Below are positions 1-64,000 of a DNA stretch of 64,000 nt, in pieces (the first letter of the stretch is position 1; each line of letters begins with the position of its first letter). The translations under genes and the position numbers were made by a program. The stretch lies in the NCBI GenBank assembly GCA_034620365.1, contig JAQGEQ010000281.1, positions 496,001-560,000 of the forward strand, read 5' to 3'. The notes below the pieces were generated by a model. That model searched no databases and was not told the DNA's origin. It saw only the letters and a program-made list of their open reading frames with translations. The DNA is from Pegea sp. RAD2-039 (taxonomy: Eukaryota > Chordata > Thaliacea > Salpida > Salpidae).

Positions 1-2703
1 TGTTACTATTTCTAATCTAAAGTAATTAAACCAAAAAAGCTTTAAGAGCTGTAACAAACCGTTTTGTATGAAGATGCTTTCATTTTCAGCTGCTTGTAAG
101 TTCCTGAAACAAACTTAATTATTTATTTTAAAGATAGTTGAATCATGCCAATTTTACGATTTTGATGGATAGTGAAGCTTGTATGAGTTTCTTCTTTAAT
201 CTTAAAGTTATTTCTCTTGTATGGCTTTCTCCCATCTGTCTAACGTAAATTAATTTGATGTATTTAGCCTTAAGCATTCCTTGTGTATATTTAGATCGAA
301 TTGTATCTTATTTGAAATTGAAGGGATTTATAATTGTTCTAAGGATTTGAATTATTTTTTTATTAATGTTCTTATGAAATGTTGCTTTTTCCCTATGATG
401 TTCATAGTGGGATTTGAATCATTTCAAATCGCCAAAAGTATGTCAAACTGCGCAATATGAAAGAAAATATTTTGAAAGAATTGTAAAATAATATCCAGTC
501 TAAAACTATCTTTTATCTTTATTATAAGAGAGAATTGCTTGTACCGTATATATGCTATAATCTATCAATTAATCAGAGAAATTGGAAACATTTTAAAAAT
601 ATTATGACAATTAGTAGATGATACTTTTATATTGCTGTCTAAGCATTTTATAGGTACAATAAAAATATACTAAAATAAAGATTTATATTTTGTTGTGATT
701 ACCTTATGATCATCAAACAAAAATTAATTCAAAGATAGAGTTATAATGAATTAAACAGCATTTCTTACTAACCATCAACAACAATTCACTGCGATGAGCT
801 TCTAACTTCATATCATCCACCATATCAAGCCATTTAGTACCAAAAGCCTTGCAACTCACAAATTCAAAATTAGGGCAATCACTTGTAGTTACGTGTACTA
901 GGAAAGTTACTCTTTTAAGTTGTTAGTTTGTTCCGTAATATAACCAAATCTGATGGCCGCTGAGGTTTTATATAAAGCAACTAGCAAGAAGCTCAATTTT
1001 GCAGTAATTAATTGACTTAATCACTTATTTCTTTTGTTTCTTACTAAACTATTGCTTCACCAAACTCGCTTTTACTAGAATCAAAAATTTCAAGTATCAC
1101 ACTTTATTATAAAGATTTATTTCATTTGAAAAAAAGTGTTTGTTAGTGAGACGCTAAACTAAGTTTATCTAAAAAAGTAATCAGATCTCATATAAAATTT
1201 CATTTTCGATTTTATAATAATTCAAAGTGTTGAAAATGTTTAACAAAAAAAGAACTTAAATTTATAATATTATAAATACATATTAAAAGATACTCTACTC
1301 TATAAAATATCTTTTTTTGTTAAAATAATAATTCATTTTTGATGCGAGGACTATAGTGTAAGCGAAAATTAATCCAATACTATTTTAACTTTGCATAATG
1401 AACCAACTTGATAAAATTTATATTATTAATTATTAATTAATTTGTATTTTTATTTGAAAGAAATTGTATAATGAAGAATTTATATAAAAGAACTTTGGAT
1501 GAAAGGTTTACAAACTTAAAAACTATTAAGCAAGTTTTTTGCTGAATTTTCTGGGAATTGTTGAACTTCTTAATATTAAATTATATAATTTGTTTTACTT
1601 TATTGTTTTTTATAAATCCAGTGGTCATTTAAAATCTTTTAGTAAGACTATAAGTTACTGCTACATCATTTAAATGATTAAATTTTTTACAAAACTCGAA
1701 CAATTAATTGAAATTGCTACAGCTTCAACTTATGCATAGGCTTAAATGCAGTAAAGACAAATATGAACCGGACTACTCAAATATTTAGTTAAACTGTTTA
1801 GTAATATGGTGAAACAATTGATGACCTTGATACCAAGAACGACCGATCTTATATTATTTAAGATTAGTTTTTACACTTTGTCAGAATGATATATCTTACA
1901 GTTGATAGATTGTTGTAAACATAGCACTTTAACACGAAACCTTTTATATGAGTTTTTATTTGAGCCCCTGCGCCTAAAGAACAAATTCCAATTAAGTTGG
2001 TAACTGATGTAGAACTGATACCGATTTAAATTCCGTTAACATAATTTACAATGAATTAAATCTTAATTTTCTTACAACCCAAAAATGCGAAGGAAGCTGC
2101 CTGAAAAGAGCACTTTGCGCTAAAATACATTCTCATTATTAATGTACAATGATTAATTAAAATGAAATAGTTGAATGAAAAATGTTGAATGGTAAGTTTG
2201 AATCAATTAAAATGTAATTTTCTGAAATTCATTTTTAAATTTTAACCAAACAAAATGCATTGTTTAGTAACCATTTTTGCTTTAAAAACAAACACGTTAA
2301 CATTTAAAAAAATGTCTAGATTTAAGTAAACACAGTAAAATTATAGTATCGCTTTCATAATCATGGTTTACAGGTTGAAAATACTTAACAAACAATATTC
2401 ACCACTGAATGTGATAAACAACTTTAAGATATATATTAAAAAAATTTTTGCAAACTTTATTTTGTGAAACAACATAAAAATTTCATGTATGAGAAGCGTT
2501 TAGCGATACAATAGAATTAGTTTGATTCAAAATAAGAATTGTTAGAAAAGTTTCTAAACATAAAAATCTGATAAACCAAGTTTTGTAAACTTCAATTTAT
2601 ATATACGTAGATAACATTTTCGTTTTACCAGATTCAATATAAAGTTTCAATATGACTCTGTTTTCTTCGTTATTTTTGGGCAATGTCACTATGAACATCA
2701 GAT
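1..2703. other. AT-rich intergenic DNA with old repeats
   Basis: No gene found. Positions about 390-530 resemble about 14840-14970, and about 1895-2270 resemble about 5590-5900 (both contain a stretch like 'gagtttttatttgag'), so the stretch carries fragments of old local duplications. The rest is AT-rich sequence with no supported open frame. Confidence 0.6.
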
Positions 2704-2866
2704 TTAACTAGAGGGGATTTCTTGTGCTGATGATTGTGCATTATCATCAAGTCTCATGGTCAAGTATGCTGAGAGCATGACAAAATAGTGCTTCCATACT
2801 AGGCATAGAATTAAAAACCAGTAGAAATGACCGAGAAAAGATGTTTCCAGATGGATATTTTCTGGT
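2704..2866 (-). pseudogene. Duplicate copy of an exon of an unknown membrane-type protein
   Basis: On the minus strand an acceptor (ttttttctag) opens a 54-codon frame ending in TAA. The frame holds GHFYWFLILCLVW followed by a second hydrophobic stretch, HYFVMLSAYLTMRL, then an acidic tail. It aligns codon for codon with the exon at 13036-13186, where the peptide differs at many residues but stays open. The flanking introns are also related. I see a likely membrane segment of about 20 residues and recognise no family. It is called a pseudogene because the partner exons at 3.4-3.7 kb are partly degraded; it could still be part of a live gene. Confidence 0.4.
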
Positions 2867-3431
2867 CTAGAAAAAACTATAATTTTGTGGTTTATCTCAT
2901 AAAAGAATAAACTTTGAATTATAATTTAATTTTATTATTCACAAAAACCGTTGATAAAGCTAAATAAACTATGCTTTAAAAAGTGATTTGTTGTGAACAT
3001 TATATTTTATTCGTGATCATCTTTAAAAGTTTAAACGAAATAAACTTTATTTGTTTGTTAAAGTTTTTAAAGTTTATCTATCAAATTGAAACTTGTTAAT
3101 AGATATGAAAATAATAGATTATACTTGTGTTAAAGTGTAAAAACATATTTCAGAAGACTTTAGTTATTTTTGCAAATAATTATCTACCTTAGTCAAAATT
3201 CATCTTGATTATAATTTTTCAAAACTTCAAGTTCAGTTGTCTTCATCACGATTTGCTGTGTATTTTTCTGGTCCGGATATTACATTCTAAATTATGACAA
3301 AAGTATCTTGTAAATTTTTGAAATAAATAGGTAAATAATAGGAAGTAGTGCAGAGTATTTTATTGTTTTCTGTATAATCAGCAAATCTGATACTTATGTA
3401 TTTAGAAAATATGACAGCAAACTAGCACCTC

Positions 3432-3554
3432 TTAACATCCGTAAAGGGTTGAACCTAAGTAAGGTTGACCTTTCTTAGATGATTCCGAAAGCAACTGTAT
3501 CTTTTTGGAGTTCGATGGTGCAGGAACACAAATTTTCTTAACCACTTTCACATT
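3432..3554 (-). pseudogene. Duplicate copy of a Ser/Lys-rich exon of the same unknown gene
   Basis: The minus-strand frame starts after a ttatctag acceptor and runs 40 codons to TAA. It begins NVKVVKKICVP and contains KKIQLLSESSKKGQPYL. The copy at 14426-14557 begins NEEVVKKICVP and contains KRIQLLSDSSYNGQPYL. Upstream at about 3610-3680 the homologue of the 44-nt exon at 14648-14691 has lost its acceptor AG, which argues that this copy is decaying. Function unknown. Confidence 0.4.
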
Positions 3555-6500
3555 CTAGATAAATTATTATCTAACCAACAGATTTAAATATATTATTAGT
3601 AATCTTTTAACTAGGATGGTAAAATTCATTTTTTTTTTGGCTTTCTTCATCAGATATAAGAAAAATCGAAGTGTGAGGAATTCAATTTTGGGATTTTATG
3701 TTAATGTTGACGAATTTGAAAAGTATTCTTCTGTTTATTTACACAATTTAACATAGTCTCAGGTACCCTCCTTTGCATTTATTTAAATAAATAAGTGTTT
3801 TAAATCTTTGCAAATGTGTTTTACTTTTATATTCATTTTTTCATTGATTTCTAATTTATTTTTACATCTATGAAGTTAGACAAAGTAGTTTACGAAATTA
3901 CAAATGTCTTTAGTTTATTGATATGAAATATTTTTGAAGAAATATAGGCAAGTCTTCAAGAAACAGATGACATGAACTATTGTCTGATTTAATAATAAGT
4001 TGAATGTGTTTTTTAAGTCTAACATAGGAATTTATCTATTTAATATTACAAATAATTGCATATTTTAAATAGGTATTTACCCAGTAATGAGATGGACAAT
4101 TGTAAAAACTAATTGATAACTGAATTATCTTGATCTCCATGTTTTCAGATTAGAGTTCCAAATCATCTTTGAGAATACTAAAAACTGTAGAAATAATATT
4201 GTGTTGAGAAAAGTAGTTTTATGATAAGATAATTAATAGTATAAGAATAGCTAATTGACTATAAAATCTAGTTTACTATCAGATTATTAGAATTTATTTT
4301 TTTAATACTAACTTTATACATTTTAAGAACAAGCCACTTATTTAGAGTCAAATTAATGTTTTCTGGTCATTATTTTGATACATTATTAAATTGTTATATC
4401 TTTGACATAAGTTTTACAGACTTTAATTTCCATCCTTAAAATGCTATAAGCTATTAATACTTACTTATCTTTAATAAAAGTTATGTTGCTATATCAATCA
4501 TTCTTAATTTATAAAATATTTAACAATTAAGCCAAATAGATATATAAAGGAAAAAAAATTATTATACTATTAAATGGAAAAAACTTTTTTTAGATAAACA
4601 AAAATAAAATGCAAACTGGTTGAAATTAAATATAAATAAAACCACATAACTAAAAAACCTGTCTTGTAATGAATAATATAAAAAGACGATTAATATATAA
4701 GAAAGATATTAAATTCTATTATGAAAGATTTATCTTCAAAACCATTTTAGTAATTTTTTATCAGTTATTATTCTGTAAATACAACTATAGATGAAAGATA
4801 AAAAATTTAATTTGATAGAAATATTAAAGAAAAAATAAAAACTAGTTACTAAACCAATTTTTCTAAAATATGTTTCAAAACTTGTTTCTATATATTTAGA
4901 AGCAAAATATTTCAAATAATAAATTGCTCTAAATAAATTAAAATATAATAGAAAGTTACTTACTTTGTTGTTATTGTTGTTGTAAGCATTTCCTTTTCCT
5001 AATATTTTTCAACCATTAAAAACTACAAACATTATTTAAAAATACTAACCTACAAAAAATATACCTTATTAAATAAAATTTTATCAAAATTTAATAGATG
5101 ATTTTGTTTAAAATAATCTTTAAAAATAGCTTTGAAAGTCACTTTTTACAGCAGTTTATTATTTAGGATAAATTTAAACAATACACTAAACAATCTATTT
5201 TAATTTTTCTTTTTTAAATGCTAAAGTTACTTATCTTTTATTAAAATAAATAAAGTTTTTAAAGGATCAAGGTTTTACTTTACATATACAAAAAACGTTT
5301 AAAAATAAATTGTCAACAAATCCTTATTTATTACTAAAATGGTGCTTTTTAAATATGTCCAAACTTTTTCTGCATTTTGCTAGATCTTAATTCGAAAAAT
5401 TAACTTTTTGCTCCTGTAAAGCAATTATAAACAATTATATTTATATGATTTCTTTAGTCTTATACATTTTTTTCAAAATAATTTTTTCTTACAGAGACTG
5501 CATTTTCATTTTTTTTTATTTCAAGCAAAGTAAGAATATTTGTATCTAATGAATTTGGTGGAGAAGTACTTTTACCTGTTGCTAGGAGGATACTTTTTAC
5601 AGTTAGTCGATTGTGGTAGCATTGCGCATCAAATCAAAATCTTTTTTATGAGTTTTTATTTGAGTCCCAGCTGCAAAATCACAAGTTCTAATTAAGTGGT
5701 CCACTGTTGTAGAATTATGCCGATATAAATTCCTTTTTAACAAATTACATTAAATTAATTTTTATTTTATGACTGAAATACTAAAACTTTAATTAAATAC
5801 TGATTAAAGATCAATTGTATGTTTGAATTGATAAAAATTTAATATTCAGATATTCATAATCAGATTATAATAAACCAAAACTTGTATTCGTTTGTAACAA
5901 TTTATGCTTTAAATATAAAATGTTTTGGATTTCACAAAATTCTTATTTTATTTTAATCATTACAAAAATGTTGAAGCCCTTTTCTAATTATAAGTTTAAA
6001 GATTGATATGACAAAACAAAAAATAATAATAGTATGATTTATGTTATTTAATAGATATGTAAAATTTTGCAACTATCAATGCCTTAGAAAACTTTTAGGA
6101 AAGCTCAAAGGTTGAAGTTAAATCTCTAAAAGTTGCATTGGTACTTTTTTGGCGTTTTCCACTCTTTTATTTTGAAAAAAAAAATGTGTAAGTTTTTACT
6201 GTCATTACTTTAACATGTAAAGTAGCTTAGCTATTTCAAGGTTTAAGGCATGATTAATATCTCGAGTTTTTCGCAAAAAAAGATTACTAGTCATATCACA
6301 TTGACTGAAAATTTTTTCATATTCATATTTTCAAGTCACTGGTACGATCAATTCCATACTTAAGTTTTTTTATAAAAAGTTTTTTGACTTTTCGTTTTGC
6401 AGTGCTTCACAATTAGTCAGCATTGTTGAAAAGTTTTACTTTTGTATAATTACTTATTTAAATCATGAAATAGCTTAAAATAGAAGTAGAATCTGTAATT

Positions 6501-6935
6501 ATCTAACCTATAAGATAATTTCAAGTACTATTTGAAGTAATATTCGAATCTTTTTGATTTTTAGGATTTTTGTAGGGCTTCTTACAGTTTAATTTCTTAC
6601 CAGAAACTTGAAGAAACTTTTGAATCATGGTGACAACCCGAAGTTCAAAAAAAAAAGTAACTAAATTTTAAAATTTTAGTTTTATTTTTAAATATCCGTT
6701 TTTTATTTTACTAAACCTTTTTTTAATTTGTTTTAGTGGTAAATTCTAATTTCACAAAAATCTGAGCAAAATTAAGATTTTAGTATATAGGACACAAAGT
6801 TTATTGTATAATCATGAAAATGAGTCAAAATAATTTTAAAAACAATAAAATTGTTTAACTAATAAATTAATATGTCAAGTATGATTTTGATAAGGAACAT
6901 GTTGCAGAATTTTGCCTGGATTCAGTCCTCATCTA
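3555..6935. other. AT-rich intergenic DNA
   Basis: Nothing protein-coding is supported. It holds a degraded homologue of the 14.65-14.86 kb exons (3610-3730) and one copy of the dispersed repeat shared with 1895-2270 (about 5590-5900). The remainder is homopolymer-rich AT sequence. Confidence 0.6.
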
Positions 6936-8288
6936 ATGAGAACGAACATGGAGAGCTCAACGTCTATTGATCAATTGATACTAAAAACAATCAATTGTAA
7001 TATCTGCAAGACCTTCCTGTACAACGTTAAGGTTTTGAAAACATGTCTCCATTATTGTAAGGATGTTTCTTTCAATGGTTACTTATATAATAATCTCTTT
7101 ATATTAAATATTTTTAACGGAGAAATGTTGACTTTTAACTCGTTTTAGTTTGTAAGAAATGTATTGAAGACCATCTTCAAACCGATTCATCATGTCCCAC
7201 CTGCTATCATATAGTATATGATCATGCTGACAAACTATTTCTTGAGGACAGAGAGTTAGAAAAGCTGATTGTAGATATATTAAAAATATATCCACACATA
7301 AGCCAAGGAGGTAAAAGAAACGATTATCAAAAGCTTTTCTTCATCTGAAATTTAAAATAATTATTTTCCTTAGAATTTAGTGAAGATTCTAGCAGAGCTT
7401 ATACTTTGAAACTGAAACATATAACTGGGTGATTATAAAACTACTTTTGTTTGAAAAATGTTTGTGTTGACTTTTTTAATCAAACAGTTATTTCTTATCT
7501 GTTGTATAGCTGTGTATGATTTTAAATTTATTTTTAAGAAATTCACTTCATCGAAAAATAGTTTTTATTGTAGCAACCTCAATGAAGTTGAGAACGATCA
7601 TTTTTTAAAGATTATTCCCAAGATTGATCCGTTTGAAATCATCATTAACCAAAATAGCTTAGTGAGATCGGTTGAAAAATTTGTTTTTACCAAGCTAGAA
7701 AGTGTATATAGACGGGAAACCTCTACTCAAGTAACTATTTTGCACTTTTATGCACTTTTAAATTATAGATTCAAACGAATTTATTTCAATTAACTAAAAT
7801 AGATACTATGAACAATATTTTAAACCATTTCTAATGTTTGTTAAACAAATGAAAGTTTAAGTATATAAACAAATAATAATTATTTTTAATTGCACTGAAT
7901 AAATTAAGTCTAGTTTTTGACTTTTAGATCTTCATGTTTTATATCTTTTTAACTTATAACTATTTTAAAGAAGTACAAAAATTGCTTTGCGAAAAGGTTT
8001 AAAAGTTATTTGTTTTAACAAAAGGTGGTGTTGGAGTGTAATGAAGAATATCTTAACAATGATAAGACACTGAAGGAGGTATTTGGGAGAAAACCTGAAG
8101 ATTTGAAGGTATTTTATATATTAACTATTTTATTTTGGCAAAATAATCTTTCTATTTAGATATTAGAGATTGGATTTACATTTTATATGAAAAAAGAACG
8201 ATCGTCAATGCACAATGAGCACATGATTATTCAAAATTTTCGAGAAACAGTGAAGTTCCTAATTTTTCAACAAAAAACGACAAAAAAG
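6936..8288 (+). pseudogene. PCGF/Psc-like RING finger and RAWUL-like exons (front half of a broken gene)
   Basis: Exon-like blocks are 6936/6948-7056, 7149-7310, 7374-7428, about 7510-7730, 8025-8108 and 8160-8288. Exons 1 and 2 join in phase and restore a C3HC4 RING: CNIC, then CLHYFCKKC across the junction, then CPTC. The RING is followed by a helix (LEKLIVDILKIYP) like the one after PCGF RINGs. The 8025-8108 exon reads VVLECNEEYLNNDKTLKEV, close to the end of the PCGF RAWUL domain. PCGF proteins pair with RING1 to ubiquitinate histone H2A in polycomb complexes; that is family knowledge, not shown here. Phases between the third and fourth blocks do not match, and the downstream tail is broken. 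Other RING families remain possible. Confidence 0.55.
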
Positions 8289-10336
8289 GTTAATAAACAA
8301 AGATGTTTTGTTTCTATCAAAATGTACAAAAACAAACGAGAACTCATCCAACCATTGTGCAAGGAACTTTAGGAACAAAACTCCGAACACAAGTTTGAAT
8401 AAGTTAGAAAACAACTTTGAAACATTTTCCTCCCACAATTCTAATGAGAAAACGTCTTTATCAACTTCAGATCATGCTTCTACGATTGCTTTAAATATGT
8501 CTCAGACAAATGAAACTAGACAGTCAGCGATAACATCTCTTTTAGATGCTCAAAAAGTTTCGAAACAACCATTCCTAAGTAATTTGGTTCAAAAAGATGT
8601 AATACCTCAAACAGTGGCATGCAAAACACATGATAAAAAGAACATCAAACAAACTGTAGATAATAGAAAACCTGGACTAAGACTGGCTAATTGGAAGTCA
8701 ACTTTAATCAAACATGGAGAAGATCCAAGGCTTTTGAAAAATCAAGATAGACAACGAAATCTTAAATTAATACCAGTTGAGCTTGCTAGAGTAAAATTCA
8801 AAAGAGATTGTTGTAAAATAAGCTCTAGAACGTAAACTAAACAGCAAAGAAATCCTCAAAATACCGAAACAGGATCCAAGTATTCAGACAAACTCACAAC
8901 AAAACAATGCTCTTCTGCCATACATAATCACTTGGGTGGTTGGTATAAGCCTCCCATAAGCGATAATGGATCAACAGATAGACAACTAAAAGACAATTCA
9001 GTCTTAGAAAAAGAAAATGAATCTGGAACACTTTCTTCTGAATAAAAAGGTGAGACCTCTCAATCTCAACATTTAGCCCAAAGTAGTTATTTTGGAAACC
9101 AAAACGAGCAACCAACAACATCTGGCTGGTCTAAACAATATGCTAAATATGGTTCAAACTATGTAGCCAATACAGGGATTCAAGAAAGAAGCGAAGAAGA
9201 AAACCAACATAGTCAAGTTAAGTAGGATGCACAAAACGGTAGTAGCTTATATGAAAGTTACTTGAAAACAGTCTGTATACCGGTTTCAGAAAGTTCAGAT
9301 CCAAAGAAAATCTGTGAAACAATAAATGTTACAGCCATAAGAATTGATAGTGATTCAAGTCCTGGAGATTTGATCATCTGTGACTCTTTGCAAAAAAAAT
9401 AGAAATGGATTTGAAACAAGATCTGTATGATCATATTGAGAATATAACGAAGAGGGAAACAATTGCTAATCAAATCACCCCAACTGGAGAATCAGCAATT
9501 TCCAATGGTAAGGAAAGTTTATCAAATAAAAGTGATTCAACCAAAGATAATACTACTAAGAATAGAATAGAAAATAAAGAAGGTAAAATATTTGTTAGGC
9601 GTCGATTAAGACTGGTAAAATCTAAGAACAAGAAAACTACTCCCCCTTAAAGACCCCTCAATTTCCCCTCAGTTGACCATCTCGGAAAGTTCAGATTTAA
9701 ATAACTTTAGTACAGGAAAGTGATTGGACAGCGTTCACTGAAGATTTTGCATCTTCAAATAATAAGGAAGATAAAGAAGATGAAACAATTGTAGGAGATG
9801 AAAAAGTGATAAAATCTGAATACAATGAAACTACTTTCCTTGAAAAACCAGTTGAAGTTCCTCATAGCATTATTATTCAACAGTGTGTTCTTGCTGAAAC
9901 AAGCAATAGAGAACTAATGAACTGTACAGCAAGTCCTATTCAAGCTACAGCAGCTGTTGAATCTACAAAAGTTCAAAAAATATGTCGAAACGTTAGGCTT
10001 ATAACTTCAAAAAAAAATGAAAAGATAATAGCGGCAAACAAAAAGTTGGAACATTTGCACAAAAAAAGTGAATCAAGCAAAGATTTTAGTTCAACTAGCA
10101 TCATCGATCTAACATTGGACTCCGATGACGCTAGTGAATGTAAAATAAATAGTTTAACAAACAGCCATATTAAAATTAATAATGACAATAATAAGCAAGA
10201 AATACAAATAGAAAAAGAAACAGTAACCCTTGTAAATGCTCCTGTTGAGAGACAAAAAGCACAAAAAGTTAAAAGATTTTTAGATTCATCGGATGAAGAA
10301 TTTTCAACGACAAGAAATATAATTCAGAATTAATAT
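8289..10336 (+). pseudogene. Broken low-complexity tail of the PCGF-like gene, with a SUMO-interacting motif
   Basis: A long Ser/Asn/Lys/Glu-rich coding-like stretch runs through three frames. Frame 1 is open 8308-8835 and then crosses four stops (8833, 9043, 9223, 9400) while keeping protein-like composition. Frame 3 is open 9405-9650 and frame 2 is open 9806-10333. Such stop-studded but composition-preserving sequence fits a decayed large exon. Around 10100-10125 it reads SIIDLTLDSDDAS, a classic hydrophobic-acidic SUMO-interacting motif. Two basic patches (RRRLRLVKSKNKK and RNVRLITSKKNEK) look like an internal repeat. The large disordered tail resembles those of insect Psc/Su(z)2 in style only. 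Alternative: unusual splicing removes the stops. Confidence 0.5.
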
Positions 10337-11095
10337 ATTCAATTAATATAATAATAATGAATACAAAAATAAAAGAATTTAACTCACAATATTAACCACT
10401 TGATCATACTGAAGAAATTCCTATTTTCTGAGATCTTATTCTTCGGTATTCACTTTTTACTATCATATAATTGTTCACCATCAGCCATGTGTTGTATAAG
10501 CTGGTATGACTAAAAAACATTTGAAAGAACAAGTTATAAATCTTCTTCTGATGTTTCATTTAAAATCTTGATTAGATCTTTTACTTAGTTATGGTTGTTT
10601 GACAAATGTAAGGTGTATTATATTTTTGTTAAATCTTATGATCAATAAAAAGTAACATTAAACATAAGTTTATCAGCAGTTAGCAGAATACATTTTAACT
10701 AACATTCAACAAACTTATTAGATATTGATGAATCTGTCTTTAGCTATAAAAGTCAATTAAAAAACCAAAAACTTCATTGTTGTCTTACTAACAACTATTT
10801 TAGAAATAAAAATATTTCAATTAAATTGTAAAAAAGAGATTACAGCAAATCTAACTCATAGGTTGAAAAAACTAACTTCACAACAATCAGCTAAGAGTTA
10901 TTTTCAAGAAAAAGGTAAAAGAATATCAAAGCTTTTAAATAAGCAAGATTTCATAAATAGTATGTAACTGAAATATAATAATAATGGAAATTTAACCCAT
11001 ATATAAAATCACTTTAAAACTACTTCAACTTGTATAAATATAATATAATAATAATTATATTATTATTATTATAATTATATTATAATTATTTCTAG
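10337..11095. other. Probable intron or spacer
   Basis: AT-rich, no open frame. It ends in a TA-rich run and a ttatttctag acceptor-like site directly before the Arg-rich block at 11096, so it may be an intron of the broken gene. Confidence 0.45.
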
Positions 11096-11584
11096 AAAAA
11101 ATAAGAAAGTTTTCTTCTGCACTTAAGGCACCTTCAATTATAAGAGACCATCTGCGTAGAGAAGATTTAAATGCTCCACCAAACTTTCATGATCAAGACT
11201 ATGTACGAAGAAGTAACTACTTTGAAAATAGATTTGGTCATAACTCAAGATATTCCCAAAGAGAACGATTTCCTAGACATTATTTGACAAGGGTTGATTA
11301 CCAACATGATGATGGTGCTCGACGAGCTCATCCATCTCGATTTCACCAACATCAGCAGAACTAAAACATGGAACCACTTCCAATAATCGATTCAAAGATA
11401 ATACAAGAAAAGAATGTGAAAAATATAAAGAAGGATCTTCACATTATAATAGATATAATGCTGACAGCAGACGTTGTGAAGGAAGAAGTAAGACTTGTGA
11501 AAGAACTATCAAGAAAAAATAGACTCTAGAGGTAGCCGATTTTCAGCTGAAAGGTCACCTAAGAGAAGTAGACGCTATGATTGA
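11096..11584 (+). pseudogene. Arg/Ser/Tyr-rich terminal exon remnant
   Basis: After a tctag acceptor the frame is open for about 89 codons, rich in Arg, His, Tyr and Asn (for example YSQRERFPRHYLTRVDYQ), ending at TAA 11362-11364. Protein-like composition continues in a second frame (RFKDNTRKECEKYKEGSSHY) and finishes in a third as SAERSPKRSRRYD and TGA at 11582-11584. Two frame changes therefore separate the pieces. It is the likely C-terminal RS-like end of the gene that begins at 6.9 kb, because nothing else on this strand is nearby. It could instead be a separate relic. Confidence 0.4.
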
Positions 11585-12368
11585 TTATTAAACATAAAAA
11601 CGATATCTGTAAAGAACTTTTCAATTGATAAACAAGTAACTTTAGACCCTTTGCTTAAGAAGATTTTAGTATCTAAAATTCTTTTAATCAAAGAACTCCT
11701 TGACAGTGTAAAGGTGCTTTTTGTCACAACTTTTGTCACCAAAGTTTTAAATTGTCTTCAGTGACATTTTTTCAGACACACTATAATAAACTTCTAGTTG
11801 TTTCAAAAGTTATTTAAAGATAAATGCTTAGACTTAAAATATTTCTGTTCATATAAACAAATAATATTGTAAATCTTGTCCTACAGAATGTCGTAAGTAT
11901 TTCTATTATAAATTTTTGGTGCTGATTCTTTAGTATTATCGTGTTGTATCTGTTACATCTGCTATATATAAAATGAAGTATTAATAAATGCTATAATTTC
12001 ATGTCAATGTAACATTTAATATTTGTTTATTAACTTCTTCCTTATTAAAGTGTACATGATTCTGATAGTTTCTATTCAATTATGTTAATAAATTTTCACT
12101 TATTTGTACTTGAGTATGTAAACATTTGTCCACTTATTATCATGACTTCTGTAAAACGATGATTGATAGTTCGGTGTTTGTGTTTTATAATTTTTTGCTT
12201 CAAATGGTTTCTATATTTCTATGTAATAAATAAAAACAAAAAAAACATTCTATTTTTTTGAAGAACTAGCAGGAGTTTTTATTATTGAAATTATTGTACT
12301 AATTATGCAAAATCTTTATTGCAAAGTTTGTAAAAAATATAAGCTTGGAAATTGTATAAACTTTTTGC
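11585..12368. other. AT-rich intergenic DNA
   Basis: No supported gene, RNA or repeat. It separates the plus-strand RING relic from the minus-strand exons that follow, so it probably holds the 3' ends of both. Confidence 0.55.
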
Positions 12369-12692
12369 CTACAAATTATCGTTTATTAAATTAAAATATA
12401 ACACGTTCAGAACAACTTTCAGTTTGCTGTATTTGCTGCTAAGAAATACTACCCAGCTACTTAAATAAGTAGCATTAAAGATATAAAATTCAACATGGTG
12501 ATATAATTTCTCCCAATTATGAGCCACCTGCTTGGGATGACCTAAATAATTAAAAAGATTTCTTATCTGTTTTCTGTGTTTAAGCTTACTCTTATAGATT
12601 TCGATCAAGTAATCCCCAAGACTTAACAGTAAACCTCTTTTAATTTTACTTAAACTGTTCGTCAATACAACACAATGGATAGAAACATAGTG
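12369..12692 (-). CDS. Terminal exon of an unknown protein (partial)
   Basis: On the minus strand, acceptor gttcacag opens a 107-codon frame to a stop at 12369-12371, long for DNA this AT-rich. The peptide is basic in its first half (IYKSKLKHRKQIRNLF) and hydrophobic/aromatic in its second (FYIFNATYLSSWVVFLSSKY). There is no convincing signal peptide. A small open patch at about 12740-12790, containing ALLLLSCELDPGSTSTR, lies just upstream and has relatives at about 14130-14190 (FLLQLGSEIDPKIY) and about 15000-15060, so related small exons recur in 12.7-15.1 kb. I do not recognise the family and cannot fix the first exon. Confidence 0.4.
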   Translation of the reverse strand, partial: HYVSIHCVVLTNSLSKIKRGLLLSLGDYLIEIYKSKLKHRKQIRNLFNYLGHPKQVAHNWEKLYHHVEFYIFNATYLSSWVVFLSSKYSKLKVVLNVLYFNLINDNL

Positions 12693-13035
12693 CTGTGAAC
12701 AAGAGATGCTTTATTTATATAGAAATAAAATCCTTGTAGAAGTAGATCCTGGGTCTAATTCACAACTCAATAGTAGCAACGCACCGGAAGTAAAACCAAA
12801 ATATAAAAACAAAATCTGATTGAAGATTTTTTACAAAAATTTGGTAGATGTCTCGTTGCTTTCATCAATTTATACATTGAATTAAAAGTCTTCAAGACAT
12901 GATTTAATTATATCTTCATTGATTAGCATCTAATTTATGTTGTTTAAAGTCTAATTAGTATTATTTTACTGATGTTTTGATATTGCTTTAGCTTTTTGGG
13001 CTATGCCAGGATGATGATGAGATTTAAATAGAGAG

Positions 13036-13186
13036 TCATTCTAGCTCTAGCTTTTGTGCATTTTCCTCAAGTCTCATGTTCAAGTAAGTTGAGAGCATGA
13101 CAAAATATTGCTGCCATACTAAGTACAGAATTGAAAACCAGTAGAAATGACCGATAAAAGATATTTCCATTTGGATATATGTTGGT
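13036..13186 (-). CDS. Membrane-type exon of an unknown protein (partial)
   Basis: Minus strand, acceptor tctag then an open frame of 49 codons to TGA. It reads GHFYWFSILYLVWQQYFVML and ends in an acidic stretch rich in Glu. The duplicate at 2704-2866 has many amino-acid differences but no stop and keeps the acceptor, which suggests the reading frame was once under selection. One hydrophobic segment of roughly 20 residues is visible. It lies in the same orientation as the exons at 14.4-14.9 kb and at 12.4 kb and may belong to the same gene, but the connecting splice sites are not resolved. Confidence 0.4.
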
Positions 13187-13664
13187 CTAGAAAAAATATA
13201 TGGTTTTGTGGTTGATCTCATATAAAATTAATTTTTGAATTAAAATTTTATTTTGTTAATTAGAAAAACCGTTGATAAAGGTAAATAACCAATGATGTAA
13301 AATGTGATTTGTTGTGAACAAGAATTCTAACTCGTGATCATCTTTAAAAGTTTAAACAAAATAAACCTTATTTGTTGATAAAGTTTAATCTATCAAATTG
13401 AAACGTGTTAATAGACATGAAAATAATTAATTATACTTGTGTTAAAGTACAAAAAAATATTTCAGAAAACTTTAGTTATTTTTACCAATAATTATCCAGT
13501 TTAGTTTTTATTCATCTTGATTATATTTCTTCAAAACTTCAAGTACAGTTGTCTTCATCACGATTTGCTGACTATTTTTCCGGTCCGGATATTACAATCT
13601 AAATTATGACAAAAGTATCTTGTTAAGTTATGGAACAAATAGGTAAACAATAAGAAGTATTAGA

Positions 13665-14350
13665 TTAAGTTCATATTTTTTCATGGCATGCAACTGAATA
13701 CCAGTTTTTCACTTTCTTGCTTTATATTTAAAAAAGATGATCACGTGATGTTTACTTTTATTCTTCAACATTTTTAGGATTGTTATTGACTTTGAAAATT
13801 GTTATTCCTATATATATTTAAGATATACAAATTGTTCTACCAATAAAATAATTTATTTTGTTTTCAATAAAATAAAAAATTAAATTTATAAATTTATAAT
13901 TTAAAAAATTATTTGACTTCTATTTTATTGTGATCGATGTGATTTTAGGTTATTCCAATTCTTTGTTGAATACTTAGAAAATTGCTTACTATTTATATAT
14001 TAAAAAAAACTTGTTTGAAAATAAATACAAAATATCATATTTATGTTAAATCGTGAAATTAAATCAAAATTAAACGTTTGATCGTCAAATTTAAGATTAA
14101 GTAGCTATTACTCGAGTTGATTAAAAACTTCATTATGTAGATCTTGGGGTCGATCTCTGAGCCTAATTGTAGCAAAAAGACTAGATGTTGGCTTGATACA
14201 AACAATAGTTTGAATAACAGCTGTAAAACAAATATTTTAGTAGATAAGCATAGTCCACCTTGATTAGTAGCTTAGCCAGAAAAATATAATTCTAAAAAAA
14301 CATTCTATTGATGTCCACTCAATTGTTTACTTTCTAGTAAATGTCAAAGA
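13665..14350. repeat. Insertion interrupting the duplicated block
   Basis: The duplicate pair 2640-3560 and 13000-14557 is collinear except that about 690 bp here has no counterpart in the first copy. The left edge falls after 'ggtaaacaataagaagta' and the right edge before 'cagagtatttta'. No terminal repeats or transposase frame are apparent, so its nature is unknown; a deletion from the first copy is equally possible. Confidence 0.35.
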
Positions 14351-14425
14351 AGCCCAGAGTATTTTACTGTATTTTGTATAATCAACAAATCTCATACTTA
14401 TTTATGTCGAAAATATGACAGCAAG

Positions 14426-14865
14426 CTAGTATCTCATAACTTCTTCAAAAATTAAATCTAAGTAAGGTTGACCATTGTAAGATGAATCCGAAAGCAACTG
14501 TATCCTTTTGGAGTAGGTTGGTTGAGGAACACATATTTTCTTTACCACTTCCTCATTCTAGATAAATTATTATCTAATCAACAGATTTTAATAAAAATTG
14601 CTTTCATTAAAGAAAGGATTTTATTATATCATTATTAGTTTTTTAACTGGGATAGTAAAATTCTTTTTCTTTTTGGCTTTCTTCATTAGGTCTAAGCAAA
14701 ATTGAAGTGTGATGAATTTACCTTTAGGGTTGTTATGTATAAGTAGATTGAAATTGAATTCATCTGTTGTTATTTTCAACAACCACAAAGGAATGAGATT
14801 GATCAGTGATCTTATGAACTGACTGCTATGTCCTCTATGATCTTCGTCGTCGGATTCGAATCCCT
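14426..14865 (-). CDS. Three phased exons of an unknown protein (partial)
   Basis: Three minus-strand exons join in frame: 14722-14865 (begins after atcatag, ends at gtaaat), 14648-14691 (44 nt, after gcttag, donor gttaaa) and 14426-14557 (after ttatctag, ends at a stop). Splice phases agree at both joins, giving about 105 residues. The first exon has an acidic start (FESDDEDHRGH) and a hydrophobic helix (SLINLIPLWLL); the second is Lys-rich (KKAKKKKNFTIP); the third ends in the Ser/Lys segment shared with 3432-3554. No start codon is visible, so an upstream exon is missing from the model. Function unknown. The matching phases make chance unlikely, but the protein may be degenerate. Confidence 0.45.
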
Positions 14866-17436
14866 CTATGATATCAGAAGTTTAGAAAACTGTGCAATAT
14901 AAGAAGATCAATTTTTACAAGATTTGTAAACTAATATCAATTCTAAAAGTCTTAATTAAAACATAAAATTGCTAGTACGTTTTACAATTAGGAGGATCTC
15001 CAATCTGTAGATATCAGGCTTCATCTCTCAGTTCACTGGTAGAAAAGCGCTGGAAGTAAACCCTAAAGAAAAAATTAAATTTAAATAAAGTTAAAAATTA
15101 TTGGTAGTTGAGTATTTTCCAATCTGATATCTCCAAAATAATTCTAACTTGTGGGATAGAATTTAATTAGATTATTAAAAACAATTAGTTAAAGCTAATT
15201 AATCCTTGAATTTTGTTATCACTTGTTGTAAACAAGATTTTAACGGTTGAGTAATATCTAGTATTTAAAAAAGATAATTTTTATTTTTTGATAACGATCA
15301 ATAATCGAATTAAAAAATGTTGATAGGCATGAAAATGATAATCAATTTTTATAGTAAGGTGTAAAATACAAATTCTTAAAAATGAACAGAAAAGAGCAAC
15401 TTTTAAGAAGAGTAAAGTTAATTTTGAATGAATAAGTATAATATTATTATTATTATATATTACCATATTCTTTTTCTAAACCTCAAATACAGTTGTCTAA
15501 AAGGAGATTCACATTTTATTTTCTTCGTTGGATATTACAAAATAAATTATGACATGTGTTACTCATTACATTATAAAAGAAATATGGAAACAATAGAAAA
15601 ATTGGATTAAACAAATTTTATTAATCCATTCAAATGATAAACTAGTTTTTCACCTGCTGACTTCATATTATAAAGATAAAATCAGGTGAAGTATTCTTTT
15701 GTTTATCTACATAATTAAGTGTCTTACATTTTTGCATATTGGTTTTGCTATTAATATTGTTATTAAATTAAAATCCCCCAAAATACAAAGTTCAGGACAC
15801 ACAACACTCTTCAGAACCTTCAATAAGGCCTTGACTCACCATTAATTTTTAGCCAATTAAAAGTTTTATAACTTCTAATATTTTAAGTCATAATTTAAGC
15901 AAACCATTTTTTAATTATTTTTTAAATTGTAGAAAGTTAATATCGGGTAGATTCCTAATTTTAAAAAGTAATTTTTGTAAATAATTTAACATCCAAAAGT
16001 ACTTTGATGAAACAATTTTTCATAATGACTTTTATTTTTCTAGATATAATTTTCAAGCTTGAAAAATAAAGTTAAATGTAAATTGTTATTTTATTATTTA
16101 TTATAATTTAATATGTTACTAAGTTTATATTTTGTTTGTTTTTATTTGACTAAAATGTTTTTATGGAAAAAGTATTGTTCCCTAATGATATTCAGTCAAC
16201 TTTTCTAACCCTGTTAATTTGAGCATTTACAGAATAAAGTAAACTGAAAGAGATTATAATATATTTTTTTAATATTTGTTGTCTTAGACAGTATTTAATA
16301 ATTAATACTGGTTCACTTGGTCAACAACGGCAGTGATGACAATTCTTAATTGAACAGGGGATGTCCCTGATGACGTGTTTAGGTCAATATATAACAAGAA
16401 CTTGGTACTTTCTTTCTTTTTCTAGTTTGTCCTTGTACAGGTAGTTACTGTTGGATTTAAGAAACATATTTTCGGGACAAATTTTTTTTATATTTTGTTA
16501 CACACTATTAACTGTTCTCCAAAAGCTTGTTTATCCTGCAAACTACTTGTTTATCATGAATTTATTAAATCAGAAAAAAATTCGAAATTAACAGTTAATA
16601 AACTGGTTAAACCAATTAACTCTTTTTTTCTCAGTGTATATGTATATAAAAAATAAATTATTTAAAGTATTTATATATAAAGTATTTGTTCATAAAATTA
16701 CATTTTAAAAACTTGTAGTTTTATTTTTGTTTTGACAATTATTTTTCTTTAAATTTACCGAAAAATTTTACAAATAAAGGTATTTAACTTATTCATGAAG
16801 TGTGATTATCTGCACCAATAGATTAAATAAACAAAACTTATAGATTTTATCATTCTTATCAAATAAATAGGGGCAACTAGTATACTAAATCTATTTTCAT
16901 TTTGAATAATAACAAGATTGTTTACTTTAAAAAATCGCTGCTTTTTATTTTGCACTTGAAAATATTTTTAACTTGTTTATTTATTTTGTTTTTTGAAGTA
17001 TTCTTACATATTTAAGACAGTTTGTTTTAAAATGCTTTATTAATCTGAATTTGTAATCATATTTCATATGTATTTATCATATTAAAAATAATTTATATTA
17101 TAAGTATCTAAACAAAATGATTTTTATTTTAAAATTGCATGTTTAATAGTTTAGATATCATTACATATATATATTAATTAAGATTTAATGACATTTTAAG
17201 CAGAGATCAAAATTAATGCGTTCATAATCAAATTTTATGGAAATCTATTTTTCTAAAAGATGATTAAATTCTATTTTTAATGTCATATTAATTTTATTTA
17301 TGTCATTAGCTCAAAGTTTAAAATAAGATATTGTTTTAAGTAAATAATTAGTTATTATTAAAGAATTTATATCTGATTAATTATTTAGTTTGGACTCAAA
17401 TAACCAATCTTTTCTAATCAAAGAATTATTTTTCAG
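14866..17436. other. AT-rich spacer with a diverged third copy of the 13-kb block
   Basis: About 15160-15560 is a diverged copy of 13220-13620 (shared order of short blocks, such as the 'aatttaattagattatt' region and the tail near 'acagttgtc'). 15767-16245 is an inverted copy of 44025-44490. No gene is supported between 14866 and 17436. Confidence 0.5.
15767..16245 (-). repeat. Inverted copy of the 44.0-44.5 kb LINE 5' region
   Basis: The reverse complement of this stretch matches 44025-44490, including the 'ggtgagtcaaggccttattg' block that leads into the LINE endonuclease frame. Only the first codons of the endonuclease region are included, so this is a truncated fragment carrying sequence upstream of the LINE ORF. 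Divergence is moderate, with several indels. Confidence 0.6.
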
Positions 17437-17558
17437 GAAGTAATGAAGGAAAAACTAAAGATCTTGAATCGGATAACACTCAGTAGCAAATCTCTGATGA
17501 AGTCCATTACACCAATATTTCAAGGTCAAAAGAAGTTCACTTTCACTTTCCAACACAG
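17437..17558 (+). CDS. Possible isolated exon, unknown
   Basis: Between an acceptor (tatttttcag) and a donor-like gtagat there are 122 nt open in one frame for 40 codons (contains LNRITLSSKSLMKSITPIF). Base composition is less AT-rich than its surroundings. No flanking exon was found. It may be a lone exon of a split gene, a relic, or chance. Confidence 0.25.
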
Positions 17559-18673
17559 GTAGATGGTTTTAATAATTTTATTTTATATAATTAGCCTTCT
17601 AAAACTAACTATACATATATATATTTAGAAAGATTTGGTTTTTATAAATTTGTTTTTAATAATATAATAATTGGAAAACCTCTGGTTTCAATTAAAAAAA
17701 ATAGTAATGGACATTAGTTAATTTAAATAATAAATAATTGGAGATATATAGTAGATCAATTTGAGAGGTAGACATAAATAAAAAGAAAATATTCAACTTT
17801 TTGGATAATTGAAAATTTAAAATATTTTTAAAAGTTATATTTTAAATAATTACGATTAATGTGAAAAAGAAAAATATGAAAACACCTTTACAAAATGTTA
17901 GGAATATTTTCATCTGATGCTAGGTCATTGAAAAAAAGTTGTTAAGGATAAATTATTTATATTATCTACAAGTAAATTAAAATTACTCGGCTTTTACTTA
18001 AAAGAAATTGGTTTTTGAATTTAAAAAATGTGATAACTTTCAAAATTAATCACCATATTTTCCATTTTATAAATACTTTAAAATAATAGCCTAATCGTAT
18101 TTTATAAATTTACTATATATATATGTGCTGATTTACAATATAAATAAGGTTGTTGATGTTGACGAAAAAGTACTGATTATATTTTTATAAATATTATCAA
18201 ATATGTTCAATTTTGAAAATCAAATAACTGATTTAAAAACCATTAAAACCTAAATGAAAATATCAAGGTGTACAACGAATCTTTTGTAATATGCAATATT
18301 AAATAATCGATATTTATAATAAAATTTGTAAAATAAAAGGAACACATTTGTGATCGAAATGATTAAGTTTAAGATTGAATATAATATATAATATAAGATT
18401 AAAATCTTTATCTGCAGATTGAATTTCATTAAATGTGTAATTTGTCAAATAAATTAAATTGAATAAATAATAAATCTTTATTTATATAATATAATAGATT
18501 GTATTAATATATTGGTTTATATTAATAAAAATTGGTATTTATTGGAGAAAAATATAAAATAGAATAGAAAGCCAACATATGGCATTTTCAGATAAAATTT
18601 ATTTCATTTGAAATACTTGAAATACTTTTCAGGTAATTGGAAATTAATACCATGTTCACATAAAAGATAACTA
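17559..18673. other. AT-rich spacer before the tandem array
   Basis: No gene, RNA or clear repeat is seen. The sequence is extremely AT-rich and ends where similarity to the 1.54-kb units begins. Confidence 0.6.
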
Positions 18674-21600
18674 TAATAATTAGAATTAATGTGACAACGA
18701 ACAAGATAAAAATCAAAAGTCGGCATTTTAAAATGAAAAAATAATAAATGTAATCTAACCTAATCAAAAAAGCTGCAAGTTAAAAAATAATCGAATTTAA
18801 AATTTGTTATTTGTATTTTGAAAATGAAAAAGTTTTTAACTTTAATTTATGAATTTATAATAGTTTCGAGAAATTCATTTTTCCTTATTACTATAGGCCT
18901 GAAATAATTTGTTTAATTTGTTTGAGTATCCTTACAGGACTTTGAATTCCCATAGAAGACAAAGGAAAGATTTAACTTCTTAAAGAATTTATAAAATTAT
19001 CCTCCTTTCGATAATTATCCAGGATGTTTCAATCTTTCTTCAAGATGAAGCTTACTTAGAAAATCAAAAAAATAAGTGAATTGATAAAAAGTAGATATTT
19101 CAACTTAAAATAAAAAGATCTTGAAACTTTAACTCATTTTTGATTTAAAATACAAATTACCGAAGCAGATCTTTAAAAATACATCTAAAGAGTTGAAAAC
19201 TAAGTTCGATTTATTTTCAGCCACTTAATGGAGAAGGTTTCTGAAGATGTTTGTAGTTGAAGTTGTGATCTTCCATTTTTGAACAAACAAGTAATAAACA
19301 AAAACTGAAACTAAGCAAAAACCCTTGCTGTTTTAATACAAGTCTAAAGAGTAGTGAAAATAGAGAGTAAGTTAGTTTGCAAGTAAGTTAAACATTAACT
19401 TATTTGTAAATTAACTTTCAGCCTCGCCCAATTTTACTCTAATTCGATCTCGTCTCAGTGATTGAAGGTTTGTCATAAACAGAAGATGTCGCTGCAAACT
19501 CAATATCAGCTATCACCCAACAGTAAATGTTTACATGGTAAGAATTTACTTCCCAACTTGCAGTGCTTGTAAGCTTGTTTTTTGTACACAGTATTTTGCC
19601 GCAGAAGAAGATAAGAAACAAAGAAAAGTTTCAAACAAAATTGAGTTCAAACAAAATAATATAGAAATAAAAATTGGAAATAAGCGCAAGACTTGCAGAT
19701 CTACTACAAGTCTAACGAGGAGTTCAAATAAAATGTAAGTTGGTTTGTAGGTAATTCGAAAATTAACTTACCGAGAAACCAACTTACAGATTTGACAAAG
19801 TCTGATTAGATATCTTCTGATTGATCGGAGGATTGTTAAGAATTCAGTATCATCGACACTTCAATCAATAAATTCAAATAAAATATAATTTAAATTATTA
19901 GAATCAATGTGGCAAAGAACAAGATGAAAACCAAAAGTTGGTATTTCAAAACAACCAAATAATAAATGTAATCTAACCTAATTAAAAAAGCTGCAAGTTA
20001 AAAAATAATCGAATTTAAAATTTGTTATTTGCATTTTGAAAATGAAAAAGTTTTTAACTTTAATTTATGAATTTATAATAGTTTCAAGAAATTCATTTCT
20101 CCTTATTACTATAGGCCTGAAATAATTTGTTTAACTTGTTTGAGTATCCTTACAGGACTATCAATTCCCATAGAAGACAAAGGAAAGATTTAACTTCTTA
20201 AAGAATTTATAAAATTATCCTCCTTTCGATAATTATCCAGGATGTTTCAATCTTTCTTCAAGATGAAGCTTACTTAGAAAATCAAAAAAAAAATAAGTGA
20301 ATTGATAAAAAGTAGATATTTCAACTTAAAATAAAAGGATCTTAAAACTTCAACTCTTTGTTGTTTTAAATTACAAATTACCAAAGCAGATCTTTAAAAA
20401 TACATCTAAAGAGTTGAGAACTAAGATCTTTTTATTTTCAGCCACTTGATGGAGATGGTTTCTGAATTTGTTTGTAGTTGAAGTTGTGATCTTCCATTTT
20501 TGAACAAACAAGTAATAAACAAAAACTGAAACTAAGCAAAAACCTTGCTGTTTTACTACAAGTCTAAAGAGTAGTTCAAATAGAGAGTAAGTTAGTTTGC
20601 AAGTAAGTTTTAAATTAACTTATTTGTAAATTAACTTTCAGCTTCGCCCAATTTTACTCTAATTCGATCTCGTCTCAGTGATAGAAGGTTTGTCATAAAC
20701 AGAAGATGTCGCTGCAAATTCAATTTCATCTAACAAGCAGCAGTAAATGTTTACATAGTAAGAATTTACTTCCCAACTTGCAGTGGTTGTGAGCTTGTTT
20801 TTTGTACACAGTATTTTGCCGCAGTAGAAGATAAGAAACAATGAAAAATTTCAAACAAAATTGAGTTCAAACAAAATAATAAAGAAATAAAAATTGGAAA
20901 TAAGCGCAAGACTTGCAGATCTACTACAAGTCTAACGAGGAGTTCAAATAAAATGTAAGTTGGTTTGTAGGTAAGTCGAAAATTAACTTACCGAGAAACC
21001 AACTTACAGATTCGACAAAGTCTGATTAGATATCTTCTGATTGATTGAAGGTTTTTAAAAAATGCAAGAAGCAAAATCAATTTCATACATAGTAAGTTCT
21101 TTTATGCCAACTTTGCTATGTAATAAACTATTTTTTTGTAAATAAGGTTTACGGAAGAAGAAATATGAAACATGTATTTGATTGTGTTCAAACAAATCAG
21201 TAGAAATAGAGGAAATAGAAATTAGACACAAGACTCCATGGTTTTCTAAAGAGTAGTGCAACTGAAGAATAAGTGGATTTGTAGGTAAGTTAAAAATTAA
21301 CTTACCTATGAACCAACTTACAGATTCGACAAAGTCTGATTAGATATCTTCTGAATGATTGGAGGTTTTTTAAGAAGAAGGTTTCATCGACACTTCAATC
21401 AATAAATTCAAATAAAATATAATTTGAATTATTAGAATTAATGAGGCAAAGAACAAGATGAAAATCAAAAGTTGGTATTTCAAAACAACCAAATAATAAA
21501 TGTAATCTAACCTAATTAAAAAAGCTGCAAGTTAAAAAATAATCGAATTTAAAATTTGTTATTTGTATTTTGAAAATGTAAAAGTTTTTAACTTTAATTT

Positions 21601-22121
21601 ATGAATTTATAATAGTTTCGAGAAAATCATTTCTCCTTATTACTATAGGCCTGAAATAATTTGTTTAACTTGTTTGAGTATCCTTACAGGACTATCAATT
21701 CCCATAGAAGACAAAGGAAAGATTTAACTTCTTAAAGAATTTATAAAATTATCTTCCTTTCGATATTTATCCAGGATGTTTCAATCTTTCTTCAAGATGA
21801 AGCTTACTTAGAAAATCAAAAAAGAAACAAGTGAATTGATAAAAAGTAGATATTTCAACTTAAAATAAAAGGATCTTGAAACTTTAACTCATTGTTGATT
21901 TAAAATACAAATTACCGAAGCAGATCTTTAAAAATACATCTATAGTGTTGAAAACTAAGTTCGATTTATTTTCAGCCACTTAATGGAGAAGGTTTCTGAA
22001 GATGTTTGTGGTTGAAGTTGTGATCTTCCATTTTTGAACAAACAAGTAATAAACAAAAACTGAAACTAAGCAAAAACCCTTGCTGTTGTAATACAAGTCT
22101 AAAGAGTAGTGATAATAGAGA

Positions 22122-22176
22122 GTAAGTTAGTTTGCAAGTAAGTTTAAAATTAACTTATTTGTAAATTAACTTTCAG
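22122..22176 (+). repeat. Intron-shaped 55-nt segment of sub-repeat A (representative)
   Basis: Starts GTAAGT and ends TTTCAG, 55 nt. It aligns position by position with the 55-nt segments of B and C, but its arms have diverged (AAGTTAGTTTG against GTAAATTAACTT), so the hairpin is weaker. It recurs once per unit. The following bases stay open in one plus frame for about 37 codons. Confidence 0.6.
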
Positions 22177-22292
22177 CTTCGCGCAATTTTACTCTAATTC
22201 GATCTCGTCTCAGTGATAGAAGGTTTGTCATAAACAGAAAATGTCGCTGCAAATTCAATTTCAGCTATCGTCCAACAGTAAATGTTTACATG

Positions 22293-22346
22293 GTAAGAAT
22301 TTACTTCCCAACTTGCAGTGGTTGTGAACTTGTTTTTTGTACACAG
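22293..22346 (+). repeat. Intron-shaped 54-nt segment of sub-repeat B (representative)
   Basis: Starts GTAAG and ends ACACAG, exactly 54 nt. The aligned segment in sub-repeat C (from 22636) has the same length in copies that retain the CAG end. Because 54 is a multiple of three and the segment has no stop in the surrounding plus frame, splicing or retention would both keep that frame. Confidence 0.5.
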
Positions 22347-22498
22347 TATTTTGCCGCAGAAGAAGATAAGAAAGAAAGAAAAAAAGAAAAATTTCAAACA
22401 AAATTGTCTTCAAACAAAATAATATAGAAAAAAAAAATTGGAAATAAGCGCAAGACTTGAAGATCTACTACAAGTCTAACGAGGAGTTCAAATAAAAT

Positions 22499-22553
22499 GT
22501 AAGTTGGTTTGTAGGTAAGTCGAAAATTAACTTACCGAGAAACCAACTTACAG
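22499..22553 (+). repeat. 55-nt intron-shaped palindrome of sub-repeat B (representative)
   Basis: The segment starts GTAAGTTGGTTT and ends AAACCAACTTAC-AG. The two 12-nt ends are perfect reverse complements, and an inner pair GGTAAGT/ACTTACC extends the stem after a 3-nt internal loop. It therefore combines a consensus donor, a consensus acceptor and a nearly full-length hairpin. The same element appears once in every unit with very few changes. Its sub-repeat C sister is at 22813-22867. Resemblance to introner elements is inference. Confidence 0.7.
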
Positions 22554-25500
22554 ATTCGACAAAGTCTGATTAGATATCTTCTGATTGATTGAAGGTTTTT
22601 AAAAAATGCAAGAAGCAAAATCAATTTCATACATAGTAAGTTCTTTTATGCCAACTTTGCTATATTATAAACTATTTTTTTGTAAATAAGGTTTACGGAA
22701 GAAGAAATATGAAACATGTATTCGATTGTGTTCAAACAAATCAGTAGAAATAGAGGAAATAGAAATTAGACACAAGACTCCATGGTTTTCTAAAGAGTAG
22801 TGCAACTGAAGAGTAATTGGATTTGTAGGTAAGTTAAAAATTAACTTACCTATGAACCAACTTACAGATTCGACAAAGTCTGATTAGATATCTTCTGAAT
22901 GATTGGAGGTTTTTTAAGAAGAAGGTTTCATCGACACTTCAATCAATAAATTCAAATAAAATATAATTTGAATTATTAGAATTAATGAGGCAAAGAACAA
23001 GATGAAAATCAAAAGTTGGTATTTCAAAACAACCAAATAATAAATGTAATCTAACCTAATCAAAAAAGCTGCAAGTTAAAAAATAATCGAATTTAAAATT
23101 TGTTATTTGTATTTTGAAAATGTAAAAGTTTTTAACTTTAATTTATGAATTTATAATAGTTTCGAGAAATTCATTTTTCCTTATTACTATAGGCCTGAAA
23201 TAATTTGTTTAACTTGTTTGAGTATCCTTACAGGACTATCAATTCCCATAGAAGACAAAGAAATGATTTAACTTCTTCAAGAATTTATAAAATTATCCTC
23301 ATTCGATAATTATCCAGGATGTTTCAATCTTTCTTCAAGATGAAGCTTACTTAGAAAATCTAAAAAATAAGTGAATTGATAAAAAGTAGATATTTCAACT
23401 TAAAATAAAAGGATCTTGAAACTTTAACTCTTTGTTGATTTAAAATACAAATTACCGTAGCAGATCTTTAAAAATACATCTAAGGAGTTGAGAACTAAGA
23501 TCTTTTTATTTTCAGCCACTTGATGGAGATGGTTTCTGAAGATGTTTGTAGTTGAAGTTCTGTTCTTCCATTTTTGAACAAACAAGTAATAAACAAAAAC
23601 TGAAACTAAGCAAAAACCTTGCTGTTTTACTACAAGTCTAAAGAGTTGTGAAAATAGAGAGTAAGTTAGTTTGCAAGTAGGTTAAACATTAACTTATTTG
23701 TAAATTAACTTTCAGCTTCGCCCAATTTTACTCTAATTTGATCTCGTCTTAGTGATAGAAGGTTTGTCATAAACAGAAAATGTCGCTGCAAATTCAATTT
23801 CAGCTATCACCCAACAGTAAATGTTTAAATGGTAAGAATTTACTTCCCAACTTGCAGTGGTTGTGAACTTGTTTTTTGTACACAGTATTTTGCCGCAGAA
23901 GAAGATAAGAAAGAAAGAAAAAAAGAAAAATTTCAAACAAAATTGTCTTCAAACAAAATAATATAGAAAAAAAAAATTGGAAATAAGCGCAAGACTTGAA
24001 GATCTACTACAAGTCTAACGAGGAGTTCAAATAAAATGTAAGTTGATTTGTAGGTAAGTTGAAAATTAACTTACCGAGAAACCAACTTACAGATTCGACA
24101 AAGTCTGATTAGATATCTTCTGATTGATTGAAGGTTTTTAAAAAATGCAAGAAGCAAAATCAATTTCATACATAGTAAGTTTTTTATGCCAACTTTGCTA
24201 TGTTATAAACTATTTTTTTGTAAATAAGGTTTACGGAAGAAGAAATATGAAACATGTATTCGATTGTATTCAAACAAATCAGTAGAAATAGAGGAAATAG
24301 AAATTAGACACAAGACTCCATGGTTTTCTAACGAGTAGTGCAACTGAAGAGTAAGTGGATCTGTAGGTAAGTCGAAAATTAACTTACCTATGAACCAACT
24401 TACAGAATCGACAAAGTCTGATTAGATATCTTCTGAATGATTGGACGTTTTTTAAGAAGAAGGTTTCATCGACACTTCAATCAATAAATTCAAATAAAAT
24501 GTAATTTGAATTATTAGAATTAATGAGGCAAAGAACAAGATGAAAACCAAAAGTTGGTATTTCAAAACAACCAAATAATAAAATGAATCTAACCTAATCA
24601 AAAAAGCTACAAGTAAAAAATAATCAAATTTAAAATTTGTTATTTGTATTTTGAAAATGAAAAAGTTTTTAACTTTAATTTATGAATTTATAATAGTTTC
24701 GAGAAATTCATTTTTCCTTATTACTATATGCCTGAAATAATTTGTTTAACTTGTTTGAGTATCCTTACAGGACTATCAATTCCCATAGAAGACAAAGGAA
24801 AGATTTAACTTCTTAAAGAATAAATAAAATTATGCTCCTTTCGATAATTATCCAGGATGTTTCAATCTTTCTTCAAGATGAAGCTTACTTAGAAAATCAA
24901 AAAAATAAGTGAATTGATAAAAAGTAGATATTTCAGCTTAAAATAAAAGGATCTTGAAACTTTAACTCTTTGTTGATTTAAAATACAAATTACCGAAGCA
25001 GATCTTTAAAAATACATCTAAAGAGTTGAAAATTTAGATCTTTTTATTTTCAGCCACTTAATGGAGAAGGTTTCTGAAGATGTTTGTGGTTGAAGTTGTG
25101 ATCTTCCATTTTTGAACAAACAAGTAATAAACAAAAACTGAAACTAAGCAAAAACCCTTGCTGTTTTACTACAAGTCTAAAGAGTAGTGCAAATATAGAG
25201 TAAGTTAGTTTGCAAGTAAGTTTAAACATTAACTTATTTGTAAATTAACTTTCAGCTTCGCCCAATTTTACTCTAATTCGATCTCGTCTTAGTGATAGAA
25301 GGTTTGTCAAAAACAGAAGATGTCGCTGCAAATTCAATTTCAGCTATCACCCAACAGTAAAGGTTTACATGGTAAGAATTTACTTCCCAACTTGCAGTTG
25401 TTGTAAACTTGTTTTTTGTACACAGTATTTTGCCGCAGAAGAAGATAAGAAACAAAGAAAAAAAGAAAAATTTCAAACAAAATTGAGTTCAAACAAAATA

Positions 25501-28500
25501 ATATAGAAATAAAAATTGGAAATAAGCGCAAGATTTGAAGATCTACTACAGGTCTAACGAGGAGTTCAAATAAAATGTAATTTGGTTTGTAGGTAAGTCG
25601 AAAATTAACTTACCCAGAAACCAACTTACAGATTCGACAAAGTCTGATTAGATATCTTCTGAATGATTGAAGATTTTTAAAAAATTCAAGAAGCAAAATC
25701 AATTTCATACATAGTAAGTTCTTTTATGCCAACTTTGCTATGTTATAAACTATTTTTTTGTAAACAGGGTTTACGGAAGAAGAAATATGAAACATGTATT
25801 CGATTGTGTTCAAACAAATCAGTAGAAATAGAGGAAATACAAATAAGACACAAGACTCCATGGTTTTCTAACGAGTAGTGCAACTGAAGAGTAAGTGGAT
25901 TTGTAGGTAAGTCGAAAATTAACTTACCTATGAACCAACTTACAGAATCGACCAAGTCTGATTAGATATCTTCTGAATGATTGGAGGTTTTTTAAGAAGA
26001 AGGTTTCATCGACACTTCAATCAATAAATTCAAATAAAATATAATGTGAATTATTAGAATTAATGAGGCAAAGAACAAGATGAAAACCAAAAGTTGGTAT
26101 TTCAAAACAACCAAATAATAAATGTAATCTAACCTAATCAAAAAAGCTGCAAGTTAAAAAATAATCGAATTTAAAATTTGTTATTTGTATTTTGAAAATG
26201 TAAAAGTTTTTAACTTTAATTTATGAATTTATAATAGTTTCATGAAATTTATTTCTCCTTATTACTATAGGCCTGAAATAATTTGTTTAACTTGTTTGAG
26301 TATCCTTACAGGACTATCAATTCCCATAGAAGACAAAGGAAAGATTTAACTTCTTAAAGAATTTATAAAATTATCCTCTTTTCGATAATTATCCAGGATG
26401 TTTCAATCTTTCTTTAAGATGAAGCTTACTTAGAAAATCAAAAAAGAAATAAGTGAATTGATAAAAAGTAGATATTTCAACTTAAAATAAAAAGATCTTG
26501 AAACTTTAACTCATTGTTGATTTAAAATACAAATTACCGAAGCAGATCTTTAAAAATACATCTAAAGAGTTGAAAACTAAGATCTTTTTATTTTCAGCCA
26601 CTTGATGGAGAAGGTTTCTGAAGATGTTTGTAGTTGAAGTTGTGATCTTCCATTTTTGAACAAACAAGTAATAAACAAAAACTGAAACTAAGCAAAAACC
26701 CTTGCTGTTTTAATACAAGTCTAAAGAGTAGTGAAAATAGAGAGTAAGTTAGTTTGCAAGTAAGTTTAAAATTAACTTATTTGTAAATTAACTTTCAGCT
26801 TCGCGCAATTTTACTCTAATTCGATCTCGTCTTAGTGATAGAAGGTTTGTCATAAACAGAAAATGTCGCTGCAAATTCAATTTCAGCTATCATCCAGCAG
26901 TAAATGTTTACATAGTAAGAATTTACTTCCCAACTTGCAGTGGTTGTGAACTTGTTTTTGTATACAGTATTTTGCCGCAGTAGAAGATAAGAAACAAAGA
27001 AAAAATGAAAAATTTCAAACAAAATTGAGTTCAAACAAAATAATATAGAAATAAAAATTGGAAATAAGCGCAAGACTTGCAGATCTACTAAGAGTCTAAC
27101 GAGGAGTTCAAATAAAATGTAAGTTGGTTTGTAGGTAAGTCGAAAATTAACTTACCCAGAATCCAACTTACAGATTCGACAAAGTCTGATTAGTTATCTT
27201 CTGATTGATTGGAGGTTTTTAAAAAATGCAAGAAGCAAAATCAATTTCATACATAGTAAGTTCTTTTATGCCAACTTTGCTATATTATAAACTATTTTTT
27301 TGTAAACAGGGTTTACGGAAGAAGAAATATGAAACATGTATTTGATTGTGTTCAAACAAATCAGTAGAAATAGAGGAAATACAAATAAGACACAAGAATC
27401 CATGGTTTTCTAAAGAATAGTTCAACTGAAGAGTAAGTGGATTTGTAGGTAAGTTAAAAATTAACTTACCTATGAACCAACTTACAGATTCGACAAAGTC
27501 TGATTAGATATCTTCTGAATGATTGGAGGTTTTTTAAGAAGAAGGTTTCATCGAGACTTCAATCAATAAATTCAAATAAAATATAATTTGAATTATTAGA
27601 ATCAATGTGGCAAAGAACAAGATGAAAATCAAAAGTTGGTATTTCAAAATAACCAAATAATAAATGTAATCTAACCTAATTAAAAAAGCTGCAAGTTAAA
27701 AAATAATCGAATTTAAAATTTGTTATTTGTATTTTGAAAATGAAAAAGTTTTTAACTTTGATTTATGAATTTATAATAGTTTCGAGAAAATCATTTTCCT
27801 TATTACTATAGGCCTGAAATAATTTGTTTAACTTGTTTGAGTATCCTTACAGGACTATCAATTCCCATAGAAGACAAAGGAAAGATTTAACTTCTTAAAG
27901 AATTTATAAAATTATCCTCCTTTCGATAATTATCCAGGATGTTTCAATCTTTCTTCAAGATGAAGCTTACTTAGAAAATCAAAAAAATAAGTGAATTGAT
28001 AAAAAGTAGATATTTCAGCTTAAAATAAAAGGATCTTGAAACTTTAACTCATTGTTGATATAAAATACAAATTACCGAAGCAGATCTTTAAAAATACATC
28101 TAAAGAGTTGAAAATTTAGATCTATTTATTTTCAGCCACTTGATGGAGATGGTTTCTGAAGATGTTTGTAGTTGAAGTGGTGATCTTCCATTTTTGAACA
28201 AACAAGCATTAAACAAAAACTGAAACTAAGCAAAAACCCTTGCTGAATTACTACAAGTCTAAAGAGTTGTGAAAATAGCGAGTAAGTTAGTTTGCTAGTA
28301 AGTTTAAAATTAACTTATTTGTAAATTAACTTTCAGCTTCGCCCAATTTTACTCTAATTTGAACTCGTCTCAGTGATAGAAGGTTTGTCATAAACAGAAG
28401 ATGTCGCTGCGAATTCAATATCAGCTATCACCCAGCAGTAAATGTTTACATAGTAAGAATTTACTTCCCAACTTGCAGTGGTTGTGAACTTGTTTTTTGT

Positions 28501-31500
28501 ACACAGTATTTTGCCGCAGTAGAAGATAAGAAACAAAGAAAAAATGAAAAATTTCAAACAAAATTGAGTTCAAACAAAATAATATAGAAATAAAAATTGG
28601 AAATAAGCGCAAGACTTACAGATCTACTACAAGTCTAACGAGGAGTTCAAATAAAATGTAAGTTGGTTTGTAGGTAAGTCGAAAATTAACTTACCGAGAA
28701 ACCAACTTAGAGATTCGACAAAGTCTGATTAGATATCTTCTGATTGATTGAAGGTTTTTAAAAAATGCAAGAAGCAAAATCAATTTCATACATAGTAAGT
28801 TCTTTTATGACAACTTTGCTATGTTATAAACTATTTTTTTGTAAACAGGGTTTACGGAAGAAGAAATATGAAACATGTATTCGATTGTGTTCAAACAAAT
28901 CAGTAGAAATAGAGGAAATACAAATAAGAAACAAGAATCCATGGTTTTCTAAAGAGTAGTGCAACTGAAGAGTAAGTGGATTAGTAGGTAAGTTAAAAAT
29001 TAACTTACCTATGAACCAACTTACAGATTCGACAAAGTCTGATTAGATATCTTCTGAATGATTGGAAGTTTTTTAAGAAGAAGGTTTCATCGACACTTCA
29101 ATCAATAAATTCAAATAAAATATAATTTAAATTATTAGAATTAACGTGGCAAAGAACAAGATGAAAATCAAAAGTTGGTATTTCAAAACAACCAAATAAT
29201 AAATGTAATCTAACCTAATTAAAAAAGCGGCAAGTTAAAAAATAATCGAGTTTATAATTTGTTATTTGTATTTTGAAAATGAAAAAGTTTTTAACTTTAA
29301 TTTATGAATTTATAATAGTTTCAAGAAATTTATTTCTCCTTATTACTATAGGCCTGAAATAATTTGTTTAACTTGTTTGAGTATCCTTACAGGACTTTGA
29401 ATTCCCAAAGAAGACAAAGGAAAGATTTAACTTCTTAAAGAATAAATATAATTATCCTCCTTTCGATAATTATCCAGGATGTTTCAATCTTTCTTCAAGA
29501 TGAAGCTTACTTAGAAAATCAAAAAAGAAACAAGTGAATTGATAAAAAGTAGATATTTCAACTTAAAATAAAAGGATCTTGAAACTTTAACTCATTGTTG
29601 ATTTAAAATACAAATTACCGAAGCAGATCTTTAAAAATACATCTAAAGAGTTGAGAACTAAGATCTTTTTATTTTCAGCCACTTAATGGAGAAGGTTTCT
29701 GAAGATGTTTGTGGTTGAAGTTGTGATCTTCCATTTTCGAACAAACAAGTAATAAACAAAAACTGAAACTAAGCAAAAACCCTTGCTGTTTTAATACAAG
29801 TCTAAAGAGTAGTGAAAATAGAGAGTAAGTTAGTTTGCAAGTAAGTTTAAAATTAACTTATTTGTAAAATAACTTTCAGCCTCGCCCAATTTTACTCTAA
29901 CTTGATCTCGTCTCAGTGATAGAAGGTTTGTCATAAACAGAAGATGTCGCTGCAAATTCAATATCAGCTATCACCCAGCAGTAAATGTTCATATAGTAAG
30001 AATTTACTTCCCAACTTGCAGTGGTTGTGAGCTTGTTTCTTGTACACAGTATTTTGCCGCAGAAGAAGATAAGAAACAAAGAAAAAAAGAAAAATTTCAA
30101 ACAAAATTGAGTTCAAACAAAATAATATAGAAATAAAAATTGGAAATAAGCGCAAGACTTGAAGATCTACTACAAGTCTAACGAGGAGTTCAAATAAAAT
30201 GTAAGTTGGTTTGTAGGTAATTCGAAAATTAACTAACCCAGAAACCAACTTACAGATTCGACAAAGTCTGATTAGATATCTTCTGATTGATTGAAGGTTT
30301 TTAAAAAATGCAAGAAGCAAAATCAATTTCATACATAGTAAGTTCTTTTATGCCAACTTTGCTATGTTATAAACTATTTTTTTGTAAACAGGGTTTACGG
30401 AAGAAGAAATATGAAACATGTATTCGATTGTGTTCAAACAAATCAGTAGAAATTGAGGAAATAGAAATTAGAAACAAGACTCCATGGTTTTCTAACGAGT
30501 AGTGCAACTGAAGAGTAAGTGGATTTGTAGGTAAGTTAAAAATTAACTTACCTATGAACCAACTTACAGAATCGACAAAGTCTGATTAGATATCTTCTGA
30601 ATGATTGGAAGTTTTTTAAGAAGAAGGTTTTATCGACACTTCAATCAATAAATTCAAATAAAATATAATTTGAATTATTACAACTAATGAAGCAAAGAAC
30701 AAGATGAAAACCAAAAGTTGGTATTTCAAAACAACCAAATAATAAATGTAATCTAACCTAATCAAAAAAGCTGCAAGTTAAAAAATAATCAAATTTAAAA
30801 TTTGTTATTTGTATTTTGAAAATGTAAAAGTTTTTAACTTTAATTTATGAATTTATAATAGTTTCAAGAAATTCATTTTCCTTATTACTATTGGCCTGAA
30901 ATAATTTGTTTAACTTGTTTGAGTATCCTTACAGGACTATCAATTCCCATAGAAGACAAAGGAAAGATTTAACTTCTTAAAGAATAAATAAAATTATCCT
31001 CCTTTCGATAATTATCCAGGATGTTTCAATCTTTCTTCAAGATGAAGCTTACTTAGAAAATCAAAAAAAATAAGTGAATTGATAAAAAGTAGATATTTCA
31101 GCTTAAAATAAAAAGATCTTGAGACTTTAACTCTTTGTTGATTTAAAATACAAATTACCAAAGCAGATCTTTAAAAATTCATCTAAGGAGTTGAGAACTA
31201 AGATCTTTTTATTTTCAGCCACTTGATGGAGAAGGTTTCTGAAGATGTTTGTGGTTGAAGTTGTGATCTTCCATTTTTGAACAAACAAGCAATAAACAAA
31301 AACTGAAACTAAGCAAAAACCCTTGCTGTTTTACTACAAGTCTAAAGAGTTGTGAAAATAGAGAGTAAGTTAGTTTGCAAGTAAGTTTAATATTAACTTA
31401 TTTGTAAATTAACTTTCAGCCTCACCCAATTTTACTCTAATTCGATCTCGTCTTAGTGATAGAAGGTTTGTCATAAACAGAAGATGTCGCTGCAAATTCA

Positions 31501-34500
31501 ATTTCATCTAACAAGCAGCGGTAAATGTTTACATAGTAAGTTTTTACTTCCCAACTTGAAGTGGTTGTAAGCTTGTTTTTTGTACACAGTATTTTGCCGC
31601 AAAAGAAGATAAGAAAAAAAGAATTATTTCAAACAAAATTGAGTTCAAACAAACTAATAAAGAAATAAAAATTGTAAATAAGCGCAAGACTTGCAGATCT
31701 ACTAAGAGTCTAACGAGGAGTTCAAATAAAATGTAAGTTGGTTTGTAGGTAAGTCGAAAATTAACTTACACAGAAACCAACTTACAGATTCGACAAAGTC
31801 TGATTAGATATCTTCTGAATGATAGAAGGTTTTAAAAAAATGCAAGAAGCAAAATCAATTTCATACATAGTAAGTTCTTTTATGCCAACTTTGCTATGTA
31901 ATAAACTAATTTTTTGTAAACAGGGTTTACGGAAGAAGAAATATGAAACATGTATTCGATTGTGTTCAAACAAATCAGTAGAAATTGAGGAAATACAAAT
32001 AAGACATAAGAATCCATGGTTTCCTAAAGAGTAGTGCAACTGAAGAGTAAGTGGATTAGTAGGTAAGTAAAAAAATTAACTTACCTATGAACCAACTTAC
32101 AGATTCGACAAAGTCTGATTAGATATCTTCTGAATGATTGGAGGTTTTTTAAGAAGAAGGTTTGATCGACACTTCAATCAATAAATTCAAATAAAATATA
32201 ATTTGAGTTATTAGAATTAATGAGGCAAAGAACAAGATGAAAACCAAACGTAGGTATTTCAAAACAACCAAATAATTAATGTAATCTAACCTAATTAAAA
32301 AAGCTACAAGTTAAAAAATAATCGAATTTAAAATTTGTTATTTGTATTTTGAAAATGTAAAAGTTTTTAACTTTAATTTATGAATTTATATTAGTTTCAA
32401 GAAATTTATTTCACCTTTTAAAATATCACTACATGACTAAAAAATTTTACTATATGCCTGAAACAATTTTTGTAACTTGTTTGAGTATCCTTACAGGACT
32501 ATCAATTCCCATAGAAGACAAAGGAAAGATTTAACTTCTTAAAGAATTTATAAAATTATCCACCTTTCGATAATTATCCAGGATGTTTCAATCTTTCTTT
32601 AAGATGAAGCTTACTTAGAAAATCAAAAAAAATAAGTGAATTGATAAAAAGTAGAAATTTCAGCTTAAAATAAAAAGATCTTGAAACTTTAACTCTTTGT
32701 TGATATAAAATACAAATTACCGAAGCAGATCTTTAAAAATACATCTAAGGAGTTGAGAACTAAGATCTTTTTATTTTCAGCCACTTGATGGAGATGGTTT
32801 CTGAATATGTTTGTAGTTGAAGTTGTGATCTTCCATTTTTGAACAAATAAGCAATAAACAAAAACTGAAACTAAGCAAAAACCTTGCTGTTTTACTACAA
32901 GTCTAAAGAGTAGTGCAAATAGCGAGTAAGTTAGTTTGCAAGTAGGTTAAACATTAACTTATTTGTAAATTAACTTTCAGCTTCGCCTAATTTTACTCTA
33001 ATTTGATCTCGTCTTAGTGATAGAAGGTTTGTCATAAACAGAAAATGTCGCTGCAAATTCAATTTCAGCTATCATCCAACAGTAAATGTTTACATGGTAA
33101 GAATTTACTTCCCAACTTGCAGTGGTTGTGAAATTGTTTTTTGTACACAGTATTTTGCCGCAGAAGACGATAAGAAAGAAAGAAAAAAAGAAAAATTTCA
33201 AACAAAATTGTCTTCAAACAAAATAATATAGAAAAAAAAAATTGGAAATAAGCGCAAGACTTCAAGATCTACTACAAGTCTAACGAGGAGTTCAAATAAA
33301 ATGTAAGTTGGTTTGTAGGTAAGTCGAAAATTAACTTACCGAGAAACCAACTTACAGATTCGACAAAGTCTGATTAGATATCTTCTGATTGATTGAAGGT
33401 TTTTAAAAAATGCAAGAAGCAATATCAATTTCATACATAGTAAGTTCTTTTATGCCAACTTTGCTATGTAATAAACTATTTTTTTGTAAATAAGGTTTAC
33501 GGAAGAAGAAATATGAAACATGTATTCGATTGTGTTCAAAGAAATCAGTAGAAATAGAGGAAATAGAAATTAGACACAAGACTCCATGGTTTTCTAAAGA
33601 GTAGTGCAACTGACGAGTAAGTGGATTTGTAGATAAGTTAAAATTTATGAAATATGAAGCTTACTTAGAAAATCAAAAAAAAAACAAGTGAATTGATAAA
33701 AAGTAGATATTTCAGCTTAAAATAAAAAGATCTTGAGACTTTAACTCTTTGTTGATTTAAAATACAAATTACCAAAGCAGATCTTTAAAAATTCATCTAA
33801 GGAGTTGAGAACTAAGATCTTTTTATTTTCAGCCACTTGATGGAGAAGGTTTCTGAAGATGTTTGTGGTTGAAGTTGTGATCTTCCATTTTTGAACAAAC
33901 AAGTAATAAACAAAAACTGAAACTAAGCAAAAACCCTTGCTGTTTTACTACAAGTCTAAAGAGTTGTGAAAATAGAGAGTAAGTTAGTTTGCAAGCAAGT
34001 TTAAAATTAACTTTTTTGTAAATTAACTTTCAGCCTCACCCAATTTTACTCTAATTCGATCTCGTCTTAGTGATAGAAGGTTTGTCATAAACAGAAGATG
34101 TCGCTGCAAATTCAATTTCATCTAACAAGCAGCGGTAAATGTTTACATAGTAAGTTTTTACTTCCCAACTTGAAGTGGTTGTAAGCTTGTTTTTTGTACA
34201 CAGTATTTTGCCGCAAAAGAAGATAAGAAAAAAAGAATTATTTCAAACAAAATTGAGTTCAAACAAACTAATAAAGAAATAAAAATTGTAAATAAGCGCA
34301 AGACTTGCAGATCTACTAAGAGTCTAACGAGGAGTTCAAATAAAATGTAAGTTGGTTTGTAGGTAAGTCGAAAATTAACTTACCCAGAATCCAACTTACA
34401 GATTCGAAAAAGTCTGATTAGTTATCTTCTGAATGAGTGGAGGTTTTTTAAGAAGAAGGTTTCATCGACACTTCAATCAATAAATTCAAATAAAATATAA

Positions 34501-35200
34501 TTTGAATTATTAGAATTAATGAGGCAAAGAACAAGATGAAAACCAAACGTAGGTATTTCAAAACAACCAAATAATAAATGTAATCTAACCTAATCAAAAA
34601 AGCTGCAAGTTAAAAAATAATCGAATTTAAAATTTGTTATTTGTATTTTGAAAATGAAAAAGTTTTTAACTTTAATTTATGAATTTATAATAGTTTCGAG
34701 AAATTCATTTTTCCTTATTACTATAGGCCTGAAAGAATTTGTTTAATATGTTTGAGTATCCTTACAGGACTATCAATTCCCATAGAAGACAAAGGAAAGA
34801 TTTAACTTCTTAAAGAATTTATAAAATTATCCTCCTTTTGATAATTATCCAGGATGTTTCAATCTTTCTTTAAGATGAAGCTTACTTAGAAAATCAAAAA
34901 AGAAACAAGTGAATTGATAAAAAGTAGATATTTCAACTTAAAATAAAAGGATCTTGAAACTTTAACTCATTGTTGATTTAAATTACATATTACCGAAGCA
35001 GATCTTTAAAAATACATCTAAAGAGTTGAGAACTAAGATCTTTTTATTTTCAGCCACTTGATGGAGAAGGTTTCTGAAGATGTTTGTGGTTGAAGTTGTG
35101 ATCTTCCATTTTTGAACAAACAAGTAATAAACAAAAACTGAAACTAAGCAAAACCCTTGCTGTTTTACTACAAGTCCAAAAAGTAGTTCAATAGAAAGTA

Positions 35201-36345
35201 AATTTCTAGACTTTTTTTTACTTATTTTAAATAGACCCGGATAGAAAATCTACTCAAATGAGATTGTAATCTTTTACTTTGAAAAAGACTTTCAAATTTA
35301 AAACTTTATTTTACAATATTACTAATTTCGTTCTTACATTATCTATTATTATAGAATTTTCTTTTTCTAGTTATAATTTATATATTTTTATATTTGTTTA
35401 TATAGAACTATAAATTTATTCTTAGAAATATCTGTAATATAATAGAAAAGAGCTAAGGAAATTTATTTATATAAACTTGTATTCTAATCATTGTGCTGCT
35501 TTTTCTTACGTATGCCTTACTTTTATTACTAAATTTTAAAGTTTCGTAATGATAAACAACCATATCTGTTAATTTTTTTATAAAGTTTATTAATTCTATT
35601 TAAAAAGAATATTAATTTTCTCATAACCTATATAAGTTTGTTTTGATTATGTTAAAATTGAAGTTGTTTCAGGTTATTTGTAGATTTTATATTATCGATA
35701 TCTGAAATTATACCTTTCAGTAGCAATCAAACTGATTGCGCAAGAAAATATTGCTGCTAAGAAAATTTAAATCCTTGACAAAAAAAGATGATTGACGGAT
35801 TCGGTTAGAGGACTTAAATATCACTGAAACAGGTTATGAAAATATCTATATGAATATATATAAAGTACTATTTTACTATCAGGTATTTAACAAGATAGGC
35901 GGACGTGAGAACCGCTACACTGCATCAATAAGAATCAAGTTTTAAAAGTTTCTTCAAAACATTGGTGAGGGAAGCATCTCTTTTATGAATTTAGATATAA
36001 CATTTTTTTACTGAAAATTATTTGCGGGCTCAAAATTTGTCGTTGTCATAGAAACCGACTATTATTTTTTTTTATTTAAAGTTTTTCTTCAGGTTTAAAA
36101 AGTTTTTAATCAGCATAATGAATATGTTAGCTCTAAAATAACTGAGAAGAAACACAACTTTTCTAAAGTTATTTGGAACTCAAAAATACAAATTTTTGTA
36201 ATGATGTAAAATAATTGCATAATAATGGAAACAATTATATAAAACTTTATAAGAATTAGAATGTCTTAAATCTTTTAAAGAAGAAATTTAAGATAGAATA
36301 TCACAAACAAAACTCGAAAAAAAAAATTAATTAATTAATTAAAAA
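35201..36345. other. AT-rich spacer and 3' flank of the repeat-protein gene
   Basis: No gene is supported. The right end, which holds four TTAA steps near 36327, probably includes the 3' untranslated region of the minus-strand gene that ends at 36346. Confidence 0.55.
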
Positions 36346-39300
36346 CTAAAATAAAATCAGAAATAGAAACGAAATAAGTAAAGAAAGAAAAAGAAAGAAA
36401 CCATTTGACGATATTAAAGAACTGCCAGCATTAGTTTTAGTTTCACCTTCCTTAGGTTTTTTATAAGGATCTTCGACACTTCGAGAGGTAGATACTTCTA
36501 CGTCTATAAAACTAAAAGTAGAAAGGCGTTTAGAATCAGAAAGAGGTTTTCCAGATAGTGACAAATTCCTCCTAGTATCAGCTGAACCTTCACTTGTCGA
36601 CTCCGTAGAAAGATGAGGTCTAGAAGCAGGAATATCTTCTCCAGATACTGACAAATTCCTCCTAGTATCAGCTGAACGTTCACTTGTCGACTCCGTAGAA
36701 AGATGAGGTCTAGAAGCAGGTATATCTTCTACAGATAATGACAAATTCCTCCTAGTATCAGCTGAATCTTCACTTGTCGACTCCGTAAAAAGATGAGGTC
36801 TAGAAGCAAGAATATCTTCTCCAGATACTGACAAATTCCTCCTAGTATCAGCTGAACGTTCACTTGTCGACTCCGTAAAAAGATGAGGTCTAGAAGCAGG
36901 AATATCTTCTCCAAATACTGACAAATTCCTCCTAGTATCAGCTGAACGTTCACTTGTCGACTCCGTAGAAAGATGGGGTCTAGAAGCAGGAATATCTTCT
37001 CCAGATAGTGACAAATTCCTCCTAGTATCAGCTGAATCTTCACTTATCGATTCAGTAGAAAGATAAGATCTAGAAGCAGGAATATCTTCTCCAGATAGTG
37101 ACAAATTCCTCTTAGTATCAGCTGAACCTTCACTTGTCGACTCCGTAGAAAGATAAGATCTAGAAGCAGGAATATCTTCTCCAGATAGTGACAAATTCCT
37201 CTTAGTATCAGCTGAACCTTCACTTGTCGACTCAGTAGAAAGATGAGCTCTAGAAGCAGAAATATATTCTCCAGAACCTGATATGTCGATCATAGGGACT
37301 GATGACTCCTCATTAATCAAATCAATTGAAAGATGAAGTCTCGAATCCGAACTATCTTCTCCAGAACCTGATCTTTCGATCATTGGGCCTGATGACTCCT
37401 CATTAATCAAATCAATTGAAAGATGAAGTCTCGAATCCGAACTATCTTCTCCAGAACCTGATCTTTCGATCATAGGGCCTGATGACTCCTCATCAATCAA
37501 ATCAATTGAAAGATGAAGTCTCGAATCCGAAAGATGATCTCCAGACACTGACAAATTCCTCCTAGTATCAGCTGAACGTTCACTTGTCGACTCCGTAGAA
37601 AGATGAGGTCTAGACGCAGGAATATCTTCTCCAGATACTGACAAATTCCTCCTAGTATCAGCTGAACCTTCACTTGTCGACTCAGTAGAAAGATGAGCTC
37701 TGGAAGCAGAAATATATTCTCCAGAACCTGATATGTCGATCATAGGGACTGATGACTCCTCATCAATCAAATCAATTGAAAGATGAAGTCTCGAATCCGA
37801 ACTATCTTCTCCAGAACCTGATCTTTCGATCATTGGGCCTGATGACTCCTCATTAATCAAATCAATTGAAAGATGAAGTCTCGAATCCGAACTATCTTCT
37901 CCAGAACCTGACCTTTCGATCATAGGGCCTGATGACTCCTCATCAATCAAATCATTTGAAAGATGTAGTCTCGAATCCGAACTATCTTCTCCAGAACCTG
38001 ATCTTTCGATCATAGGGCCTGATGACTCCTCATCAGTCAAATCATTTGAAAGATGAATTCTAGAATCCGAGTTATCTTCTCCAGAACCTAATATGTCGAT
38101 CATAGGGCCTGATGACTCCTCATCAATCAAATTATTTAAAAGATGTAGTCTTGAATCCGAACTATCTTCTCCAGAACCTGATATATCGATCATAGTGCCT
38201 GATGACTCCTCATCAATCAAATCATTTGAAAGATGAAGTCTCGAATCCGAACTATCTTCTCCAGAACCTGATATATCGATCATAGGGCCTGATGACTCCT
38301 CATCAATCAAATCATTTGAAAGATGAAGTCTCGAATCCGAACTATCTTCTCCAGAACCTGATATGTCGATCATTGGGCCTGATGACTCCTCATCAATCAA
38401 ATCAATTGAAAGATGAAGTCTCGAATCCGAAAAATCTATTCCAGAACCTGATTTGTCGATCATAGTGCCTGATGACTTCTCATCAATCAAATCATTTGAA
38501 AGATGATATCTTGAATCCGAAATATCTTCTCCAGAACCTGATATGTCGATCTCAGGGCCTGATGTCGTCTCATCAATCAATCTATTTAAGAGATGAGGTC
38601 TCGAATCCGAACTATCTTCTCCAAAACCTGATATACCGATCATAGTGCCTGATGACTCCTCATCAATTAAATCATTTAAAAGATGAAGTCTCGAATCCGA
38701 ACTATTTTCTCCAGAACCTGATATATCGATCATAGGGCCTGATGACTCTTCATCAATCAAATTATTTGAAAGATGATATCTTGAATCCGAACTATCGTTT
38801 CCAGAACCTGATATGTCGATCATAGTGTCTGATGACTCCTCATCAATCAAATCTATTGAAAGATGAAGTCTCGAATCCGAACTATCCTCTCCAGAACCTG
38901 ATATACCGATCATAGTGCCTGATGACTCCTCATCAACCAAATCTTTTAAAAGATGAAGTCTCGAATCCGAAATATCTTCTCCAGAACCTGATTTGTCGAT
39001 CATAGGGCCTGATGACACCTCATCAATCAAATCAATTGAAAGATGAAGTCTCGAATCCGAAATATCTTCTCCAGAACCTGATATATTGATCATAGTGCCT
39101 GATGACTCCTCATCAATCAAATCAATTGAAAGATGAAGTCTCGAATCCGAAATATCTTCTCCAGAACCTGATATGTCGATCATAGGGCCTGATGACTCCT
39201 CATCAATCAATCCATTTAAAAGATGAGATATCGAATCCGAACTATCTTCTCCAGAACCTGAGATGTCGATCATAGGGCCTGATGACTCCTCATCAATCAA

Positions 39301-41555
39301 ATCAATTGAAAGATGAAGTCTCGAATCCGAGTTATCTTCTCCAGAACCTGATATACCGATCATAGTGCCTGATGACTCCTCATCAATCAAATCATTTGAA
39401 AGATGAAGTCTCGAATCCGAACTATCTTCTCCAGAACCTGATATATCAATCATAGGGCCTGATGATTCCTCATCAATCAAATCAATTGAAAGATGATATC
39501 TCGAATCCGAAATATCTTCTCCAGAACCTGATTTTTCGATCATAGGGCCTGATGACTCCTCATCAATCAAATTATTTGAAAGATGATGTCTCGAATCCGA
39601 ACTATCTTCTCCAGAACCTGATATATCAATCATAGGGCCTGATGACTCCTCATCAATCAAATCAATTGAAAGATGATATCTCGAATCCGAACTATCTTCT
39701 CCAGAACCTGATATATTGATCATAGTGCCTGATGACTCCTCATCAATCAAATTATTTGAAAGATGATATCTCGAATCCGAACTATCTTCTCCAGAACCTG
39801 ATATATTGATCATAGTGCCTGATGACTCCTCATCAATCAAATCAATTGAAAGATGATATCTCGAATCCGAACTATCTTCTCCAGAACCTGATCTTTCGAT
39901 CATAGGGCCTGATGACTCCTCATCAATCAAATTATTTGAAAGATGATGTCTCGAATCCGAACTATCTTCTCCGGAACCTGATATATCGATCATAGGGCCT
40001 GATGACTCCTCATCAATCAATCCATTTAAAAGATGAAGTCTCGAATCCGAGATGTCTTCGCCAGAACCTGATATATCGATCATAGGGCCTGATGACTCCT
40101 CATCAATCAAATTATTTGAAAGATGATGTCTCGAATCCGAAATATCTTCTCCAGAACCTGATATATCGATCATAGTGCCTGATGACTCCTCATCAATCAA
40201 ATTATTTGAAAGATGAAGTCTCGAATCCGAACTATTTTCTCCAGAACCTGATATATCGATCATAGTGCCTGATGACTCCTCATCAATCAAATTATTTGAA
40301 TGATGATGTCTCGAATCCGAACTATTTTCTCCAGAACCTGATATATTGATCATAGTGCCTGATGACTCCTCATCAATCAAATCATTTGAAAGATGAAGTC
40401 TCGAATCCGAACTTTCTTCTCCGGAACCTGATATATCGATCATAGGGCCTGATGACTCCTCATCAATCAATCCATTTAAAAGATGAAGTCTCGAATCCGA
40501 GATATCTTCGCCAGAACCTGATATACCGATCATAGGGCCTGATGACTCCTCATCAATCAAATCATTTTTAAGATGTAGTCTAGAATCCGAACTATCTTCT
40601 CCAGAACCTGATACATCGATCGTAGGGCCTGATGACTCCTCATCAATCAAATCAATTGAAAGATGAAGTCTCGAATCCGAAAGATGATCTCCAGACACTG
40701 ACAAATTCCTCCTAGTATCAGCTGAACGTTCACTTGTCGACTCCGTAGAAAGATGAGGTCTATAAGCAGGAATATCTTCTACAGATACTGACAAATTCCT
40801 CCTAGTATCAGCTGAACCTTCACTTGTCGACTCCGTAGAAAGATGATGTCTATAAGCAGGAATATCTTCTACAGATACTGACAAATTCCTCCTAGTATCA
40901 GCTGAACCTTCACTTGTCGACTCCGTAAAAAGATGAGGTCTAGAAGCAGGAATATCTTCTACAGATACTGACAAATTCCTATTAGTATCAGCTGAACCTT
41001 CACTTGTCGACTCCGTAGAAAGATGAGGTCTATAAGCAGGAATATCTTCTCCAGATAGTGACAAATTCCTCTTAGTATCAGCTGAACCTTCACTTGTCGA
41101 CTCCGTAGAAAGATGAGGTCTATAAGCAGGAATATCTTCTACAGACAGTGACAAATTCCTCTTAGTATCAGCTGAACCTTCACTTGTCGACTCCGTAGAA
41201 AGATGAGGTCTATAAGCAGGTATATCTTCTGTAGAATCTGATATGTCGATCATAGGTCCAGATAACTCCTCATCAATCGATTCAGTGAAGAGATAAAGTA
41301 TAGAATCATAGAGATCTTTACCAGATTGTAAGATATCCATTTTAGTGTCAAATGATTCCTCTGGACTGTATAAACTATCTTCCGAAATGTTGTCAGAATT
41401 GAGTAGTTTTCCAGTTGATGTCTGAAAGCGAAGAAGAGAAATTAGTTTACTGTTTAGATTAAAATTTTAGAACTTACCATTTGATGTGTAAGTAGTTTTT
41501 CCTTGTGTAAGGCAAACACAAGTTCCAAAGCCATTAGAATTTTGAAAAAATTCAT
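36346..41555 (-). CDS. Secreted, GPI-anchor-like, 30-residue-repeat acidic protein (putative proteoglycan core)
   Basis: Two exons: 41478-41555 (26 codons) and 36346-41421, with a 56-nt GTAAGT..TTTCAG intron in phase 0, giving 1,717 residues. The first exon encodes a hydrophobic leader (MNFFKILMALELVFALHKEK), a plausible signal peptide. Residues 60-1649 are 53 tandem 30-residue repeats without one indel. Type B (36 copies) carries SDSRLHL, LIDEESSGPM and SGSGED; type A (16) carries PAYRPHLSTESTSEG and ADTRRNLS; the first repeat is degenerate. The last 18 residues are hydrophobic after KTNAGSSLISSN, fitting GPI-anchor addition. SGSG occurs at 34 repeat junctions beside acidic residues, the usual setting for glycosaminoglycan attachment. 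So an extracellular, surface-tethered proteoglycan or mucin-like coat protein is inferred. No globular domain is visible and I know no named homologue. Confidence 0.85.
36553..41322 (-). repeat. 53-copy 90-bp coding tandem repeat
   Basis: Repeat n starts at 41322 minus 90(n-1). Order is one degenerate repeat, A x6 (2-7), B x33 (8-40), A x2 (41-42), B x3 (43-45), A x8 (46-53). The same A-to-B junction repeat (GDHLSDSRLHLS) occurs at 8 and 43, and the same B-to-A junction repeat (GEYISASRAHLS) at 41 and 46. Repeats 39-41 and 44-46 are nearly identical, pointing to a recent 450-bp (five-repeat) duplication. Confidence 0.9.
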
Positions 41556-42779
41556 TTTGTAATCTTTATAATTGTTTTGCACAAAACTTTTATAATTCTA
41601 AAAAAAAAGTTATCTTTCTGATGTTACTTTTTTTATTCATTTTATTCATTTTAACAAAATATATAGAAATCTATTTTAACAGATTTCAGGAAAAGTCGAG
41701 AAGCTTACCAACATTCCAAGGAAACAACTAACATCTTTACTAAGTTTCTTATTGAAGTAACTCAAGCTGCTGAAACTTCTAAGAAAGCTCTTAAAAGCAA
41801 GGTTCAGTTTGTGAATAATCAGTCGATGGCAAATAGTAGAAAATAAGTGAATTTCTATCTACCTCTCGCTAACACACATTTTCACAAAGAACATCTATTA
41901 GTTAGAAATATAAAAGGCAAAAGATGTAACACAGATGGAATTTCAGTAGTTTGTAAAGGAAATTACAATGAACAGTTTTACATATATTAGTATAAGTTTT
42001 AAAAAAAGGAAAAATTCACAGTTTAGAAGTTGTAATTTGGTTAAATTTAGATTAAAATTTTTAATAAAATAAGAAATATTTTTAAAGTTTGAAAGAATAT
42101 TCAATATAATAAAATTATAATTAGTTTCTATATCTATAAAACTATACATAAACTATTTTTCAACAGTGTTACTTTGGTATTTTTGAAAGGTTATTAATTT
42201 AGGTTTCTTGATATCAACCTATATAAAAAAAATAACAGAAAAATAAATCAGATCTACATTAAAATTTAAACAGGTTAATTTTGAAAGATTATATAAAAAG
42301 ATAGTAGAGAAAAGATTCAAGAAGTGAAAAACGCTGAAATAACTAAATACGAACTGAACTCACAAAAAACATTTAAATTGTATCTGTGAACGCAACTTGA
42401 AGTGTACACAGCAGAAGAGATATCAAAATGACCATATTTTTGAAAATGAACCATTAAAGAACACGTGGAGTTACAAAATAAAATATAACATTGTAAATAA
42501 GATTTTACATTAATAAATTTAGCTATAACTTGTCTTACAAATAAATAACTTGCAAAAGCTAGACTAAATCACTATAGTATGATAAAAAAAAATTATTTTA
42601 TCAGAAAAAACTTTGAATAAAGGAAAACAAAATGTGATTATTATTATTATTAAAACGTGATAAAACCTTACAAACACAAAAATCTTTTTTACAGTTTTGA
42701 AAATATAAAAACTTTTCAAAAATTATATGTTTAAATTAAAATGTTGTATATATGTATAATATTGAATAACAATCTGTTG
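41556..42779. other. Promoter side of the repeat-protein gene; AT-rich spacer
   Basis: The minus-strand gene starts at 41555, so its promoter should lie here, but I see no confident TATA or initiator. About 41855-41930 (cctctcgctaacacac..) recurs at 59070-59115 and weakly near 2084, a small dispersed repeat. No other feature. Confidence 0.5.
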
Positions 42780-43960
42780 TATGGAGAGCTATCAAAGACA
42801 AACGCAACATCGGCCAACCCTGTATTCGCTTTAAGGATACTTGAAAGCGCGATATGAAATCGCTCAATGTCAATACCAGAATTTAGGAAAATATCGCAGC
42901 AGATCGGGAACAAAAGAATACATATAAACCATCTCAATTAAAAAAATATATATTTTAAAAAGAGAAATCTTTATAAAATTTGACTTTTTAAAACTATTCT
43001 TTAAATTAGAAAGCTTTCTTATCAGTTTATATTACAGGTTAAATGTTGTAAGAAAAAATAAATGTTGTAATAAATTGCATAAATCCTGTTAGCAAATTTC
43101 TTGAATCTCAAGAATAAACCTTTTTTAATAGTTATAACTTTAAAAAAGATCACAAAAGACTTAAAAAGAATTTTATTTTTATTAAATACTAGCGCAAAAA
43201 ACACAAAACTTTCAATAATAATAATAATAATCTAAACTTTCAAATCTAAAGTCGAAATCATAACCTCTTTTTTCTGAAAAAATATCAAAAGTTACTAAAT
43301 ATAGAAATTTAACTTCTTAAAACTTTGAACTTACTTTTTCAAGATCATTTCAAAGTGACAAAGTTTAAAAGACATTTCTTAAACCTCTTCCATCTCTGAA
43401 AGCCAATAAATCAAAGATTATAAACAAAATAATAATTAAATAATTGAAACTTACATATTTCCTTTTAATTTCTGGAGTGAACTTGACATGTTTCATTTCT
43501 TTTGCTATTATCTGTTTATATTATAAATAAAAAAAATTTTAATAACAATTATTTTACAAATGTATAAATTAAAACAATTTTATTTGGAACTAATAACAAC
43601 CAAAACTGAAGTTTAGTTGAAACTTACAGTTTTATCATTAATATCTTCATCAACAAGTCTTTGTTTAAGAATTGATCTGATTTTAACTTCTTCTATTTCT
43701 CGTATTTTAAGCGTTTCATCGTTTTTTATTTCCTAAAAATTTTGAAACTTTTTCAACAAACTTTTTGTTTTATTTTTAACAACTTGGATAAGATTTAAGA
43801 ATCAAAATTATGGCAGAGTATAATAACAAATTACTACTTACATTCAAATCATCAATTTTCTTATAATCTTCATCATTGCTTACATTCAATCTTGAGTACA
43901 ACGTCTCAAACGTTTTTGTATTCATGAAAATAGCATTTTTGTTAGCAACAACCTGTTAAC
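42780..43960 (-). pseudogene. Inverted 3' fragment of the 13-exon gene family
   Basis: On the minus strand the last five exons of the 46.4-49.3 kb gene are recognisable in order: 43842-43952 (111 nt), 43628-43732 (105), 43455-43511 (57), 43335-43395 (61) and about 43228-43275. Lengths and splice sites of the first four equal those of the intact copy. The fourth carries two in-frame stops near its end where the intact copy reads TGTTTTCGAAGA. Upstream exons are absent and LINE-related sequence begins at about 44025. A shortened copy of the downstream GC-richer island follows at 42780-42905. Confidence 0.8.
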
Positions 43961-44024
43961 AAATATTAATTATTAAACATAGAAAAGTTTTGGTTCAATA
44001 TCTCAGTAATAAATATTTACTCTT

Positions 44025-45440
44025 ATATTCTGTAAATGATCAAATTAACAGGGTTAGAAAAGTTGACTGAATAACATTATGGAATAATACTTTTTCCATA
44101 AAAGCATTCTAGTCAATAAAAAAACAAACTAAATATAAACTTAGTGACATATTAAAATATAATAAATAATAAAATAACAATTTACATTTAACTTTATTTT
44201 TCAAACTTAAAAATTATATCTAGAAAAATAAAAATCATTATGAAAAATTGTTTCATCAAAGTATTTTTGGATGTTAAATTATTTGTAGAAGAAACTTTTT
44301 GAAATTAAAGAATCTACCAACTGATATTAACTCTGTAACATTTAAAAATAATTAAAAAATGGTTTGCTTAAATTATTAAAAGTTATAAAACTTTTAATTA
44401 ACTAAAAATTAATGGTGAGTCAAGGCCTTATTGAAGGTTCTGAAGAGTGTTGTGTGTCCTGAGTTATATATTTTGGGGGATTTTAATTTTGGTAAAATTG
44501 ATTGGAATAACCCGAATTTAGCATTTAGTGGAAAATCGTTTCACTTGGAAGTGATAATTATAATTCAGCCTTTCTAAGTCATGACTTTGTAAGCTTCCTC
44601 AATGCCAATAACCTATCTCAGATGGTTACTTTTCCGACCCAAGTTAGTGGTAATACTTTGGATCTTCTTATCACATCAAAACCTGAGAACATTATCTACG
44701 TTGATCAAAAAGAACCTTTTGCTCTGTCCGATCGCAATATGATTGAATTCAAACTCCATCAAACTTTTTTTATGAACGTTAAAACTTCAAGCAAAGGAAT
44801 TTTTACTGTGGAAATTGTGATGGTATTAACAAGTTTCTATCAGATGTTGACTGTATTTTTGTCTTTAACTCTTCCGAAGACATCAATACTATTTACTCCT
44901 TAAATATTACTTCCTCTTTATAACTACCTTTATCGCTTTTCTTTAACATGACTCTGAGGCGAGGAAAAGTTCCACAAATTTAAAAAAAAAGCTATTATTA
45001 CTCCAATTTATAAAAATGTTCCCAGAAACACTTCACTTAACTACAGACCAGTTTCGCTGACTTCAGTTATCTGCAGAACTCAAGAGCATATCATTCACAA
45101 TTATATGACCAGTCATTTGATGGAGCACCATCTAATATCTGATGTCAAACATGACTTTGTGAAACGAAGATCTTCCCTGACCCAACATCTCACTTTTCGT
45201 AATGAGCTTACAGCCCATTATGAATGTAATACTCCCTGTGACATCATATATCTCGATTTTGCTAAAGCGTTTGGTTTTGTCCCGCACACTAAGCTCGTTA
45301 CTGTATTGAAAAACTTAAAAACCAACAACTTTATCTTACAGTGGATTGAAGACTACTTATAAGGTAGAACCCAACAAACTCGTGTAGAAAGATCTTTATC
45401 TACTTCTAGTCAAATCACTAGTGGTGTTCCTCATATTTCG
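44025..45440 (+). mobile_element. CR1/Jockey-type LINE fragment, internally deleted
   Basis: The endonuclease part reads YILGDFNFGKIDW at about 44456 and continues FLNANNLSQMVTFPTQ and SGNTLDLLIT (44600-44670), the typical C-terminal half of a LINE AP-endonuclease (GDFN..DW, SD.N). The reverse-transcriptase part follows at 44940-45440: YRPVSLTS, DIIYLDFAKAF and ITSGVP, with an in-frame TAA at 45359-45361. Compared with the copy at 54.5 kb, about 300 bp between endonuclease and reverse transcriptase are missing, and everything after SGVP, including the FADD box, is gone. Not mobile. The 5' limit is uncertain; 44025-44490 also exists inverted at 15767-16245. Confidence 0.8.
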
Positions 45441-45537
45441 ATTTAAAAGATTCAAGATAAAAGATTACTTTAAGATAAAAACAAGTTTGTCATTTAAGTT
45501 TTTATAAATTTTTTAAAGAAATTTAAGTTGCTTTCAA

Positions 45538-45611
<74 letters not shown>
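45538..45611 (+). tRNA. tRNA-Asn (GTT)
   Basis: A full cloverleaf can be drawn: acceptor stem GTCTCCG with CGGGGAC (one G-T pair), D arm around GGCGCAATCGGTTAGCGCG, anticodon arm TTCGG-CTGTTAA-CCGAA with GTT at 45572-45574, T arm GGTGG-TTCAAGC-CCACC, discriminator G. B box GGTTCAAGCC is present. A TTTT run follows within 10 nt. No intron. The sequence is identical to the copy at 55850. It lies in the duplicated block upstream of the 13-exon gene. Confidence 0.96.
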
Positions 45612-45612
<1 letters not shown>

Positions 45613-45924
45613 ATTGTTTTGCTTTTTATAAAAAGAAATTTCATAACAAAGTATTCAAATAAAAAAAATATCTATAGTTTCAATAAATTTCTAAAAAGCT
45701 TTAACTAAACTAATAAATAGTAACACAAAATTTCAGAATTTAAACAGAAATTTTTTAAACAGTTTTCAAATACTAAGAAAGTATTGTATAAGTTTCGACT
45801 AGTTTATGAAAAGATTTCAAATAATTTTGTTTTTAAAAAATATTTAACTTTATTTAATGAATAAATTTTATCTGTAGTCTTTAAAATTGTTGATTGCAAC
45901 CAGGTGTAATGATCACATCAATTA

Positions 45925-45932
45925 TTACGTCA
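45925..45932. promoter_or_regulatory. CRE-like TTACGTCA upstream of the 13-exon gene
   Basis: TTACGTCA sits in a block (45895-45950, accaggtgtaatgatcac onward) that is almost unchanged in the second gene copy, where the same site is at 59333-59340. It lies about 50 nt before a 16-nt candidate leader exon (45980-45995, between ttctag and gtaagt). A promoter role is inference. Confidence 0.35.
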
Positions 45933-46414
45933 TAATCATAAAATGATACTTAAAGCTAAAAGTGAATTTTTCTTTCTAGCTTATTGAGTTTACAGGTAAG
46001 TCGTTATTTTTAATTAATAAAACTTAAAATATCTTAATTAAACGCTTTTTAATTTATTCTAATTTTTGTTTTGAATACATTAACTTATTGCTAGTTTACA
46101 TAAGCTAGATGAAAACATGAAATTAAATTGATTACATAATTTTTACTAGTTTATCGACTTTTGATAAACATTTTATAAATATTTAAATATTCAAAGTTAA
46201 AAAGTTAGTAGCCTTAATAAATCGTTAAATTAGGTTAAATAATTATATTTAACACTATACTAGTTAGATGTAAAAGCTACTTAAAATTGTTTTTCAGTTT
46301 TTTCTTAAATAAACTCTAATTAAACTCAAAACTTGTTTTTCAGAATTATTATTTTTATTTTGAGCTTTACTTGTAAATAAATTTTCTATTGAAATAGAAA
46401 TTCAACCAATTAGT

Positions 46415-49315
46415 ATGACTGAAGTAAGTTTATTATTTTTATTCTTGGACTATTTATTTACTTCTTTTTTATATTAATAAAGTTATGTTCAGTAATTAAA
46501 GTATTTTTTACAATTTTTTAATAATTTAAAATGAAAACAAACAAGTTAATTTTAATGTAAACAAAACAACTAACTATTTAGTTTATTTATTTGTTATAGT
46601 GTGGAGAAACTATTTTAACTAATAAAAGCTTGAATAAAAAAGCTCTAACATGGTTCATTTCATTTGATAAACCAAATGAACATCCAAATAACAATAAAAT
46701 TCATCAAAAGGTTTGCTACTTAGTCTAATTTAAGTAATTATTTTATCTTTTGAATATTGTAATTTTTGTAAGAATATATTTTTAACATATCTAGTATTGT
46801 AAGTACTTTCACATAATTATAAATTTGCTGTTTAACTAAATGTTAATTATAAATGTATCTATTAAATAATTAAATCATCTAGTAATTAACTGCTAAAAAA
46901 ACTCAAAACGTTAAATTGTACATTTAACAAAACTAACATTAATTTAAATAACTTAAATAAATAAACAACTTTTAAATAAAAATGATTTTTTATTCAGAGT
47001 TTTTCGATGGCAGAGTTTTTTAGATCTGTCTACATAAGATTTCCGGTAAGAATAATTTTCTGAAAACAATTTTGAGAATATTTAGTTATTAATAATCATT
47101 AGATACTCAGAAAAACTTTATTGATAATATAAAGTATCACATAAATCATTAGAAAATGAAAATTTAGAAAATCAAAAGTTAGATATAAAAAGTTAAGTTT
47201 TTTTAAATGGTATAATTTTTATAGAACTGAAAAATTTTTATTAAAAACGAATAATTATTAAAAAATTTCATTAAAATATAAATTTGCTAACTAAAAATTT
47301 TTCTTCAGGTTAAATATGGCGACCGAATGTCAAGTAAGTGTTTATCTAACTAATATTATATTTCAAGCTTCTAAATTTGTAGAAATTTTGTAAGCTTAAA
47401 TTGTTGTTGTATCTTACTAACTATAATAAAACTATCTGACAAGAATGATTATAAAAATTAGTTTCTTGATTTGATATTTAAAACTATTTTCAATTTTAGT
47501 TCATTCTATTCAAGTTGAGTTGTTTGAAAATATTCATCTTCAAATGAAACAAACTGATGTTTTGATGGTGATTAAAAGTTCTTTTTTTATTAAAAGTTCT
47601 TTTCTTAAATTCTTTTAATGCTGTTCAAAATGCTTCTATAGTAACTTAAATAATTATGTTTTTTTAAAAAAAAAATAGAATAATAAAAACTTTTTCTAAC
47701 AATAATAGAAATAGAATAACTATACAATTTCTGATTAGTGATGATTAATTTATTTGTGTTTAGACTTTTACTAATTCTATGCAATAATTATTTTACAGAA
47801 TATTAACATCTGGAAAACCTTTACAACCAGCAGTAAGTTTTTTTTTTTGTTTCTAGAATAAGTTGTTATTTAATCAAGTCCAGAATCAATTTTATTACAA
47901 TTTTGTAATCAATTTTTATAGTTTAACAAGAGATCTTTTTTATTAATGTTTAAAAGAACTTTTACAAAATAATACTTTAAGATTTGGTTTGACTTAACTT
48001 CACTAACTAATATTTTGTTAATTTTTTCAGTAAATGCAGAGCAAATGACATTAGATGATTATATAACAGTCAAAGTAAGTTTGCACTGATATAAACTACA
48101 ATTGTTGTATATCCAATTTATATCCTTAAAAATGCAAATACTAAACAAAACGTTTAATTAAAAAGATTAAATGTTTTCATTTACTTAATAATTTTATCAA
48201 AGTTACTTTTTGGTACAAGTTTTGTCCGTTTTAAATATTTGTTTTAACTTACAGTGCAACCAAATGGTTTCTAGAAAACTTTTAAAGAAGCAACTAAATG
48301 TAAGTTTTGCTTCAATTGTAGAAAAGTTTTCTTTTATCTTTCTTATTATTAAGAAATTTTGATTTAGTTTAAAGGCTTTAATTTAACTTTTTTCTAACAA
48401 CTTAACAACGGTAAAAGTAAAAGATATTAATTTTGTTTTAAACTAGTGTGCAGCAGAAACTTAAGCAGAAACTTAAAATATACAAAAAGATAAAAGTTTA
48501 TTCAATTTTGAGATATTGAGAACATTAAACGGTTGAATTAATTTTTTCTAGGTTTAATATTTAATATTTGTTAACAGGTTGTTGCTAACAGAAATGTTAT
48601 TTTCATGAATACCAAAACGTTTAAGACGTTGTACTCAAGATTGAATGTAAGCAACGATAAAGATTACAAGAAAATTGATGATTTAAATGTAAGTAGTAAT
48701 TTTTATTATACTCTGCAATAACTTTGATTCTTAATTAATATCTAAGTTGTTAAATCATAAAACAAAATGTTTTTTGAAAAAGCTTCACAACTTTCAGGAA
48801 ATAAAAAACGATGAAACGCTTAAAATACGAGAAATAGAAGAAGTTAAAATCAAATCAATCCTTAAACAAAGACTTGTTGATGAAAATATTAATGATAAAA
48901 CTGTAAGTATCAACTAAACTTCAGTTTGGATTGTTATTAGTTCCAAAATAAAATTGATTTAATTTATCTTTTTGTAAATTTATTGTTGTTAATTAAATGT
49001 TTATTTGTAATATAAATAGATAATAGCAAAAGAAATGAAACATATCAAGTTCACTCCAGAAATTAAAAGGAAATATGTAAGTTTCAATTATTTAATTATT
49101 ATTTTGTTTATAATCTTTGATTTATTGGCTTTCAGAGATGGAAGAGGTTTAAGAAATGTCTTTTAAACTTTGTCACTTTGAAATGTTTTCGAAGAAGTAA
49201 GTTGAAAGATTTCTTAGATTTTTATATTTAGTAACTTTTGATATTTTTTTCAGAAAAAAGAGGTTATGATTTCGACTTTAGATTTGAAAGTTTAGATTAT
49301 TATTATTATTTTTGA
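46415..49315 (+). CDS. Thirteen-exon protein of unknown function (apparently intact copy)
   Basis: Coding exons: 46415-46423, 46600-46710, 46998-47045, 47309-47333, 47500-47567, 47799-47832, 48031-48074, 48255-48299, 48578-48688, 48798-48902, 49020-49076, 49136-49196, 49254-49315. All phases agree and the frame stays open from ATG to TGA, giving 259 residues; the exon at 47500 has a weak donor (gtgatt). Exons are 9-111 nt. The protein starts MTECGETILTNKSL, has a Lys/Glu-rich helical middle (KIREIEEVKIKSILKQRL), a basic patch (YRWKRFKKC) and an acidic-aromatic tail (YDFDFRFESLDYYYYF). No signal peptide or known domain is recognised. A 5' untranslated leader is probable at 45980-45995 and 46345-46414. 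The chain of small exons recalls micro-exon genes in form only. Confidence 0.7.
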
Positions 49316-49784
49316 AACTTTTGTGTTGTTTGCGTTAATATTTAATAAAAATAAAAATCATTACAAGTCTTTTGTGATCTTTTTTAAAGTTATAACTATT
49401 AAAAAAGGTTTATTCTTGAGATTTAAGCAATTTGCTAACAGGATTTATGCAATTTATTACAACTTTTATGTTTTTCTTACAATATTTAACATGTAATATA
49501 AACTGATAAGAAAGCTTTCTAATTAAAAAATAAAATTTTTAAAAAGTAGATTCCTTTGTTTTAAAATAATTTTTTTCTTGTAACGGTTTATCAGTATTCT
49601 TTTGTTGCTAATTATTGGCGCTGTTCAAATATTAGTTTAATGTCAAATAATTACTTTAATGTTTTGTTCAATTTAATGGATATATTTGAGTATCTATAAA
49701 TTGCTTAAAATATTTAGTTATATGTCGATTACGTTTTACTCTACAATTCATCTTTACTTTAAACAGTTTAATTTACAATAAGAG

Positions 49785-50030
49785 AGGCCTACTTCGGCCA
49801 AGAGCGGTCATGCGGGTTGTGTGCTTTCTATCCTTTATTTGTTTGCAGAATTGAAAGCGCCATTCGGAGCGATCCTCTGCGATATCCTCCTAATTTCTGG
49901 TATTGATATTGAGCGATTTCATAATGCAGTTGCAAGTATTGTTAAAGCAAACTTTTATTCTTAACTTATACTCTTAAAATAGTAAAAACGGTTTTTGTGT
50001 TTCGAGCACAGGTGGACACATAATAACGAA
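49785..50030 (+). repeat. Conserved GC-richer island downstream of the 13-exon gene, copy 1
   Basis: Begins GAGGCCTACTTCGGCC, which folds as a GGCC/GGCC hairpin, and continues through a stretch rich in CG dinucleotides to 'gtttcgagcacaggtgg'. Copies lie at 56551-56785 and 63243-63475, and part of it lies inverted at 42780-42905. It is much better conserved than the AT-rich DNA around it. After a tttgcag acceptor-like site the frame reads APFGAILCDILLISGIDIER and stays open in the 63-kb copy, so a 3' exon, a separate small gene or an RNA gene are all possible. Confidence 0.6.
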
Positions 50031-51071
50031 ACGCTCACAAAAACCCTGTTAATAAAATCGCTTGAAGCTATTATCCTTATTATTTTCTTCATATTTTTAT
50101 GCAGAAAAACTTGCTTCTGTGTTTTGCTTCATCATTTTTTATAAACTTTGATAAAATGATTATTTTTAGTAGCTTTTTGCTCAAATTGTAATATAAACTC
50201 TGTTTTTCACATTAAGTTTTAAGGCTTCCTTGCTTTTTCGACCTGCTGTGAGTCGGAAGGGTTTTGTAATCGACTTGATTTGGATCTTGGTATGATAATT
50301 TACGTCAGCAAGTTTTATAAGGAGTTTTGATGGCTTTGACTGGAAATAATCACCAAGAGCTTTGTTTAGCTTATTTATAGCTTAGTAATATTATGATAGA
50401 AAATTATTCAAAATTGGCAAAAAGCGAATGAAGAAACCTTCACGAAAAGCTTTAGATTATAGCCGAGTGTTGTTTACTGATTATCTTGTCTGTAAAATTG
50501 CAGATTAAAAAATCAAGCATGTTGGTTAAGCGAATATTATGAAATATTAAAAGAAATGAGAACATAAAAGTTATGAAATGGTTGACTGGTTGATTGATTT
50601 ACTAGTTACTGAGACATGTTTACTGGTAGCCAACGGAAGCTTTTATTAGTTTACTTTCGTTTTACGATTATTAATCGCAAAAAGACATCTTCATCGTTTG
50701 ATTTTCTTTACTTGATCCTCATTACTTGATCCTCATCAATTGATCTTCATCTGATAGTTCACGAGGTGGTTCAGGAGGTGGTTTAAATGAAATGGTGTAT
50801 TATTGGTCAAAATATTTGTTATAAACTTAATGAACTTTTATTCTTAAATAACCAGAATCAAAAAAGTTCTGATTTGATGATTAAAATAAAACTCTAAATT
50901 CTAACAAAATTTTTTCTACTTTCTAAATTATCAAACAATTAAAAAACATGAAAATATTTCTGTAGGAACATTTTGATATTGATCTGAATGTTTTTGAAAA
51001 TAAACACGACCTCAAAAGCAACTTTATACTGAAAATAAACTTCACAGCAGTCTACTAGTAAAGTTGATTTA
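50031..51071. other. Tail of the 4.8-kb duplicated block, then spacer
   Basis: 50031-50560 matches 63480-64000 and ends the visible duplication. At about 50704-50753 there are four imperfect copies of an 11-bp 'tgatcctcatc'-type repeat, the motif that forms the long minisatellite at 57.3 kb. No gene. Confidence 0.6.
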
Positions 51072-53847
51072 TTAAAATGGGAAATTTACACATATGTCAG
51101 GTACACATGGTTGATAGCTGACAACTACATGATCAATACAATGATTCGAACTCGCAACTTCTTTCCATTCATTTGTTACTTGATCGTAACATTCGACAAT
51201 TTGGAAATCACGACCATCTTCGTCTGGACCATCCTCTAGATCCCCTGTATCAATCAACGAGCTCATCACATTTATGCAAATTATTGTAAACATCGTTAAA
51301 ATGTTGATTAAAACGTTTTTCATTTCCAAATATAATAAAAATTTTACCAAAAACATAAATCTTCTTATTAAAGACAACAGCTTTTGGACATGCTCTCCAA
51401 TGATTCATACTTGCTACGAATTCCCAATTATCATTGAGGACATCGTATCTTTCAACAGTCTTTAAATATTCTTCATCATCCCAGCCACCAATGACGTAGA
51501 TATAGTTGCCAAGCGTGACTAATTCTGTGATGATTTTAGAATTAGTTATCATCATAAGATCAAAACGTCATCATGACGTCATCAGTCACCTGATCCATAT
51601 CTAGGTGTCAAAGTTGGTTTTACAGTGCTCCATTCGTCCTTCTGTGGATCATATTTCTTAAAAAAAGGAACCGAGTCCGTGATATCATTGTTGCCAAAAG
51701 CATACAACATGCGGTTGAAGACAGTGCAATCGTCAACTAAACGACAATCATTTAGTGAAGCTCTTTGCGTCCATTCATCAGTAATGGGATCGTATCTGGA
51801 AATAACAAAGTTTTTGGCAAATTAAGTTTTCGTTGAAAATGCCATTTCATCACTCACTTCATTAATTTGATTTCAACATCAGCTTTAATAATGAGGTACA
51901 ACTCATTGTCAATAACTTCTACTCTCTCATATGATAACCTCTCGCCTAAACTTTTGCATTGCTTCCACTCATTTGTGATTGGGTCGTATCTTGAAATTTA
52001 ATGACGTTATATTTATTTTGTAATGATGATCACACCATTTGTTTCATACAAACCTTTCTATGTCACCATTACGGGATAAATTTATTAACACATAAATGAA
52101 ACCGTTAATGACAACAGATTTTGAATAGTATAACGCATATGGAAGACACAAGTTTGGAAGCTTAAAGCGAACATCCGTTTCAGACAAACGAAACTCTGCA
52201 CTTTTCAATACTTTCTCAGTAGAACTATCGGGTTCAGTTATGACGTAGATCACCTGTGACGTCATATGTCAGTCGATGAAGTGAAAAGTATTTAATTAAA
52301 TAATCTTACCTGCGGAATATCAAGTTGTCTTGGCTTACTTTCAATTGTGATGTAAGCTTTGAGATCTTCAAGCACCTTGCTGAGATGTTCATAACAAGTA
52401 TTTCTAATTACATCACAATTTTCCAATTGCATAGAAATGAACCTTGGTTTTATCAAATGACAACGTACCTAGAGAAATCACAATTTTATACTCATAAGTC
52501 TACAACTTTATAGTTTTTAGATACTTACTTTTTTAATTAATTCTTTTAAGCAGTTTTGTCTTGAAGTTAAATCATATTTGATCCACTCTAGAAGAGCATT
52601 GAATACTTGGGATTCACAAACCACATGAAGCTCATTTTGAGTAATTACTTTAGAAATTACAGAGTCTGGTTGTAATTTGAATTTTTGAGTTTTTGAAATC
52701 TGGTGAATATCATTTGGTTAATCAAAAACTCGTCCTTATTAAATATAAAAAAACAAGATCAATAGAAATAACCAAATAAAAAATATTTCATAAATATTTA
52801 AGCTTGATGAAGTCGAGAAAATCTTTCTACATGAAAAGCTTTAGCCAGGAAAATAACAATTCTTCATTTTTTTACTTTTAGAAAGTTTTTTCCAATAAAT
52901 TTTTCAAATTTAGTTGAAAGCTCCATATATCCAAAATACTCAACAAACATTGCAAATTCGAAGCAGTTGTAAATGTCTATTTGACTTTCCAAAAAGCTGT
53001 AATTGATAAAGTATAGTTACAAAACTATTAAAAGAAACTGATTTATAAAACTATCTTACTTGCTACATAACTTCTCTAGACCATTTATTTGAAACATGGA
53101 ATCTGCAATCATGAGTCTCACAATATTTTCTTCATTGATTTGTATTTCTTTTGTGTGCAAATAATCAAAAAGAACAGAAAATACATTTGGGTCTACGTCA
53201 TTTATGGTAACTTCATCAGAATGTGCTTCTGTGAATCCACCTTAATAAATTCAAATAGTTTTTGTGATGATACATTTAGTTATTTTGTAACTGAAGTTGA
53301 ATCTTGAATCTAACTCACCACGAAACATAGCTTCAAAATAAGGTGAAGCAGCAGCTAAAACTCCTTTGTTACATTTGAAAGTTCGTTCAAAGCCATTCAA
53401 TTTCACTTTGATTAAAACATCACAAACCGGCGAATTTTCAAAAGAGTCATTTAGATTAAAGTGGCAACGATTATCCACTTCCATAAGTTCATTTCTAAAT
53501 GAATAACTAAAAACACAACCCCTTAATAAGTTGTTAGATCGATACGTAAATGAAATAAGAAAATTAACATTCCTTTTATTAATTGAGTAATACTGAAATC
53601 ACTCTAAGCCAGATAAAAAATCATAATAAAATCAAGTTAAAGCTGATAAGATTTAAGTTATTAATATCTTTCTAGATTCAACATAAATGACTTTTGTATC
53701 TGCTTTTATATTAATTAAAAAGTGAATATAATTAAATTTATTTAGAAAGCAATGTTAAGTAAATACACAAAATTCTATTAACCTGATATCATCTCTAGGT
53801 GGCACATTTGAATCAGAAACAACTTTAATCTTTGATCTTTCTGCCAT
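51072..53847 (-). CDS. BTB-BACK-Kelch protein (KLHL family)
   Basis: Eleven minus-strand exons: 53783-53847, 53319-53494, 53060-53240, 52876-52996, 52529-52699, 52310-52468, 52054-52253, 51858-51989, 51590-51795, 51348-51524, 51072-51244. All phases agree, giving 586 residues, the usual KLHL length. Residues about 35-140 are the BTB domain (CDVLIKVKLNG, then LAAASPYFEAMFRG); about 145-260 BACK (FLESQIDIYNCFEFA, VFNALLEWIKYD); the rest are six Kelch blades, best in ERYDPITNEWKQ, YIYVIGGWDDEEY and ERYDVLNDNWEFV. The first blades are degenerate. Family members act as substrate adaptors for cullin-3 ubiquitin ligases or bind actin; which applies here cannot be seen. Introns are 56-288 nt. TGACGTCA lies at 52257-52264 (spanning the exon 7 acceptor) and 51574-51581 (intron 9). 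Confidence 0.92.
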
Positions 53848-54544
53848 TTGGATCCAATTAAAGATTTCAGAAAAAAAAAATATATAGGAAGTATATGTAT
53901 ACGTATATATATACTGTTGATGAAACTGCTAAGGATAATATCTAGTATATCTCATAAAACAAATGTAGAATTTTATATAAAAATAATCAAAGAATTTACT
54001 ATATATAGAATTACAATTATAAAAAACAAAAATTCTAGAAACTTTACAACTATGAACATAAATTAAATAAATGTAATTCATTCTAGAAAACCAGTTCTTT
54101 GGTTGATGTAGCTAAAATTAATCAAAATGTATAATATAACAAATACTAAAATAAATCTAATATCAATAGAATATCCTCAAAAGTTAATAGATAAGTATTA
54201 AAGCATTATTTAATAACTGAAAAATGTTGATATTTTAAAGATTAAATATAAATACAAAAATTTAAATGTAAAAAATTATTCAACAAATCAACAATTGTTT
54301 GACTTTACTTGGTGTGAGTCGCCAGCTTGTTTATATAATGTTTATGGAAAAGCAATATAAAAAGTTAGCTTAATGTGAGATCTCAAATACCTCTCAAAAG
54401 AACCCAATAAATAAAAACACATTTGCCCATATATTTAAAGAATTTATAGTATTTGAAAAACCTCCTATACTAATAAACTAAGATAGACCCTTCCATTAAA
54501 TCTCTGTACAAAGATCTTTGTATAGTTTACAAGAAATCTATTTT
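53848..54544. other. AT-rich spacer, likely BTB-Kelch promoter
   Basis: The BTB-Kelch gene starts at 53847 on the minus strand, so its promoter should lie here. A TA-rich run (53880-53915) is visible. No gene is supported. Confidence 0.5.
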
Positions 54545-55490
54545 TAATTTCTATTTAGGAAGAGAAAGTGCAGTCTTATCTTCACCTTGCAAGAAAACGT
54601 TTTTTGGTTTCATAAGTCACAAACTTAAGGCGAGATCTCAGTTACCTCCCTTACTTGATAACAGCGACCAGCTTGTGATGGTACAAGAAAATAAAGCTGA
54701 GTTGCTAAACAATCAATTTAATGGCGTTTTTACAACCGATGATGGTAATACTCATTCTCTTTCCTACTCCGACATTCTTACAAATATCTCCGAGATGTTA
54801 GATCTTGACATAACGGTCAATTTGGTATTTAAGGCTATTTTTTGATTAAAATGATCAGTTTCCAACACCCCAGATCAGATCCCAGCTTTATTTTTAAGAA
54901 AAACTACTTCCTTTTTATTACTACCTTTATCGCTTTTCTTTAACATGACTTTGTGGCGAGGTAGACTTCCACAAATTTGGTAGAAAGTTATTACTGTTTT
55001 ATTACTCCAACTCATAAGTATGGTCCCAGAAACACCACACTTAACTACAAACCAGTTTCGCTGACTTCAGTTATTTGCAGAACTCAAGAGCATATCATTC
55101 ACAATCATATGACCAGTCATTTGATGGAGAACCATCTAATATCTGATGTCCAACATGGCTTTGTGAAGTGGAGATCTTCCATGACTCAACATCTCATTTT
55201 TCTTAATGAGCTTACAGCCCATTATGAAATTAAGACTCCCTGTGACATCATATACCTCGATTTTGCTAAAGCGTTTGATTATGTCCCACACACTAAGCTC
55301 GTTACTGTATTGAAAAACTTAAAAATCAACATCTTTATCTTACAGTGGTTGGAAAATTACCTTTCAGGTAGAACCCAACAAACTCGTGTATAAAAAGATC
55401 TGTATCTACTTTTAAACAAATCACTAGTGGTGTTCCTCAGAGTTCTGTTCTGGGTCCCCTTATCTTTTTTCATTTTCATTGGAGAACTCA
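54545..55490 (+). mobile_element. CR1/Jockey-type LINE fragment, second copy
   Basis: The inter-domain linker (LLDNSDQLVMVQENKAELLN, SDILTNISEMLDLD) at about 54650-54830 is followed by reverse-transcriptase blocks: NYKPVSLTSVICRTQEHI, HGFVKWRSSMTQHL, CDIIYLDFAKAFDYVPHTK, and GVPQSSVLGPLIF at about 55430. It has the part missing from the copy at 44-45 kb but no endonuclease. Stops and frame changes break the frame at several points (for example after LVFKAIF, near 54842, and around 54980), and it ends before the FADD catalytic box. 55490-55740 may be its degraded 3' end. Confidence 0.8.
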
Positions 55491-55849
55491 TCAGAAGACT
55501 AGTATCTCAACGAATATCTTCGTTATATATATCTTCTTTCAACAAATAGACTAACTAAAGAGGGATTCTTGTGTTGACAGCAACAAGTAGAAGCTTTTTA
55601 TCTGGAAACAACCTACCAGCGCTACTCTAAGTAGTCAACTAGTTTTTAAATATGCTCATTAAAGAGAAGCTTCTATTCAAGAACCACGTGACTTGGTGTA
55701 CCTTAACACAGAAGTCGATCTCTTGTCTCATATTTCGATTAAAAAGATTAAAATTAAAACTTTACTTTAAGATAAAAAGTTTGTGTCAATCCAAATTTTG
55801 TCATTAAAATTTCTAAAAAAATTTTTTAACAATTTTAAGCTGCTTTCAT

Positions 55850-55923
<74 letters not shown>
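55850..55923 (+). tRNA. tRNA-Asn (GTT), second copy
   Basis: All 74 nt are identical to the tRNA-Asn at 45538, with the GTT anticodon at 55884-55886 and a TTTT run soon after the 3' end. About 110 bp on the 5' side ('catatttcgatt..') also match the first copy, so the gene was duplicated as part of a larger block. Confidence 0.96.
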
Positions 55924-55924
<1 letters not shown>

Positions 55925-56785
55925 ATCGTTTTGCTTTTTATTACAGTTTTCAAATATTATGAAAATGTTGTTTAAAAAACTTTGAAATAATTTTGTTTTA
56001 ATTTAACTTGATATAATAAATGAATTTTATCTTTAGCCTGTAAAATTGTTGACTGCAACCAGGTGTAATAATAATATAAATTATTACACTAATCTGCAAT
56101 AATTTTGATTTTAATTAATATCCAAGTTGTTAAATTATAAATATTAAATATCTAAGTTTTTAAGTCATAAGACAAAATGTTTGTTGAAAAAATTTCAAAA
56201 CTTTCAGGAGATAAAAAACGATGAAACGCTTAAAATACGAGAAATAGAAGAAGTTAAAACTAAATCAATTCTTAAAAAAAGACTTGTTGATGAAGATATT
56301 AATGATAAAACTGTAAGTATCAACTAAACTTCAGTTTTGATTGTGATTTGTTCCAGATAAAGTTGTTTTAATTTATTAATTTGTAAAATAATTGTTGTTC
56401 AATAAATTTTTATTTGTAATATAAATTAAGGTTTTGTACAACTAAATTGATTTATTTGAGTTTCTATTAATTGCTTAAAATATTTAGTTGCATCTCGATG
56501 ACGTTTCCTTCTACAATTCATGATTAATTTAAACAGTTTAATTTATAGTAATAGAGGCCTACTTCGGCCAAGAACGGTCATGCAGGTTGTGTGCTTTCTA
56601 TCTTTTATTTGTTTGCAGAATTGAGAGCGCCATTCGGAGCGATCTGATGCGATATCCTCCTAATTTTTGGTATTGAAATCGAGCGATTTCATATCGCGTT
56701 TGCAAGTATCTTTAAAGCGAAAACTTTTATTCTTAAAATAGTAAAAATGGTTTTGGTGTTTCGAGCACAGGTGGACACATAATAT
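55924..56785 (+). pseudogene. Internally deleted remnant of the 13-exon gene block
   Basis: The start matches 45750-45925, then jumps to the intron before the exon at 48798, losing nine coding exons. One exon survives whole at 56208-56312 (105 nt, ctttcag acceptor and gtaag donor), encoding the Lys/Glu helix with a few substitutions. The last three exons are then lost and the sequence rejoins the 49.66-kb region, ending with the GC-richer island at 56551-56785. It is a remnant with two large deletions, not a gene. Confidence 0.8.
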
Positions 56786-56787
56786 CG

Positions 56788-56902
56788 TAAAGTTCATAAA
56801 ACCCGGGTTGAAGGGCCTGTGTTTAAATTAAAGCCGGAATTGAAGCCTCGCGAACAGTTTGTCACTGTACTCAGTGTCGCTCTGACAGTTCCTGCGAAAT
56901 AA
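56788..56902 (+). CDS. Possible exon of an unknown gene
   Basis: An open plus frame ends EGPVFKLKPELKPREQ, FVTVLSVALTVPAK, stop. CpG-containing codons and low AT set it apart from its surroundings. It begins at the exact point where this copy of the island stops matching the others. The opposite strand is also open for 68 codons, so the strand is not settled. Confidence 0.3.
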
Positions 56903-57339
56903 AACATTATTTCGGTCAATTTCGTTAAACGCCATTTTCTGCAAAAATTTAAAACCTTCAAAAATAAACTTTTAATATTTTGAACCATTCTAAATTTCAT
57001 AAATTATAAATCAGATGAAATTAATAGATAATAAATAAATAATTAAATTGAATTTTGGGTATTTTGAGAATTGCGTTTTTGGTTTCTAATTTTTAAATTT
57101 AAATAAATTTCTTTAAAATTTATTACATCATCGTTTACAAGTTGATTAAAAAATTCAACAAAACTACTCGACTAAGACCCTGCAGCCTTTCTCGCGTTCT
57201 CATTGGCAGATATCACCGACTATATCAACGTTTAACTCGTTTCGCGAAGTCGTGAGAAGCAAACGATGATTTGGCGAAGCAATTTTCAGATCGATTTCTT
57301 GTTCCAAACACCGCTTGTCTTGATCAGTTGATTGAATTG
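56903..57339. other. Spacer with a second CpG-containing patch
   Basis: 56903-57170 is AT-rich and empty. 57175-57320 is GC-richer with several CG steps; the minus strand reads EQEIDLKIASPNHRLLLTTS and continues open for about 35 codons, while the plus strand is open after a ctgcag. Either could be an exon relic. No call made. Confidence 0.35.
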
Positions 57340-58079
57340 ATTTAACAATCTGATCCTCATCCCCCTCTTTATCTTCACCTGATCTTTATCTTTATCTGAT
57401 CTTCATCTTCTTCTGATCCTTTTCTTTACTTGATCTTCATCTTTACCTGATCCTTGTCTGTATCTGATCCTCATCTTCATCTCATCTTTACTTGATCTTC
57501 ATCTGATCCTCATCTGATCCTCATCTGATCCTCATCTGATCCTCATCTGATCTTCATCTGATCTTCATCTGATCCTCATCTGATCCTCATCTGATCTTCT
57601 TCTGATCCTCATCTGATCTTCATCTGATCTTCATCTGATCTTCATCTGATCTTCATCTGATCCTCATCTTCATCTTCACCTGATCATTATCTTTATCTGA
57701 TCTTCATCCTCATCTTATCCTCATTTTCACTTGATCCTCATCTTCACCTAATTTTCATCTTCATCTGATCCTCATCTTCATCTGATCCTCATCTTCACCT
57801 TATCCTGATCTTCATCTTCATCTTGATCCTCATCTTCACCTGATCCTCATATGAACTAATCCTCATCTTCCTCTGATCCTTTTCTTTACCTGATATTCAT
57901 CTTCACCTGATCCTGATCCTCATCTTCATCTGATCCTTGTCTTTATCTGATCCTCATCTTCATCTCATCTTCATCTCATCTTTACTTGATCTTCATCTGA
58001 TCCTCTTCTGATCCTCATCTGATCCTCATCTGATCTTCATCTGATCTTCATCTGATCTTCATCTGATCTTCATCTGATC
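57340..58079 (+). repeat. 11-bp minisatellite (TGATCYTCATC)n
   Basis: About 740 bp of imperfect tandem copies of TGATCCTCATC/TGATCTTCATC with interspersed TTCATC and TTCACC variants; cleanest at 57500-57660 and 57990-58080. The period is not a multiple of three, so it is not coding. It abuts the open stretch at 58080 directly. Confidence 0.9.
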
Positions 58080-58503
58080 CTGAAGCGCACGAAGGTGGTG
58101 TACGCCGGATTCGACGCAAAAGTGTCGCGAAGCGTTCTTCGCGCTCAAGCCAAATATGGAACTAAAAGTACAAATGGTAAACTCACTAAAGGTTGGTGAT
58201 GACGTCACATCGTCGTTACGTCACTCAAGCTTCGAATCGAAACAGCTCATCAGATGACGTCATCGTTGTTTACGTCAGCAGCGGCGCGAATGAAAGCGGA
58301 ATCGACGCGAATTCGAATGAATGTTCCGGTTGGCCGCATCGTGGATTCCGATGTTGATTCGAGACGCGCCAACTCCAACAAAAAGAAACATAAGCGACAT
58401 CTCGTGGTTGGTTGTCATAGCAACCGACAATTCTTCTTCTGCAGCTCAATTTGCTCCTTTGATGCGTAAGACTCTGAAATCGATGGGTCAACTTCGAAAC
58501 TGA
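58080..58503 (+). CDS. Possible exons of an unknown basic protein in a GC-rich island
   Basis: 58080-58176 is open in plus (LKRTKVVYAGFDAKVSRS, then VLRAQAKYGTKSTN) and ends at a gtaaac donor in phase 1. After a tttacgtcag acceptor the frame at 58254-58469 continues in phase as AAARMKAESTRIRMNVPVGR and then NSNKKKHKRHLVV. A 34-nt gttgtc..ctgcag gap could join it to FAPLMRKTLKSMGQLRN and a stop at 58503. Composition is strongly unlike the rest of the window. The 5' end is missing where the minisatellite begins. I recognise no family; the exon model is a guess built on phase agreement. Confidence 0.35.
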
Positions 58504-58511
58504 TGACGTCA
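58200..58511. promoter_or_regulatory. Cluster of TGACGTCA (CRE/ATF-type) sites
   Basis: Perfect TGACGTCA palindromes occur at 58200-58207, 58255-58262 and 58504-58511, with two further TACGTCA sites near 58217 and 58271. Five ACGTCA cores in about 310 bp is far above expectation in AT-rich DNA. Binding by bZIP proteins is family knowledge; use as a promoter here is inference. Confidence 0.45.
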
Positions 58512-58720
58512 CTGACGCGATTTTGCGCCTCTCTCTTTTTCCATTTTTCTCTTTTTAAATTTAATGATTAAATTAAATTTTAATTAAAAAGTTTTTTGTT
58601 TTAAATCTTTGTAATTAGCTAAATTTACACAAGTTTGTAAAAAAAAAAATATTTTAGCAAACTTTCAGTTTATCTAAAATATAGAATTATAATTTTCTGA
58701 AAAATCATCCTTAAATTAAA

Positions 58721-58796
58721 CAAGGTTCTGGGACTCGTACCAGGGACCAATGTACTAAGAGACCCTATTTCTTAACTACTGAGATAGCTGGACTTG
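58721..58796 (-). other. tRNA-like fossil
   Basis: The minus strand reads a D-stem-like CTAT..ATAG pair, then TCAGTAGTTAAG, and later a B-box-like GGTACGAGTCC with a CTGG/CCAG T stem. The anticodon stem does not pair, so this is not a working tRNA. It may be a tRNA pseudogene or a tRNA-derived SINE head. Confidence 0.3.
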
Positions 58797-59332
58797 TAAT
58801 ATATTCGAATAATTGCACAATTTTAGAATCATAAATTATTGTTATTAAAACGTTTAAAACCAATATTTCATAATAAATATTTGTGAATTAGATTTACAAT
58901 TGCTTAAAACTCAGTTTAGTAAAAGTAATTTTACAAGAATAACACAAAACAATAAAAGTTTTGAATTAATTTTAATAAGAATTATGAAAGTAAGGAGTTA
59001 ATTAAGTTTTTTTATTTTTATTTATTTCAATAAATGCGAAGGAGGGTGCTTGAAGAGAGCATCTCTCGCTAACACATCTTCTCACAAATAATATCTATTA
59101 AGTTAGTTTAATAACTATTTATGATTTAGATTTAATGCTGGATATGGTTTAGTAACAATAATATTACAAGATTAATAAAAATAATGAAAATGTTGTATAA
59201 GTTTCGACTAATTTATGAAAAGATTTGAAATAATTTTGTTTTAAACAATATTTAACTTTATTTAATAAATAAATTTTATCTGTAGTCTTTAAAATTGTTG
59301 ACTGCAACCAGGTGTAATGATCACATCAATTA

Positions 59333-59340
59333 TTACGTCA
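59333..59340. promoter_or_regulatory. CRE-like TTACGTCA upstream of the second gene copy
   Basis: Same site and surroundings as at 45925, about 50 nt before the candidate leader exon of this copy. Confidence 0.3.
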
Positions 59341-59785
59341 TAATCATAAAATGATACTTTAAGTTAAAAGTGAATTTTTTTTTCTAGTTTATTGAGTTTA
59401 CAGGTAAGTCGTTGTTTTTATTTATTAAAACTTAAAATATTCTAATTGAACGCTTTTTAATTTATTATAATTTTTGTTTTGAATACATTAACTTATTGCT
59501 AGTTTACATAAGCTAGATGTAAACATGAAATTAAATTGATTACATAACTTTTACTAGTTGATCGACTTTTGATAAACATTTTATAAATATTTAAATATTC
59601 AAAGTTAAAAAGTTAGTAGCCTTAATAAATCGTTAAATTAGTTCAATTAGTAAGTACTTCAAGTAATTACTTTAAAAATTGAATAAATATTTAAATATTC
59701 AAAATTCTAATAAAAATTGAAAACTTAATTTTCAGAATTATTATTTTCATTTTGAGCTTTACTTGTAAATAACTTTTCTATTGAA

Positions 59786-62775
59786 ATGGAAATTCAACCA
59801 ATTAGTATGACTGAAGTAAGTTTATTACTTTTATTTTTAAACTTTGTATTACATTTATATCAAATAAAGCTACAATAACATAGACTTTTATACTGTGATA
59901 TCAATTAGGTTTGTTTAATTAAGTTTATTTTACTTCGTTTTAATATTGATAAAGTTATGTTTAGTAATTAAAGTATTTTTTTTATTTTTTTTATTTAATC
60001 ATTTAAGATATAAACAAATAAGTTGATTTTAATTCAAACAAAACAACTAACTATTTAATTTATCTATTTGTTATAGTGTGGAGAAACTATTTCAACCAAT
60101 AAAAGCTTGAATAAAAAAGCTCTAACATGGTTCATTTCATTTGATAAACCAAATGAACATCCAAATAACAATAAAATTCACCAAAAGGTTTGCTACTTAG
60201 TCTAATTTAAGTAATTATTTTATCTTTTGAATATTGTAATTTTTGTAAGAATATATTTTTAACATATCTAGTATTGTAAGTACTTTCACATAATTATTAA
60301 TGTATCTTTTAGGTAGTTATAAATGTATACTTTCACATAAAATACTATCACCTAATTAAAATTATTAATGTATAATTTAATTTCAATTTATTATCTATTA
60401 ACTAACTGTTTAAAAACTCAAAAAGTTAAACTGTACACTGGACAAAACTAACATTACTTGAAATAACTTAAATACCAATAAATAACTTTTAAATAAAAAT
60501 GATTTTTTATTCAGAGTTTTTCAATGGCCGAGTTTTTTAGATCAGTCTACATAAGATTTCCGGTAAGAATATTTTTCTGAAAAATATTTTGAGAATCTTT
60601 AGTTACTAGTAATTATTTGATACTTAGAAAAACTTTGTTGATAATATAAAGTATCACATAAATCATTAGAAAATGAAAATTTAGAATATCAAAAGTTAGA
60701 TATAAAAAGTTAAGTTTTCTTAAATGGTATAATTTTTATAGAACTGAAAAATGTTTATTAAAAACGAATAATTATTAAAAAATTTTAATAAAATATAAAT
60801 TTGCTAAAATAAAAATTTTTATTCAGGTTAAATATAGCGACCGAATGTCAAGTAAGTGTTTATCTAACTAATATTCTATTTTAAGTTTCTAAATTTGTAG
60901 AAATTTTGTAAATTTAAATTGTTGTTGTATCTTACTAACTATCATAAAACTATCTGATAAAAATGATTATAAAAATTAGTTTCTTGATTTGATATTTAAA
61001 ACTATTTTCAATTTTAGTTCATTCTATTCAAGTTGAGTTGTTTGAAAATATTCATCTTCAAATGAAACAAACTAATGTTTTGATGGTGATTAAAAGTTCT
61101 TTTTGATTAAAAGTTCTTCTCTGAAATTCTTTTAATGCTGCTCAAAATGCTTCTGTAGTAATTTAAATAATTATGTTTAAAAAAAAAAATAGAAAAATAA
61201 AAACTTATTTTAACAATAATAGAAATAGAATAAGTATACAATTTCTGATTAGTGATGATTAATTTATTTGTGTTTTGACTTTTACTAATTCTATGCAATT
61301 CTTATTTTAAAGAATATTAACATCTGGAAAACCTTTACAACCAGCAGTAAGTTTTTTTTGGTTGTTTCTAGAATAAGTTGTTATTTAATCAAGTTCAGAA
61401 TCAATTTTATTACAATTTTGTAATCAATTTTTATAGTTTAACAATAGATCTTTTTTATTAAGGTTTAAAAGAACTTTTACAAAATAATACTTTAAGATTT
61501 GGTTTGACTTAACTTCACTAACTAATATTTTGTTAATTTTTTCAGTAAATGCAGAGCAAATGACATTAGATGATTATATAACAGTCAAAGTAAGTTTGCA
61601 CTGATATAAACTACAATTGTTGTATATCCAATTTATATCCTTAAAAAATGCAAATACTAAACAAAACGTTTAATTAAAAAGATTAAATGTTTTCATTTAC
61701 TTAATAATTTTATCAAAGTTACTTTTTGGTACAAGTTTTGTCCGTTTTAAATATTTGTTTTAACTTACAGTGCAACCAAATGGTTTCTAGAAAACTTTTA
61801 AAGAAGCAACTAAATGTAAGTTTTGCTTCAATTGTAGAAAAGTTTTTTTTATCTTTCTTATTATTAAGAAATTTTGATTTAGTTTAAAAGTTTTAATCTA
61901 ACATTTTTCTAACAGCTTTGAAAACGGTAAAAGTAAAAGATATTAATTTTGTTTTAAACTAGTGTGAAGCAGAAACTTAAATAAACATAAAATATACAAA
62001 AAATAAATGTTTATTCAATTTTGAGATATTTGTTAACAAATTGGTGCTAACAGAAATGTTTTTTTCATGAATAAAAAAACGTTTGAGACGATGTACTCAA
62101 GATTGAATGTAAGCAATGATAAAGATTATAAGAAAATTGATGATTTGAATGTAAGCAGTAATTTGTTATTATACTTTGCAATAACTTTGATTTTTAATTA
62201 ATGTCTAAGTTGTTAAATCATAAAACAAATTGTTTCTTGAATAAGTTTCACAACTTCAGGAAATAAAAAACGATGAAACGATTAAAATACGAGAAATAGA
62301 AGAAGTTAAAATCAGATCAATTCTTAAACAAAGACTTGTTGATGAAGATATTAATGATAAAACTGTAAGTATCAACTAAAATTCAGTTTTGATGGTTATT
62401 AGTTCCAAATAGAATTGTTTTAATTTATCTGTTTGTAAATTTATTGTTGTTAAATAAATGTTTATTTGTAATATAAACAGATAATAGCAAAAGAAATGAA
62501 ACATGTCAAGTTCACTCCAGAAATTAAAAGGAAATATGTAAGTTTCAATTATTTAATTATTATTTTGTTTATAATATTTGATTTATTGGCTTTCAGAGAT
62601 GGAAGAGGTTTAAGAAATGTCTTTTAAACTTTGTCACTTTGAAATGTTTTCGAAGAAGTAAGTTGTAAGATTTCTTAGATTTTTATATTTAGTAACTTTT
62701 GATATATTTTCAGAAAAAAGAGGTTATGATTTCGACTTTAGATTTGAAAGCTTAGATTATTATTATTATTATTGA
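59786..62775 (+). pseudogene. Second copy of the 13-exon gene, damaged
   Basis: Exons match the first copy in order and length: 59786-59815 (with an extra in-frame ATG seven codons upstream), 60077-60187, 60515-60562, 60827-60851, 61018-61085, 61313-61346, 61546-61589, 61771-61815, about 62040-62150, 62260-62364, 62481-62537, 62597-62657, 62714-62775. At the ninth exon the acceptor ttaacag has become ttaacaa; using the next AG (ctaacag) drops 14 nt and shifts the frame into an early stop. The other exons stay open and the C-terminal Tyr run is one residue longer. A truncated product or a rescuing splice site is possible, so decay may be recent. Confidence 0.7.
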
Positions 62776-64000
62776 ATTTGTTGTGTTATTTGCGCTAGTA
62801 TTTAATAAAAATAAAAATCATTACAAGTCTTTTGTGATCTTTTTTAAAGTTTTATTTATTAAAAAAGGTTTATTCTTGAGATTCAAGCAATTTGCTAACA
62901 GGATTTATGTAATTGATTACAACATTTATGTTTTTCTTACAATATTTAACATGTAATATAAACTGAAAAGAAAGCTTTCTAATTAAAAAATAAACATTTT
63001 TAAACAGTAGAATCCTTTGTTTTAAAATAATTTATTTTCTGAGACGGTTTATCAGTATTCATTTGTTGCTAATTATTGGCGCTGTTCAAATATTAGTTTA
63101 ATTTCAAAGAATTACTTTAATGTTTTGTACAATTAAATGGATATATTTGAGTATCTATAAATTGCTTAAAATATTTAGTTATATGTCGATTACATTTTAT
63201 TCTACAATTCATCTTTACTTTAAACAGTTTAATTTATAATAATAGAGGCCTACTTCGGCCAAGAGCGGTCATGCGGGTTGTGTGCTTTCTATCCTTTATT
63301 TGTTTGCAGAATTGAGAGCGCCATTCGGAGCGATCCACTGCGATATCCTCCTAATTTCTGGTATTGATATTGAGCGATTTCATATCGCGCTTTCAAGTAT
63401 CTTTAAAGCGAAAACTTTTATTCTTAAAATAGTAAAAACGGTTTTTGTGTTTCGAGCACAGGTGGACACATAATAACGAAAGGTTCATAAAACCCGTTAA
63501 AACAAACCCTGTTAATAAAAATTGCTTGATGCTATTATCCTTATTATTTTTTTCATATTTTTATGCAAAAAAACTTGCTTCTGTGTTTTGCTTCATCAAT
63601 TTTTATAAACTTTGATAAAATGATTATTTTTAGTAGCTTTTTGCTCAAATTGTAATATAAACTCTGTTTTTCACATTAAGTTTTAAGGCTTCCTTGCTTT
63701 GTCGACCTGCTGTGAGTTGGAAGGGTTTTGCAATCGAATTGATTTGGATCTTGGTATGATAATTTACGTCAGCAAGTTGTATAAGGAGTTTTGGTGGCTT
63801 TGACTGGAAATAATCACCAAGAGCTTATTTAGCTTATTTATAGCTTAGTAATATTATGATAGAAAATTATTCAAAATTGGCAAAAAGCGAATAAAGAAAT
63901 CTTCACGATAAGCTTTCGATAATAGCCGAGTGTTGTTTACTGATTATCTTGTCTGTAAAATTGCAGATTAAAAAATCAAGCATGTTGGTTAAGCGAATAT
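62776..64000. other. 3' flank of the second copy, with GC-richer island
   Basis: Collinear with 49316-50560. The island occupies 63243-63475, and in this copy the frame after tttgcag is open to RAQVDT and a stop. The duplication continues to the window edge, so its right end is not seen. Confidence 0.7.

Follow-up and report, generated by a model that had tools for sequence, protein, structure and literature searches.

The window, a 64,000-nt stretch of contig JAQGEQ010000281.1 from Pegea sp. RAD2-039 whose numbering is used throughout, carries on its minus strand a two-exon gene for a protein of 1,717 residues with a long tandem array of Ser-Gly units. The sequence makes it somewhat probable that the product is a secreted, GPI-anchored, extended surface protein with dozens of acceptor serines for xylosyltransferase in its array, most likely as the core of a brush-like proteoglycan. 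Within its small gene family this gene is the giant.

Gene model and repeat units

The gene is made up of two exons, 41555-41478 and 41421-36346, separated by a GT-AG intron of 56 bp, with the following features:

41478..41555, minus strand: exon 1, MNFFKILMALELVFALHKEKLLTHQM, signal-peptide-like, with a homologous exon at C182, C195, C50:629291, C220 and C221
41422..41477, minus strand: intron of 56 bp, GTAAGT...TTTCAG, phase 0, with a same-place intron alignable in the C182 paralogue
36346..41421, minus strand: exon 2, 1,691 residues and stop, a single open frame
41308..41421, minus strand: the N-terminal 38 residues of exon 2, non-repeat
36538..41307, minus strand: tandem array of 53 30-residue units, 16 of A-type and 37 of B-type, without indel or stop
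36346..36537, minus strand: C-terminal segment with a charged linker, NAGSSLISSNG, a 17-residue uncharged hydrophobic end FFLFLSLLISFLFLILF, and stop

An earlier, sequence-only reading gave the coordinates, strand and splice, a length of 1,717 residues, 53 30-residue units and 34 occurrences of SGSG, all of which were confirmed when the sequence was read again. The remaining five frames of the exon 2 stretch hold 60-217 stops, and Tandem Repeats Finder reports a period of 90 bp with 0% indels in all three rows that cover the array. A-type units have the consensus STEST...NLSVSGEDIP, while B-type units, whose count takes in one degenerate first unit, end in ...DEESSGPMIDISGSGEDSS. SGSG is a feature of the B consensus and is absent from the A consensus. 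The third Ser-Gly site of each B unit is DEESSG, with its SG intact in 33 of the 36 regular B units, compared with 35 of 36 for each of the other two sites. Exon 2 falls on the disordered side of a charge-hydropathy line.

Conserved ends and the gene family

The exon-1 DNA pattern occurs at six places in the genome (reversed control, 0). The arrangement of a signal-peptide-like exon, an intron and a Ser-Gly/acidic second exon recurs elsewhere on the window's contig and at C182, C195, C220 and C221, and the donor GTAAGTTC stands at the matching intron position in C50:629291, C220 and C221. This recurring layout supports, short of a transcript, the splice of the window gene. The exon 1 peptide of the window gene reaches a top 10-mer hydropathy of 2.49; exon 1 is hydrophobic in the five copies translated, although each copy seen has a Glu inside the putative signal-peptide core. 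Because paralogues elsewhere in the genome retain both, the signal-peptide-like exon and splice proposed from the window alone are now better supported.

GPI anchoring follows omega-site rules, and the tail of the window gene has the corresponding layout, with the small-residue, omega-like NAGSSLISSNG followed by 17 hydrophobic residues and a stop. Protein searches led to a motif of the TNAGSSLISS or TTAGSSSISS type with a hydrophobic end, present in the five sequences aligned and at C50:629291; the general form, T(N/T)AGSSxISS plus a hydrophobic tail, is common to most paralogues, the exceptions being C220 and C221, which have no AGSS motif. An ad hoc GPI-tail rule, written after the window gene had been seen and passed by none of the paralogue tails, is passed by 1 of 849 open frames (at least 40 aa; window plus eight loci), that of the window gene. 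Paralogue tails give pN/pS values of 0.11-0.99 over 14 of 15 pairs, one pair being undefined. The GPI-like C-terminus claimed by the sequence-only reading is a hydrophobic end after NAGSS that recurs in most paralogues, and secretion and a GPI tail are likely for the window protein.

Other family members likewise set Ser-Gly next to acid, in repeat units of their own (e.g. LSGPEDG, LSGSGDD), and repeat copy number varies widely within the family. SG is only modestly above shuffles in the small members (2-8 vs 1.0-2.6). The 30-residue unit was found nowhere else in the genome, all 14 matches of a DNA search lying within the window gene, and all 45 matches listed for a 70-residue query from the N-terminal end of exon 2 are to the window gene only. 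The family count leaves out the weak matches C43 (E 0.24) and C198:50268 (E 0.53) and also C198:80654 (E 0.001). A match on C1 (E 0.65, one stop), which sits among unrelated frames, was dropped as a family member, and a minisatellite at 57.4-58.1 kb was weighed as a relative of the array and rejected.

Three further searches concern the genome at large. The telomere pattern matches 81 times forward and 7 times in reverse (control, 0), and the matches listed read TTAGGG, bar one that starts TTAGGT; such a telomere is not what most nematodes or arthropods have. COX1 gave no match in the genome, against matches in 8 of 14 control genomes. A search for the arthropod cuticle family found no match in the genome, a null that is uninformative because the control genomes gave none either.

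Acceptor-like sites, enzymes and rival explanations

The window gene encodes 115 SG, as against 32.5 +/- 4.7 expected from 2,000 shuffles, and is therefore far beyond what composition would give. An uncharged residue at -1 with acid at -4 to -2 is found at 81 of the 115 (shuffles, 11.4), and three acids at -4 to -2 at 29 (shuffles, 0.23), so that the gene has the Ser-Gly sites with upstream acidic residues looked for in a proteoglycan core. According to PMC5992326, xylosyltransferase requires Gly or Ala at +1, and Xylo_C is a hallmark of the glycosaminoglycan xylosyltransferases. The genome has a Xylo_C match at 3.7e-43, with none in the 14 control genomes; an exon of this gene matches human xylosyltransferase 1 at 6.8e-14, and Glyco_transf_64 (EXT-type) gives eight matches on three contigs. 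The claim of a xylosyltransferase-type Ser-Gly/acid setting is partly supported: the sites agree with the preferences published in PMC5992326, and the genome has this enzyme. The stringent motif reported for C. elegans, E/D-G/A-S-G, accounts for 0 of the 115 sites, but it stands for the proteins of C. elegans rather than for animals in general; its source calls assignment by motif alone ambiguous (PMC8418075).

We infer secretion, GPI attachment, chain attachment and a role in the glycocalyx along the following lines. Exon 1 would direct the protein into the ER, and NAGSS and the hydrophobic tail at the C-terminus would be swapped for a GPI anchor. Of the Ser-Gly sites, which number three in each B unit and one in most A units, some would be primed by a Golgi xylosyltransferase, and chondroitin or heparan chains would grow from the primed serines to form a highly charged, hydrated bottlebrush, its chain number set by repeat copy number. 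The site of action would be the glycocalyx or an apical matrix.

The array, with a net charge of -243 and 32 SGSGE that fit the kinase motif S-x-E, might instead belong to a GPI-anchored secretory phosphoprotein carrying few glycosaminoglycan chains or none. A Golgi kinase of the Fam20C or CK2 type would phosphorylate its Ser-Gly-Glu-Asp and Ser-Ser-Asp-Ser stretches, and the product would, as with dentin phosphoprotein, form an acidic coat that binds calcium. Dentin-type secretory phosphoproteins have acidic Ser/Asp repeats, which EDSSDS resembles, but the window protein differs from them in its frequent Gly after Ser and in its GPI-like tail. Phosphorylation leaves unexplained the Gly directly after Ser in paralogues built from other repeats, and Gly or Ala there is a xylosyltransferase need (PMC5992326). 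The kinase is not known to require either at +1, and we regard this explanation as unlikely, if worth keeping in mind. A mucin-like GPI protein, with O-GalNAc on Ser/Thr-rich units, N-glycans on A units and no glycosaminoglycan, would suit the 397 Ser and 72 Thr among the 1,691 residues of exon 2 and the N-glycosylation sequon that all 16 A units carry. Mucins are expected to be richer in Thr and Pro, however, and 72 Thr and 54 Pro are low for one; Ser-Gly is also 3.5-fold above shuffles, and lies beside acid in the paralogues too, which leaves a mucin improbable.

Change among the array units is near neutral, with Nei-Gojobori dN/dS averaging 1.23 in A units and 0.85 in B units, and the 7-residue SG spacing of the B unit is, by inspection, common to the paralogues (SGPMIDISGSG vs SGPEDGLSGSG). 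For a 429-residue segment AlphaFold2 predicts a beta-solenoid across the last twelve repeats, at a mean pLDDT of 70.9, and a helix at residues 411-428, its C-terminal end. The near-neutral change, the shared spacing and the solenoid could point to a coat or structural spacer, whether or not it folds as a true beta-solenoid, in which Ser-Gly has no sugar role and is a legacy of a 7-residue ancestral module, LSGPEDG. We do not accept the solenoid as a real fold, because AlphaFold2 gives confident solenoids for random perfect repeats too, a recognised artefact class (PMC11795689). The SG columns, moreover, rank with the best-conserved positions of the B unit (mean 0.98 vs 0.86 elsewhere, one-sided P 0.056), and we give a spacer a low probability. 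A dibasic pair in 15 of 16 A units could mark a precursor cleaved there to free repeated peptides; the pair is present in 0 of 36 regular B units, the A consensus has no Gly immediately before it, and a GPI-like tail would make little sense in such a precursor, which makes cleavage very improbable. It is more doubtful still that the array is a non-functional, expanded minisatellite whose frame is open by accident. That would accommodate the unit-level dN/dS near 1 and the frame breaks in the related arrays at C182:88 kb and C198:61 kb, but not the exon 1, splice sites and tail that the paralogues share, nor so readily 53 units without stop or indel, although the nonsense test is weak (2.7-3.7 stops expected in B units, P 0.02-0.07; 1.0-1.3 in A units, not informative).

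Relation to known proteoglycan cores

Glypicans combine a GPI anchor with Ser-Gly sites, and the likeness of the window protein to them lies in its GPI-like tail and Ser-Gly. Neither exon 2, which also has no Trp, nor the exon 1 peptide contains Cys, and exon 2 therefore has no Cys-rich globular domain as in glypicans. A Pfam search with exon 2, run up to E 0.1, gave no glypican match; the claim of the sequence-only reading that a globular domain is lacking is supported for exon 2 by this search and by a PDB sequence search, which gave no match up to E 1. The sole Pfam match, DUF7465 (26.4 bits vs a cut-off of 27, no single stretch passing), was judged to be chance.

Serglycin has a core of mostly Ser-Gly repeats with clustered chains, but it is small, granule-stored or secreted, and has no GPI tail; the window protein, at 1,717 residues, sets its Ser-Gly in 30-residue acidic units and has a GPI-like tail, placing it outside the serglycin type. 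By description it may be likened to C. elegans CPG-3, -4, -7, -8 and -9, which are listed in Table 2 of PMC11632948 with low-complexity or disordered regions in their cores and no vertebrate homologue; 'GPI' occurs 0 times in that paper, whereas the window protein has a GPI-like tail, and the window protein lacks the stringent C. elegans motif. A literature search by title and start of abstract, with subscription journals mostly outside its scope, showed, among the papers listed, no Ser-Gly-repeat core that is GPI-anchored and lacks a globular domain, a result that does not prove novelty.

We suggest tentatively that the genes are a fast-evolving family of GPI-anchored proteoglycan cores without any globular domain, with glycosaminoglycan valency tuned through repeat copy number, from ~3-7 acceptor-like sites in the small exon-1 members to ~81 in the window gene. 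If true, this would be a type of proteoglycan that homology searches would miss: its ends are conserved, its Ser-Gly array is interchangeable, and the copy number of the repeat sets how many chains it bears. The family also supplies arrays of naturally differing length, short and long, in which to ask how many acceptor sites really get used.

Structure of the Ser-Gly repeat gene

The minus-strand Ser-Gly repeat gene of the window encodes a predicted protein of 1,717 residues.

Features of the window gene (window coordinates)
41555-41478, minus strand: exon 1, encoding MNFFKILMALELVFALHKEKLLTHQM
41477-41422, minus strand: GT-AG intron of 56 bp
41421-36346, minus strand: exon 2, a single open frame of 1,691 residues

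Over the exon 2 stretch, each of the remaining five frames carries between 60 and 217 stops. The array comprises 53 units, each exactly 30 residues long (indels 0% in Tandem Repeats Finder). Sixteen units are A-type (consensus ASRPHLSTESTSEGSADTRRNLSVSGEDIP) and 37 are B-type (consensus DSRLHLSNDLIDEESSGPMIDISGSGEDSS; first unit degenerate). Ser-Gly occurs 115 times, where 2,000 shuffles of these residues give 32.5 +/- 4.7, and SGSG 34 times. The minus-strand gene proposed by the sequence-only reading is borne out, with its unit count, unit length and SGSG count. A DNA search of the genome found the 30-residue unit nowhere else, all 14 matches lying inside the window gene, as did 45 of 45 matches to a protein query from the N-terminal part of exon 2.

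The exon 1 peptide is hydrophobic (top 10-residue hydropathy 2.49); the weak point of a signal-peptide reading is a Glu in the middle of the core, present in all five exon 1 copies translated. GPI signals classically have a small-residue omega site ahead of a hydrophobic end. The C-terminus of the window gene, a putative GPI signal, has this layout: after KTNAGSSLISSNG come 17 residues, all uncharged and hydrophobic, and then the stop codon. Among 849 open frames from the window and eight loci, each 40 residues or longer, only that of the window gene passes an ad hoc GPI-tail rule, which was drawn up after this tail was known; the related tails all fail it.

Given the last 429 residues without an alignment, AlphaFold2 draws the last twelve units as a beta-solenoid (mean pLDDT 70.9; five models, 48.5-70.9), with a C-terminal helix beyond a low-confidence linker. 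We give little weight to a real beta-solenoid in the array, because AlphaFold2 yields the same for random perfect repeats, according to PMC11795689.

Relatives and genomic surroundings

With as many as three mismatches allowed, a pattern for exon 1 DNA matches at six places in the genome (105.7 Mb, 387 contigs), and its reversed control at none. The six are the window gene, contigs C182, C195, C220 and C221, and C50:629291, about 92 kb from the window gene on the same contig. The last 70 residues of the window gene, as query, found related tails on C182 and C195, whose exons 1 are identical. The C182 paralogue has exon MKTFLKILIVLELVLIFHTEESVSDQV, a phase-0 intron alignable with that of the window gene, and a second exon with DDLSGSGDDFSGSGDGFSGYGDDLSGSG, TTTAGSSSISS and a hydrophobic tail. 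C50:629291 is a compact gene whose similar exon 1, intron and tail flank GLSGTGDGLSGPEDGLSGSGDGSGDG. C220 and C221 retain exon 1 and Ser-Gly; the AGSS motif is absent from their ends. As genomic evidence, these paralogues support the predicted splice and both ends of the window gene better than one sequence could. Long LSGPEDG arrays with the tail, their reading frames broken, lie at C182:88 kb and C198:61 kb, with no convincing exon 1 among the matches listed at the loci examined.

Two family copies form an inverted pair at C182:9000-18900, and C195:41000-50500 has a near-identical version of this pair, perhaps an unmerged haplotype. At about 41598-41608 of the window (minus strand), roughly 42 bases upstream of the ATG, lies a T-rich tract ending in TTTTTTTAG; the C182 paralogue shares this tract, which could be a 5'-leader splice acceptor.

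Other features of the window
19711-33647: some nine tandem copies of a ~1.54-kb unit, ~94-95% identity by self-comparison; short open frames on both strands, two of which gave no Pfam match
44529-45362 and 54477-55393: non-LTR reverse transcriptase-like fragments; RVT_1 match in the sole frame tested (54965-55393)
45538 and 55850: two tRNA genes of equal score
46845-50537 and 60360-64000: segmental duplication, ~94% identity, parts also on C198 and C182
51072-53598, minus strand: Kelch and BTB exons; a close copy (96% over 1,189 bases) adjoins the frame-broken Ser-Gly array at C182:84-93 kb
57371-58079: degenerate GATGAAGATCA-type minisatellite with 11-, 17- and 22-bp periods, apparently non-coding

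Proposed glycosaminoglycan attachment and competing explanations

As a sequence object, a family of predicted GPI-tailed Ser-Gly-array proteins is well supported. That it is a proteoglycan family, as the sequence-only reading proposed, is the best single explanation, at slightly better than even chances. Repeat units vary among members, and Ser-Gly stands beside acidic residues in each member read. Acceptor-like sites (uncharged residue at -1, acid at -4 to -2) make up 81 of the 115 Ser-Gly in the window gene (about 11 in shuffles of the protein), 7/8 and 1/2 in the C182 minus and plus copies, 4/5 in C50:629291, 3/5 in each of C220 and C221, and, per frame, 24/27 and 15/15 in the broken C198 array and 22/25 and 2/2 in that at C182:88 kb. 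Small members have a modest Ser-Gly surplus (2-8 against 1.0-2.6 in shuffles).

According to PMC5992326, xylosyltransferase needs Gly or Ala directly after the acceptor Ser, tolerates uncharged residues at -1 and generally prefers acids, and Xylo_C is a hallmark of glycosaminoglycan xylosyltransferases. The genome has a Xylo_C domain (E 3.7e-43; matched in 0 of 14 control genomes), and an exon of the gene that carries it matches human xylosyltransferase 1 from the PDB at 6.8e-14. There are also eight Glyco_transf_64 (EXT-type) matches on C32, C4 and C1; from these matches the pathway is likely present in the animal, with heparan a plausible chain type.

Counting against a proteoglycan, none of the 115 window-gene sites has E/D-G/A-S-G, the stringent C. 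elegans attachment motif of PMC8418075, a paper which also cautions that a motif by itself is ambiguous. An N-glycosylation sequon in all 16 A units and, with little weight, the AlphaFold2 solenoid are also listed against it, as is the match of SGSGE to S-x-E, the pattern of secretory kinases. A phosphoprotein is improbable. A mucin-like protein and a plain spacer or coat are each a little less probable still, and the proteoglycan ranks ahead of all three. The window gene product is neither a glypican, having no Cys and no domain match, nor a serglycin.

Constraint across the family

Mean pairwise Nei-Gojobori dN/dS within the array is 1.23 for A units and 0.85 for B units, and therefore most array residues are not under strong purifying selection. 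The lack of stops is uninformative for A units (1.0-1.3 expected) and only mildly informative for B units (2.7-3.7 expected, P 0.02-0.07). Column retention in B units averages 0.98 for SG versus 0.86 for other columns (one-sided P 0.056). Between paralogues, pN/pS is 0.27-1.08 for exon 1 (9 of 10 pairs, one undefined) and 0.11-0.99 for the tail (14 of 15, one undefined).

By inspection, a Ser-Gly spacing of 7 residues is common to the window B unit (SGPMIDISGSG) and the small members (SGPEDGLSGSG). Because this spacing is kept in the B unit, we infer that the 30-residue unit may have grown around two ancestral Ser-Gly modules. The family changes fast; what it retains is its composition and its ends, not the exact sequence.
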